A DNA stretch of 64,000 nucleotides from Aedes albopictus (taxonomy: Eukaryota; Arthropoda; Insecta; Diptera; Culicidae): contig NC_085138.1 of the NCBI RefSeq assembly GCF_035046485.1, positions 339,834,263 to 339,898,262 of the forward strand, given 5' to 3'. Below are positions 1 to 64,000 of this stretch, piece after piece. The stretch's first letter is position 1. Every line of letters begins with the position of its first letter. A model generated the notes under the pieces. The model was not told the DNA's origin. It saw only the letters and a list, made by a program, of their open reading frames with translations, and made no database searches. Both the position numbers and the translations under genes were made by a program.

Positions 1-80
1 CAGCTTACAGTGCCCTACTCACCCCAGCAAAATGGGGTAGCCGAAAGGAAAAACCGGTACATTGTTGAAATGGCACGGTG
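1..80 (+). CDS. Ty1/copia integrase, 5' fragment (cut by the insertion at 81)
   Basis: The reading frame starting at base 10 reads YSPQQNGVAERKNR, the integrase core segment around the catalytic Glu of the DD35E triad in copia elements. It continues through EMAR and stops being copia at base 81. Joining the frame at base 80 to base 6686 restores an uninterrupted copia protein (EMARC then MLIDAKLDD), so this is the upstream half of the pol gene at 6681-8864. The 5' LTR, gag and protease lie outside the window. Confidence 0.9.
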
Positions 81-108
81 CACAGTGGCTTATTTCAAAC
101 AAAAAAAC
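81..108 (+). promoter_or_regulatory. Left RSS-like end: heptamer, 12-bp spacer, A-rich nonamer
   Basis: CACAGTG (81-87) is identical to the consensus heptamer of V(D)J recombination signals. Twelve bases later comes CAAAAAAAC (100-108), resembling the nonamer ACAAAAACC; reading it one base earlier gives ACAAAAAAA after an 11-base spacer. The heptamer identity is visible directly. Whether the A-tract is a true nonamer is inference, because A-runs are common in this AT-rich element. Confidence 0.6.
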
Positions 109-1224
109 GGACGCATTTCAGCAACGCGTTTTCAGTTTATGGAAAATAGGGTATCTTATGTAAAAAAATCCGGGGAATCCGATGGTGCCAACCCCTTTCC
201 GGAAAAATGACAAGAAGTGTCCCATTTTGCCCCTTTTCTCCTATAAATTAGACATATTTTGATATATTAGGCCATAAAGAAGCATTCTCAAGATAAAATC
301 ATGCAATAAGTATGCAACTTGACGTAAAAAAGTCCAAGGAATCGAATACGGGTATCCCCTTTATTGTCAAGCATCGATAAGTGGCCCAATTCACCCCTAT
401 TCCCCTATAAGTTGATCTTTTTCAAAATATCGATTTAAAACAAAGCACAACTTTGATAAAGACATTCCAAAATGATGGTACCTTATGTAAAATAGTCTGG
501 GAAATCGAATACCGGTGTCCTCTTAATTTTCAAATATCGATAAGTGGCTTAATTCACCCCTATTCCCCTATAAGTTGAATTACTTGAAAAAAAGATCTAT
601 TACAATGCACAAGTTCGATAAGGACAATATATAATTATGGTATCTTACGTAAATAAGTCCAAGGAATCGAATGCTGGTATCCCCTCTATTGTTAAACATC
701 AATAAGATGTCCAATTTACCCCTATTCCCCTATAAGTTGATCTTTTTCAAAATATCGTTTAAAAAAACGATAATGCAATACAAAATGATGATACCTTACG
801 TAAAAAATACCAAGGAATCGAATGCTAGTATCCCCTTTACTGTCCATCATCGAGAAGTGGCCCAATTTACCCAGATTCCCCTAAAAGTTGATCTTTTTCT
901 AAAATATCGATTCAAAACAATGCACAACTCTGATAAAAACATTCCAGAATGATGGTACCTTATATAAAAAAGTCCAAGGAATCGAATGCTGGTATCCCCA
1001 TTATTGTCGACCCTCGAGAAGTGGCCCAATTCACCCCTATTCTCCTATAAGTTGATCTTTTTCAAAATATCGTTTTAAAAAAGGTACAACTTCGATTAAT
1101 ACAATAAAAAATGATGGTACCTTACGTAACAAAGATCAAGGAATCGAATGCCGGTATCCCCTTTATTTTCCATCATCAAAAAGTGGCCTAATTTACCCCT
1201 ATTCCCCTATAAGTTGATCTTTTT
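81..1224 (+). repeat. Left long terminal inverted repeat with ~160-bp tandem units
   Basis: This stretch is the near-perfect reverse complement of 5537-6680; the outer ~300 bases match at every position I compared. After the outer ~170 bases it consists of degenerate direct repeats of about 160 bp. Each carries phrases such as CCAAGGAATCGAATGC, CACCCCTATTCCCCTATAAG and GTTGATCTTTTTCAAAATA. Unit starts are near 330, 492, 651, 807, 968 and 1130. The eighth unit, near 1295, no longer matches its partner. Such subterminal repeats may be transposase binding sites, but that is inference. Confidence 0.88.
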
Positions 1225-1871
1225 CCAAAACATCGATTCAAAACAATGCACAACTTTGATAAAGGCATTCCAAAATGATGGTACCCTATGGAAAAAAGGT
1301 CCAAGGAATCGAGGGAGTATTCCATTTATTGAGCGTCCATAAATGATGTTACATTTTAGGGGGGAGGGGGGAGTCTGGGGTTGTGTGACGAGCCATGTAT
1401 TAGGTATGGGAAAATATACTACGCGGAGGAAGGAGAGAAAAAATTCGGCCAAAATAAGCTACGTTATTTAAGGATGCTCCCTTAGGGATCGTTTATAAAC
1501 CACGTAGACCTAAATTTGGTAATCTCAGACTCTTTTCTCCCCCTCGTAGACATGTGTCCATACAAAAATAAAATAAAATTTGTATAGAGCGGCCCCTTGC
1601 GTGTCGCGTTGCGTACTTTTACGGCCACCCATGAGAATATTCATTAATTATCTCTCTCTCACACACACATACACACACACGGACTGACCATAAGGATAAT
1701 GCCAGGGTGTACGAGATGTGACACGACACGCAAGAAAACACACGCAACACGCACACAAACTCCACAATTATCAATGAACTGTCAAATCGTATGAGTTGCA
1801 TCACATAGCGTTGCGCGTTGCGTCTAAACAACAAGCTTTTATTTACTCGCTTATTTACGTAAACCTTCAAA
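1225..1871 (+). other. Transposon 5' region upstream of the transposase
   Basis: The first ~100 bases are a divergent last copy of the 160-bp unit. They are followed by a G-rich patch near 1360-1380, a sequence that looks like an unrelated interspersed repeat (1440-1600), and an imperfect CA/GA microsatellite near 1650-1681. No coding potential is visible. The transposase promoter should lie here, but I could not identify a TATA box or initiator. Confidence 0.5.
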
Positions 1872-4800
1872 ATGAAGAACGAAGAAGTTGTGGAGATTTA
1901 TCTGCGTGTAAAGCAAGATCGCGAGTGTTTAATAAAGCAGCTTATCACAGATGGTGTGGCGAATCAGAAAGTGCTGTTGCCTGCTGTTACAAAGTGGATT
2001 AGAAACTTCCGGAACCGCTGGAAATTGTCGCATGGGAAACAAAAATTTTATGAGAAACATCAGGACTGGCTGGCTGAAACGTTCACAGTAAGATATACAA
2101 AATATATTGGATAAGCATTTTTTTTTCAAACAAAGTTAAAAAAGCTATAACTTTTTAACGGGTGCATAATAAGGGGTATGCAGATTATTTCATTATCGGA
2201 ATCTACGTCCAAAAACTAGTCGAAATCCATAATTTCATAATTTTGGGTGCGCTGGTACTATTTTCTATAAAGCGAATTGAATTAAATTCTATATGCATTT
2301 AAAGTTTGTATGGGGATTTTTTTTTGTTCTTGGCGAACTGTCATTTTATCGCTAGAACTGAAATTCTATCCACGGAAAATTACTGTTTATCAAAACTACC
2401 ATCATACGAAACAAAAAGCTCTGTTGATTATGCTATAGAAAATAGCAATATTTTATTAACTAAACAGCCCAATTCTTAAAATTCAACTGATTATCGATCA
2501 ATTTTTTGTACATAAAAGGTACAAATTTGGGCTCAATTAGGAAACCCTTTCGCATAGTTGGACCAGACCTTGCAAGAAAACGATAAGAGATAGAAGTTTG
2601 ATGTCAAAGAACGAATTGTAGAGTAAAACAGGGGCCACAACTTTGCCTAAGAAAGAATTTCAAATTATTACGCATTTTTGAAAGACAATTTACAAAAACC
2701 CTTTAAAAAGTTTGCACTCAGGAACCTAACACCCTGCATATAAATGAGCAACAAAAATCAGGAACGAATGAACAGATCAGTATGATCTTGCATGGATCGA
2801 ATCGTATTCATGGCGGCTGTGTTAATAAATTGAAAAAGTTACGAAAATCGTCTAGAAACGTGTGAACATTGTGAAAATACAGATTTTTTATGAGCCGGGA
2901 AGAAATTCAGCACGATCTAAATGAAATCATTCTAGAGTGCGGTGATGCGATGATCTCAACAGTTGTCAAACCACAACAGTTTGGGAACACTAAGTTTGCC
3001 GAGACAGCAATTATATAATATACCTATCTTTATAAAGGTGTTATGTTACATGTTGCTTTGCACTTCCTTACTTTTAAACTAGGTCGCAGAAATTTCGAAG
3101 AGCAAACGTGGTCCGAAAAACAAATGCTTCGAGGATCTTTCCGAGAGCTTGAAAAACAAGCAAAGCAAAGCATTAGCCAATACGGAGCCTTTGGAAAAGT
3201 TGTTGCGGGCAGCAGAAAAACTGTGTATGCATAGCGCGTCTCCTGGCATGGCAAAGGTGCTCCGGAAGCTGAGGATGCATGGAGAGGAATGGGCGCTCAT
3301 AGTTTTGAAGAAGGACAAGCAAAAAGAGTTTGTTAAGCCAGTAGCGGAGAAGTCGCTGCGCTTTAAAACTCGACTGGGCTTGACACGTAGGAAGTATGAG
3401 AGCGTCAGGAAATACACGAAGTCAATTTATGGTGGGAACTGCCTAGTTCCATGGGAAGAGGCGATGCAGTACAGAGATTCCATCATTCCGGCATATGATC
3501 CTCCGGTTTGGGAGAACGGAGTTTTAATCTCTAGGGTCGCTCTAAAAGAAATGGTCGTGAATATAATTGAGAGATTGTTAAGCATTGAGAAAGTTCAGGA
3601 GGCTGCAACCATGACTAACGGTGATCTGGACTGCGTATTGTTCCTGTCAGCTGGCGTAGATTCTGCGACTGGATTCAGCCTGTATAGTCAAAAAGGAATC
3701 TTAACGAAGGACAATTCGCTGCTCACCGAATGCGTGCTCCCACTAGCTTTGGAGACTAAATCTGGAAAAAAACTATGGACCAACCCCAACCCACAATCAG
3801 ACAAATTTTGCCGGGCCATGTCTATGAGCTGGCAAAAAGAAACTGATTTCGTAACACGGGATTTGTTTGATGGATTTTATGCAGAGGTTGATTGTATCGC
3901 GGAAAAGCCAATAGTCATGGAAAACGGGGTATTATATCTTATATAATGAAAACTTTTTTTTTGTTTTTCATTGCATTTATATTTTTGCAGGCAGGATCGA
4001 AGATGAATGTCACGGTTTCGGCGTTTTACTCCATGATTGACGGCAAGGTAGCTAATGCGGTGAATAAAAATAATGACACCCATAAGTGTCCTCTTTGCGT
4101 CGACGGAGCTGACAATCGGATTGGACCGTCTTTTTATCATTGTCGACTTAATTGTGTAGAATGGCTAATTCGGGTCTCTGGTCAGCTGCACATTCCTGGA
4201 CATCCCGCTCAAAAAGACACGAAAGTCAAGGAGAAAAGGAAGGAGATAACCAGGCAGCTGGAGGACCATTTTAATCTTTTGATAAATAGGCCAAAAATCG
4301 GTGGAAGCGGCTCATCCAATAATGGGAACACGGCTCGAACCCTTCTAGCTGATCCAAAGAACTTCTCCGCCATTTTGGGAATCGATCAAAAACTGGTTGA
4401 AAACCTCAGGATGATAAGTTCTTTGGCATTGTCATCAAAATATCTTGACGCCGAAAAAGTTGGACAATTCTAGATTGAGTTTAAATAAGGGCGAAAGTAA
4501 CATGAGAGAGTTCTCTTCATCGACTCTCTCTTCCTCAAATTAAAGTGACAAGATGCATGTATGGTTGCACTTTTTGGTCTTAAATCGCTAGGTTGCAATG
4601 CAATCTTGCGTCTAAGTGTAAAAAAGTTCGATTGAATTTGCATCTTGTCACTTTAATTGGCAGAAGAGAGAGTCGATGAAGAGAAATCGATCATGTTACT
4701 TTCGCCCTTATTTAAACTCAATCTAGAATTGTATAGGCAGCTAGAGCAGCAGATCTGGAAACAGTTCCCATTCCTCAACAAAAAAATACCGCCATCAATG

Positions 4801-5266
4801 CACAAATACTCTCACCTTCCAGAGTTCATCGAAAGATTGGTAATTATTATGCAGAATTTTTTATAGTAGTAAAAAATACTAATTTTATATTTTATTCCTC
4901 CAGCCATATCCTCTAAGCTTTGCGGATGAGCAAGCAGGTGAGAGGTGCCATAAACGGTCAAAATATGGTCGAACGCATCTTTCTCGGAAAACGTCACCAG
5001 AAACTAACTTGGAAGATATGATGCGTCTCTCATTAACTTGGTCAGACCCCAAACATGCTGATCAAGATGTGCGAGAAGAACGCAAACGTAAAGCTGTGAA
5101 AGATGAGCAGTTTGAGCGGCAGATGGCATTTTACTATTCCGAGCAAAATGATAAAAATGAGGACAATGAAGAAGAAATTAATGTACAGAGTGATTGTGAG
5201 GAGACGATGTACGATGATGAATCTAATGAAAGTGAAGAGGACAGCGATGAGAACTTTACCGAATAA
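1872..5266 (+). CDS. Transib/RAG1-like transposase, four exons, interrupted by a MITE
   Basis: The proposed exons are 1872-2087, 3083-3928, 3991-4839 (MITE at 4471-4725) and 4904-5266. All introns are GT-AG and phase 0, giving about 672 residues, a usual length for Transib. The N-terminal exon has a basic WIRNFRNRWKLSHGKQ segment. FEDLSESL follows in exon 2. The catalytic Asp-1 is in AGVDSATG (codon 3659), Asp-2 in MIDGKV (4039) and Glu in FADEQAG (4928). The zinc site matches RAG1: CPLC at 4087-4098 pairs with the HKYSH histidines just before LPEFIERL, which resembles RAG1 HVPEIIER. The C-terminus has the Transib-type RKTSPETN and SDPK phrases and an acidic tail. In-frame TAG at 4471 marks the MITE border, so this copy cannot make the full protein. 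The superfamily is secure; exon 1 is less so. Confidence 0.87.
2088..3082 (+). other. Proposed intron 1 of the transposase (995 bp)
   Basis: The donor GTAAGA directly follows the codons for LAETF and T, and the acceptor TTTAAACTAG precedes GTC GCA GAA. Joining them keeps the frame and places the N-terminal domain next to the conserved FEDLSE segment. The interval holds a 42-codon ORF at 2890-3018 with no recognised motif. It cannot be joined in frame through an obvious splice site. Nothing else is recognised here. Confidence 0.6.
4471..4725. mobile_element. 255-bp palindromic MITE inside transposase exon 3
   Basis: The two ends are inverted copies of about 100 bp: TAGATTGAGTTTAAATAAGG at the left and its complement at the right, continuing through a GTGACAAGATGCA segment. 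The left flank ends with codon TTC and the right begins with GAA. Removing exactly 255 bases rejoins VGQF with ELYRQLEQ in frame, as expected for a Transib protein. No direct duplication is clear; the flanks CAATTC and GAATTG are inverted rather than direct. The family is unknown. Confidence 0.8.
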
Positions 5267-5536
5267 TAAAAAATAAATGAAATTTATTACATTTTTGCAC
5301 AGGTGCAAAATAAATATTAAAATTCTTCTCATTTTATTATGCAAAAAATCTTTGACGGACACCACTTGATACGATTTGGGGAATTGGGGTGAAAAAAAGA
5401 GGTGGATTGGGCCTCTTATCGATGTTTGACAATAAAAGGGATACTGGCATTCGATTCCTTGGACCTTTTTACATGAGGTACGATCATTTTGGAATGTCTT
5501 TATCAAAGTTGTGTCTTGTTTTAATTAGATATTTTA
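5267..5536 (+). other. Transposase 3' UTR and inner repeat border
   Basis: AATAAA occurs at 5265-5270, overlapping the stop codon, and again at 5272-5277. A small hairpin (TTTTGCAC and GTGCAAAA) follows near 5292-5310. From about 5390 a divergent 160-bp unit begins, leading into the right inverted repeat. Confidence 0.55.
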
Positions 5537-6680
5537 AAAAAGATCAACTTATAGGGGAATAGGGGTAAATTAGGCCACTTCTTGATGATGGAAAATAAAG
5601 GGGCTACCGGCATTCGATTCCTTGATCTTTGTTACGTAAGGTACCATCATTTTTTATTGTATTAATCGAAGTTGTAACTTTTTTAAAACGATATTTTGAA
5701 AAAGATCAACTTATAGGAGAATAGGGGTGAATTGGGCCACTTCTCGAGGGTCGACAATAATGGGGATACCAGCATTCGATTCCTTGGACTTTTTTATATA
5801 AGGTACCATCATTCTGGAATGTTTTTATCAGAGTTGTGCATTGTTTTGAATCGATATTTTAGAAAAAGATCAACTTTTAGGGGAATCTGGGTAAATTGGG
5901 CCACTTCTCGATGATGGACAGTAAAGGGGATACTAGCATTCGATTCCTTGGTATTTTTTACGTAAGGTATCATCATTTTGTATTGCATTATCGTTTTTTT
6001 AAACGATATTTTGAAAAAGATCAACTTATAGGGGAATAGGGGTAAATTGGACATCTTATTGATGTTTAACAATAGAGGGGATACCAGCATTCGATTCCTT
6101 GGACTTATTTACGTAAGATACCATAATTATATATTGTCCTTATCGAACTTGTGCATTGTAATAGATCTTTTTTTCAAGTAATTCAACTTATAGGGGAATA
6201 GGGGTGAATTAAGCCACTTATCGATATTTGAAAATTAAGAGGACACCGGTATTCGATTTCCCAGACTATTTTACATAAGGTACCATCATTTTGGAATGTC
6301 TTTATCAAAGTTGTGCTTTGTTTTAAATCGATATTTTGAAAAAGATCAACTTATAGGGGAATAGGGGTGAATTGGGCCACTTATCGATGCTTGACAATAA
6401 AGGGGATACCCGTATTCGATTCCTTGGACTTTTTTACGTCAAGTTGCATACTTATTGCATGATTTTATCTTGAGAATGCTTCTTTATGGCCTAATATATC
6501 AAAATATGTCTAATTTATAGGAGAAAAGGGGCAAAATGGGACACTTCTTGTCATTTTTCCGGAAAGGGGTTGGCACCATCGGATTCCCCGGATTTTTTTA
6601 CATAAGATACCCTATTTTCCATAAACTGAAAACGCGTTGCTGAAATGCGTCCGTTTTTTTGTTTGAAATAAGCCACTGTG
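5537..6680 (-). repeat. Right long terminal inverted repeat
   Basis: This is the reverse complement of 81-1224. Differences appear only in the inner part, for example in the unit near 5600, where AGCCCC replaces ATCCCC when read in the same sense. It contains the same ~160-bp units in mirror order. Confidence 0.88.
6653..6680 (-). promoter_or_regulatory. Right RSS-like end, same spacing as the left end
   Basis: Read inward on the minus strand: CACAGTG (6680-6674), 12 bases, then CAAAAAAAC (6661-6653). Both ends therefore carry the same 12-base spacing rather than the unequal 12/23 pair used in V(D)J recombination. Confidence 0.6.
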
Positions 6681-8864
6681 CGGTGTATGCTTATTGATGC
6701 GAAGTTAGATGATCGTTTTTGGGGAGAGGCGGTGGTTACGGCAAATCATATGCAAAACCGTCTACCGTCTCGTTCGATTCAGGGCACTCCATATGAACGT
6801 TGGTTTGGGCGTAAACCGGATCTCAGCGATATTAGACCATTTGGCATTGATGTTTATTGCCATGTGCCGAAACAAAAACGAGGGAAATTGGACGAAAAAG
6901 CTGTCAAGCTGAAGTTTATGGGGTACAGCGAAGACACAAAAGGGTATCGTTTGGTGGATGTCCATACCGGAAAAGTGACAATAAGTAGGGATGTTCGATT
7001 CCTAAATACTTTTGATCCTATTAAGAAGTCTGAGGAAAATGAAGTGGTTGTACCATTGCATGTTTCGCATCCTCGTTCACATCAAGTTGTACCAGAAGAC
7101 ATTGCAGTAATATTAGACGACGAGCCTGACGACGATCCTGACGACTTCTGGGTTGATACAGAGTGCTTCTTGGATAGCAATCCTAATGACGACGAACCTT
7201 TTCAGGACCCGCTGAACCAGCCGGTGGAAGACCCGTTACAACTGTCAGTTCGGCGATCAGAGCGAGCAACGAGAGGTGTTCTTCCGCAGAGGTACGCGTG
7301 TGTAGCAGAGGAGGAGACTGAGCCACGAAACTACGACGAGTCGCAAAGTAGTATTCACAAGGACCAATGGCGGAATGCCATGCTTGAAGAGCTGGAGTCA
7401 ATTAAATCTAATGATGCCTGGGATATTGTTGATCTGCCACCAGGGAGGCGAGCACTAGGAAGCAAATGGGTATATAAGCTGAAGCGGGATTCGGACGGCA
7501 ACATTAGACGTTTCAAGGCTCGGCTCGTTGCCCAAGGGTTCAACCAGCGGTATGGAAGCGAGTACGACGAAATCTTTGCACCGGTGGTACGATTGACAAC
7601 ATTTCGAGCCCTTCTGTCCGTCTCAGCGAAAAGAGGAATGATAGTACAACAATATGATGTCAAGTCAGCTTTCCTTCACGGCAACCTTGAGGAGGAGATC
7701 TTCATCCGTCAGCCACCGGGATTTGTTGTAAAAGGTGCGGAAGGCAAGGTTTGCCGGCTGAAGAAGAGTTTGTATGGATTGAAGCAAGCGGCGCGGTCCT
7801 GGAATAATCGGCTTCATGAAGTTCTAGTGGGCGAAGGATTTGAGAGATGTGATTCGGATCCCTGTCTTTATCGTAAGCAAGTCGGGGATAAATTGTGTTT
7901 CGTACTTGTGTACGTAGACGATTTGATCGTTTCAAGTGATGACAAGGCCATCGTGGATTCTCTGGAGCAGAGTTTGAAGAAAAACTTCGCTATCAGCTGC
8001 CTAGGACACGTTCGGCAGTACCTTGGTGTTGAAGTAGGACAGGATGAAGGAGGAGACTACTATATCAGCCAGCAGCGATATATCGCCGATGTCGTCAAAT
8101 CTGCCGGTTTGGAGGATGCTAAAGTGACAGCGATTCCACTTGATACAGGATATGAAAAGCAAGATCAAGATCCAAACGTTCTACCTGACAATCACGAATA
8201 TCAACGTCTGATAGGGAAGTTACTGTTTATTGCTGTGAACTCACGCCCGGATATCGCTGCTTCCGTGTCTATCCTTAGCAGGAAAACCAGTAAACCTACT
8301 CAACGTGACTGGAACGAGGTTAAGAGAGTCATACGCTATTTAAAGGGAACCGCAAATCTGCAACTTCGCCTAAGTTACACTACCGACGGATCAGGACTGG
8401 TCGGTTATGCAGATGCCGACTGGGCGGAGTGTCGAGATGGCCGCAAATCGAATAGTGGCTTCGTATTCCAGTATAACGGTGGCACGATTTCGTGGGCGTG
8501 TCGCAAACAAGCTTGTGTGTCACTTTCGACAGCAGAAGCCGAATTTGTGGCTTTAGCGGAAGCCTCACAGGAAGCCCTATGGCTTAAACGATTGCTGACT
8601 GATTTAGGTGAGACTGTGACCACAGTTCGGATGAACGACGATAATCAAAGCTGTCTACGAATGCTCGACTGTGACAAGTTCAGCAACCGCACAAAACATA
8701 TCGATACCAAGTATTACTTCACTAAGGACCTGAAGCAATCTGGAGTAATGGAGTTCCAATACTGCCCGAGTGAACTAATGAGAGCTGATCTTCTAACAAA
8801 ACCACTCGCAAGGATCCGGCTAGGTGTGCTGAGGAAGCTGTGTGGCCTTGATGTCATGATCTGA
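6681..8864 (+). CDS. Ty1/copia pol: integrase C-terminus, reverse transcriptase, RNase H
   Basis: This is the continuation of the copia polyprotein after the transposon insertion, 728 codons without a stop. It runs from the integrase C-terminal region (FGIDVYCHVPKQKRGKLDEK) through a linker rich in Asp and Pro. Reverse transcriptase follows, with KWVYKLKRD, QYDVKSAFLHG and the catalytic YVDD in VLVYVDDLIVSS near 7908-7940. RNase H carries GYADADWA, SLSTAEAEF and TKHIDTKYYF. The order integrase before RT is diagnostic of copia. The first in-frame ATG is internal, because the real start lies upstream of this window. Apart from the transposon the frame is clean, so the copia was intact when it was hit. 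Confidence 0.95.
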   Translation, partial: RCMLIDAKLDDRFWGEAVVTANHMQNRLPSRSIQGTPYERWFGRKPDLSDIRPFGIDVYCHVPKQKRGKLDEKAVKLKFMGYSEDTKGYRLVDVHTGKVTISRDVRFLNTFDPIKKSEENEVVVPLHVSHPRSHQVVPEDIAVILDDEPDDDPDDFWVDTECFLDSNPNDDEPFQDPLNQPVEDPLQLSVRRSERATRGVLPQRYACVAEEETEPRNYDESQSSIHKDQWRNAMLEELESIKSNDAWDIVDLPPGRRALGSKWVYKLKRDSDGNIRRFKARLVAQGFNQRYGSEYDEIFAPVVRLTTFRALLSVSAKRGMIVQQYDVKSAFLHGNLEEEIFIRQPPGFVVKGAEGKVCRLKKSLYGLKQAARSWNNRLHEVLVGEGFERCDSDPCLYRKQVGDKLCFVLVYVDDLIVSSDDKAIVDSLEQSLKKNFAISCLGHVRQYLGVEVGQDEGGDYYISQQRYIADVVKSAGLEDAKVTAIPLDTGYEKQDQDPNVLPDNHEYQRLIGKLLFIAVNSRPDIAASVSILSRKTSKPTQRDWNEVKRVIRYLKGTANLQLRLSYTTDGSGLVGYADADWAECRDGRKSNSGFVFQYNGGTISWACRKQACVSLSTAEAEFVALAEASQEALWLKRLLTDLGETVTTVRMNDDNQSCLRMLDCDKFSNRTKHIDTKYYFTKDLKQSGVMEFQYCPSELMRADLLTKPLARIRLGVLRKLCGLDVMI

Positions 8865-8879
8865 AGTTACGATCCACGT

Positions 8880-8891
8880 GTTGAGGAGGAG
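8880..8891 (+). promoter_or_regulatory. Copia polypurine tract
   Basis: GTTGAGGAGGAG lies immediately before the TGTTGG start of the 3' LTR. This is the expected position and composition for the plus-strand primer of an LTR retrotransposon. Confidence 0.75.
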
Positions 8892-9135
8892 TGTTGGCGG
8901 ATGGCAACACAGATCGTATGAGTAAATATAATACAAATTTGATGACGTTTTGTTTTAGTGTGTACCTTTCTGACTTGTTTATATTTTTGAATTCGCTCTC
9001 GATCATTCTGAAAAATGTAACCGCGTGCCGTTGAGCAAGATTGTTTTTTCCAAATCGTTTTTTCAATAAATACCCGTGTATTCCGTAATAAACTGTGTGT
9101 TTTCCGATCGATCCGAAACCTGCCTCTGCCCAACA
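8892..9135 (+). repeat. Copia 3' LTR, 244 bp
   Basis: It begins TGTTGG and ends CCAACA, the short terminal inversion typical of LTRs, right after the polypurine tract. It contains AATAAA near 9065. The partner 5' LTR lies left of the window, so the length was set from the termini alone. The next bases, CAATC, would be the target duplication if the left flank matches. Confidence 0.75.
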
Positions 9136-9841
9136 CAATCAGCCCAGGAACTTCCAGCAGCTTGCGCGCCAAAATAATATTTTCCGCTGTTTGATTTTTT
9201 TTAAAAAGTGATCCCTCGATGGTTCTTCAAAGAAAACCGGCCCACGAATGCAAAGGTAAGTGCTGAAATAAATAATTGTTACCGGACGAGAGCAGGTTAG
9301 AATGCAATTCATTCTAGGCACTTTCGAGGACACGTTGAGACAATCGGGAAGTTCCGGCAGTGGTGGATACGGTGGACATTACTCCGAGATGGTCCATTCC
9401 GATGGTGGCATCTATGATGGATAGCAAGAATCGATTCAGCCACGGGCAAGACGCCCGGATAAAAACTAACCATAGGGTGTTTGGTGAAAACCATTCCTGC
9501 ACCATACAGTGTACCAGCACAAACGAAGATACAGACGGAGCAGTAATCGTTTTTTTCGGTACCACTTTCATTTTCACCCTTTGGAGAGCCCCTCTTGTAC
9601 TGTGTAATTAGAGCGCTTTGGTGAGCCCCTTGAGCGGGCGAACTGAGAGAACTGTCAAGCTATTTGTCAACAAGTTTATTTGTAAATATTGAGAGTTGCT
9701 TTTTGCTGACCCAGCAACACCAAAAATCGACTCGGTCGTGATAGATTCCCGGATTTGGCCCGCCGACAGATCTAGGGATTTAAAGGCTTGATCGACAACG
9801 ATCGAGGACACTCCGTTGGTCAATTGAAAACCGGATTGACC
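9136..9841. other. Unidentified interspersed repeat sequence
   Basis: There are no convincing genes. The stretch 9310-9600 is open on both strands (83 codons plus, 87 codons minus) without a domain, which suggests repeat sequence rather than a gene. A GTAAG donor-like site sits at 9255. The final part ends in a TACAAT tail, as some non-LTR elements do. Confidence 0.4.
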
Positions 9842-9846
9842 AACAA

Positions 9847-9887
9847 TAAAAATACAATTACAATTACAATTACAATTGGTACAGGAA
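9847..9887 (+). repeat. TACAAT-type microsatellite tail
   Basis: Four consecutive copies of a 6-bp unit (ATACAATTACAATTACAATT). It could be the 3' tail of a non-LTR retrotransposon, but no coding region of one is seen upstream. Confidence 0.55.
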
Positions 9888-9894
9888 ACGCTGT

Positions 9895-10914
9895 GGCGGA
9901 CCGCAAAACGCGTCTCGCCGAAGGATGAATTCGCGAAATTCGAAGCGCAAATTAAGGACTTCCAGGAGTTCCGCTAAGGTAAGCAGGGCAAGTTCAAATA
10001 CCTCATCACCATCATTCTTGTTTATGGACGTATCAACTTTCGAACGCATTTGATTCGTTTCCGTAACCTATTTGATTTTGCTGACGTAAACGCGAATTCC
10101 AATGATGTACGTTCGAAAGTGGATTCGACCGTATACAAGAATGAAAGGTGTATTTAGTCGATTATCTGTCTAAACGAATTATACATTATTTTCCCAATTG
10201 CTCTGTTTCCACATCTAGGTGAAAAGCAGAAAATCGTCCACGCGTTTCACATCATCGATGCAATGCTCCTGGGTGATCTGGAAGTTCTTTCTCGATTGAC
10301 GGCGCCAGTGCTCGAAAACGACTTCAAGCGTTTCAATTGGGTTTTTAAATTTAGAAAAATTCAATGATTTTATATTTTTAAACGAAAGAACACCTTTTTC
10401 TAAGCCTCTATGATTTTTTTCAGATTTTTAGAACTTTGTTTTGATACCTAAAATCAATTACAAAAAGATTTATTCAAATCACCGTTTGACAGCTGCGCAA
10501 CTGCTTGACAGCTCCGCCCAGTACAAAACCCGACGAGGGGTGATTCGACAAATCGCTCCCATACAAACTTCAAATTGATTTTTAAATAGGTTCCCGGGCT
10601 CCAAAATTCATGAAAATTTGGATTTCGGCTCAGTTTGGCGTGCAGATTCAGAATATGGTATTATCTCAACATCGTTTAAAAAGCCAATTAGGTGGAAACT
10701 AAGCAGTTATACATTCCACAAGGAACGCTCTTCATGCGGAGTGTGCAGACCGATCTGAAGGGAGCCGAGAAGCAGCTGGATTTTTGGAAGGCTTTCGGCA
10801 GCCGGATCCTGTGGCTACTCGTCGACGCAGCGGTTCAACGCTCCCAAAGAACTGAACTCGGTCTACCGGCAAGATTTCGATGTGTTCATTGAAAAATGCG
10901 TCGATAAGAAGTAA
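9895..10914 (+). pseudogene. Broken three-exon gene fragment (C-terminal part), function uncertain
   Basis: Three coding blocks are separated by GT-AG borders. Block 9895-9978 reads SPKDEFAKFEAQIKDFQEFR and then an in-frame TAA. Block 10219-10340 reads EKQKIVHAFHIIDAMLLGDL. Block 10692-10914 starts VETKQLYIPQGTLFMRSVQ. The last block needs a frameshift near 10800-10840 to continue into APKELNSVYRQDFDVF and its stop at 10912. The preserved splice borders mean a DNA-level duplicate, not a processed copy. HIIDA plus YIPQG faintly recalls the C-terminal half of cap 2'-O-methyltransferase CMTR1; that is a recollection, not a verified match. The fragment is non-functional as it stands. Confidence 0.5.
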
Positions 10915-11280
10915 CGTGAAGTGGCACTAGGCGTAAAGTATACCTTTAGTTTCGGAAGTAAATACGCAGTTCAATTTGAATTTCAGTATGTTTTAAGATA
11001 CTGTTCGATAAATGTTGTTTGGTCTACTTGACTTAAAATAAAAGCTACTGTACCCAATGAATAAGTATAATCTACGCAGGGGTTGTCCATATATGGTTTT
11101 TGACCCCATTTCCGGCACTCAACGAAACGACCGTTTTCTTCCACTTCTTTCATCTGAATCAGATACCTTATTGCGTGAACTTATTATTGTGAAGATTTTC
11201 TACCGAAAAATTGATTTTGAACGAGTTTACTGCCCCTAGTCCTCCCTTAGATCGACTGGTAAATACATCTGGAACAACTC
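10915..11280. other. Non-coding, possible 3' UTR of the broken gene
   Basis: AT-rich sequence with AATAAA near 11037. Nothing else is recognised before the satellite begins. Confidence 0.4.
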
Positions 11281-12727
11281 CAGAAGTGAATTGTTTAATT
11301 CGGGAGGACCTGGTGAACCTTATTAGATCAAAACTTCTGGGACATATGGAACAGCAGTGATGCAATTCGTGAGGACCTAGTGAACCTTATCAGATCAAAA
11401 CTTCTCGGACATCTGGAACAGCTCCAAAAGTGAACTTTTTCGAAATTTTCTTGCATCACCATGCAATTCGGGAGGACCTGGTGAACCTTATTAGATCAAA
11501 ACTTCTGGGACATATGGAACAGCTGCAAAAGTGAACTGTTCCAAAAGTAAGTTTCTTGCATCACCATGCAATTCGGGAGGACCTGGTGAACCTTATTAGA
11601 TCAAAACTTCTCGGACATCTGGAACAGCTCCAAAAGTGAACTTTTTCGAAATTTTCTTGCATCACCATGCAATTCGGGAGGACCTGGTGAGCCTTATTAG
11701 ATCAAAACTTCTGGGACATATGGAACAGCTGCAAAAGTGAACTGTTTCGAAAGTTTCTTGCATCACCATGCAATTCGGGAGAACCTGGTGAACCTTACTG
11801 CCCATGATCGCATATCAGTCCCATCTTTGCTGGGTTTCCTATTCATATGGGACAATTATGCGATCATAGGCAGCTTATTAGATCAAAACTTCTGGGACAT
11901 ATGGAACAGCTGCAAAAGTGAACTGTTCCAAAAGTAAGTTTCTTGCATCACCATGCAATTCGGGAGGATCTGGTGAACTTTATTAGATCAAAACTTCTGG
12001 GACATATGAAACAGCAGTGATGCAATTCGTGAGGACCTGGTGAACCTTATCAGATCAAAACTTCTCGGACATCTGGAACAGCTCCAAAAGTGAACTTTTT
12101 CGAAATTTTCTTGCATCACCATGCAATTCGGGAGGACCTGGTGAACCTTATTAGATCAAAACTTCTGGGACATATGGAACAGCTGCAAAAGTGAACTGTT
12201 CCAAAAGTAAGTTTCTTGCATCACCATGCAATTCGGGAGGACCTGGTGAACCTTATTAGATCAAAACTTCTTACACATCTGGAACAGCTCCAAAAGTGAA
12301 AAGTTTCGAAATTTTCTTGCATCACCATGCAATTCGGAGGACCTGGTGAACCTAATTAGATCAAAACTTCTTGGACATCTGGAACAGCTCCAAAAGTGAA
12401 AAGTTTCGAAATTTTCTTGCATCACCATGCAATTTGGGAGGACCTGGTGAACTTTATTAGATCAAAACTTCTGGGACATATGAAACAGCAGTGATGCAAT
12501 TCGTGAGGACCTGGTGAACCTTATCAGATCAAAACTTCTCGGACATCTGGAACAGCTCCAAAAGTGAACTTTTTCGAAATTTTCTTGCATCACCATGCAA
12601 TTCGGGAGGACCTGGTGAACCTTATTAGATCAAAACTTCTGGGACATATGGAACAGCTGCAAAAGTGAACTGTTCCAAAAGTAAGTTTCTTGCATCACCA
12701 TGCATTTCGGGAGGACCTGGTGAACCT
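11281..12727 (+). repeat. Satellite array, left block, ~105-bp unit
   Basis: Tandem units carry TTAGATCAAAACTTCT, a GGACAT.TGGAACAGCT segment, TTTCTTGCATCACCATGCAA and TTCGGGAGGACCTGGTGAAC. Two main variants alternate: GGGACATATGG with GCTGCAAAAG, and CGGACATCTGG with GCTCCAAAAG. A short unit missing about 45 bases (AACAGCAGTGATGCAATTCG) recurs near 11350, 12010 and 12486. The open frames in it are by-products of the repeat, not genes. Confidence 0.95.
11798..11873. mobile_element. 76-bp MITE inside the satellite
   Basis: It starts CTGCCCATGATCGCATA and ends with the inverted TATGCGATCATAGGCAG. It is flanked by the direct repeat CTTA (11794-11797 and 11874-11877). Removing it with one CTTA restores the satellite consensus exactly. 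The centre reads CAGTCCCATCTTTGCTGGG. A second copy lies at 30301-30375. Confidence 0.88.
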
Positions 12728-13247
12728 TGTGGTACCTTGTGGTATGCACATAATAAATTATTGTATTACTCTATTACGTTTAGCGTGTATGTTTACATTG
12801 AGTATCTGTCATATGTGGAGATGTTGTTATTGTAGGGTACTGCAAGCACCTGATCTAACCTCACTTTGTCTGACAGTTCAGCGAGCTTGTTTACAAGGTG
12901 TTAGAATTTTAAACGAGCGGCGAAAATTAAACTTACGTTTTCCGTCCCGAAACCATTATGATATGGAAATATCGATTATATTCAACTCTACTAATACAAA
13001 ACCAATCGTCTAATTACCCTTTTACTGAAATTGAATCAAAAAACAGTTTTGCCGGATCTCCGCCAGAGACTAAGTCCATGTAAACAAGCTCGCTGAACTG
13101 TCAGTGCACGGCTTCGTGACGTCATCTTGCAGTATCCTGTTGTCTAGAGTGTGAATCATTGTATGTTATATTGAAGTATCGGTAATAAAGTGTATACAAA
13201 TAATGAATACAGTTGTTGAATAATCATTACAGAGAAAGATTCTCACA
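12728..13247 (+). repeat. 5' LTR of the LARD-like element, with an inserted MITE
   Basis: Apart from the insertion at about 12834-13139, it matches the 213-bp 3' LTR essentially base for base. It ends GATTCTCACA, followed by the putative primer-binding site at 13248. Confidence 0.88.
12834..13139. mobile_element. ~306-bp MITE inside the 5' LTR
   Basis: This segment is absent from the 3' LTR, which reads straight from GTTGTTATTG into TTGTCTAGAG. Its ends are inverted: AGGGTACTGCAAG against CTTGCAGTATCCT. Further in, CTGACAGTTCAGCGAGCTTG pairs with its complement near 13085-13104. No clear target duplication can be assigned, because the site itself reads TTGTTG. Confidence 0.8.
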
Positions 13248-16200
13248 TTGGCGACGAGAACGGTGAACAGTGCATGTGAAATTAGTTTAATTTCGGTTCG
13301 GGAAGTGTTGTCTTTGGAAAAAGAAAGAGATGAGTGGTGTGTGTGTGTGGTGCATGCAGAGTGGTGATGACCTCCAGGTGATGACTTGTGATTGAATTTC
13401 AACATTGGAATCAAAAAGGTAAATATTGTGTACTAACTGTTCAATATGAATAAAACGATCTATTTGTACCTTCGACTAATGACAATGATAAACCTGTGAG
13501 AGATTTTGATGGTGATCGGTATTGTTTAGTTCAAATCGATGACAATCACTATTGTCAGATAAAGAAATAAAGAACTGTGAAGAAAACCTAAGTTTTGTTG
13601 ATTGTGATATTGGTACTCCTTGAATAGGGTTGTTGTCCTAAATCTAGACTTAAATGCTGAATGATGAATGAAGTATTGATTTGTTAACCGGATGGCCGAG
13701 GAAGGCGTAGAGGTGAAACAATATTTTGAAATCAAATTTTGCCGTTGCTGTTAAAAGCCAGTGAAGGCGATGAAAGCCAATGAAGGCGATACAAGCTAAT
13801 GAAGGCGACATTCTTGAAATAGCCGTAAAAGGCGGAAATGATTACAGATAGAAAAGCCGTTGAAGGCGGAAAGCAGGAAAAATGTTATAGGCAGAAGAGC
13901 CGACTAAGGCGAAAAACTGTCGATAACGGAAAGATCCGTCGGAGAGTGAAAAGCTGTTGAAGGCGGAAAAAGCCGTTGAAGGTGGAAATGCCGTTGAAGG
14001 CGGTAAGACCTGCAAGGCAGATATAGTCGATTCTTTGTAGAGCCGTTTAAGGCGAATTGTGTTATTAAAAATTATAGTACTAAAAACGCAACAGTGTCGT
14101 AAATTTCGTAAGAAACAGATTACCAGCCAACGCAGATTTAAGGGCTGTTGCAGATCAGAAGGAATTTCTCGGCCTATCTTGAGGCATGGGAAATTGCTTG
14201 GCTGAATCACTCAAGAAACCGTTTTTTCTTCGATCGCAGTACGCAGTTGCGAAAAAATGACAGTTCAAATGGCAGTCACCGTAGAAAGTTTCTGCCAGGA
14301 ATCGTTCTAGAAGTTTCTTGAGCGATTTCTCTTGAACTCCAATCTGGGCTTTTTAGTTAAATTGAACCATTCAAAATGAAATTTCACACCAATTAAGTGG
14401 CAGCTGACAAATGGAAAGACAAAACTAAACTTTAGGCTGAGCGTGACTAGAAAAACAGGAACGAATAGTATTTGAATATGTTCCAAATGCGATTATAACT
14501 GAGCTGATACTGAGATTGTTGTGGACCCACCTCAGGTGATATATATTGAAGTTATCATTGCTCAGCAAAGTATAATAAGTCTACGTGACGTAAAAAGGGT
14601 TGGCTCTTGAAACCAAATTAATATGAAGACATGATTTAACTAATGCTTTGTCCTGTTACAAGACTAAAAATGTAACTTCAAGAAAATTAACATCAATGTG
14701 TGAGAATAATTAAACTGTCTTGGTAGTTTGCAAGATATGAATTTTTGACTGACAGTTAAAGCATTCGTTGAAGCTAGACGACATATTCAGAGCAGTTGCT
14801 AACCACTAACCTGTTAAGTATCATGCTAGTCAAATGGCTAGTTGAATTGGATATTTAAAAAAATCGAACAATAAAAAATGAAACTTTTCGGCTTAACTAG
14901 AAGTCTCAGGAATTCGAGTAAAAAGCGCTTTATAACCTATTGAATGTGTTGTCAGGAGGGGCATTTTGACTTATGATTGCCTAACACTGGATATAGTGCC
15001 ATTTTTGCTAATGAGTGGCCATCTTGCCAAGAACTGTGGCACAAGTTAGAGAACAAGGTACAGCATTACGCTCAACAACAAATTCTGCGCAATAATTTCC
15101 TTATAGGAAGAGACAAATTTTGATCAGTTAAAGAAGTATTGAAACTATTATTGAGGAGAATAACGTACAGTATATCAAAAGCACAAGATATTGGAATAAA
15201 AAAAGATAATCATTTCTGTAACTACAGGAATAGATATATCTAATGAAAGCTGGATTATGAGGTTTGTTTTTCAGTCGAGCTTATTAATGCAAACAGGTAC
15301 CATTACTAACATGTTACCTTGTTTGAATTTTTAGATTTCATACACTGAAAAAACTGCAAATATTGTATGCATGTGTCGCTCACATAGATTTTTGCAATTT
15401 GTCATAGATAACCCTATTCATGTGTAGATACACATAGTTTATATAAGGTCCATCGATTTTATGTGTGATCCAGCGTGGAAAACGAATATGTGTGTATAAA
15501 TAAAATTTATATATCAAATTCATGGATTTTTACCAATAAAAATGCGTGTACATGTATAAGTGATATTTGTGTTATGAGTTCATTGAAAATTTGAATAAAA
15601 ACGTGCTTTAAATTGTTTCAGTACAAAGAAATGAATCGTAGAGGCAAGCGTAAGGGCCATCATGACACAGACAATCATGGTCAGTGTGCACTACGTCAGA
15701 CTTGTAGTCGTTAACAAAAAAAAAAATATGAGGATGTATTTCATCGAAAAAATGTGAAATAAGTGATATGATAGACAGATGATTGAGCTTTGCAATAATG
15801 CAGAATATTCTAGTCCGATCCAACGAACTGAGAATATTATCAGTATGATAGGCATATGTAGAAAATCAAAGTTACTTAAAGATAAAAAGTTCTAAATTTT
15901 GACGGTACATTGAATGCGAATAATTTGGAAAAGGCTTGTTGAAATAGCTTCATTAGGTATCTAGAGTGAGAACATAACATGTTGAGGTGCTTTTGCAATA
16001 TTTTGGAGGTACACCATTAAAATAAGTCCTACAGTTCAGAACCCAAAAGAGCGACATCAAAGGAACAAATTTTTGGTTTTGTAATGTTAAAATAGGTTTG
16101 ATTCAGCACGAATCACCAGTTAATGAGGGAAAATATGCATCGTAGAATGTAAACCTATTGAACGACCAAACCGTAAAAATAAACTCATTCAGTTTGAAAG

Positions 16201-17462
16201 GTAAATGGTAAATCATAAGAATTCCGAAATTATCGGAAACATGGTTCCTAAAACCGTGGACACCTATATAGGTGAACCGTCGAAAAGTGCTCCAATAAGA
16301 TGATCGATTTATTTTGTTATCTGGAGAAAATTGCTTTGTATATAATAATTGGCTACTATCATTACGTTTACGGTTGGAAGCCGAAGTGACTGGCGGGGTG
16401 AAAATTGATGTTTAACCTACTTATAAACATAGCAACTCGATTTAGATTAGTGCTAATTTCAGCTCTTAAGTAGCTTAATGATGCGCAATACCAGCAACCG
16501 GTTCAAATTTACGTCACAACTGCAACTTTGCATGTGCTTAAATGCGTGACTTCGATTTGGTACTGCGACAATGATGTATGTATTAAGAATTTGAGATAAT
16601 TATAGGATTACAACATGAAAAAAAAGAATGAATATTAATATTCTACTATACTTTCAAACAGCTAGTGCGGGTGCGAGTTTTGTGAACAATATATATAAAA
16701 TTTAATTAAAAAAATGGATGTTTTCAAGTTTTCAAATTACTATTTAGCTAAAACTAGTATTACAAATATTGCTTTGGACAAGTGACGTTTTTCAAAATCG
16801 TGATTTGATTTAAAAGAAGTATCAATCCCTTCGATATTTAGAAAACAAAATCTGTTAAGCCAAACTTCTGAATATATTCTGAACAAGAAACGAGTTCCAG
16901 CAAAGTTCGCCAAAAAAACATAAAATAAAATAGTGTTTGTATGACACTTGGACACTTTGGATCGAAAACGAGTTAATGGATATTGATAATTTTTCCACTG
17001 TAACATTCGTGCAGTGTTCCGACATATTAGTTAAAAAAAAATGTCTGAATCATAATCTGAATATACATACCTTTTGTATGAGATTCTTCTATGAAAGGAC
17101 ATGTCAAAAAAAATCAGTGGGCAGTATACAATGTTTGCATGCTAGCTGTCATTGAAAACATTTGAGAAGAGGAAAGCAATTTAAATAATTCATCAGCAAA
17201 GTTAATATTTAGCTTGACACTCAGTATTAAAAATATTTTGGGATTTGGGAAAATATTTGGGTCAAAATAATATTTCTTTTTAGGTACAACCACAAGTAAC
17301 GGCCAAGTAATTTACCAAAATGCCGAGCAGAGATGGATGACCAAATGGATGACTGTACTTCTAATTTTGATGTGAGACTGAAGCGAGACGTTTATAAACT
17401 GAGGAGACTATAAGCGAAACAACGTGGAGTGACCTTGCTGCGGATCTGGAGAAAAAACGAGA
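13248..17462 (+). other. Interior of the LARD-like element
   Basis: This is 4.2 kb without a credible gene. The only structured part is 13750-14060, where short GCC...GGC motifs (for example AGCCGTTGAAGGCGGAAA) recur about fifteen times at irregular spacing. The remainder is AT-rich and unrecognised. The minus-strand frame at 13842-14210 is a by-product of the GCC...GGC repeats. Confidence 0.7.
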
Positions 17463-17675
17463 TGTGGTACCTTGTGGTATGCACATAATAAATTATTGTA
17501 TTACTCTATTACGTTTAGCGTGTATGTTTACATTGAGTATCTGTCATATGTGGAGATGTTGTTATTGTTGTCTAGAGTGTGAATCATTGTATGTTATATT
17601 GAAGTATCGGTAATAAAGTGTATACAAATAATGAATACAGTTGTTGAATAATCATTACAGAGAAAGATTCTCACA
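17463..17675 (+). repeat. 3' LTR of the LARD-like element, 213 bp
   Basis: It runs from TGTGGTACCTTG to GATTCTCACA and matches the 5' LTR once that copy's MITE is ignored. Both carry GGTAATAAAGTGTATAC, with an AATAAA signal. This near-identity indicates a young insertion. Confidence 0.9.
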
Positions 17676-19600
17676 AACCTTATTAGATCAAAACTTCTTA
17701 CACATCTGGAACAGCTCCAAAAGTGAAAAGTTTCGAAATTTTCTTGCATCACCATGCAATTCGGAGGACCTGGTGAACCTAATTAGATCAAAACTTCTTG
17801 GACATCTGGAACAGCTCCAAAAGTGAAAAGTTTCGAAATTTTCTTGCATCACCATGCAATTTGGGAGGACCTGGTGAACCTTATTAGATCAAAACTTCTG
17901 GGACATATGGAACAGCTGCAAAAGTGAACTGTTCCAAAAGTAAGTTTCTTGCATCACCATGCAATTCGGGAGGACCTGGTGAACCTTATTAGATCAAAAC
18001 TTCTTACACATCTGGAACAGCTCCAAAAGTGAAAAGTTTCGAAATTTTCTTGCATCACCATGCAATTCGGAGGACCTGGTGAACCTAATTAGATCAAAAC
18101 TTCTTGGACATCTGGAACAGCTCCAAAAGTGAAAAGTTTCGAAATTTTCTTGCATCACCATGCAATTCGGGAGGACCTGGTGAACCTTATTAGATCAAAA
18201 CTTCTTACACATCTGGAACAGCTCCAAAAGTGAAAAGTTTCGAAATTTTCTTGCATCACCATGCAATTCGGAGGACCTGGTGAACCTAATTAGATCAAAA
18301 CTTCTTGGACATCTGGAACAGCTCCAAAAGTGAACTTTTTCGAAATTTTCTTGCATCACCATGCAATTCGGGAGGACCTGGTGAACCTTATTAGATCAAA
18401 ACTTCTGGGACATATGGAACAGCTGCAAAAGTGAACTGTTCCAAAAGTAAGTTTCTTGCATCACCATGCATTTCGGGAGGACCTGGTGAACCTTATTAGA
18501 TCAAAACTTCTTACACATCTGGAACAGCTCCAAAAGTGAAAAGTTTCGAAATTTTCTTGCATCACCATGCAATTCGGGAGGACCTGGTGAACCTTATTAG
18601 ATCAAAACTTCTTACACATCTGGAACAGCTGCAAAAGTGAACTGTTTCGAAAGTTTCTTGCATCACCATGCAATTCGGGAGAACCTGGTGAACCTTATTC
18701 TGGGACATATGGAACAGCTGCAAAAATGAACTGTTCCAAAAGTAAGTTTCTTGCATCACCATGCAATTCGGGAGGACCTGGTGAACCTTATTAGATCAAA
18801 ACTTCTGGGACATATGGAACAGCTGCAGAAGTACTGTTCCAAAAGTAAGTTTCTTGCATCACCATGCAATTCGGGAGGACCTGGTGAACCTTATCAGATC
18901 AAAACTTCTCGGACATCTGGAACAGCTCCAAAAGTGAACTGTTTCGAAAGTTTCTTGCATCACCATGCAATTCGGGAGAACCTGGTGAACTAGATCAAAA
19001 CTTCTGGGACATATGGAACAGCTGCAAAAGTGAACTGTTCCAAAAGTAAGTTTCTTGCATCACCATGCAATTCGGGAGGATCTGGTGAACTTTATTAGAT
19101 CAAAACTTCTGGGACATATGGAACAGCAGTGATGCAATTCGTGAGGACCTGGTGAACCTTATCAGATCAAAACTTCTCGGACATCTGGAACAGCTCCAAA
19201 AGTGAACTTTTTCGAAATTTTCTTGCATCACCATGCAATTCGGGAGGACCTGGTGAACCTTATTAGATCAAAACTTCTGGGACATATGAAACAGCTGCAA
19301 AAGTGAACTGTTCCAAAAGTAAGTTTCTTGCATCACCATGCGATTCGGGAGGACCTGGTGAACCTTATCAGATCAAAACTTCTCGGACATCTGGAACAGC
19401 TCCAAAAGTGAACTGTTTCGAAATTTTCTTGCATCACCATGCAATTCGGGAGGAACTGGTGAACCTTATTAGATTGTACAAATCTAGTGGGTGTATCTGG
19501 TCCCAGTAAACTCCAGAAGTGAATTGTTATAATAGTAAATTACTTACATGACCATGCAATTCGGGAGGACGTGTAAAACCCTATTAGATCAAACCTCTGC
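17676..19600 (+). repeat. Satellite array, right block
   Basis: The same ~105-bp satellite resumes right after the LTR element. A variant with CTTACACATCTGG is more common here. The short unit with AACAGCAGTGATGCAATTCG appears again near 19120. The array fades out after about 19510 in diverged copies ending near 19600. Confidence 0.93.
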
Positions 19601-20040
19601 TGTGTGAAGAATTAGCAATAAGTTAAAATTCACAAATACAAAGAAATTAAAAAAAAAAAAACAAACCTCTGCTTTTAGACTTAGTTTAAGTCGTTATTTT
19701 GCTTGGCTTTTGTCGGATATGTTACAGCAAAATCACTTCCGACCCCAGCGCCCCATTTTATTTATTGAATATTCTAAAACAATTATCACACGTATGATTA
19801 TAGTAATAATACTTGAAGTTATAGCGTAGGTCGCGGTACTCTGGATGTAACGATAGTGAGATTTCTGTTTGACGACGGATTAGTTCCTCCAAGAAATATC
19901 GTTGGACTGGCAGTTGATTTGATCCTGGAGCGATTGATGAATATCATCCATGGTTGTCAGGAATAACTGAAATGAAATTTCAAAAAATACTTGTTTATGC
20001 TTGCATTCACTGCAATGTTTAAAATTAGGGTGGTGTGGGG
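19601..20040. other. Unrecognised AT-rich sequence
   Basis: It contains a poly-A run at 19650-19662 and no open frame of note. Confidence 0.35.
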
Positions 20041-20068
20041 CAAGATGGGGGGGCCTTAGGATGAACCC

Positions 20069-20345
20069 TCATAACATCCTCTCCTCTTTACTTCTCCAAA
20101 TTTCCAAGGGCTCTAGAAACCCTTTACCAAATATCGCCAATCTGTGATGGTACAGCACTCCGCAGTTGCAGAGTAAATGCTCGGCAGTTTCGTTTTCCGT
20201 TTGACAGAAACGACACTCGGAGGATTGGATTTTTCCAATCTTACTTAGATGATATTTACTCGGGCAGTGGCCAGTCATCAGACCAGTAATTAACCCGAGA
20301 TCTCTTTTGTTTAGATTCAGTATGGACCTGGCTTTTTCTGCACTA
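20069..20345 (-). pseudogene. Non-LTR retrotransposon C-terminal fragment
   Basis: Read on the minus strand, the frame runs from KARSILNLNKRDLGLITG into MTGHCPSKYHL and CRFCQTENETAEHLLCNC. This is the Cys/His segment near the C-terminus of LINE-encoded proteins after the RNase H domain. The frame is open leftward in the protein to about 20345, where unrelated C-rich sequence begins, so the copy is 5'-truncated. The clade cannot be assigned from 90 residues. Confidence 0.75.
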
Positions 20346-20480
20346 GCCCCCCTTTCCCATATGTCACACTTTTTGTATGAAAAACCTCATAATTTTTTGT
20401 ATGGATTGTCACGTTTTGCAACCGACCACCCCCTCCCCCCCTAAAAGCGTGTACATGGCCCCTTTTGTATGAGAACTTAT
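20346..20480. repeat. MITE-like repeat with TATGTCACACTTTTTGTATG
   Basis: This segment, and one at 29927-30033, share TATGTCACACTTTTTGTATG, then a TTTTTTGTATGGAT.GTCAC phrase, then a C-rich stretch and a GCGTG phrase. They are two diverged copies of the same small repeat. Confidence 0.6.
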
Positions 20481-21542
20481 TGAACACGGTGTACTACAAT
20501 CGGTTACGGTAGAAGATTGGAAAGTTTTCAATTGGTCAGTCAGTAAGGATTTGCCTATGTAGTGTTATGGTCACACGGTTTGTGTTTGTCTTCTTGTTTG
20601 ATTTTGTGGTATGGTTCCGTTCAATATGTATCTCTCCTCGTTAAGTCAGTTGTAGTATGTTAAAATATAAATAGTCGATCCTGGGTCAAATTGTTTTCCT
20701 GATTTCTCTAATCGTTTTCTACTTGTCTGTGTTCATCTCTTGTGTCCTTAAATTATCATCGGTCCAAAATCCACAGAAACACTGAACTGAACTTCTGATA
20801 TTTTTCTGCTGGTGTCATAATACCTACCATCTAAGAGATAAACAAAAATACGCCAAGTTGATCAGTTGATTGCAATAAATTTTTAAAATAATAGAGATTG
20901 CTTGTTAACTATTATGTATTCATCTCCCTACAAATTCTATGAAAAATATTCTAATTCGTTCAATTGTCCTATCGGTCCTACCTAGTCCTCAAGTGTAGCC
21001 TAGAAATGTCAACCTAGTCATACACAAGTAAGGTTGTTCAGTTAATAAAAGCAGTCAGTTTTTCTCCAAAACGTCACGTCGAAAGCATTGACGCCAACAA
21101 TGCGTTTGGGTGTTCGCACGTTAGCTTCGAATCTATCAGCACAATTAAGTGCTGCAAATCTCCTTCCCACTTTTAATTCTTCAGTCGAATTTAATTGCTT
21201 TATTTGAAGAAAATATAACAAACTAACATTGTAAAAATTCGAAAAAAAGCGACTATGACATCAATAAATTACTAATCAAAATCGATCGAGAAACGTGGGA
21301 AATAGAGCCCAAACAACATTTTGAAGTCAGCTGGCTGTAAAAGGTTCCAAAACTTGTCACAAATCCTATAATGCTTTTATTAGGATTTGTAGGATTTGTA
21401 ACGATCATCAAAACTTTCTCAAATCCAACCGACTTGGAACTATTGCTTGGGAATAGACTCTAATGAGCCCCGGCGGTTCCTCCGTGTTTATCGAGCATGT
21501 CTGATACATATGATCAACCATACTCCATCTGCAGCAGGCACA
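20481..21542. other. No gene seen
   Basis: AT-rich intergenic or decayed repeat sequence with no convincing coding, RNA or mobile-element signal. Confidence 0.4.
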
Positions 21543-22373
21543 TTAACCCTTTATAAAGCAGTGGCAACTATATTGCCACCTACTGTTTGTATTTTTTTTT
21601 TCTGTTTTATAACAATTTATTTCGAACTTTTTTTTTTGGTTTATGCAAAATTGGGACTACTAACAACGCCTGGTATTTTTTTAATACTAAACAAAGCTTT
21701 AACAACAATTTAGGAGCCATTTGTAGTCTCAAAAATGGCTAATTTTGACCACGTGAAGAAAATTAGCTCAAACTTATTGTAAAATTATAGATTTGGTAAG
21801 TATTTTAAGATATAATCAAATTCTGGGTTGACATGAGCTGAACTACACAGTTTATATTATGGGTTAAGCCCCAATCCAATCTAAAATTTCTTTTCCAGCT
21901 TTTTGTCGAAGTCAAAAGAAGAAAAGAACCCTAAACGGGCAGTGGCAACTATATTGCCACCTCAAAAGCTCGTTTTTGGGGTTAACGGGCAGTGGCAACT
22001 ATATTGTCACCTAAATTTTTGAGAGTTTCTTTTAAACGAAAATTGATTTGTACATGTATTGCGCATTTCCCACCCCACTGGACCCCTATCGCAGTTAGTA
22101 TAAGTGCGGGATCGTGAATAAAACTGCGGTTTTGCATCGGATCGTGTCGGTGTCTTCTGCGCACTTATGCATTACAAGGTGCTGAATAAGTGCGCAGAAG
22201 ACACCGAAACGATTCGATGCAACATCGCAGTTTTATTCACGATCCCGCACTTATACTAACTGCGAAAGGGGTCCAGTGGGGTGGGGAATGCGCAATATTC
22301 ATGTATATAATCATTTGCGTAATAGTATGCGATGATAACTCTTCTAGTTTTTTCGGCCTTATAAAGGGTTTAA
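21543..22373. mobile_element. TTAA-bounded element with internal palindromes (possible piggyBac MITE)
   Basis: The left end reads TTAACCCTTTATAAAG and the right end CTTATAAAGGGTTTAA, an inverted pair bounded by TTAA. TTAA-CCC ends are typical of piggyBac elements, although the right end has one extra T. Inside are three copies of a GCAGTGGCAACTATATTGCC phrase (21558, 21939, 21989) and a long foldback at 22051-22316. No transposase is present. The assignment is tentative. Confidence 0.5.
22051..22316. repeat. Long foldback (hairpin) repeat, arms ~115 bp
   Basis: The left arm contains TTGCGCATTTCCCACCCCAC, TATAAGTGCGGGATCGTG and GTCTTCTGCGCACTTAT. The right arm carries the complement in reverse order. 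The loop is about 17 bases (GCATTACAAGGTGCTGA at 22168). The inner part resembles the foldback at 31937-32022. Confidence 0.85.
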
Positions 22374-22634
22374 GTGTTAAAAAGGTGATATGTTTCACTA
22401 AAGAACACTTCATTACAATAATCAAAATGAAACTGCTTCACTTTAATACCGTCAACCCCTGCGAACTTGGCCAGGGCATGATACAGAAAACAAAATAATA
22501 ATATTAGTAGTTATTAGCTTTGTACGACTATCAACACGCATGAATATGTAACTTGTATGAATGGAATCCATATATAACACACATATCTTTTCGAATGATA
22601 GCAAATACCTTATACAATGGTTGATTAGTTAGTG
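22374..22634. other. No gene seen
   Basis: AT-rich sequence between the TTAA-bounded element and the split MITE. Confidence 0.35.
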
Positions 22635-22705
22635 GGGGGTGATACACAAATTATGTCACGCATAAATCGACCTTATTCAACCCCCCCCCCCCCCCCCCTT
22701 CCCCC
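22635..22705. repeat. Left half of a MITE split by the BEL element
   Basis: GGGGTGATACACAAATTATG followed by TCACGCAT is inverted and repeated at 29999-30033 (ATGCGTGACG then TAATTTGTGCACGACCCC). A C-tract of about 18 bases leads to the BEL insertion point. Together with 29928-30033 this forms one MITE with ~30-bp inverted ends. Confidence 0.7.
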
Positions 22706-23240
22706 TGTTGCGACGTGGATCGCCGTCGTGGCAACACTGCCGACCACCGACCTGCGTCCGACTCTGGAAACGCTATCAACGTCAACGGAGATGATAAGGC
22801 AAATTAAAAGGGCATGTAAACAAAGTGTTGTTGGTCGGATTGCTTCTAGCTATTAGTGATTTGATGGTGATTTATTATCATTTTCCTATTTATATGTGGA
22901 TAATTTAAATAATTTGGTTATTACAGCGCCTATCTGATACAATTTGAATTCCGTTGATACCGAGCATAGTGCAGTTAGTTAAATCTAGTTCATTTCTATA
23001 AATACTGTAAGTTGTCCCAAGTGATGGTTGAATTGTACTTAAAAACAAATTGAACTTTTAGATACAACACAGGAGCAGTGGGGAATACGATTAGGCAGAC
23101 TTAATTGTAGAACAGTCGACCAAAATTGTAAGTTTTCAAACTATTACTGGATATCGATCTCATTAAACTTATTTGCAGCTTAAAGCGTGCACAACGCAAC
23201 AGAACGCATTGCTCTTAAGAGTTGGTGACATAACCCAATA
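22706..23240 (+). repeat. BEL copy A 5' LTR, 535 bp
   Basis: It starts TGTTGCGACGTGG and ends GACATAACCCAATA. I noticed one difference from the 3' LTR (GCGCCTATCTG against GCGCCTAGCTG), which implies a young insertion. Confidence 0.92.
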
Positions 23241-23269
23241 TTCTTTAAGAATTTTGCGGTATCGGAAGA

Positions 23270-24124
23270 ATGCCAGATCAAAATTCCCCCCGAAACTGCC
23301 AGTCCTGCAAGCGGAAGGATACCGCTGAGAAGGAGATGGTACAATGCGGCTTATGCAAGTTGTGGGAGCACTTCGGCTGTGCTGGAGTGGATGAAACTAT
23401 ACGGGATCCCGACATTCCGTATGTGTGCCAGCGGTGTGCGAAGCAAAGAACCTCTGTGGGTGGTAATTTAACCGTCCCTACCGACGAAGCTCGTCCCCCG
23501 AAAGGTACGAAAGGCGGATCAAAGGCAAGTTCGAAGGGAACCCGGAAATCAAAAAAAAATCCTGACCCGACCGAAAGCGTGACATCCAGTGTGCGTGCCG
23601 CTATGCTAGCGGAGCAACTGAAGCTCATCGCTGAAGAGCAGATGTTGGCGGAGCAAGAACTACGCGAGCAGGAAGACGTCAAGAAGAGACAGCTCGAAGA
23701 GGAAGAACGTAGACTAGAAGAAAAACGGCAGCTAGTGGAGGAGGCGAACCAGCTCCGTGAACGAAAACTGAAGGAAGAGCTTGAAACGAAGCGCAAGCAG
23801 CAACAAGTGAGGCGAGAATCGTTCGAGAAACGCCAAGAGATCATTCGCCAGCTGGCAGAAGTGAGCAGTAGAAGCGGGTCGGAGAGAAGCTCGGTCGTAA
23901 ATTCTAAGCAAAAGGTTTCAAACTGGTTGGACGATCAGAGCGCCGGAAGATTGGACGGACATCGTGATGAAAAAACGTCAGCTACTAATCTCGATATGAT
24001 ACCTGAAAACCCGGTGGATCGCGCCCTTTTTTCATCACCATCAGTGCCGCAAGACACACACAACTCTCGAGCCTCGTCCGCCCGCCACGACGCTGGAAGA
24101 TTAGACGGACACCGAGGTAGATAA
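23270..24124 (+). CDS. BEL copy A Gag N-terminal part with a PHD-type zinc finger
   Basis: The product is 284 residues, starting at the first ATG after the LTR. Residues 10-56 have the C4HC3 pattern of a PHD finger (C10, C13, C26, C29, H34, C37, C53, C56, with W32 before the His). A basic Lys/Ser-rich linker follows. Residues ~105-200 are a highly charged Glu/Arg/Gln-rich segment that should form a coiled coil. AGRLDGHR occurs twice near the end. The frame ends in TAA at 24122, immediately followed by ATG in the same frame, so it and the next CDS were one polyprotein or are joined by readthrough. PHD fingers bind histone tails in other proteins; a targeting role here is speculation. Confidence 0.85.
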   Translation: MPDQNSPRNCQSCKRKDTAEKEMVQCGLCKLWEHFGCAGVDETIRDPDIPYVCQRCAKQRTSVGGNLTVPTDEARPPKGTKGGSKASSKGTRKSKKNPDPTESVTSSVRAAMLAEQLKLIAEEQMLAEQELREQEDVKKRQLEEEERRLEEKRQLVEEANQLRERKLKEELETKRKQQQVRRESFEKRQEIIRQLAEVSSRSGSERSSVVNSKQKVSNWLDDQSAGRLDGHRDEKTSATNLDMIPENPVDRALFSSPSVPQDTHNSRASSARHDAGRLDGHRGR

Positions 24125-26345
24125 ATGGCAGCGCCAGACCTCGATCGATGCCCCGAAGACCCAGTGGACTCACTCGCGCTACAGATTCACCAAGATGTTC
24201 GTAATATTGGAATGCTTGGAGATCACTCTCAACAGGCTGCTTCAATTCCGTTATCGCCCCCTGCGACATCGGTGACTCGTGTTCTCTCGCAATCTCAAAT
24301 AGCGGCTCGGCAAGTCCTCGGAAAGGACTTACCCGTTTTCAGCGGCGATCCAGAAGACTGGCCCATCTTTATAAGCAATTTCGAGCAATCATCAACCACA
24401 TGTGGCTATTCAGATGCAGAAAATCTTGTTCGCTTACAGCGAAGCCTGAAAGGACACGCCCTCGAATCGGTGAGAAGCCGATTGCTCCTGCCGGCAAGCG
24501 TACCGCACGTTATTCAGACCCTGCGTATTCTCTACGGCAGACCGGAGCTCATTATACGCTCGCTATTGAGTAAAATGCAAAACGTTCCGGCTCCAAGGCA
24601 CGACCGATTGGAAACACTGATCCAGTTTGGACTCTCCGTGCAAAACTTCGTAGATCATCTGAAAGCGGCCAACCAACAGAGTCATTTGTCAAACCCGGCA
24701 TTGATGCAAGAGCTTGTGGAGAAGTTGCCTGGATCAATGAGATTAGACTGGGCCATTTACAAAAACAAGCATCAGCCATCAACCCTAGAGACGTTTGGTG
24801 ACTTTATGTCTGGCCTTGTGACAGCTGCAAGTGAGGTGTCATTCGATCTACCAGGAACGAGCTTCGGGTCGAGAAGTGATAGACGAAAGCCGAGGGATTT
24901 TAGCGCTGTTCATGCGCACCCAGAAGAACATCATTCCAGCATCCCAAGTTACTCTAAAACAAACAAACCGTGTATGGCATGCGGGCGTGCTGGCCATAGA
25001 GTAGCCGAATGTCAGCAATTCAAGGGCGCTAGTATGGACGAACGCTGGGAATTAGTCAGGCAGAAAGGATTGTGTCGAACCTGCCTCAACAGTCACGGGA
25101 AATGGCCGTGTCGATCATGGAGCGGCTGTAATATCGAAGGGTGCCGACAAAAGCACCATTCCCTTCTTCACACGTCCCCCACACGTCCTGAGGATGTCGG
25201 TGTCTCGGCCACTCACTTGGTTTCTGGTGGTCTCAAATGGCCGCTATATCGAATTCTGCCGGTCGTCCTCTTCAGCAAAAATGCGTCCCTTACAGTATTC
25301 GCCTTCATAGACGAGGGATCTTCATACACCCTTTTGGAAGAATCCATCGTTAACCAGCTGGGGATCCAAGGTCAATTGGAACCATTGACCCTGCAGTGGA
25401 CCAATAATGTGAAACGAGTTGAGCCTAGTTCACAACGTGTGCGGATGGGCATAGCGGGAAAGAATTGTAGCACTCAATACAAGCTAGTGGAAGCGAGGAC
25501 AGTCAATCGTCTAGTTCTTCCCTCGCAGACCCTTAAATATGGAGAGCTTGCACATCATTTCCCTCATTTGCGCGGTCTTCCCATGGACGACTACGAGCTG
25601 GTGCAGCCTAAGCTGCTGATAGGCCTTGATAACTTGAGGTTATGTGTACCGCTGAAACTACGAGAAGGAAAAGCGTCGGATCCTATTGGTGCCAAATGCC
25701 GGCTTGGTTGGAGCGTCTATGGCTGTATTCATGGCCAGACACTACAATCAGCAACTGTCAACTTCCACGTCGGTGCAGTATCCGATTCGGACAAACAAAT
25801 GAATGAGCAGCTTCGGGATTACTTTTCACTAGAAGAATGTGGAATAACTGGCCCGTTTGCCCGCCCCGAGTCTGAGGAAGACAAGCGCGCGAGAATTATA
25901 TTGGAGGAAACCACACGACGGGTGCCAACCAGCTCGGTGTTCGAAACGGGACTGTTATGGAAGACTAACGAACCACACTTCCCTGACAGTTATCCCATGG
26001 CCGTGCGTCGACTGGAGGCGTTAGAGCGAAAACTGAAAGGTCAACCAGAAATGAAGGAACGTGTTGTGAAGGAGATCTCGGAATACCAACGAAAAGGCTA
26101 CGCACACAGGGCTAGCCTAACCGAACTGACATCCGTTGAAGCCGAGCGTGTGTGGTATCTTCCTCTCGGCGTGGTTACCAACCCACGAAAACCAGAAAAG
26201 GTCCGTTTAATATGGGATGCGGCCGCCAAGGTCGGTGATGTCTCGTTCAATTCCAGGCTGCTTAAAGGACCTGATTTGCTGACGCCACTCCTGAAAGTAC
26301 TTTTCCAATTCCGGCAGTATCCCGTAGCGGTGTGTGGAGGGAGAC
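24125..26345 (+). CDS. BEL copy A Gag-Pol middle: capsid, zinc knuckle, protease, RT start
   Basis: This is the same frame as the preceding CDS, after the stop. DLPVFSGDPEDWPIFISNF and the following helices are the gag-like domain found in BEL proteins. A zinc knuckle (CMACGRAGHRVAEC) and a second Cys/His cluster follow. The aspartic protease motif is FIDEGSSYTLLEE near residues 390-402, with Glu-Gly after the Asp as in several BEL proteases. The RT begins at NPRKPEKVRLIWDAAAKV. The natural product should continue VCGDI.EMFHQI, but after VCGG the frame is off by one base and then runs into a MITE. Confidence 0.9.
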
Positions 26346-26348
26346 ATA

Positions 26349-26509
26349 ATAAGGCTATCTGACGTTTAATCACCTTTCTCTTTTTGGCTCCCAAGGAGGA
26401 TAGGTTTGTTTTCATAGGGAAACGTTTCCCTATGAAAACATTAAACAAAAAATTGCTATCTTCTGCTGCTGCTTGAGAGAGAAGGGTGATGAACGCTAGA
26501 TTGCCTTAT
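26349..26509. mobile_element. ~160-bp MITE inside the BEL copy A RT
   Basis: The imperfect inverted ends are ATAAGGCTATCTGACGTTTA at the left and the complement of ATAAGGCAATCTAGCGTTCA at the right, continuing into CACC.TTCTCT. The inner part holds a second small palindrome (TTTTCATAGGGAAACG and CGTTTCCCTATGAAAA). It separates the RT halves VCGG and EMFHQIKIR. Confidence 0.75.
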
Positions 26510-29489
26510 GGAGATGTTCCACCAGATCAAGATTCGCCATCCTGACTGTCAGTCGCAACGTTTTCTATTCCGTGAACATTCTTCAGAGCAGCCCCAGGTG
26601 TATATTATGGATGTGGCTACGTTCGGCTCCACCTGCTCGCCAGCCTCTGCACAATATGTGAAGAACCTTAACGCACAGCAGTTCTCCAACGAGTATCCTA
26701 GAGCCTCTGAAGCCATTGTTACCAAGCACTATGTGGACGACTACTTGGATAGTTTTCAAACGATCGAAGAGGCAGTAGAGGTAGTAAAAGAAGTTATTCA
26801 GGTTCATTCCAAAGGTGGCTTTAAGCTACGACACTTCCTATCCAACGAACCGAAGGTGCTGAATGAAATCGGAGAGACTACGGAACTGCTACAGAAGAAC
26901 ATGGATTTAGAACGAGGAGGAAAGACCGAGTCAGTGCTCGGAATGAAATGGATGCCGCATGAGGATATTTTTGTGTATTCGCTCGGACTTAGAGAAGATC
27001 TGCAATACGTACTTCACGAAGGTCACATTCCGACGAAACGTGAAATTGCCCGGGTAGTGATGAGTTTGTTCGACCCCCTGGGATTCATCGCGTTTTTTCT
27101 CGTACACGGGAAAATTCTACTCCAAGAGATCTGGGTAAAGGGAACGGCATGGGATGAACGGATACCAGATGAGCTTGTCGAACGATGGGAAAGGTGGATA
27201 ATTCTCTTTGAACAGTTGGACCATATTCGAGTCCCACGTTGCTATTTTCGTCAGTTTCCTACTGTGAACTACGATCGCCTTCAACTGCACCTATTTGTTG
27301 ACGCCAGTGAAGAAGCCTATGCTTGTGCAGTTTATTTTCGCCTGGAGACCGATAGCAACCCACAAGTGGCATTGGTCAGTGCAAAGGTCAAAGTTGCACC
27401 ACTAAAAACACTTTCTATTCCTAGACTGGAACTGAAGGCAGCTGTTCTTGGGATTCGTCTACTACAAACCGTTCAGAATCACCACACTTTCCAAATAATC
27501 AAGCGCTACTGTTGGAGTGACTCCGGAACCGTTCTTGCCTGGATTCGTTCTCAAGATCACCGAAGGTACAACAAGTTTGTAGCCGTCCGGATCGGCGAAA
27601 TATTAACATCCACCGACATGAATGATTGGAGATGGGTGCCATCAAAACTCAATGTCGCTGACCTTGCAACCAAATGGGATACCGGTCCGCAGTTCACTAT
27701 GAATAGCCCTTGGTTCCAAGGGCCAAGTTTCCTTCGTGGCCCAGAAGATACATGGCCTCGACAACGGACAATTACACCAACCACCGAGGAGATTCGTTCT
27801 ATACGCAGTACTTTGGCACACTTTCCACCGATCATGGACTTCAACAGGTTCAGCAGTTGGACCAGAATGCATCGTGCAACAGCGTATGTGTGGCGCTTTT
27901 CCGACAACATTCGTCGCAAAATGAGAGGAGAAACACTGGAGCTTGGGATCCTGACCAGCAACGAACTTCAACGAGCAGAAGAAACGCTATGGAAAGCGGC
28001 CCAATCCGAAGCGTTCCCAGATGAAATTTCGGTACTCAGCAAATCCCAAGGATCACCGGAAATATGTCACAACGTTGTTGCCAAATCTAGCGCCATCTAT
28101 AACAGATGGCCATTCATTGACGAAAGAGGAGTCCTGCGAAGTCGTGGACGCATCGCTGCTGCACCGTATGTCCCAATCGAAACCAAATTTCCCGTAATCC
28201 TTCCCAAACAACATCCAATCACGCTCTTGCTTGTAGAGCGATTCCATCGCCTCTTTCGGCATGCTAACCGAGAGACTATTTTCAATGAAATTCGTCAACG
28301 TTTTGAAATTCCAACCTTGAGACGAGTTTTGGATAAAATCGTCAAAAACTGTACTTTCTGTCGTATCGCAAAGGCAACACCAAAACCACCTGCTATGGCC
28401 CCACTTCCTGAGATGCGGCTCCATGCTTACATTCGTCCGTTTACATTCACTGGTCTGGATTATTTTGGTCCGGTGTTGGTAAAGATTGGTAGAAGCCATG
28501 TTAAGCGATGGATAGCCCTATTCACGTGCCTCACGATTAGGGCTATTCATTTAGAGGTGGTTCACTCGTTAAGCACAGATTCATGCATTATGGCTGTCCA
28601 GCGGTTCGTTTCTCGCCGCGGCCTGCCAAAAGAATTCTGGACTGATAACGCAACATGCTTTCATGGAGCGAACAATGAGCTGAAATCTCACATGGTCGAA
28701 GCGAATAAGGCGTTGGCTGAGAAGTTCACCACTTCAAAAACTACTTGGAAGTTCATCCCACCGGCAGCACCACATATGGGCGGAGTGTGGGAAAGACTCG
28801 TCCGCTCAGTGAAGGTTTCAATCGGATCAGTGCTAGACGGACCTCGCAAACCAAGTGACGAAACGCTAGAAACCATTATAATCGAAGCAGAGTCAATGAT
28901 TAATGCCAGGCCTCTTACATACATCCCACTGGATTCGGCAGATCAAGAGGCATTGACACCGAACCATTTCTTGCTGGGGAACTCGAGCGGGGAAAAATTT
29001 GTAACTACGGGAGAAGTGACGGATCGTGCGACACTGAGAAGTAGTTGGAAGTTAGCAAGATTCATAAACCATGAATTCTGGAATAGATGGATCAAAGAGT
29101 ACCTCCCAGTAATTACAAGGCGTTGCAAATGGTTCAAGGATGTCAAGGACTTCGAAGTAGGTGATTTGGTCTTGATAGTCGAAGGGAAAGCGAAGGATCA
29201 GTGGGTTCGGGGACGGATTGCGCAGGTGTTCCCTGGACGAGACGGCAGAGTGCGGCAAGCGATGGTAAGAACCTCGACGGGGATTATTAGGAGGCCAGCT
29301 GTGAAACTGGCATTGCTAGACGTCGTGAAGGATAGTAAACCTGATTCCGGAGCTCCAGACGTTCACCAAGGTTTACGGGCAGGGGTATGTTGCGACGTGG
29401 ATCGCCGTCGTGGCAACACTGCCGACCACCGACCTGCGTCCGACTCTGGAAACGCTATCAACGTCAACGGAGATGATAAGGCAAATTAA
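26508..29489 (+). CDS. BEL copy A Pol C-terminal part: RT, RNase H, integrase
   Basis: The coding sequence really resumes at GAG (26511), reading EMFHQIKIRHPD; the upstream ATG belongs to the MITE end. The RT active site is KHYVDDYLDSF near 26731-26763. RNase H starts at LHLFVDASEEAYACAVYF. The integrase has an HHCC finger (HRLFRHANR to CTFCRIAKA) and a DDE core: GLDYFGP, FWTDNATCF and PHMGGVWERL. The frame runs 34 codons into the 3' LTR to a stop at 29487. From 26511 the frame is uninterrupted. Confidence 0.93.
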   Translation: MEMFHQIKIRHPDCQSQRFLFREHSSEQPQVYIMDVATFGSTCSPASAQYVKNLNAQQFSNEYPRASEAIVTKHYVDDYLDSFQTIEEAVEVVKEVIQVHSKGGFKLRHFLSNEPKVLNEIGETTELLQKNMDLERGGKTESVLGMKWMPHEDIFVYSLGLREDLQYVLHEGHIPTKREIARVVMSLFDPLGFIAFFLVHGKILLQEIWVKGTAWDERIPDELVERWERWIILFEQLDHIRVPRCYFRQFPTVNYDRLQLHLFVDASEEAYACAVYFRLETDSNPQVALVSAKVKVAPLKTLSIPRLELKAAVLGIRLLQTVQNHHTFQIIKRYCWSDSGTVLAWIRSQDHRRYNKFVAVRIGEILTSTDMNDWRWVPSKLNVADLATKWDTGPQFTMNSPWFQGPSFLRGPEDTWPRQRTITPTTEEIRSIRSTLAHFPPIMDFNRFSSWTRMHRATAYVWRFSDNIRRKMRGETLELGILTSNELQRAEETLWKAAQSEAFPDEISVLSKSQGSPEICHNVVAKSSAIYNRWPFIDERGVLRSRGRIAAAPYVPIETKFPVILPKQHPITLLLVERFHRLFRHANRETIFNEIRQRFEIPTLRRVLDKIVKNCTFCRIAKATPKPPAMAPLPEMRLHAYIRPFTFTGLDYFGPVLVKIGRSHVKRWIALFTCLTIRAIHLEVVHSLSTDSCIMAVQRFVSRRGLPKEFWTDNATCFHGANNELKSHMVEANKALAEKFTTSKTTWKFIPPAAPHMGGVWERLVRSVKVSIGSVLDGPRKPSDETLETIIIEAESMINARPLTYIPLDSADQEALTPNHFLLGNSSGEKFVTTGEVTDRATLRSSWKLARFINHEFWNRWIKEYLPVITRRCKWFKDVKDFEVGDLVLIVEGKAKDQWVRGRIAQVFPGRDGRVRQAMVRTSTGIIRRPAVKLALLDVVKDSKPDSGAPDVHQGLRAGVCCDVDRRRGNTADHRPASDSGNAINVNGDDKAN

Positions 29490-29922
29490 AAGGGCATGTA
29501 AACAAAGTGTTGTTGGTCGGATTGCTTCTAGCTATTAGTGATTTGATGGTGATTTATTATCATTTTCCTATTTATATGTGGATAATTTAAATAATTTGGT
29601 TATTACAGCGCCTAGCTGATACAATTTGAATTCCGTTGATACCGAGCATAGTGCAGTTAGTTAAATCTAGTTCATTTCTATAAATACTGTAAGTTGTCCC
29701 AAGTGATGGTTGAATTGTACTTAAAAACAAATTGAACTTTTAGATACAACACAGGAGCAGTGGGGAATACGATTAGGCAGACTTAATTGTAGAACAGTCG
29801 ACCAAAATTGTAAGTTTTCAAACTATTACTGGATATCGATCTCATTAAACTTATTTGCAGCTTAAAGCGTGCACAACGCAACAGAACGCATTGCTCTTAA
29901 GAGTTGGTGACATAACCCAATA
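29388..29922 (+). repeat. BEL copy A 3' LTR, 535 bp
   Basis: Same length as the 5' LTR and matching throughout except at the site noted there. The 3' end of the pol frame overlaps its first ~100 bases. Confidence 0.92.
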
Positions 29923-29927
29923 CCCCC

Positions 29928-30033
29928 TATGTCACACTTTTTGTATGGGACATTAAATTGTTTTGTATGGATCGTCACCTTTTGCCATACCCCCTCCCCC
30001 TAAATGCGTGACGTAATTTGTGCACGACCCCTA
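29928..30033. repeat. Right half of the MITE split by BEL copy A
   Basis: It carries TATGTCACACTTTTTGTATG and ends in the inverted partner of 22635-22665. Confidence 0.7.
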
Positions 30034-30044
30034 GGTCTCTACTT

Positions 30045-31310
<1,266 letters not shown>

Positions 31311-31888
31311 AACAGGACGAAAAAGATAAAATAGGATTGATCAAAGATTGGAAATATTATTGCGCAGCCAGAATTGGTGTAATGTCATCCATGGGTGATT
31401 TGCTGGCGGCAGCTCAGCAATAAGAGTGACTCTTTGCTACTTACCATTTCAAACGACAACGAACGGCTTTTGGTAAAGATATTTCCCGGTTTCCGCTGGG
31501 CACGAACTGAAATCCAGGATGAGGAACTGCCTCCATTTTCCACCTTGCCTTCAACAGCAGCATTTTCTCGAGCGCATCGAAAAAATATAGATCTTAGACG
31601 GCATTAAATGAATTTTTCAGACCATGCACCAAGTTTTTCAAACAAAAGCAGAGTAAACAAAACATTGTTAGGCGAGCGAGGCGAAAGCAGGCGAAAAAGG
31701 GTAGAAACTGTCAAAACTTGGCGAGAAGGGGTAAGCCAATGCTTAAAAACAAGGTCAAAACGGTAATCACAAGTCCCCTCGGAAAACTCATGTCCAAAGA
31801 AAAAGAAGAAAACATGGTACCGAAATTTTTTGGTGGTTTGTACCGCACTCTTACGTCTGTATTGCAGACTACATCTCAAATTGGACTA
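31311..31888. other. Unrecognised sequence upstream of the reptin copy
   Basis: On the minus strand a donor-like ATGGTAAGTAGC lies at about 31435-31446, possibly the remains of an upstream exon. I could not match its coding sequence to reptin. The rest is repeat-like. Confidence 0.35.
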
Positions 31889-31908
31889 TCACACTTTTTT
31901 TGGTACGC

Positions 31909-32046
31909 CTAAAAAGTGTGATAAAAGTGCACATTTGCATCGGATCGTCTCGACGTCTTCGGTGCACTTATTCCTCCATTTACAAGGAATAAGTGCACCG
32001 AAGACCTCAACTCGATCCGACGTGTCCTTGCGCTGCAATCACACTT
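31909..32046. repeat. Foldback repeat related to 22051-22316
   Basis: AAAAAGTGTGAT at the left pairs with ATCACACTTT at the right. The inner arms are GCATCGGATCGTCTCGACGT then CTTCGGTGCACTTATTCCT, and their near-complement, with a loop of about 8 bases (CCATTTAC). The inner arm shares GCATCGGATCGT and GCACTTAT with the other foldback. Confidence 0.75.
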
Positions 32047-32100
32047 TGAAGGTGTGTGCACACTATTGTGTCAGTCCAATTTGGGGTGCAGTCAGCAATA

Positions 32101-32653
32101 TAAATTCAAGCATAATTTTTCAATCCGACGTAACTCGAGAATGTAAACAAATCCGGGTTAACTGCTGCATGCATGATTCATGAAGCAAATTGAAGAATCC
32201 ACATCACTGATTGATGATTTATTGCTTAATTTGTTTAACTAAGCATATTTTTTGAAACGACGTATCTAAATATTTCGATGTTTACAACTTTACTGATAGA
32301 TACACCGTTTTGATATATGAGAAAACCAAACGACGTATCTAGCCAAAATCAAAAGTAACAGATACACCAAACTGGCACCATACAAAAGCGACGTATCTGG
32401 CATGACGTATCTCTAACCAACCCGGTGTATGTGTATTTTTGTCAAAATTCATTGTGAAAATGATATGGAATGAGTAGGTTTTGTTTCTTACCTAGTGCGT
32501 GCTATATCCCTGGTGATGTAAAGCACGAAAAAACTTATGAAAAGTCTTTTTATTAAAAACTATTTTAGTGAAATGGTCGTCAACATTGACCATGAATTTA
32601 CTCAGATCAGTGAAAAAGTTAGATACGTCGATTTGAAAAATTATGCTTGAATT
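32101..32653. mobile_element. Probable MITE with GACGTATCT subterminal motifs
   Basis: ATTCAAGCATAATTTTTCAA at 32103-32122 is inverted at 32631-32652. Between them GACGTATCT or its near-complement recurs at about 32261, 32334, 32391, 32405 and 32619, alternating with GATACACC. No protein is encoded. The outer ends are unclear because of the gap at 32669. Confidence 0.55.
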
Positions 32654-32668
32654 CGTCTGTGGTACCAG

Positions 32669-32691
32669 NNNNNNNNNNNNNNNNNNNNNNN
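32669..32691. other. Assembly gap (23 N)
   Basis: Twenty-three undetermined bases, probably a placeholder of unknown true length. Confidence 0.99.
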
Positions 32692-32920
32692 GTTGCATGA
32701 AGGTTGTTCTTTGTATCGGTGCTTGAATGCGTTGAAGAAAGTAGTTGTATAGCTTATATGTTTTACGTACAGACAGGGGTTCTCAGTACGGAAGCAGATA
32801 TGATCCTTCATATATTGTAAACTAATTATGCTTCAATGCTACCAAAAACTTTATTTCATTTGAAAATTCTCTAGATAATTTTCTAGACCTCTATTTTTAA
32901 ATTTGTTAAAAAATGCCACC
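32692..32920. other. No gene seen
   Basis: AT-rich sequence between the gap and the LINE insertion. Confidence 0.35.
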
Positions 32921-32931
32921 AAGAATTCATT

Positions 32932-33779
32932 TTTTTTATTAAAGACGCTTTAACCTCGCCGGTCATTCGCGTCATACTTTATTCATATTAGTTTACAATA
33001 TTTTGTGAATACACATAAGTTTTTTTTTACAATATTTTGTACAAATCTATTGCTTTGATGAAACGAACAATTTTATCTTCTTTTCTTTTGTCATTTTGCA
33101 GAACATTTTTAGTGTACCAGAAATACCGATAGATTTTCTTATTTTATCGTATGTTTTACAATCCAATAACAAATGTTTTATAGTAAGTCTACAGTTACAA
33201 GTTGAGCAAAGAGGGGTATCGGCATACGGAGTGAAAAGAAAATCGTGTGTAACGCGAGTATGGCCAATCCTGATCCTGGTTAGAGCTTTCTGATCATATT
33301 GATTTGTTTGATCTTCCCATTTAAAAACACTCTCTTTAATTGTATTAAGTTGAGTACCAGGATTGGCTGAACTCCATTCTTGTTGCCAAGAATTCCAAAT
33401 AATTTTTGTTAAAAACAGTCTAGCATCTCTTCCAGGAAGTTTACCAGCAGTTAAGTTAGATGATCTTCCATCCTTAGCCAATTTGTCTGCCATTTCATTG
33501 CCCAATATTCCGACATGCCCAGGAAGCCAAGCAAATGTAATTTCTTTATTTTTAATCATTTCTTCGCAGTGTTGTTTCCAGGGGTGTTTTGAGAATCCTT
33601 TCTCTAGTGCTCTGATGCTACTAGCACTATCAGTGAAAATTACAGTTTTACAATCTTCGGGTGATTTTTGGATGGCAGCCTTTATTGCCATTACTTCTGC
33701 CGAAAATACCGAGCATTCATCATGCAATCGGCCCTTCTCAGAATAATCTTTTGAGTGAACTCCGTACCCGGTTTTCCCG
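32932..33779 (-). mobile_element. 5'-truncated LINE insertion with an 11-bp target duplication
   Basis: The direct repeat AAGAATTCATT (32921-32931 and 33780-33790) flanks the element. Its 3' end is an AATAAAAAAAA tail facing left. Only the RNase H end and the 3' UTR survive, the typical outcome of incomplete target-primed reverse transcription. Confidence 0.88.
33047..33779 (-). CDS. LINE RNase H domain and C-terminus (partial ORF2)
   Basis: The frame is open from the truncation point: GKTGYGVHSKDYSEKG, then SVFSAEVMAIKAAI (the RNase H Glu), VIFTDSASSIRAL (Asp) and WLPGHVGILGNEMADKLAK (the terminal Asp block). The C-terminal Cys/His segment is PLCSTCNCRLTIKHLLLDC. An RNase H domain in ORF2 is found in the I, R1, Loa and Outcast-type LINE clades; I cannot choose among them. 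There is no start codon of its own. About 240 codons survive without a stop, so it is young. Confidence 0.88.
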
Positions 33780-33790
33780 AAGAATTCATT

Positions 33791-34138
33791 GCGCTGCCCT
33801 TCTTTAGAGGCAATTCACGCTAGCAGCTGATGTATCTTGCCATCATGTTGCCCCAACCCATACCTCGTGAACTAGACCATTGTTTGGGAACTAGACAACA
33901 AGGTAGAGCCAGTAAAAATATATATTTTTTTTTTCAATTCGTAAATTTAGATAGGCAAGGCGTCAACCAAAAAATTGAACGTGGAGACCCATTTTTGTGA
34001 GTTTCTTTATTTACATTGAAGGTAACCATGCATCTAGATAAGCCTTCAGCGAATCTGAAGAAGTTAAGGTGGATAACATTTAAACTGGCAGTTTACGATG
34101 TCTGACCTTCGTGTCTTCTGCCGATATACTGCCAACCT
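33791..34138. other. No gene seen
   Basis: Unrecognised sequence between the LINE target duplication and the TACAAGT-rich element. Confidence 0.35.
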
Positions 34139-35294
34139 GGGGCCTGTAGCATAATGAAAATTTTACTAATAATATTAGTCTTGTAGCTTGTAACTTATAA
34201 TTTTCTGTTGCATAAAAATACTGCAAGTACAAGTTACAAGTCCAATACTACAAGTCGGTTGGACTAATATTATTAGTAGAATTTACAAGTGTATGTTGCA
34301 TAAACAAACTACAAGTATAAAATATTAGCTGTGACTTGTACTTTTGATTACAAGTCTCAAAGGTCTTGTAAAATAATTTACAAGTTAGATTTAAAGTGTT
34401 GCAGAAGTCATATTTAGTTTTGAATATATCGATTTACCATTTTGATGAACTCAAAAGATATTAATTATCTAACATGTCAACCTTAATTCCAGTTTTCGAC
34501 GATTAAATTTGGCGGTATGTATTCGAAACTCATTGAAGAGAAAAATACACTTTGTATCCTAAATATAATTTCTGCTGAGTCTCTCAAGTTCTCCAAAGTT
34601 TCCAATACCCATCTTTGATAAGAGGTTCTTGGTAAAATTACATATTATGGCCACTGCATAAGCACAGGTAAAGTTGCAGATGCGAAATAAATTTGAATCA
34701 ATTGCATCATTAAGGTAATCAAGAGCTACAATATACATACACTAAGTCGAATCGAGTTGCGACATATAAAAGTAGGTAAAAGCTAAATTTTTGCATCCCA
34801 GATCACTTCGGATTTTAACAAGAAGCATAATACATGTTGCTAAATCTTTATACATTGTTTTTCAACCAGTACTATTAAATCTTTGGGACATTTTACTATA
34901 AATCTAGGTACTTGCAGTACCATACTTTGTAAAAAAATATTTCGTCAGAGCGGCCGAAAATTATCCAAACAGCAAATGCTTTTCTTCATATATCGTATAA
35001 AGAATGCAAAACTTCGGAATAAATGAAGTTATTTCCGGATGTTACGCGGAAAATGCAGAATATAAACAAACATCAACTGCCATTTCAAATTAATAGTGAA
35101 CTGTCGGATGAATTTTGACAGGTAAATGAACCAAAACAACTTGTATTTTCATGGTCACTAATATTACAAGTGCTAATAATATTAGTGGAAAATTGAGCCT
35201 TTATGCAACACAAATTATTAGCACTTGTAATATTAGTACTTGTAACTTGTAACTTGTAGCTAATATTATTAACCTGATTATGCTACAGGGCCCT
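34139..35294. mobile_element. ~1.16-kb element with TACAAGT subterminal repeats
   Basis: The ends are inverted: GGGGCCTGTAGCATAAT at the left and ATTATGCTACAGGGCCC at the right, each followed inward by TAATAATATTAG. Within ~230 bases of both ends TACAAGT or ACTTGTA occurs many times in both orientations. The middle has no coding capacity. This layout fits a non-autonomous DNA transposon with clustered transposase sites. Confidence 0.78.
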
Positions 35295-37666
35295 GGTGTC
35301 AACGGCCGTTGAAGTCACGCTCATGTTGGACCAGATATAGAAACAAAACCTTAAAAGGAAGAAGAGTAGATACGTTTTTTCAACGCTCACGCTACGCCAG
35401 CCAGCGCGCTGCAGCGTTGGGATGTCTGCCAAAGTTGAGTCGATCACTTGTCTGATCTGTGGAGATCCGGATCGAATGAAGAAGAATTTCGCTAGTTGTC
35501 ACCTGAAAATGTGCGGTTGCAATTCTGAAAACATTTGACATGCGCTAATGAAGCAGTGCTTCGCGGTTGAGAATGTCTTGATGTATCGAAGTTCAGAACT
35601 GAACGAATACAAACGGGCAAGGACACTGAGGCTAGTTGAAAGTGGATTCGAGCCAGGCCTTCTGTGGTTCTAGGATTACGTACACAGATAAAAATAATGG
35701 TATTTACACGTCAAGTAAACTTAATTTTAGTCATGTAAACTTAGTGTTATGAAGGTTTACATGATATATCATGTAAATTTGTGTTATATGTCATGTAAAT
35801 ACTCAGAGTCATGCTGAATTACATGACATATGGTCGACGTTAAGTCAGAGGGGACCAAGTAACAAAATTGACAAAAATTAGATTTTTAGGGCATTTGATT
35901 AAGAATTATTTAAGTTACTTGGAACATTCACCCAATTTAGTTAATGTTACAATTAACGAGAGTTATAGCACAATTTTCTTTTCATTGAACTGTAAAAATC
36001 GATAATAGTGTGCAGTCAGAGTGGACCATATGCTTGATGTCAAGAGGGTTGAAAAAATATATATTGGTTAAAATCCAATAAATAAAATAGTTCATCAATT
36101 TGATACGTTTGCAAATGCAACAAAATAGGATTGTTATTAGAAAATCCGCGTGTTTTAGTACATTTTTTTTTCAAATAATTATTTCATTACATTGCAAACT
36201 TTATATAATAATTTTTAAAATCGTAGCACATACAATTTACGTCAATTTTACTGACATGCAGTTGACAATATCGAAACTACACATTTAAATTAACTTTTAA
36301 ATATGTGTTCAATTTACCCCCAACGATTATTCATTTTACCCTCACTGGTTTTTGCTTCTCGGTTTGCTATCATTTTTTGCAATCGAAAAAAAATCAAGGA
36401 AACAGTAATTTTGAGCATTTTTTTTTCTTATAGAATGTATAGAACATAATACCATCTACGATATTACATGTTAAAAAGAAAGATTTTAACTTATTTTCAT
36501 TGAAAACGACGCCAAACGCTTAGGGTTTTCATTTAACCCCCATTTCCCCTATAGTTCCGCAACGGGTCGGGGACACCTAGATCGCCCTAATGCAGATCAT
36601 CGGTGAAAGCGGCTTTTAGTTTGTAGAACGAATTATGGGTATCCAGTGGAAGACAACTGAGGATGTTCTTGTATTCTCCAACGAAATCGATATGGTCATT
36701 ATCATTGTCATTGCGAGCATTCTGCGGAATTGTAATAAACTACTTCGACCCGCTGAGAATTCTTTCCCATTTCCTCATCCATGGTTGCGTTTTTATTCAG
36801 GACATTGGGTGTACGAAAGCTGGATGGGATGACACGGTGGATGAACAGAATTTGCTATCTCCGATTTCACCCAACCCAATGTAGGTTTATGAGGCAAATA
36901 GCAGGAATAAGTTAAGATTTTTTGAAAATCAATTGTCCATGCATCTTGAACGGGAACCAAGAAGGGGACTTAGATAACAAAACATAAATATAAAAAAGTA
37001 CATCTAACTTCGACCCTGGAATGTTTCTAAATTACTGCCTGGTTACTTTACGCAGGAAAACAGCAAAAGAAAACTGAGAAGTAAGCTTTGTCCCAATAGG
37101 GAGGTTATGTCCAAAAGAAGATAAAGAAATATTGTAGTTGGAGCCTCTGATCGTATAAGCTGAGAAATATTGTTATATTCGGTTAATAGCATGAAACGAG
37201 CTCACTAATAAAATAAACTCGCCACCAGAGCCGTGGTGTGCGGTTGGACATGTTATTCCACACCAAGAGTGCCAGCCTAGGGGCACTGGAAAGGCCTAAG
37301 GTTAGAAGGAAACAGAATGATGCTATTTTTTCTTGATTGTTCTCAAGATTTCATTATTTACAGTAGTAGTAGCTAAGATTGATCATGTGTTTATTTATAT
37401 TCTTCAGTATTCTCAAAAATTCAGATTTCGCTAGATTATTTTAGATATTTATCATTATGTTACCTGTGAATTTAGCTACTTTTTCTTTTGAGGAGCTATT
37501 TTAGTTTTTTAAATAAGCAAAACCACACTAATAAACTTTAGAAATTCTAGTGAAAATTTCTCTAAACTAAACATTCGTACTACGAAATGTCCGAGAATTT
37601 ACTTCGCATTTATTGAAATATTTTACAGTGTTTACTAAAAATGTTTTGAATTAAACATATTCAGAC
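35295..37666. other. 2.4 kb without a recognised gene
   Basis: A 38-codon frame at 35422-35538 contains CLICGDPDRMKKNF followed by SCHLKMC, a Cys/His pattern, but it is too short to call. At 35730-35830 the phrase CATGTAAA recurs in both orientations. Around 36580-36880 a minus-strand coding-like patch has several stops and is not identified. The rest is AT-rich. Confidence 0.4.
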
Positions 37667-37719
37667 AATGCTGTTTCAGTTCATCTCATTGCAGCGTACA
37701 TTTATTTGCTCAACATCAC

Positions 37720-38165
37720 ATTTAAGACAAGTCATCATCCACAATAGTACGCCACAGTACTCGGTTTGTGGCTGCCGCTCTGAAACGTCGGTCGCGCCCA
37801 ATGCTCGCCAGGTCACGCTCCACCTGGTCCGCCCATCGTGCTCTCTGGGCTCCACGCCTTCTTGTGCCAACCGGATCAGTAGCAAACACTAACTTTGCAG
37901 GGTTGTTATCCGGCATTCTTGCAGCATACCCTGCCCTCCGTATCTTTCCGGATTTGGCCACCTTTTGGAAGCTGGGGTCGTCGTAAAGTGCAGCCAGCTC
38001 ATGGTTCATCCTTCTTCGCCACACAATGTTCTCCTGTACACCGCCGAAGATCGTCCTTAGCACGCATCGCTCGAAAACTCCGAGTGCTTGCGGTCCTCCT
38101 CGACCATGGTTCATGTCTCGTGTCCGTAGAGGACCACCGGTCTTATTAGCGTACATGGTGCATTT
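37720..38165 (-). pseudogene. RTE-like LINE reverse transcriptase C-terminal fragment
   Basis: On the minus strand LGVFERCVLRTIFGG, WRRRMNHELAALYDDPSF, KIRRAGYAARMPDNN and PVGTRRRGAQRARWADQVER form the conserved C-terminal end of RTE-like LINE proteins, widespread in insect genomes. Upstream the frame changes (the expected VLYGHET sequence is in another frame), and there is nothing of the catalytic RT. A dead, truncated copy. Confidence 0.8.
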
Positions 38166-39022
38166 GGTGCGTGGGTGAATCTTTTTAGACCATCCAATTG
38201 TTATTTCCCGTAAATGTTTATTTGGACCTAAACTCTTGCATATCTAGCAGAAATCTTTCAAGTCGTTCTCATCCGAAAACAGTCAGTTTTTTTAAGTTTT
38301 AATTTTCTCAAAATAAATTTAATATTCCAGAAATTCGTTCTTAAACTTTACCAGTTATTTCTTCGGCATTTTGCTGGGCTCCCTTCAGAAAATATTTCAG
38401 AATTTCCTCAAGAGACTTCTTTGAACAATTTGATAAAAATTCCTCTAGAAATTCTCTCTAAAATTTCCTCGGAGTCGTTTCAAAACAAAATCTTAAGATA
38501 TTTTTTAAAATTGAATTTTCTTGAAGGATTCCCTTACAAATTCCTCCAGGGAGGCTTTTAGAAAGTTATCTAGGGGTTTACTCAGAAATTAGTCTAAGGA
38601 TTCCTCCCGATATTTTCCATGGATTTTATTGTATAATCGTCCATAATTTCTTCAGAATTCCAAAGTTTTCTTCGGAACTCTGATCGATATTCCTGTAAAA
38701 TTATCTTTAAGGATTAGGTACCTACGTTGAATAGATTTTCTCAGTAATTCCTTCATGGATTCCTGTTGAAAATTTTGCTGAGTTTCCGTTAGAAATCCCT
38801 AGAATTCTTTCAAAAATTATTTTTTTTTAGAAAATCTTTAATGAATTTCTTTCGAAATTCGACCAGAGATTCATTCAGGAAGTCATCCATAGATTGCGTT
38901 GGAAAGAAGAAATCTATCACTCGCTTAGAAAATCTCCAGTTAATACCCTTCGAAATTGTTCCATGTTCCCTAGGGATTGCTCCGTATATTTCTGCTAGAA
39001 TTCCGCTAGAAAACCTTTCATG
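38166..39022. repeat. Degenerate TTCCTCCAGAAATTC-type repeat
   Basis: From about 38280 the sequence is a diverged array of short AATTCCTCCAG/GAATTCCT phrases with irregular spacing. The same pattern continues into the duplicated segment to about 39500. The resulting plus-strand frames (for example 38841-39188 and 39185-39601) are compositional, not genes. Confidence 0.65.
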
Positions 39023-40167
39023 GATATCCTTATGGACTCCTTCAGAAAATCATAAATTTGAAATTGAATTTCTCCAGGTATTTCGTTACAAAAACTGCCA
39101 TCCAAAACTTCTCTCAAGATTTCTTTTGGAATACTTACATGGATTCCTTCAGAACTTCATCCACAGATTTCTTCTACGATTTTTTTGAAGTACCCCGAAG
39201 ATTCGTTAAGAATTTTTTCTAGGGATTCCAAGTATTGTTTCAGAAATTCTTCCAGTGGTGCTTTACATTTTTATAGGCATTTCTTCACGAATTCCTGCAA
39301 GAGTTACTCCATGAATTCCATTGGAAATTCCTGCCGAAATTTCGCCCGGATTTTTGTCAGGTATTCCTCCGGATATTTCTGCAGGAATTCCCCCAGAGAT
39401 TCGTGCATAATTTCATTCAGTGATTCCAGCGGAAATTCTTCCAGAGATTCCAACAAAAACTCATGTAAAGATTTCTTCAGTTATTCCTTCTGGTTTTCTT
39501 CCATGTTCATGGTTCGTTTAAAAAAACGGATTTTTTTCCTATTTTCATTGCTGAGAAACAATTTGATTCCCTTTGGTAAAATTGTTGGTAAACTCTTGTA
39601 AAACCAATTGCACTCATCGCCGAAAATCGATAAAATAGATCGTTTGAAGATTCCTCATAACCCCTGAAACTCAATTAAGATTTTTGAAAACAAAATGCAG
39701 TTGAACAATTAATCCAGAAACAAAAGTTAAAAAAGTACTGTAAGATTTCCTGAAGAAAATTATGTATCATTTATGTTAGGAATCTGAAATTTCATTTTAA
39801 TTATTGTGCTGGTCTTCGTAAGATTCTTAAAATGCAAAATGTTTTCGTAGGGTAAATCGCCAATTGTTACAACAACACTTTAAGAAAATTAAAAAATCGA
39901 GCCAAATTTGTTTCTTCGAAACACCAAAATACGAAACTTTGAAAAAAAAAAAAGAATAACTACATACTTTAGCTAATTAACTACCATTAGTGGGGCACCA
40001 ATCTGGATGCTTGCCAATGGCGCCATGAGACCACGCTACTGCTCTGCAAAGAATCACAAATAAAGAGTGAGCTGGCTCGCTGGCTGATAATCAAAGGTTC
40101 CTAACCAGAGATGGAAACACTCTCATCGTGAATCAACTCGCGAGTGTAAAACCAACAAACGGTTTAC
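39023..40167 (+). repeat. 1.145-kb direct repeat, left copy
   Basis: It is practically identical to 61971-63116; the one difference I saw is the T-run near 39533. It starts GATATCCTTATGG and ends CAAACGGTTTAC. It includes degenerate repeat sequence, unrecognised AT-rich sequence and the first 62 bases of a hAT MITE (40106-40167). BEL copy B begins at 40168. Confidence 0.93.
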
Positions 40168-41165
40168 GCTGAACCAGCGACGTGTTTTTTCTCTCAGGTA
40201 AATTACACATAGTTCAGTATATGTTCGGCCGAAGCGACGTATATTCGATTCTAACCACGGTATTTCGACGTGTTTTCCTGTGTTTTCCTGCTCGGAGTGA
40301 TCACTATTGCCGGCAAGCCTGCCGTGTGACGCGAGCCTACCTGTTGGAGTGGACATCGATTTGCTCAACCATTGACCATTGCTGTTGGACTTGACACTGC
40401 AATCGACGACCGACGATATTTGGACGATTCAACCTAAACACGCGTTGCGCGTGTGACGTCAGTGATTGAAGAGGTGGCGCCATCAGTTACCTGTCCAGGT
40501 GAGTCACTTAGAACGTATATGTCACCGAAGCGGGACAACAGAAATTACACCCTTTAATAAATTGAAATCCTCTTCGACAAATCACTTGACACGATTCCCT
40601 GAGTGCACTTGACGTCACAATTTGCAATTTGGACTACTGCTCTTTTGGATTGCGCTCGATTTTGGGCTTTTGTGCCGCTGTTGGTTTCTCAGGTGAGCCA
40701 CCACAGTATATGCCCAGTCGAAGCATTCAATTTGGATATTACACCTAAAATTTTCCCTCTTTTGGATTACCCATCCTTAAAACTGGTTGACGTGACGTTG
40801 AGCATTACTATCGAGTTCAACCGAAATACCAATTTTGGATTGCGAATTGGATTACCGACTGGGAACAACTACCAGTTTGTGAAGGTAAATTACTATGGTA
40901 TATGGCCAGCCGTGGCCAGGCTCGTTGGATACTACATGCGTACCCCTCCTCCTCTTCCGTACATACACATACGAACTTGTGGTTTTGAGCTGTGCTGAGA
41001 CGATAACCGTGACGTCATCGACCAACCGTTGGAGATAACGTGTTCCTGCTCGCTGGACGTTCGATGGGAACCGCATTTTACTGTGCTAGGTAAATATACA
41101 CAGTATATGCCCGCCGAAGCTTGGGATCACGTGGATCACTACACCCTCCATCCTATTCTCGTTTC
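40168..41165 (+). other. BEL copy B leader with five repeated ~200-bp modules
   Basis: The core AGGTAAAT...AGTATATG..C..CCGAAGC occurs at about 40197, 40499, 40691, 40885 and 41089. Each core is usually followed by a GGATATTACACC-like phrase and preceded by a GACGTCA or GACGTGA phrase. Every core begins with a splice-donor-like AGGTRAG/AGGTAAAT. No LTR is seen at this end. Confidence 0.7.
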
Positions 41166-41188
41166 CTGCTTGAGTGATACCAACCAAC

Positions 41189-43237
41189 ATGGCACCTCGG
41201 AAGCCTGCATCGCTGAAGAACCTGGTGGTCAAGCTGCAAGAGATCCAGGCCGATTTGGACGACATTTTGGAATTCACCCAAAGTTACGAAGAAGATACTA
41301 CCGCTACCGATGTCAACATGCGCTTGATCAGATTGGACGAACTTTGGGAGAAGTACGGCGAGACGTTGGTGGAAATCAAGTGCCATGAAGATTACACCGC
41401 TGAAGATGAGACCTACAACGAGCAGCGTCTACTCTACAGCAGCCGCTACTACCGATCGAAGTCATCCCTCACGGACAAGGCAACGGAACTACAAGGTACA
41501 CCAGAGCTGAACCAGTCAACGCGTGCCAACGATTCAACCCTGCATGGCGCGCTGGACCATGTGCGCCTGCCGCAGATTAAGCTGCAGACTTTCAACGGCG
41601 ACATCGACGAGTGGATTAGTTTCCGGGATTTATTCACGTCTCTGATCCACTGGCGAATTGATCTTCCAGAAGTAGAAAAACTTCATTATTTAAAGGGGTG
41701 TCTTCAAGGGGAACCAAAGGCGTTGATCGATCCTTTGAAAATTACGCAGGCCAATTATCAAATCGCGTGGGACACTATTTTAAAACGCTATAACAATAGC
41801 AAACAGCTCAAGAAAAGACAGGTTCAATCGTTGTTTAGTCTGCCTTCGCTTTCCAAAGAGTCGGTTTCGGATTTACACGTTCTTGTTGAGGGGTTTGAAA
41901 GGGCCGTGCAAACTTTGGATCAGGTCGTCCAGCCAGCAGAGTACAAGGACCTTTTGCTAGTAAATCTTCTCACCAATCGTTTGGACCCTGTGACCCGCAG
42001 AGGATGGGAAGAGTTTTCGTCCACAAACGATAAGGATTCCTTGAAGGATTTGACGGAATTTCTACAACGAAGGATCCGTGTACTCGAGTCACTTCCAACG
42101 AAGACCGCCGAATCTAGGGGCGTTCATTCGGTGCAGCCGCAGTCTCAAAAGCAGAAGCAGACGACGGTGAAAACTAGCTACAGCACAATGCAGTCTTCAT
42201 CCGGAAAACGGTGCGTGGCGTGCAAGGAGAATCATTTTCTTTTCCAATGCGCCGCATTCCAGCGAATGTCAGTGGTTGACAGGGATGCACTGCTGAAAAC
42301 CCACTCTTTATGCAGGAATTGCTTTAAAATGGGCCATATGTCCAAGGAATGCCAGTCCAAGTTCAACTGTCGGAACTGTAATGGTCGCCACCATACTCTG
42401 GTGTGTTTCAGGTCGGAGAAGGATAGCTCTGCAAAGGTCGCAGCGGTTACTAGGGGCAGCCATCCTTCAATTCCAAGGGAATCCTCCGAGGCCAGCGAAG
42501 CTTCCGGATCGGGTTCGTCTCAGGTGGTTAACATGACAGCCACCGACATTTCGGTTTCTGGTGCGGCTCAACAGTATTCTTCGCAAGTCTTGCTAGCAAC
42601 AGCAGTCGTCGTCGTGGAAGATGACGAAGGAGGACGGTTTCCTGCTCGGGCTCTGCTGGATTCAGGTTCGGAAAGCAACTTCATCACGGAGCGGCTTAGT
42701 CAACGGATGAAGACCCACCGAGAAAGGGTAGACATCTCGGTGCGTGGGATTGGTCAGTCAGGGACCAAAGTCAGGCAAAAAATCCAGGCGGTGGTTCGCT
42801 CGCGAGTTTCTCAATTTTCGCAATCTATGAGCTTCCTTATTCTACCTAGCGTAACGGTGAATCTTCCAACTGCTACAATCAATACGGATGGTTGGTCGAT
42901 ACCTCCAGGGATCAAACTGGCTGATCCCGCCTTTTTCGAGTCTGGTAGAGTAGATATGGTGCTCGGTATCGAGTCGTTCTTCGACTTTTTCGAAACCGGT
43001 CAAAGGAAAACCCTAGGAAACGAATTGCCAACACTCAACGAATCGGTTTTTGGATGGGTGGTGTGTGGAGGCTTATCCAACTCAAGTCAGGATCTGCGCA
43101 TCACTTGCAACGCTTCCGCAACAGAGAATCTGGAATCTCTGGTTGCTCGGTTCTGGTCCAGTGAAGAGATTGGTCCGGTCAAGGTACTCTCACCGGAGGA
43201 AAAACGATGTGAGGACCTATTCCAAAATACAGTCTAA
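41189..43237 (+). CDS. BEL copy B Gag and protease
   Basis: The ATG at 41189 (MAPRKPASLK) is the likely start. The gag-like region has a coiled N-terminal segment and then LPQIKLQTFNGDIDEWISF, the start of the conserved gag domain seen in many BEL proteins. Cys/His clusters are CVACKENHFLFQC, CRNCFKMGHMSKEC and CRNCNGRHHTLVC. The aspartic protease motif is LLDSGSESNFITERL. Near the end, FGWVVCGG is a conserved BEL phrase before the RT. TAA at 43235 stops the frame, but the same frame continues with RNLEGRYTVTLPKEED, so this is a nonsense mutation in one long polyprotein. Confidence 0.9.
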   Translation: MAPRKPASLKNLVVKLQEIQADLDDILEFTQSYEEDTTATDVNMRLIRLDELWEKYGETLVEIKCHEDYTAEDETYNEQRLLYSSRYYRSKSSLTDKATELQGTPELNQSTRANDSTLHGALDHVRLPQIKLQTFNGDIDEWISFRDLFTSLIHWRIDLPEVEKLHYLKGCLQGEPKALIDPLKITQANYQIAWDTILKRYNNSKQLKKRQVQSLFSLPSLSKESVSDLHVLVEGFERAVQTLDQVVQPAEYKDLLLVNLLTNRLDPVTRRGWEEFSSTNDKDSLKDLTEFLQRRIRVLESLPTKTAESRGVHSVQPQSQKQKQTTVKTSYSTMQSSSGKRCVACKENHFLFQCAAFQRMSVVDRDALLKTHSLCRNCFKMGHMSKECQSKFNCRNCNGRHHTLVCFRSEKDSSAKVAAVTRGSHPSIPRESSEASEASGSGSSQVVNMTATDISVSGAAQQYSSQVLLATAVVVVEDDEGGRFPARALLDSGSESNFITERLSQRMKTHRERVDISVRGIGQSGTKVRQKIQAVVRSRVSQFSQSMSFLILPSVTVNLPTATINTDGWSIPPGIKLADPAFFESGRVDMVLGIESFFDFFETGQRKTLGNELPTLNESVFGWVVCGGLSNSSQDLRITCNASATENLESLVARFWSSEEIGPVKVLSPEEKRCEDLFQNTV

Positions 43238-43805
43238 AGGAATCTGGAAGGCAGATATACTGTCACACTCCCAAAGGAAGAAGACGCTGTGTCACAGCTG
43301 GGCGAGTCCAAGGAAATCGCTATCCGGCGTCTTCAAGGTACCGAGCGTAGATTGGGCAGAAATGCAAATCTCCACAAAAGCTATCACGACTTCATGGAGG
43401 AATATGAATCGATGGGACATATGGTCAAGGTGGAAGGAACAGCTTTAACAGCACAACGGCGTTGTTTCCTACCTCATCATCCTGTTTTCAAAGAAGACAG
43501 TACTACCACGAAGGTCAGGGTGGTGTTTGACGCTTCCTGTGCAACGTCATCCGGCGTATCGCTCAACAATGTGTTACTGACAGGACCGGTAATACAGGAC
43601 GACTTGAGGTCAATCATCATGCGGTGTCGTACCAAGCAGATCATGCTCGTTTCGGACGTCGAAAAGATGTTCCGGCAAATCTGGGTGCATCCGGACGACA
43701 GACCTCTCCAATGCATCTTGTGGCGCACCAACCCTCAGGACGAGATCAACGTTTACGAGCTCAAAACCGTTACGTACGGAACGAAATCGGCACCATACCT
43801 AGACC
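43238..43805 (+). CDS. BEL copy B RT, N-terminal half (after the stop, before the frameshift)
   Basis: In frame with the preceding segment: GRYTVTLPKEED, HHPVFKED, KVRVVFDASCATSSGVSLN and LLTGP, then VSDVEKMFRQIWVHPDD, which contains a catalytic Asp, and YGTKSAPYL. Just after APYL the frame ends in unrelated codons. The expected continuation (TLKQLA.DEE) is in the next frame, so a small deletion lies near 43800. Confidence 0.88.
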
Positions 43806-46389
43806 CTCAAACAGCTAGCGATGGATGAAGAGGCGACATACCCCCTTGGTGCAGCTGCAGCGAGTGAAGACACATACATGGATGATGTCATCACGGGGGC
43901 AGATTCGGTGGAACAGGCTTGCGAGCTTCGTAAACAACTAAGCGAAATGACGGAACGAGGTGGATTTAGGCTCAGGAAGTGGGCTTCCAATTGCTCCAAG
44001 GCCTTGGAAGGACTTACTGAGGACAACCTAGCGATCCGAGAGGTGGACGGAATCAATTTGGACCCGGATCCGTCCGTGAAGACCCTCGGACTTACCTGGA
44101 TGCCGAGGAGTGATCAGCTGAAGTTTAAGTTCGACGTTCCGGCGGTGCAACAAGATCAACAATTCACCAAACGGGAAGTACTATCCATAATCGCGACGCT
44201 CTTCGACTCCCTAGGGCTGCTAGGCGCAACAATCACAACTGCAAAGATCGTGATGCAACTTCTCTGGAAATTTCGAGACGATGACGAGCATGCGCTGGAC
44301 TGGGACCAGCCGATACCTTCGATGGTGGGTGAGGTTTGGAGGAGGTACCTCACACAACTTCCTCTGCTGAACGAAATCAGGATCGATCGTTGTGTCGTCA
44401 TTCCCAACGCAGTTACCACGGAAATCCATTGCTTCTCGGACGCCTCTGAGAAAGCGTATGGCTGCTGTATTTATTTGAGAAGTGTAGATGCTGCAGGAAG
44501 GATTAGGGTGCGGTTACTTTCGTCAAAATCAAGAGTAGCCCCTCTAAAATGCCAAACGATTCCGCGTCTAGAACTTTGCGGCGCTGTACTATCAGCGCAA
44601 CTCTTCGAAAAGGTGCAAGAATCTCTGAAACTCCCGACGCAGTTATATTTCTGGACGGATTCCACCTGCGTTCTGCGTTGGATTCAGGCTGCAGCGACAA
44701 CATGGACCACTTATGTGGCCAACCGAGTGGCAAAAATCCACACGCTCACCAATTCGGAACAGTGGAGACACGTACCTGGCAAGGAGAATCCAGCCGACTT
44801 GATTTCCAGAGGTATAATGCCGGAAGACATCATCCAAAATGAATTCTGGTGGCGTGGACCGCAATGGTTAGAAGGAGATTCTGGACAATGGCCAAACACA
44901 CCGGAATCTTTTCATGCGGTTGAAGCAGAGAAGGAGAAGCGGCGCACAGTCGTTGTTTGTACCAGTTCCCCTGCCGCAGAATTCAACGATTGGTATCTGG
45001 GACGATCCTCATCGTATATCGAACTTGTCAGGCGGACGGCGTACTGGTTACGGTATCTCAAACTTCTACGCACTCCGAAGGAACAGCGAAATCCACCGAA
45101 GTTTTTGACGACAGTGGAGCTACGAGAAGCAGAGTTTACCGTAGTGCGGATGGTGCAGAAGGAATTCTTCGTGGATGAATGGAAGGCACTGGCGAAAAGG
45201 GAAGCAGTTCAAAGAAAGTCACCACTGCGGTGGTTTAGTCCGTACATATCCGAGGACCAGGTCATCCGTGTAGGAGGTAGACTACGCCATTCAGAAGAAG
45301 CCGAGGATACCAAACACCCCATGGTTCTACCTGCCAGTCATCATCTCACCAAATTGATTCTCCGCCACTACCACGAAAAACTGCTGCACGCTGGCCCGCA
45401 GCTGCTATTGGCAGCAGTTCGGCAACGCTTTTGGCCGTTAGGCGGGAGAAACGTAGCCCGAAACCTAGTCCACCAATGCATCAAATGCTTCCGGTCGAAA
45501 CCTTCGTCGAGTGAACAGTTCATGGGAGAACTGCCAGCAGCACGCGTCACCGTATCTCGTCCCTTCTCGCAGACTGGAGTAGATTATTGCGGACCGTTTT
45601 ACATACGACCAGCAGCCAGGAGACCTGCAGTAAAAATGTACGTTGCGGTGTTCATCTGTCTTTGTACCAAGGCGGTACACCTGGAGCTTGTATCCGACCT
45701 CACCACGGATAGCTTCATACAAGCTCTACGTCGGTTCACGTCCAGGAGAGGAAAGGCGAAGGACATGTTTTCCGATAATGGTACCAACTTTGTTGGCGCG
45801 AACAACGCACTTCGGAGACTATACGACTTGGTTAGAAGTCAGGAACACCAAGACAAGGTTTCGAGGCACTGCTTAGAAGAAGGAATGCAATGGCACTTCA
45901 ATCCTCCGAGTGCGCCGCACTTTGGAGGCCTCTGGGAGACGGCGGTGAGGTCTGCTAAGACGCATTTACTAAAAGTAGCAGGAGAAACACCGGTTTCACC
46001 AGAAGGGTTCAACACGTTGCTTGTTCAGATAGAAGGTTGTCTAAACTCCCGACCGTTAACGCCTATGTCCGACGATCCCAACGATTTGGAACCATTAACC
46101 CCTGCCCATTTTTTAATCGGGTCAAGCCTCCAGGCTCTCCCTGATTTGGAGCTAGAAAACATCCAGTTAAATCGATTGGACCGATTCCAATTGATACAGA
46201 AAATTCTCCAGGATTTCTGGAAGAGATGGAGGCGTGAGTATTTGTGTCAGCTTCAGGGGAGAGTTAAGCGCTGGAAACCACCGGTTAACATCGAGGTTGG
46301 TAAACTCGTCGTCATTCGAGGAGAGAATCAACCACCTATGAGTTGGAAAATGGGTCGAATTACTGAAGTCCATCCAGGAACCGACGGAG
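43806..46389 (+). CDS. BEL copy B Pol: RT second half, RNase H, integrase
   Basis: Reading resumes at TLKQLAMDEEATYP. The RT active site is DTYMDDVITG near 43875-43900. RNase H follows at IHCFSDASEKAYGCCIYL. The integrase has the zinc region (HYHEKLLHAG to CIKCFRSK) and DDE motifs GVDYCGPFYI, MFSDNGTNF and PHFGGLWETA. The frame is clean up to GTDG, where a gypsy LTR was inserted. The C-terminus continues at 53738-53847. Confidence 0.92.
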
Positions 46390-47002
46390 TGTAGCATAAC
46401 CGTATCTGTAAAGAATCATTTTCTAGCATGTTTTGAAAGATCATAAAATATTAATCTTGACAGTTTACAACTGTCCATTTTCAAGTAGACTTTCCCACAC
46501 ATTTTCAAGATGTCTTTTCCACATGCAGGACTGATGCGTCTGCATTCTTTCAAGTGCATTCCTCTCATGTTCCCACGTTCAATTCTGGAACATGTCATTC
46601 ACACCTAAATAACTTCGATCAACCTCACAAGTTGTGCAACATACTTGTTTCCCATACTGTGCTCATGCTGAGTACGCGCATCAGATTTCATACCCATAAT
46701 ATATGTTCAATTCCCTTTTCCACTTGAAGCGCCGACCTAACTTAACAGCGCACAGTTGAAACAATCATTTGTGTACGTTTACGTAGTTGTATGGTAAACG
46801 CCCCTTTTACGATTATCTTCTCTCTTTGGATTGGCCATCGTTGCTGTCGTATGCATCGATTGGCTATAGCTATGCATGTTGTTTCAGCCTTCTCCTGCAG
46901 TACTAGATTAAGCAGTAGGTTAGCTCTAAGTTGATTGAAAAATAAAGTGACATTCGATAATCAACAGTCTTATAATGATGTACCTTTAGTCCGAACCCCA
47001 GA
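46390..47002 (+). repeat. Gypsy copy 1 5' LTR, 613 bp
   Basis: It starts TGTAGCATAACCG and ends CGAACCCCAGA. The primer-binding region starts TGGCGACCGATTGACAG at 47003. Both LTRs of this copy read ATAATGATGTACCTTTAG, distinguishing it from copy 2. Confidence 0.93.
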
Positions 47003-47024
47003 TGGCGACCGATTGACAGTGAAA

Positions 47025-47222
47025 ATGGGGATATTTAGTGCGGATGAAATAGTGACAAACGCAAGTTCAAGTGAAAACCTAATTATAGCAGGAACATTGA
47101 TTTTGACCGTGCTATTGTTATTAATTTTAGTATGTGCCCGCATGTACGGGAAATATTTGAAAAAAAGTGTATGTGAAGTCGCGCGGCGGGAAGTGACTTT
47201 GGCAAATATGCGCCAAGTGTAG
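47025..47222 (+). CDS. Gypsy copy 1 small ORF with one membrane segment
   Basis: The product is 65 residues from ATG 47025, just after the primer-binding site. Residues ~18-40 (NLIIAGTLILTVLLLLILVC) form a strong membrane segment, followed by the basic stretch RMYGKYLKK. The Asn-rich N-terminal part would lie outside the membrane if the positive-inside rule holds. The frame is also open upstream into the LTR. Preserved intact in copy 2. No family is recognised. Small ORFs before gag are unusual for gypsy elements. Confidence 0.6.
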   Translation: MGIFSADEIVTNASSSENLIIAGTLILTVLLLLILVCARMYGKYLKKSVCEVARREVTLANMRQV

Positions 47223-47253
47223 AGTCAAAAAGTAACACGTGATAAATTGTGCA

Positions 47254-47544
47254 ATGTCGGACATTGAAGAGATCCTTAGTGAAGTGCGCGAACGCGTACG
47301 GTTGGAACAGTTAATAGATGAAGAAGTGACTCGTTTCAAAACGAGCGAAGACTACAAAAAATTTAATGACTCTTCAGAACAGTCATATGTGCTAACCATC
47401 GTTTATGAGGATAGCCATAATGTAACTAGTGAAACACGAGTGACGATTACCAAGGTACGCGAAAATAAAAACTCTTGCCTCAACAAAACGGCAAAGTATA
47501 GGAATCTGAAGAAAATGTTACAAAAAGAAAATCTAAGGTGTTAA
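47254..47544 (+). CDS. Gypsy copy 1 small ORF upstream of gag, charged
   Basis: The product is 96 residues from the ATG giving MSDIEEILSEVRERVRLEQL. The N-terminal half is acidic and probably helical, followed by a short Thr/Val-rich part and a Lys-rich C-terminus (KYRNLKKMLQKENLRC). It starts 32 bases after the previous ORF ends and is preserved in copy 2. No known domain is recognised. It might be an alternative first exon of a Gag isoform rather than a separate protein. Confidence 0.55.
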   Translation: MSDIEEILSEVRERVRLEQLIDEEVTRFKTSEDYKKFNDSSEQSYVLTIVYEDSHNVTSETRVTITKVRENKNSCLNKTAKYRNLKKMLQKENLRC

Positions 47545-47940
47545 CATCAAATTTCAAACAAGTGCGGTCCAACAAACATTGATACTGGCAGCACACGAAC
47601 AGCTGTCCGCTTCACGTTTCGAAAGGTCACTACCTCACCTAAGGAAGAGGTAAACAGTGCAAATGAAAATAAACAAATCTAACAGCGAAGACAAGTTGTG
47701 TAACTGCAACCCGAGTGGAACATCGAGGAAGACAAACATGGTGTTTAGTTTCAACGATAGCGAGCGACAACGACCGACCGACCGGATTAACGCAGGCGTA
47801 GCAGAACGATGAGAGATATTCCTGCATTTGATCACGCAAGAAAGGAGAATCGTAAGTTAAACCAATAAGTTTTATATAACCATTACTTTGCATTTTTTTT
47901 TTTTGTATGCTATTTTGATAATTGAAGTAAGATTCTATAA
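47545..47940 (+). other. Gypsy copy 1 leader between the small ORFs and gag
   Basis: About 400 bases without a gene in the sense direction. It includes a purine-rich stretch, a GTAAG-like donor at 47851 (AATCGTAAGTTAAACC) and a T-run at 47891-47903 that could serve a splice acceptor. This would allow a leader intron. Confidence 0.45.
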
Positions 47941-49188
47941 ATGAAAGAGTATGAGCAATTAGAAAAATTGCATAAATATTTTAAAAAATCAATAAATACC
48001 ACATTAAAAGAACGTACATTACGAGATAAACTTAAAGAGTGTGACGATCTATATAAAGTTTTAGAATTGAAATTCTGTGAGAATATAGATCAAATTTCAG
48101 AAGAAGATTCCAAATTGTTTATTGCCAATGCAAACAAGTGGTACATAGAAATTAAAACCATCATTAAGAGTAAATTAGAAAGGTTACATTTGAGAAACCA
48201 ACATTTTTCCAAAACAACTTTAAGTATTTGTAGATCAGCAAAAAGAGGGCTTTGCACAATGCCTGAAGCAAACGAAAATGCATTTGATTTACGCCAAGCT
48301 ACGTCATTGGTGCAACCATATGACGGTGCTGCGGCTGGGCTCGATGCTTTTATAGATTCAGCAAAATTACTTGGTGAATTAATACAACCGACACATATGG
48401 CAATGGCCGTCAAATTTATTAAAACAAGATTATCAGGAAAAGCTCGCAGTGGTTTACCTGATACCATAGTAACGATTGATGCCTTAATTGATCATGTTAG
48501 ATCAAAATGTCAGGATACTGCGACCCCTGATTCGATTGTGGCGCAGTTAAATACATTGAGACAACGGGGACCAATTACAAGTTTTTGTGAGGAGATTGAG
48601 AATCTCTGCAGCAAACTAGAAAATGTTTATGTTTCGCAAAAAGTGCCGGAAGATGTTGCGAAAACAATGACTACAAAAGCAGGTGTTAATGCCCTCATCA
48701 AAGGTGTTACCGCCAGCGAAACAAAATTGATTCTAAAAGCTGGAAATTATTCTAGCATTAAAGATGCTTTGCAAAAAGCTCAAGAATGTGCCAATGATGT
48801 TTCCACATCACAAGTTTTTACTATCAAAAGTAAACAACATACCGGGCGTCAGGATAATAGATCTAATTTTCGCGGCAATGGCTTCAACAGAAACCAACAT
48901 TATAGAAACCCCCCTAGAGGTGGTTTTAATCGTTTTACTCCAAGGCCTTATCCAAACTATTACCATTATTCATCACGTGGAAGATACCAACGCGGAGGTT
49001 ATAATAATCGCGGACGATTTAATGATAATCGCCCACGGTTCGATAACACAAATCGAATATACATGGCAAATGTGGATCAGCTCCCTGGTCCACCACAATC
49101 TCAGAATCGCGATATTTCAAACAGAGCTCCTCAGCAACAGCAACAAAACCAGCAGCAGAGTCAACGTAATTTTTTAGATCAGTGTTAA
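47941..49188 (+). CDS. Gypsy copy 1 Gag, 415 residues
   Basis: The helical N-terminal half is followed by a retrotransposon-capsid-like region (LDAFIDSAKLLGELIQPTHM, KFIKTRLSGKAR, TPDSIVAQLNTLRQ). The C-terminal nucleocapsid part has no CCHC knuckle. It is instead rich in Arg, Gly, Asn and Tyr (RGGYNNRGRFNDNRP), an RGG-like RNA-binding tail, and then poly-Gln. The stop at 49186 lies just after the frameshift site at 49170-49176. Copy 2 differs by a Lys-to-Asn change near residue 58. Confidence 0.93.
   Translation: MKEYEQLEKLHKYFKKSINTTLKERTLRDKLKECDDLYKVLELKFCENIDQISEEDSKLFIANANKWYIEIKTIIKSKLERLHLRNQHFSKTTLSICRSAKRGLCTMPEANENAFDLRQATSLVQPYDGAAAGLDAFIDSAKLLGELIQPTHMAMAVKFIKTRLSGKARSGLPDTIVTIDALIDHVRSKCQDTATPDSIVAQLNTLRQRGPITSFCEEIENLCSKLENVYVSQKVPEDVAKTMTTKAGVNALIKGVTASETKLILKAGNYSSIKDALQKAQECANDVSTSQVFTIKSKQHTGRQDNRSNFRGNGFNRNQHYRNPPRGGFNRFTPRPYPNYYHYSSRGRYQRGGYNNRGRFNDNRPRFDNTNRIYMANVDQLPGPPQSQNRDISNRAPQQQQQNQQQSQRNFLDQC
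49170..49176 (+). promoter_or_regulatory. Programmed -1 frameshift site U UUU UUA
   Basis: In the gag frame the codons are AAT TTT TTA, giving the classical slippery heptamer T TTT TTA. The pol frame (-1) opens right after a TAA at 49167 and has no ATG at its start; its first 'start' is GTG at 49182. Gag-Pol fusion by slippage is therefore the natural mode of expression. I did not identify a definite downstream stem or pseudoknot. Confidence 0.82.
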
Positions 49189-52100
49189 CTATAAATCTTT
49201 CTGCTTCCAATTTTATTAAGATTGGAGTAGAGATGACAAATTCAGTCTGCACTTTACTTGTAGATTCAGGTGCAGATATTTCTATTTTTAAATCTGATAA
49301 AATTTTGGTAAATCACAAAATAAACAACAATGTTAAAACAATTATTACGGGAATTACAGAAGGAGAGATTGAAACATTGGCTGTAACTGAGACAATTTTG
49401 AATTTTGGAAATGGCGTAAGAGTTAACCATTCATTTCATGTAGTTAATGCAAATTTTCCAATTTTAACTGATGGCATTTTAGGAAGAGATTTTCTGTCTC
49501 TCTTCAGATGCAATATTGATTATGAATCTTGGTTATTGAATTTTAATATTAATAATACACCTGTATCTGTTCCAATTCAAGATACAGTTAATGAGAATTA
49601 CATAATCCCACGAAGATGTGAAGTAATACGTAAGATTAAAGATTTAAACATCACAGAGGACATGGTTTTATTTTCTCAGGAAGTTAAACCTGGTCTTTTC
49701 TGTGGTAATGCAATAATTTCACCTAATTGTCAGTATGTTAAATTCATGAATATCACTCTACAACCAATTAATGTTTCAAATGTTGACGTAAAGCTTATGA
49801 TGGAACCACTGACTAATTACCAAATATTGAATTTTCGGAAATCCAAGAAACCTGATACCACACAAATGAGAAATAAAGAAATTTTGGAGCAAGTTGACTT
49901 GACAAACGTTCCTGATTTTGCAAAAGATGATTTAAAGAAATTAATTACAAACTATTCGGATATTTTTTCACTACCAGATGAGCCAGTAACTGTAAACAAT
50001 TTTTACGAACAGACTATCAATACCAGTGATCCAGTTCCAACTTATATACCAAATTATAAAACCATTCATTCCCAAAGTGATGAAATTCAAGCCCAAGTTA
50101 ATAAAATGCTGAAGGATAACATTATTGAACCTTCGGTATCGTCATACAATAGTCCAATACTTTTGGTTCCGAAGAAATCAACAGATGATAAGAAAAAATG
50201 GCGTCTTGTCATAGACTTTAGACAGCTCAACAAGAAGATATTAAGTGACAAATTTCCTTTGCCAAGAATAGATTCAATATTGGATCAGCTTGGTAGAGCA
50301 AAGTATTTTTCAACTTTAGATTTAATGTCGGGATTTCATCAAATCCCACTGGATGAGTCTTCGAGAAAATTTACTGCTTTTTCGACCCAATCAGGTCATT
50401 ACCAATTTACAAGATTACCGTTTGGATTAAATATTAGTCCAAATAGTTTTCAAAGGATGATGACTATTGCAATGTCTGGTTTGACACCAGAACTCGCTTT
50501 TGTTTATATCGATGATATAATAGTCGTAGGTTGTTCAATGCAACACCATTTACGCAATTTATCGATAGTGTTTGAAAGAATTCGTAAATATAATTTAAAA
50601 TTAAATTTGGCAAAATGTAAATTCTTCAATACAGAAGTTACTTATTTAGGGCACAGAATAACCGACAAAGGTATTCTGCCCGACAGTAGTAAATATGACG
50701 TAATAAAGAACTACCCAGTTCCGAGAAACAGTGACGAAGTTAGAAGGTTTGTAGCATTTTGCAACTACTACCGTAAATTCGTCCCAAATTTCGCAACAAT
50801 TGCTTATCCGTTGAATCAATTGTTAAGAAAAAATGTAAAATTTGATTGGTCATCAAAATGTGAGGATGCTTTCAATGCTCTTAAATCATTTTTGATGTCA
50901 CCAAAATTATTACAATACCCTGATTTTAAGCAAACATTTATATTGACTACCGACGCATCTGATGTTGGATGTGGCGCGGTATTATCACAGAATATTGATG
51001 GCAACGATTTACCTATAGCGTTTGCCAGTAAAAGCTTTACGCTTGGTGAAAAGAATAAATCAGTAATTTTAAAAGAATTAACAGCGATACATTGGGCTAT
51101 CGATTATTTCAAAGCTTATTTGTATGGACGTAAATTTGTAGTTCGTACAGATCATCGCCCCTTAGTATTTTTATTTAATATGAAAAATCCGACATCTAAA
51201 TTAACTAGGATGAGATTGGATTTAGAAGATTTCGATTTTTCCATTGAATATATTCAAGGTAAAACAAACGTTACTGCTGATGCATTGTCACGTATAATAA
51301 TGACATCAGATGAATTAAAATCTAAAAGTATATTTACTGTTAATACTAGGTCAATGACAAGGAAGAAAGATAATGAAACTAAAAATGAACAACGATATTC
51401 CAGTCAAATCAATGTCGATAATAAGCCTGATCAACTTGTTATCTATATGACAGAGAACCCGACTGAAGCTAGAAAACTACCAAAACTTCGAAGTATAGTG
51501 GAAAATGAAAATTTAATTTTTACAATGTATGAAGCGCAGAAAAATAAAGTTATTATACGAATAACAACACGATTGCGAAGTATAAGACAAACACTAGTGT
51601 TTGCACTTTCAGTGTTAGAAAAAGAAATGAATATTAATAAAATTGATAAAATTGCACTTTCGAGTCTTGACCCAATTTTTAACATGGTATCTAAAGAAAC
51701 TTTTAAAGAGTTAACTCTGAAATCAATCAAAACATTACAGATTATAATGTATAATCCACCCAAGTTCATTAGTGATCTTGGAGAAATTCAAAATATACTC
51801 AAAAACCATCATGAGACACCAACTGGAGGACATATAGGTCAGCATAGACTGTACCTCAAGCTTAGAGAAATTTACAACTGGACAAATATGAAAAGTTCGA
51901 TTGCTCAATTCATAAAGGCCTGTGAATTGTGCAAGTTGAATAAAATTACCAAACACACAAAAGAAAAATTAACAATTACCAATACCCCATCTAGACCATT
52001 CGAAGTGATAGCTATTGATACCGTAGGACCACTTCCAAAATCAAATAATAATAATAGATACGCTGTGACTATACAGTGTGAATTGACTAAGTATATAGTT

Positions 52101-52811
52101 TTAATTCCAATTCCAACTAAAGAAGCGAATGTAATAGCTAAAGCTTTGGTTGAAAATTTTATTTTGATATATGGTAAATTTTTAGAGTTAAAATCAGACC
52201 AAGGATCCGAATACAAAAATGAAGTCCTTGGCCAAATATGCAAGTTATTACAGGTTAAGCAAACTTTTTCTACAGCCTACCATCCACAAACGATAGGTTC
52301 ATTGGAAAGAAATCATAGGTGTTTGAATGAATACCTAAGAAATTATGTCAATGAACACCATTCGGATTGGGATGATTGGTTACAATTTTATGCATTTACA
52401 TATAATACTAGCCCACATACTGATCATGGTTTAACACCTTATGAATTAGTTTTTGGAGTTAAAGCAAGAGTACCACATGAAGCATACGCAGATAGGGTTG
52501 ACCCAGTTTATAATTTTGATCTTTACAGCACAGAATTAAAATTCAAACTTCAAAAGTCACATGAAACTGTAAAACAAAAATTACTTGAACAGAAACAAAT
52601 TCGAAAAGAAATAAATGATCGTTCAACGAATCCGATTCAAATCAAAACAGGAGATACAGTTTATTTGCAAAAGGAAAATAGACGTAAATTAGATTCATTC
52701 TATACAGGTCCATATAAAGTAACATCGATATCAGAACCAAATTGTGAGATCATAAATTTGAAAACGAATCATTCATCAATAGTTCACAAAAATAGATTAA
52801 TTAGATCATAA
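49170..52811 (+). CDS. Gypsy copy 1 Pol: protease, RT, RNase H, integrase
   Basis: About 1,210 residues, open throughout. Domains are given as residues from 49182. The aspartic protease is LLVDSGADISIF (~25-36). The RT starts with KWRLVIDFRQLN and has the active site FVYIDDIIVVG near residue 442. RNase H is FILTTDASDVGCGAVL. The integrase zinc finger spans HIGQHRLYLKL to CELCKLNK, and the DDE core is AIDTVGP, KSDQGSEYKN and GSLERNHR with exactly 35 residues between the last two acids. The C-terminus ends SSIVHKNRLIRS, a GPY-like tail. RT before integrase is the gypsy order. There is no env ORF after it. Confidence 0.96.
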   Translation, partial: FFRSVLTINLSASNFIKIGVEMTNSVCTLLVDSGADISIFKSDKILVNHKINNNVKTIITGITEGEIETLAVTETILNFGNGVRVNHSFHVVNANFPILTDGILGRDFLSLFRCNIDYESWLLNFNINNTPVSVPIQDTVNENYIIPRRCEVIRKIKDLNITEDMVLFSQEVKPGLFCGNAIISPNCQYVKFMNITLQPINVSNVDVKLMMEPLTNYQILNFRKSKKPDTTQMRNKEILEQVDLTNVPDFAKDDLKKLITNYSDIFSLPDEPVTVNNFYEQTINTSDPVPTYIPNYKTIHSQSDEIQAQVNKMLKDNIIEPSVSSYNSPILLVPKKSTDDKKKWRLVIDFRQLNKKILSDKFPLPRIDSILDQLGRAKYFSTLDLMSGFHQIPLDESSRKFTAFSTQSGHYQFTRLPFGLNISPNSFQRMMTIAMSGLTPELAFVYIDDIIVVGCSMQHHLRNLSIVFERIRKYNLKLNLAKCKFFNTEVTYLGHRITDKGILPDSSKYDVIKNYPVPRNSDEVRRFVAFCNYYRKFVPNFATIAYPLNQLLRKNVKFDWSSKCEDAFNALKSFLMSPKLLQYPDFKQTFILTTDASDVGCGAVLSQNIDGNDLPIAFASKSFTLGEKNKSVILKELTAIHWAIDYFKAYLYGRKFVVRTDHRPLVFLFNMKNPTSKLTRMRLDLEDFDFSIEYIQGKTNVTADALSRIIMTSDELKSKSIFTVNTRSMTRKKDNETKNEQRYSSQINVDNKPDQLVIYMTENPTEARKLPKLRSIVENENLIFTMYEAQKNKVIIRITTRLRSIRQTLVFALSVLEKEMNINKIDKIALSSLDPIFNMVSKETFKELTLKSIKTLQIIMYNPPKFISDLGEIQNILKNHHETPTGGHIGQHRLYLKLREIYNWTNMKSSIAQFIKACELCKLNKITKHTKEKLTITNTPSRPFEVIAIDTVGPLPKSNNNNRYAVTIQCELTKYIVLIPIPTKEANVIAKALVENFILIYGKFLELKSDQGSEYKNEVLGQICKLLQVKQTFSTAYHPQTIGSLERNHRCLNEYLRNYVNEHHSDWDDWLQFYAFTYNTSPHTDHGLTPYELVFGVKARVPHEAYADRVDPVYNFDLYSTELKFKLQKSHETVKQKLLEQKQIRKEINDRSTNPIQIKTGDTVYLQKENRRKLDSFYTGPYKVTSISEPNCEIINLKTNHSSIVHKNRLIRS

Positions 52812-53120
52812 GAAGTGTTAGTTTATAAACCCGAGCCTAATCTCATAAAAAAATAATGGAAATCAAAAAATAGTAAAAAAATGAGATAGGTCAATATTCT
52901 TAGCATTAGCTGAGAAGTGAGAAATTCGGATAGTTTTAAGATACATTTTATTTTATTTTGCAACTACATATTCCAAATATTTCAATTATAATTACAAAAA
53001 CTGACATTTTATTTCATCATTGTAAAGGAGATTGAAACAATATTTTAGAATTTATTGAAACTATGTTGACAATAATTGAATGATTTCACTGCGTTACGTC
53101 ATTCACCCAAAGGGGGATGG
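52812..53120 (+). other. Gypsy copy 1 3' untranslated region and polypurine tract
   Basis: AT-rich, no ORF, so no envelope gene. It ends in AAAGGGGGATGG (53109-53120), the polypurine tract directly before the 3' LTR. Confidence 0.8.
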
Positions 53121-53733
53121 TGTAGCATAACCGTATCTGTAAAGAATCATTTTCTAGCATGTTTTGAAAGATCATAAAATATTAATCTTGACAGTTTACA
53201 ACTGTCCATTTTCAAGTAGACTTTCCCACACATTTTCAAGATGTCTTTTCCACATGCAGGACTGATGCGTCTGCATTCTTTCAAGTGCATTCCTCTCATG
53301 TTCCCACGTTCAATTCTGGAACATGTCATTCACACCTAAATAACTTCGATCAACCTCACAAGTTGTGCAACATACTTGTTTCCCATACTGTGCTCATGCT
53401 GAGTACGCGCATCAGATTTCATACCCATAATATATGTTCAATTCCCTTTTCCACTTGAAGCGCCGACCTAACTTAACAGCGCACAGTTGAAACAATCATT
53501 TGTGTACGTTTACGTAGTTGTATGGTAAACGCCCCTTTTACGATTATCTTCTCTCTTTGGATTGGCCATCGTTGCTGTCGTATGCATCGATTGGCTATAG
53601 CTATGCATGTTGTTTCAGCCTTCTCCTGCAGTACTAGATTAAGCAGTAGGTTAGCTCTAAGTTGATTGAAAAATAAAGTGACATTCGATAATCAACAGTC
53701 TTATAATGATGTACCTTTAGTCCGAACCCCAGA
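53121..53733 (+). repeat. Gypsy copy 1 3' LTR, 613 bp
   Basis: Equal in length to the 5' LTR; I saw no difference between them. Confidence 0.93.
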
Positions 53734-53737
53734 GGAG

Positions 53738-53847
53738 TTGTGAGGGTGGTTACATTGAAAACGGCCGGAGGAACTTTGAAACGGGCTGTTGAGAAATTGT
53801 GCTTATTACCATTTCCTGAATCAACGTCTTGCCAACAAAACCAATGA
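53738..53847 (+). CDS. BEL copy B Pol C-terminus
   Basis: Continues from GTDG at 46389: VVRVVTLKTAGGTLKRAVEK then LCLLPFPESTSC and a stop at 53845. RVVTLKTAGGTLKR is the conserved tail of BEL integrases. Its recovery in frame proves the gypsy insertion was simple. Confidence 0.92.
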
Positions 53848-53936
53848 ATTCAGCAACCCATCCCCCTTTCCTTCCCGTCGAAGAGGACTTGTTATTTCAT
53901 TTCAGAAATCGGATCTATTTCTGGGTGGGTGAGGAT

Positions 53937-54272
53937 GTTGTGGACCATCTTCCCCCCACGAGCTACAACCCTGAACCCAACCTCAGATTAACTGCGGTCT
54001 GTTGATTCGGCAGAACAATACATTAACTGATGGTCAAGACACCAGTTAGACCAGAGGCAACGGGTAGTAGATCGAGGATGCTGGCATGATAAACAACCAT
54101 CAATATCTACCTGCTTCGGTGCTGAGAGAGATGTTTTATTTGGGAGATCGTTGGAGAACGGTGTATATAATTTTGCTGTGGATGGTATGTTGCTAGGAGA
54201 TAGGTCGTATTTGGGTGAGAACTTCTATATCGTGGATCTGACTTCGGTATATTATAGTGTTGATAGTCGTAC
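53937..54272 (+). repeat. BEL copy B 3' LTR, first part
   Basis: TGTTGTGGACCATC follows a purine-rich GGGTGGGTGAGGA, the likely polypurine tract. The LTR is cut at GTAC by gypsy copy 2 and continues at 61624. The two parts together total about 680 bp. The start is set by the TGTTG/CAACA symmetry, because no second LTR is available. Confidence 0.65.
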
Positions 54273-54885
54273 TCTGGGGTTCGGACTAAAAGTACATCAT
54301 TACAAGACTGTTGATTATCGAATGTCACTTTATTTTTCAATCAACTTAGAGCTAACCTACTGCTTAATCTAGTACTGCAGGAGAAGGCTGAAACAACATG
54401 CATAGCTATAGCCAATCGATGCATACGACAGCAACGATGGCCAATCCAAAGAGAGAAGATAATCGTAAAAGGGGCGTTTACCATACAACTACGTAAACGT
54501 ACACAAATGATTGTTTCAACTGTGCGCTGTTAAGTTAGGTCGGCGCTTCAAGTGGAAAAGGGAATTGAACATATATTATGGGTATGAAATCTGATGCGCG
54601 TACTCAGCATGAGCACAGTATGGGAAACAAGTATGTTGCACAACTTGTGAGGTTGATCGAAGTTATTTAGGTGTGAATGACATGTTCCAAAATTGAACGT
54701 GGGAACATGAGAGGAATGCACTTGAAAGAATGCAGACGCATCAGTCCTGCATGTGGAAAAGACATCTTGAAAATGTGTGGGAAAGTCTACTTGAAAATGG
54801 ACAGTTGTAAACTGTCAAGATTAATATTTTATGATCTTTCAAAACATGCTAGAAAATGATTCTTTACAGATACGGTTATGCTACA
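54273..54885 (-). repeat. Gypsy copy 2 3' LTR, 613 bp
   Basis: Reverse-oriented LTR, followed on its inner side by the polypurine complement CCATCCCCCTTT. Confidence 0.93.
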
Positions 54886-55195
54886 CCATCCCCCTTTGGG
54901 TGAATGACGTAACGCAGTGAAATCATTCAATTATTGTCAACATAGTTTCAATAAATTCTAAAATATTGTTTCAATCTCCTTTACAATGATGAAATAAAAT
55001 GTCAGTTTTTGTAATTATAATTGAAATATTTGGAATATGTAGTTGCAAAATAAAATAAAATGTATCTTAAAACTATCCGAATTTCTCACTTCTCAGCTAA
55101 TGCTAAGAATATTGACCTATCTCATTTTTTTACTATTTTTTGATTTCCATTATTTTTTTTATGAGATTAGGCTCGGGTTTATAAACTAACACTTC

Positions 55196-58100
55196 TTATG
55201 ATCTAATTAATCTATTTTTGTGAACTATTGATGAATGATTCGTTTTCAAATTTATGATCTCACAATTTGGTTCTGATATCGATGTTACTTTATATGGACC
55301 TGTATAGAATGAATCTAATTTACGTCTATTTTCCTTTTGCAAATAAACTGTATCTCCTGTTTTGATTTGAATCGGATTCGTTGAACGATCATTTATTTCT
55401 TTTCGAATTTGTTTCTGTTCAAGTAATTTTTGTTTTACAGTTTCATGTGACTTTTGAAGTTTGAATTTTAATTCTGTGCTGTAAAGATCAAAATTATAAA
55501 CTGGGTCAACCCTATCTGCGTATGCTTCATGTGGTACTCTTGCTTTAACTCCAAAAACTAATTCATAAGGTGTTAAACCATGATCAGTATGTGGGCTAGT
55601 ATTATATGTAAATGCATAAAATTGTAACCAATCATCCCAATCCGAATGGTGTTCATTGACATAATTTCTTAGGTATTCATTCAAACACCTATGATTTCTT
55701 TCCAATGAACCTATCGTTTGTGGATGGTAGGCTGTAGAAAAAGTTTGCTTAACCTGTAATAACTTGCATATTTGGCCAAGGACTTCATTTTTGTATTCGG
55801 ATCCTTGGTCTGATTTTAACTCTAAAAATTTACCATATATCAAAATAAAATTTTCAACCAAAGCTTTAGCTATTACATTCGCTTCTTTAGTTGGAATTGG
55901 AATTAAAACTATATACTTAGTCAATTCACACTGTATAGTCACAGCGTATCTATTATTATTATTTGATTTTGGAAGTGGTCCTACGGTATCAATAGCTATC
56001 ACTTCGAATGGTCTAGATGGGGTATTGGTAATTGTTAATTTTTCTTTTGTGTGTTTGGTAATTTTATTCAACTTGCACAATTCACAGGCCTTTATGAATT
56101 GAGCAATCGAACTTTTCATATTTGTCCAGTTGTAAATTTCTCTAAGCTTGAGGTACAGTCTATGCTGACCTATATGTCCTCCAGTTGGTGTCTCATGATG
56201 GTTTTTGAGTATATTTTGAATTTCTCCAAGATCACTAATGAACTTGGGTGGATTATACATTATAATCTGTAATGTTTTGATTGATTTCAGAGTTAACTCT
56301 TTAAAAGTTTCTTTAGATACCATGTTAAAAATTGGGTCAAGACTCGAAAGTGCAATTTTATCAATTTTATTAATATTCATTTCTTTTTCTAACACTGAAA
56401 GTGCAAACACTAGTGTTTGTCTTATACTTCGCAATCGTGTTGTTATTCGTATAATAACTTTATTTTTCTGCGCTTCATACATTGTAAAAATTAAATTTTC
56501 ATTTTCCACTATACTTCGAAGTTTTGGTAGTTTTCTAGCTTCAGTCGGGTTCTCTGTCATATAGATAACAAGTTGATCAGGCTTATTATCGACATTGATT
56601 TGACTGGAATATCGTTGTTCATTTTTAGTTTCATTATCTTTCTTCCTTGTCATTGACCTAGTATTAACAGTAAATATACTTTTAGATTTTAATTCATCTG
56701 ATGTCATTATTATACGTGACAATGCATCAGCAGTAACGTTTGTTTTACCTTGAATATATTCAATGGAAAAATCGAAATCTTCTAAATCCAATCTCATCCT
56801 AGTTAATTTAGATGTCGGATTTTTCATATTAAATAAAAATACTAAGGGGCGATGATCTGTACGAACTACAAATTTACGTCCATACAAATAAGCTTTGAAA
56901 TAATCGATAGCCCAATGTATCGCTGTTAATTCTTTTAAAATTACTGATTTATTCTTTTCACCAAGCGTAAAGCTTTTACTGGCAAACGCTATAGGTAAAT
57001 CGTTGCCATCAATATTCTGTGATAATACCGCGCCACATCCAACATCAGATGCGTCGGTAGTCAATATAAATGTTTGCTTAAAATCAGGGTATTGTAATAA
57101 TTTTGGTGACATCAAAAATGATTTAAGAGCATTGAAAGCATCCTCACATTTTGATGACCAATCAAATTTTACATTTTTTCTTAACAATTGATTCAACGGA
57201 TAAGCAATTGTTGCGAAATTTGGGACGAATTTACGGTAGTAGTTGCAAAATGCTACAAACCTTCTAACTTCGTCACTGTTTCTCGGAACTGGGTAGTTCT
57301 TTATTACGTCATATTTACTACTGTCGGGCAGAATACCTTTGTCGGTTATTCTGTGCCCTAAATAAGTAACTTCTGTATTGAAGAATTTACATTTTGCCAA
57401 ATTTAATTTTAAATTATATTTACGAATTCTTTCAAACACTATCGATAAATTGCGTAAATGGTGTTGCATTGAACAACCTACGACTATTATATCATCGATA
57501 TAAACAAAAGCGAGTTCTGGTGTCAAACCAGACATTGCAATAGTCATCATCCTTTGAAAACTATTTGGACTAATATTTAATCCAAACGGTAATCTTGTAA
57601 ATTGGTAATGACCTGATTGGGTCGAAAAAGCAGTAAATTTTCTCGAAGACTCATCCAGTGGGATTTGATGAAATCCCGACATTAAATCTAAAGTTGAAAA
57701 ATACTTTGCTCTACCAAGCTGATCCAATATTGAATCTATTCTTGGCAAAGGAAATTTGTCACTTAATATCTTCTTGTTGAGCTGTCTAAAGTCTATGACA
57801 AGACGCCATTTTTTCTTATCATCTGTTGATTTCTTCGGAACCAAAAGTATTGGACTATTGTATGACGATACCGAAGGTTCAATAATGTTATCCTTCAGCA
57901 TTTTATTAACTTGGGCTTGAATTTCATCACTTTGGGAATGAATGGTTTTATAATTTGGTATATAAGTTGGAACTGGATCACTGGTATTGATAGTCTGTTC
58001 GTAAAAATTGTTTACAGTTACTGGCTCATCTGGTAGTGAAAAAATATCCGAATAGTTTGTAATTAATTTCTTTAAATCATCTTTTGCAAAATCAGGAACG

Positions 58101-58837
58101 TTTGTCAAGTCAACTTGCTCCAAAATTTCTTTATTTCTCATTTGTGTGGTATCAGGTTTCTTGGATTTCCGAAAATTCAATATTTGGTAATTAGTCAGTG
58201 GTTCCATCATAAGCTTTACGTCAACATTTGAAACATTAATTGGTTGTAGAGTGATATTCATGAATTTAACATACTGACAATTAGGTGAAATTATTGCATT
58301 ACCACAGAAAAGACCAGGTTTAACTTCCTGAGAAAATAAAACCATGTCCTCTGTGATGTTTAAATCTTTAATCTTACGTATTACTTCACATCTTCGTGGG
58401 ATTATGTAATTCTCATTAACTGTATCTTGAATTGGAACAGATACAGGTGTATTATTAATATTAAAATTCAATAACCAAGATTCATAATCAATATTGCATC
58501 TGAAGAGAGACAGAAAATCTCTTCCTAAAATGCCATCAGTTAAAATTGGAAAATTTGCATTAACTACATGAAATGAATGGTTAACTCTTACGCCATTTCC
58601 AAAATTCAAAATTGTCTCAGTTACAGCCAATGTTTCAATCTCTCCTTCTGTAATTCCCGTAATAATTGTTTTAACATTGTTGTTTATTTTGTGATTTACC
58701 AAAATTTTATCAGATTTAAAAATAGAAATATCTGCACCTGAATCTACAAGTAAAGTGCAGACTGAATTTGTCATCTCTACTCCAATCTTAATAAAATTGG
58801 AAGCAGAAAGATTTATAGTTAACACTGATCTAAAAAA
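55196..58837 (-). CDS. Gypsy copy 2 Pol
   Basis: Residue for residue I found no difference from the Pol of copy 1 over its 1,209 codons. It is entered from gag through the same T TTT TTA site (58831-58837). All catalytic motifs are present, so it is predicted to be functional. Confidence 0.96.
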   Translation of the reverse strand, partial: FFRSVLTINLSASNFIKIGVEMTNSVCTLLVDSGADISIFKSDKILVNHKINNNVKTIITGITEGEIETLAVTETILNFGNGVRVNHSFHVVNANFPILTDGILGRDFLSLFRCNIDYESWLLNFNINNTPVSVPIQDTVNENYIIPRRCEVIRKIKDLNITEDMVLFSQEVKPGLFCGNAIISPNCQYVKFMNITLQPINVSNVDVKLMMEPLTNYQILNFRKSKKPDTTQMRNKEILEQVDLTNVPDFAKDDLKKLITNYSDIFSLPDEPVTVNNFYEQTINTSDPVPTYIPNYKTIHSQSDEIQAQVNKMLKDNIIEPSVSSYNSPILLVPKKSTDDKKKWRLVIDFRQLNKKILSDKFPLPRIDSILDQLGRAKYFSTLDLMSGFHQIPLDESSRKFTAFSTQSGHYQFTRLPFGLNISPNSFQRMMTIAMSGLTPELAFVYIDDIIVVGCSMQHHLRNLSIVFERIRKYNLKLNLAKCKFFNTEVTYLGHRITDKGILPDSSKYDVIKNYPVPRNSDEVRRFVAFCNYYRKFVPNFATIAYPLNQLLRKNVKFDWSSKCEDAFNALKSFLMSPKLLQYPDFKQTFILTTDASDVGCGAVLSQNIDGNDLPIAFASKSFTLGEKNKSVILKELTAIHWAIDYFKAYLYGRKFVVRTDHRPLVFLFNMKNPTSKLTRMRLDLEDFDFSIEYIQGKTNVTADALSRIIMTSDELKSKSIFTVNTRSMTRKKDNETKNEQRYSSQINVDNKPDQLVIYMTENPTEARKLPKLRSIVENENLIFTMYEAQKNKVIIRITTRLRSIRQTLVFALSVLEKEMNINKIDKIALSSLDPIFNMVSKETFKELTLKSIKTLQIIMYNPPKFISDLGEIQNILKNHHETPTGGHIGQHRLYLKLREIYNWTNMKSSIAQFIKACELCKLNKITKHTKEKLTITNTPSRPFEVIAIDTVGPLPKSNNNNRYAVTIQCELTKYIVLIPIPTKEANVIAKALVENFILIYGKFLELKSDQGSEYKNEVLGQICKLLQVKQTFSTAYHPQTIGSLERNHRCLNEYLRNYVNEHHSDWDDWLQFYAFTYNTSPHTDHGLTPYELVFGVKARVPHEAYADRVDPVYNFDLYSTELKFKLQKSHETVKQKLLEQKQIRKEINDRSTNPIQIKTGDTVYLQKENRRKLDSFYTGPYKVTSISEPNCEIINLKTNHSSIVHKNRLIRS

Positions 58838-60066
58838 TTACGTTGACTCTGCTGCTGGTTTTGTTGCTGTTGCTGAGGAGCTCTGTTTGAAATATCGCGA
58901 TTCTGAGATTGTGGTGGACCAGGGAGCTGATCCACATTTGCCATGTATATTCGATTTGTGTTATCGAACCGTGGGCGATTATCATTAAATCGTCCGCGAT
59001 TATTATAACCTCCGCGTTGGTATCTTCCACGTGATGAATAGTGGTAATAGTTTGGATAAGGCCTTGGAGTAAAACGATTAAAACCACCTCTAGGGGGGTT
59101 TCTATAATGTTGGTTTCTGTTGAAGCCATTGCCGCGAAAATTAGATCTATTATCCTGACGCCCGGTATGTTGTTTACTTTTGATAGTAAAAACTTGTGAT
59201 GTGGAAACATCATTGGCACATTCTTGAGCTTTTTGCAAAGCATCTTTAATGCTAGAATAATTTCCAGCTTTTAGAATCAATTTTGTTTCGCTGGCGGTAA
59301 CACCTTTGATGAGGGCATTAACACCTGCTTTTGTAGTCATTGTTTTCGCAACATCTTCCGGCACTTTTTGCGAAACATAAACATTTTCTAGTTTGCTGCA
59401 GAGATTCTCAATCTCCTCACAAAAACTTGTAATTGGTCCCCGTTGTCTCAATGTATTTAACTGCGCCACAATCGAATCAGGGGTCGCAGTATCCTGACAT
59501 TTTGATCTAACATGATCAATTAAGGCATCAATCGTTACTATGGTATCAGGTAAACCACTGCGAGCTTTTCCTGATAATCTTGTTTTAATAAATTTGACGG
59601 CCATTGCCATATGTGTCGGTTGTATTAATTCACCAAGTAATTTTGCTGAATCTATAAAAGCATCGAGCCCAGCCGCAGCACCGTCATATGGTTGCACCAA
59701 TGACGTAGCTTGGCGTAAATCAAATGCATTTTCGTTTGCTTCAGGCATTGTGCAAAGCCCTCTTTTTGCTGATCTACAAATACTTAAAGTTGTTTTGGAA
59801 AAATGTTGGTTTCTCAAATGTAACCTTTCTAATTTACTCTTAATGATGGTTTTAATTTCTATGTACCACTTGTTTGCATTAGCAATAAACAAATTGGAAT
59901 CTTCTTCTGAAATTTGATCTATATTCTCACAGAATTTCAATTCTAAAACTTTATATAGATCGTCACACTCTTTAAGTTTATCTCGTAATGTACGTTCTTT
60001 TAATGTGGTATTTATTGATTTTTTAAAATATTTATGCAATTTTTCTAATTGCTCATACTCTTTCAT
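58819..60066 (-). CDS. Gypsy copy 2 Gag
   Basis: 415 residues. The difference noted from copy 1 is Asn for Lys in EEDSNLFIANANK. Same RGG-like tail and poly-Gln end. Confidence 0.93.
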   Translation of the reverse strand: MKEYEQLEKLHKYFKKSINTTLKERTLRDKLKECDDLYKVLELKFCENIDQISEEDSNLFIANANKWYIEIKTIIKSKLERLHLRNQHFSKTTLSICRSAKRGLCTMPEANENAFDLRQATSLVQPYDGAAAGLDAFIDSAKLLGELIQPTHMAMAVKFIKTRLSGKARSGLPDTIVTIDALIDHVRSKCQDTATPDSIVAQLNTLRQRGPITSFCEEIENLCSKLENVYVSQKVPEDVAKTMTTKAGVNALIKGVTASETKLILKAGNYSSIKDALQKAQECANDVSTSQVFTIKSKQHTGRQDNRSNFRGNGFNRNQHYRNPPRGGFNRFTPRPYPNYYHYSSRGRYQRGGYNNRGRFNDNRPRFDNTNRIYMANVDQLPGPPQSQNRDISNRAPQQQQQNQQQSQRNFLDQC

Positions 60067-60464
60067 TTATAGAATCTTACTTCAATTATCAAAATAGCAT
60101 ACAAAAAAAAAATGCAAAGTAATGGTTATATAAAACTTATTGGTTTAACTTACGATTCTCCTTTCTTGCGTGATCAAATGCAGGAATATCTCTCATCGTT
60201 CTGCTACGCCTGCGTTAATCCGGTCGGTCGGTCGTTGTCGCTCGCTATCGTTGAAACTAAACACCATGTTTGTCTTCCTCGATGTTCCACTCGGGTTGCA
60301 GTTACACAACTTGTCTTCGCTGTTAGATTTTGTTTATTTTCATTTGCACTGTTTACCTCTTCCTTAGGTGAGGTAGTGACCTTTCGAAACGTGAAGCGGA
60401 CAGCTGTTCGTGTGCTGCCAGTATCAATGTTTGTATGGACCGCGCACTTGTTTGAAATTTGATG

Positions 60465-60755
60465 TTAACACCTTAGATTTTCTTTTTGTAACATTTTCTT
60501 CAGATTCCTATACTTTGCCGTTTTGTTGAGGCAAGAGTTTTTATTTTCGCGTACCTTGGTAATCGTCACTCGTGTTTCACTAGTTACATTATGGCTATCC
60601 TCATAAACGATGGTTAGCACATATGACTGTTCTGAAGAGTCATTAAATTTTTTGTAGTCTTCGCTCGTTTTGAAACGAGTCACTTCTTCATCTATTAACT
60701 GTTCCAACCGTACGCGTTCGCGCACTTCACTAAGGATCTCTTCAATGTCCGACAT
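60465..60755 (-). CDS. Gypsy copy 2 small charged ORF
   Basis: 96 residues, same sequence as the ORF at 47254-47544. It is intact in both copies even though leader sequence between it and gag carries a length difference (copy 2 has an extra T near 60330). Confidence 0.55.
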   Translation of the reverse strand: MSDIEEILSEVRERVRLEQLIDEEVTRFKTSEDYKKFNDSSEQSYVLTIVYEDSHNVTSETRVTITKVRENKNSCLNKTAKYRNLKKMLQKENLRC

Positions 60756-60786
60756 TGCACAATTTATCACGTGTTACTTTTTGACT

Positions 60787-60984
60787 CTACACTTGGCGCA
60801 TATTTGCCAAAGTCACTTCCCGCCGCGCGACTTCACATACACTTTTTTTCAAATATTTCCCGTACATGCGGGCACATACTAAAATTAATAACAATAGCAC
60901 GGTCAAAATCAATGTTCCTGCTATAATTAGGTTTTCACTTGAACTTGCGTTTGTCACTATTTCATCCGCACTAAATATCCCCAT
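60787..60984 (-). CDS. Gypsy copy 2 small membrane ORF
   Basis: 65 residues, same sequence as the ORF at 47025-47222, including the membrane segment. The frame extends into the LTR as in copy 1. Confidence 0.6.
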   Translation of the reverse strand: MGIFSADEIVTNASSSENLIIAGTLILTVLLLLILVCARMYGKYLKKSVCEVARREVTLANMRQV

Positions 60985-61006
60985 TTTCACTGTCAATCGG
61001 TCGCCA

Positions 61007-61619
61007 TCTGGGGTTCGGACTAAAAGTACATCATTACAAGACTGTTGATTATCGAATGTCACTTTATTTTTCAATCAACTTAGAGCTAACCTACTGCTTA
61101 ATCTAGTACTGCAGGAGAAGGCTGAAACAACATGCATAGCTATAGCCAATCGATGCATACGACAGCAACGATGGCCAATCCAAAGAGAGAAGATAATCGT
61201 AAAAGGGGCGTTTACCATACAACTACGTAAACGTACACAAATGATTGTTTCAACTGTGCGCTGTTAAGTTAGGTCGGCGCTTCAAGTGGAAAAGGGAATT
61301 GAACATATATTATGGGTATGAAATCTGATGCGCGTACTCAGCATGAGCACAGTATGGGAAACAAGTATGTTGCACAACTTGTGAGGTTGATCGAAGTTAT
61401 TTAGGTGTGAATGACATGTTCCAAAATTGAACGTGGGAACATGAGAGGAATGCACTTGAAAGAATGCAGACGCATCAGTCCTGCATGTGGAAAAGACATC
61501 TTGAAAATGTGTGGGAAAGTCTACTTGAAAATGGACAGTTGTAAACTGTCAAGATTAATATTTTATGATCTTTCAAAACATGCTAGAAAATGATTCTTTA
61601 CAGATACGGTTATGCTACA
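61007..61619 (-). repeat. Gypsy copy 2 5' LTR, 613 bp
   Basis: Outer end ATGCTACA at 61619, inner end TCTGGGGTTCGG at 61007. Carries the same copy-2 marker bases as its partner. Confidence 0.93.
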
Positions 61620-61623
61620 GTAC

Positions 61624-61970
61624 TCGAATCAGTCATACTCAAACCTCCAACCGAACGCAGGCGCGCTGACAGGGGCCTTCGTATGGCCGTTTTATTGTAA
61701 CGTTTTCTGTCTAGTATTAAGAATTCAATGTTAGAGTTTAAGCAAAAATAAATGTAATCCGTGTAGTTTGTGTTTTCCGTAAATATATTGTGTTCTAATG
61801 TGACCGCGAGTGTTTTTAATAAGTGAAGGGAAGGATCTATGCTGCCCAAAGGATAAGGCGAATAGTTCGCCCCTCTCAACACCGACGACATCCCAATCAA
61901 CAACATCTGGCCGAGTGTTGGAGAGCCACCCCAACCAAGTCGAAGGAGGTAATTCCCCGGTTCCCCAACA
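61624..61970 (+). repeat. BEL copy B 3' LTR, second part
   Basis: Continues the LTR interrupted at 54272. It contains AATAAATG near 61748 and ends GGTTCCCCAACA. The next base starts the right copy of the 1.145-kb repeat. Confidence 0.65.
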
Positions 61971-63116
61971 GATATCCTTATGGACTCCTTCAGAAAATCA
62001 TAAATTTGAAATTGAATTTCTCCAGGTATTTCGTTACAAAAACTGCCATCCAAAACTTCTCTCAAGATTTCTTTTGGAATACTTACATGGATTCCTTCAG
62101 AACTTCATCCACAGATTTCTTCTACGATTTTTTTGAAGTACCCCGAAGATTCGTTAAGAATTTTTTCTAGGGATTCCAAGTATTGTTTCAGAAATTCTTC
62201 CAGTGGTGCTTTACATTTTTATAGGCATTTCTTCACGAATTCCTGCAAGAGTTACTCCATGAATTCCATTGGAAATTCCTGCCGAAATTTCGCCCGGATT
62301 TTTGTCAGGTATTCCTCCGGATATTTCTGCAGGAATTCCCCCAGAGATTCGTGCATAATTTCATTCAGTGATTCCAGCGGAAATTCTTCCAGAGATTCCA
62401 ACAAAAACTCATGTAAAGATTTCTTCAGTTATTCCTTCTGGTTTTCTTCCATGTTCATGGTTCGTTTAAAAAAACGGATTTTTTTTCCTATTTTCATTGC
62501 TGAGAAACAATTTGATTCCCTTTGGTAAAATTGTTGGTAAACTCTTGTAAAACCAATTGCACTCATCGCCGAAAATCGATAAAATAGATCGTTTGAAGAT
62601 TCCTCATAACCCCTGAAACTCAATTAAGATTTTTGAAAACAAAATGCAGTTGAACAATTAATCCAGAAACAAAAGTTAAAAAAGTACTGTAAGATTTCCT
62701 GAAGAAAATTATGTATCATTTATGTTAGGAATCTGAAATTTCATTTTAATTATTGTGCTGGTCTTCGTAAGATTCTTAAAATGCAAAATGTTTTCGTAGG
62801 GTAAATCGCCAATTGTTACAACAACACTTTAAGAAAATTAAAAAATCGAGCCAAATTTGTTTCTTCGAAACACCAAAATACGAAACTTTGAAAAAAAAAA
62901 AAGAATAACTACATACTTTAGCTAATTAACTACCATTAGTGGGGCACCAATCTGGATGCTTGCCAATGGCGCCATGAGACCACGCTACTGCTCTGCAAAG
63001 AATCACAAATAAAGAGTGAGCTGGCTCGCTGGCTGATAATCAAAGGTTCCTAACCAGAGATGGAAACACTCTCATCGTGAATCAACTCGCGAGTGTAAAA
63101 CCAACAAACGGTTTAC
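61971..63116 (+). repeat. 1.145-kb direct repeat, right copy
   Basis: Second copy of 39023-40167. Here the hAT MITE at its end continues unbroken to 63529, so this junction represents the pre-insertion order of sequence. Confidence 0.93.
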
Positions 63117-63529
63117 TCACGGTGCCGAGAGTAAGCCGTGTGTGAGTTTATTCGCACCCGCTTGCTTCACGAGTATGAAGCAAAACAAAAACAAAAACAC
63201 TCATGAATTTTTATTCGCGAAGAACAAGTGCAGATGCGGGAATTGCAATTTAGTGCGATTTTAATAGCAAAACAAGTAATTATCCATCAGATAGTAGTGT
63301 TTTGTGCTTTATTGATCCTGAAAAGTAAATCTGTCGGCCGTGTAAATTCGTTTTTTCACAAAATTAAAAAATGTTCAGAGTTGCTTCGCGAGTCAATCAT
63401 GAGTGCGACCAGCTTCGTTAGCTCGCGAGTGAAGGAAGTGCGAATATATTCTGGCTTCTGTTGTTCACGAGTAGGATAGCTTTGCGTTTGTGTCTACTCA
63501 GCTGCATTCCTCACTGTTTTCCATCACTG
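63055..63529. mobile_element. hAT-type MITE, 475 bp
   Basis: Ends CAGAGATGGAAAC and GTTTTCCATCACTG, flanked by the 8-bp duplication TTCCTAAC (63047-63054 and 63530-63537). CAG-starting ends with an 8-bp duplication are the hAT signature. Subterminal CTCGCGAGT/ACTCGTGAA-like motifs recur. The 83-codon frame inside shows no transposase motif. Confidence 0.88.
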
Positions 63530-64000
63530 TTCCTAACTTTACAAACTCAAGACTATTTGATAATAAATTGAGTGCTCAATAATTTGCTGAATGATGTTGC
63601 TTCGCCAGAGGACTCCTNNNNNNNNNNNNNNNNNNNNNNNCCGGTGAGTAACTTCTTTAGGTTTTGTTCGGATCTAGGGTTTGAATGCTAGTGGACAACC
63701 AAATATTCTTCTTCGCAAATTAAGATACGACAATTATACCGCACATGCATTTCCGATAACATGTTAAGTGCATTAAACATGATATATGATTGACAAGTTT
63801 TGCAGAGACGAGCTTATTGTACACCATCAAGTGTTTAACGGAGCGCTTCAAGGTGATAGCGCAGTCACCTGTCCCCGAGTAGAGAAAAAGAGCTCAATAA
63901 TAGCATATTTTGATATGGAGATCAAAAAGTGATATGGGTTTGATTGACATAAGAGATAAAAGATCTAAGAATAAAATCAAAAATTTACTCCTGGAACATC
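63530..64000. other. Right end of the window, with an assembly gap
   Basis: A 23-N gap lies at 63618-63640. Beyond it is AT-rich sequence without a recognised feature. Confidence 0.6.

What the first reader, a model, noticed from the sequence alone, without database searches (positions are those of the whole stretch)
81..6680. Complete RAG1-like (Transib) transposon with exact CACAGTG ends
Seen: CACAGTG at both termini, a 5-bp CGGTG duplication that restores the copia frame on removal, and a four-exon gene whose motifs (AGVDSATG, MIDGKV, CPLC, HKYSH with LPEFIERL, FADEQAG) line up with the Asp, Asp, Cys2, His2 and Glu order of RAG1. Known: Transib is the source superfamily of RAG1, but its usual heptamer is CACWATG-like. 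Here the heptamer equals the V(D)J consensus, and the LPEFIER stretch looks closer to RAG1 than the Transib sequences I recall. Whether this family is already catalogued I cannot tell.
Basis: partly seen in the sequence, partly recalled or inferred. Interest (0 to 1): 0.9.

Follow-up and report, generated by a model that had tools for sequence, protein, structure and literature searches.

The report
Divergent mosquito Transib transposon, long ends
This is a cut-and-paste jumping gene of the kind that gave rise to the antibody-shuffling enzyme RAG1; it belongs to a mosquito branch of that family that has drifted unusually far from its relatives, and it ends in very long, repeat-filled arms.

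Summary
A 6,600-bp element (81-6680) sits in a copia-like reading frame between two CGGTG copies, begins and ends with CACAGTG, and carries a four-exon gene interrupted by a MITE.

It encodes a Transib transposase: sequence, and the predicted fold of a homologue, match HzTransib best. It is not specially close to RAG1. A profile of its clade scores HzTransib 107 bits and RAG1 at most 20.6; its identity to RAG1/RAG1L is slightly below that of ordinary Transibs. RSS-identical heptamers are already reported for some Transibs (PMC6941560, passages).

The less ordinary part is the clade. The 7 named relatives (of 46) are culicine mosquitoes. The clade is about 21% identical to canonical Transibs, roughly the Transib-RAG1 distance, with its own active-site motifs, an H-x3-H zinc pair (canonical H-x4-H) and a zinc loop 17 residues shorter. 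Copy number and TIR conservation were not tested: genome search did not complete 16 times.

The parts
76..80 (.). target-site duplication CGGTG, left copy
6681..6685 (.). target-site duplication CGGTG, right copy
81..1331 (+). left long terminal inverted repeat; begins CACAGTG; outer 1,003 bp identical to the right arm
5430..6680 (-). right long terminal inverted repeat; ends CACTGTG
322..1312 (+). tandem array in the left arm, period 162, 6.1 copies
5406..6439 (-). tandem array in the right arm, period 162, 6.4 copies
81..107 (+). RSS-like terminus: CACAGTG, 11-bp spacer, ACAAAAAAA (7 of 9 to the RSS nonamer); mirrored at the other end; nonamer likeness weak
   Evidence: shuffle fractions 0.03 to 0.21 depending on spacers allowed; RSS consensus from PMC8289069, passage
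1872..2087 (+). exon 1 (72 aa), Transib-like N-terminal segment
   Evidence: modest
3083..3928 (+). exon 2, includes first catalytic Asp (AGVDSATG) and the conserved KETD Glu
3991..4839 (+). exon 3, includes second Asp (MIDGK), CPLC and the H-x3-H zinc pair; contains the MITE
4470..4726 (.). MITE inserted in exon 3, flanked by AATT; perfect inverted arms of 42 bp counted from 4464/4732; exact ends inferred
4904..5266 (+). exon 4 with stop codon: third catalytic acid (FADEQAGER), helix, acidic tail

Best explanation
A Transib-superfamily cut-and-paste DNA transposon, from a fast-diverged lineage known so far by name only from culicine mosquitoes, that inserted into a copia-like retrotransposon and was later hit by a MITE. 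Inferred mechanism, by homology to HzTransib and RAG1: a transposase dimer binds the CACAGTG-headed ends, nicks 5' of the heptamer, leaves hairpins on the flanking DNA and blunt transposon ends, and joins them 5 bp apart into a GC-rich target, giving the CGGTG duplication. Shown: ends, duplication, gene anatomy, catalytic and zinc residues, sequence homology, fold of a homologue. Inferred: binding, cleavage, transposition, and that the 162-bp repeats in the arms help (extra binding sites or regulatory DNA). This copy cannot now make an intact transposase from the assembled sequence, because the MITE brings a stop.
Against: Pfam's RAG1 model does not hit any of the five exon pieces at E up to 1, nor P0015 or P0001 at E up to 0.1. 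Identity to canonical Transibs is only about 21%. No second copy was seen, so the element ends rest on one insertion. Activity is not shown.
Confidence: 0.93

Rival explanations
1. It is a RAG1-like (RAGL/ProtoRAG-type) transposon, or a Transib lineage specially close to RAG1.
For: CACAGTG equals the RSS heptamer; nonamer-like A-run 11 bp inside; HLPEFIER resembles RAG1 HVPEIVER. In the tree without the long row P0158 the canonical Transibs form one side of a branch and the clade lies on the other side with RAG1 (95/74, not starred), so sisterhood to all canonical Transibs is open.
Against: Clade profile: RAG1 at most 20.6 bits against 107 for HzTransib. Identity to RAG1/RAG1L lower than for canonical Transibs. 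No kelch/PHD match in the 11 ORF pieces of the element scanned. RAG1L tail motif Cx2Cx3GHx4C in 0 of 46 clade proteins (most of these end before the tail). RAG1-rooted tree with P0158 puts the clade inside Transib, next to P0031 (96/78; enclosing node 98/97).
Confidence: 0.04
2. The long arms are not part of the transposon's working ends but a satellite or nested palindromic insertion, or an assembly product.
For: Outer 1,003 bp are identical while the inner part of the arms differs; the arms are tandem repeats, which misassemble easily. The window holds another near-perfect inverted pair of retrotransposons.
Against: The repeat pair starts exactly at the CACAGTG bases next to the TSD, and the gene lies between the arms; the arms are not perfect copies over their whole length (98.2%).
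Confidence: 0.07
3. A domesticated host gene rather than a mobile element.
For: Relatives are annotated as genes in mosquito assemblies.
Against: Intact TSD, full-length inverted ends, insertion in a retrotransposon frame, MITE in the coding exon.
Confidence: 0.01

Closest known systems
HzTransib (Helicoverpa zea; PDB 6pqn, 6pqx)
   Different: about 22-23% identity of the homologue in structure alignment; H-x4-H and 30-residue loop against H-x3-H and 13; Hztransib is 3,518 bp against 6,600 bp; no repeat-built arms mentioned in the passages seen
Other canonical insect Transib proteins (P0029-P0032, P0051-P0158)
   Same: domain order and catalytic positions
   Different: G-x-DG[AS] at the first Asp in 100 of 112 against G-x-DSAT in 33 of 46 here; [ST]EE..E..NK at the last Glu in 77 of 112 against DEQ..ER.HK (6 of 46, the rest mostly end before it)
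RAG1 / amphioxus RAG1L (ProtoRAG)
   Same: fold, DDE and zinc ligands; heptamer equal to the RSS consensus
Unnamed culicine-type relatives P0001-P0028 (less P0029-32), P0033-P0050
   Same: 39-64% identity within the tree sample, same motifs, conserved intron positions suggested by read-through into the introns in P0001
   Different: DNA of their ends is not held here, so whether they share the long repeat arms is unknown

Membership tests
Transib superfamily | transposase homologous to characterised Transib (HzTransib) | tested here: met
Transib superfamily | D, D, E catalytic acids and Cx2C / H..H zinc ligands in RAG1/Transib order | tested here: met
   His spacing is one residue shorter than canonical
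Transib superfamily | RAG1/Transib fold | tested here: met
   model of homologue P0015, not of the window protein
Transib superfamily | 5-bp, GC-rich target-site duplication | tested here: met
   CGGTG on both sides; single insertion
Transib superfamily | TIRs beginning with a CAC heptamer like the RSS | tested here: met
   CACAGTG at both ends
[quoted passage not shown]
   mean 19.9% and 16.8% over the 16 clade rows of the tree, maxima 23.2 and 18.5 (RAG pieces are those printed by a Transib-containing profile); only 72 aa precede exon 2
Transib superfamily | nick-hairpin cleavage and transposition | not testable with these tools
   needs biochemistry
RAGL (ProtoRAG-type) transposon | convergent RAG2-like kelch gene | tested here: not met
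   no kelch or PHD match in 11 ORF pieces scanned against Pfam at E up to 1; shorter ORFs were not scanned
RAGL (ProtoRAG-type) transposon | Cx2Cx3GHx4C C-terminal tail | tested here: not met
   0 of 46 clade proteins (most end before the tail); absent from the window's tail by reading
RAG1/RAG1L clade | closer to RAG1 than canonical Transibs are | tested here: not met
   trees 49 and 51 leave sisterhood to all canonical Transibs open

The most novel reading that the evidence does not exclude
The culicine elements are a third deep lineage of the RAG/Transib superfamily, beside canonical Transib and RAG1/RAGL. They work from a remodelled zinc site (H-x3-H, loop shortened by 17 residues) and replace short TIRs by kilobase arms whose repeat units carry degenerate copies of the terminal transposase site (AGTGGC-YY-AATTCA), so that synapsis uses arrays of sites rather than one RSS-like site.
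Probability: 0.2. Interest if true: 0.75.

Novelty: new variant of a known kind. Interest (0 to 1): 0.5.

Why it matters
Transib is the only known kin of RAG1 outside the RAGL transposons. A lineage as distant from canonical Transib as RAG1 is, yet keeping the fold and catalytic residues, helps separate what the enzyme family must keep from what it can change, above all in the zinc site. Terminal arms built of repeats that echo the end sequence make a concrete test of whether RAG-family transposases can use arrays of end sites. The heptamer itself adds little.

Tried and rejected
Heptamer as evidence: two copies in the window is fewer than shuffles give, so it was not used as proof.

RSS-like nonamer: 7 of 9 at spacer 11 and again at 13; 3% of shuffled ends do as well at spacers 11-13, 6% when 22-24 are added, 21% for any spacer 8-29; random window stretches 0.8% and 1.6% for the first two. 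Reported as weak.

Terminal-motif copies inside the 162-bp units: 5 places with at least 10 of 14, null mean 1.3, but the largest of 300 shuffles also reached 5; one place has 13 of 14, and at least 12 of 14 occurred in 1% of shuffles. The places share one ancestor unit, so they are not independent. Suggestive only.

Closer-to-RAG1: rejected on profile scores and identities. Against my reading: the tree is not settled. With P0158 the clade groups with P0031 inside Transib (96/78); without P0158 it falls outside the 23 canonical rows (95/74), and the program warns that long branches meet in both. With three groups each on its own side, an unrooted tree cannot say which two are closest. RAG1 entered only as pieces printed by a Transib-containing profile (zebrafish fills about half of the columns). 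The 493 bits of HzTransib against profile A1 is not independent, since A1 holds four canonical Transibs. Profile A2 leaves most of the C-terminus out. The tree used 16 clade rows (window included) of 47 and 24 Transib rows (HzTransib included) of 113.

The one canonical protein with an H-x3-H pattern (P0137) matches at another place, next to its second Asp; one canonical protein, P0138, has GYDSATG. 30 of 112 canonical proteins matched neither His pattern and were not examined.

DNA of relatives: none found in viral contigs or genome contigs. Copy search in the window's genome never ran. Kapitonov and Jurka 2005 is not held. Literature searches for this clade or for repeat-built Transib ends gave no listing about it; many listings were not opened, and Repbase and TEfam are not held, so the family may be catalogued there. 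Papers opened were seen as passages only: PMC8355894, PMC7204232, PMC6941560, PMC1852546, PMC7728395, PMC3442997, PMC8289069.

Full report
What is there. Window 81-6680 is a 6,600-bp element between two copies of CGGTG (76-80, 6681-6685). It begins CACAGTG and ends CACTGTG, the only two copies of that heptamer in the window. The arms 81-1331 and 5430-6680 are inverted copies, 98.2% identical over 1,253 columns, without a single difference in the outer 1,003 bp. From 322 to 1312 and 5406 to 6439 the arms consist of a 162-bp unit in 6.1 and 6.4 copies. The element lies in a copia-like frame that is open on both sides: the downstream part runs to 8864 without a stop, the upstream part runs off the window, and both read the CGGTG in the same phase. 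The insertion therefore looks recent, though arm identity can also come from gene conversion.

The gene. Exons 1872-2087, 3083-3928, 3991-4839 and 4904-5266 have GT/AG borders. The annotated Armigeres subalbatus protein P0015 continues across the last junction in the same way, and the unspliced reading P0001 runs on into the second and last introns at the same points. Exon 3 carries a MITE of about 257 bp with 42-bp perfect inverted arms and AATT on either side, which brings a stop. This copy is thus interrupted; whether uninterrupted copies exist in this genome is unknown.

What it is. Exon 2 and exon 3 pieces each have HzTransib as best solved relative (E 5.8e-6 and 2.5e-10); the last exon alone finds only an unrelated weak hit (E 0.11). 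Pfam names nothing at E up to 1 that fits. The protein search with exons 1 to 3a gave 32 hits: 28 at 40-62% identity and 4 canonical Transibs at 24-26%. A search with the alignment of the 28 gave 39 hits, 18 of them new, for 46 culicine-type proteins in all. Seven of the 46 have names: Armigeres subalbatus, Ochlerotatus camptorhynchus (2), Aedes albopictus (2), Aedes aegypti, Culex quinquefasciatus. Armigeres, Ochlerotatus and Culex are Culicinae; Aedes is placed there from general knowledge. The other 39 have no name, so restriction to Culicinae is not shown. The species of the window is not known.

What is different. Against 112 canonical proteins collected, the clade shows: G-x-DSAT at the first Asp (33 of 46; canonical 1 of 112) instead of G-x-DG[AS] (0 of 46; canonical 100 of 112); DEQ..ER.HK at the last Glu (6 of 46, most of the others ending before it; canonical 0 of 112) instead of [ST]EE..E..[NH]K (0 of 46; canonical 77 of 112). 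At the zinc site 36 of 46 have H-K-x2-H; of the other 10, nine end before the site by reading and one, P0014, has Tyr for the first His. Canonical proteins have H-x4-H in 81 of 112 (30 matched neither pattern), as do HzTransib, zebrafish RAG1 and amphioxus RAG1L. The stretch between C-x2-C and the next conserved His is 13 residues in 32 of the 35 clade proteins where it could be measured and 30 in 83 of 92 canonical ones. Mean identity is 21.4% between clade and canonical Transibs, 49% within the clade sample, 37% within the canonical sample, and 21.7 / 19.5% between canonical Transibs and zebrafish RAG1 / amphioxus RAG1L. So the clade is about as far from canonical Transib as RAG1 is, on RAG pieces that a Transib-containing profile picked out.

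Is it nearer to RAG1? No sign of it. The clade-only profile gives HzTransib 107 bits and the best RAG1 20.6 bits; the canonical profile A3 gives RAG1 43 and RAG1L 49 bits. Identities to RAG1 and RAG1L are 19.9 and 16.8% for the clade, 21.7 and 19.5% for canonical rows. The maximum-likelihood tree of 42 rows has the clade as one group (100/100) on a stem of 3.44 changes per column, inside Transib when RAG1 is the root (98/97; sister row P0031 at 96/78). Without the long row P0158 the 23 canonical rows hold together (95/74) and the clade lies outside them. Its exact place is open. The LPEFIER likeness is real but local.

Mechanism. By homology (HzTransib makes flank hairpins and blunt transposon ends like RAG: PMC6941560, passage) the transposase would cut at the CAC ends and insert with a 5-bp stagger. 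The 162-bp units each hold AGTGGC-YY-AATT-Y-A, like the terminal AGTGGCTTATTTCA; five lie at 10 of 14 or better, one at 13 of 14. This could give a ladder of binding sites, but the statistics are marginal and the units share one origin.

Known or new. An RSS-identical heptamer is not new for Transib (PMC6941560, passage). 'Long TIRs' were stated for Hztransib, without a length in the text held (PMC1852546, passage). No paper describing this clade or repeat-built Transib arms came up in ten searches, whose listings were mostly not opened; Repbase and TEfam are not held. I file it as a member of the Transib superfamily and as a new variant of it.

Not done. Sixteen calls to the genome search did not complete, so copy number, MITE-free copies, conservation of ends and the host species remain open.

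Noticed in passing
46390-53734 and 54272-61619: Two retrotransposon copies of about 7.3 kb in opposite orientation, 99.8% identical over 7,350 columns; each has 613-614-bp terminal repeats identical within the copy and ORFs of 415 and 1,213 aa (gypsy-like by eye). Recent double insertion or an assembly matter.
   Followed up: partly
39023-40167 and 61971-63116: Direct repeat of about 1.15 kb, 99.9% identical, lying on either side of the inverted retrotransposon pair.
   Followed up: no
17676-19366, with related sequence at 12020-12728: Tandem array with a unit of about 100 bp, judged from the spacing of self-matches.
   Followed up: no
23249-29489 and 41174-46394: Two further retroelement coding regions, BEL/Pao-like by eye only; no domain search was made.
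   Followed up: no
5143-5266 (last exon): The transposase ends in an acidic tail (19 Asp/Glu in the last 40 residues by the fraction 0.475); five of six clade proteins that reach the end are at 0.40 or more, 69 canonical proteins average 0.26 with a maximum of 0.65.
   Followed up: partly
P0027 (Culex quinquefasciatus): A clade member is named 'fibrinogen alpha chain' in a public record, which looks like a misannotation.
   Followed up: no
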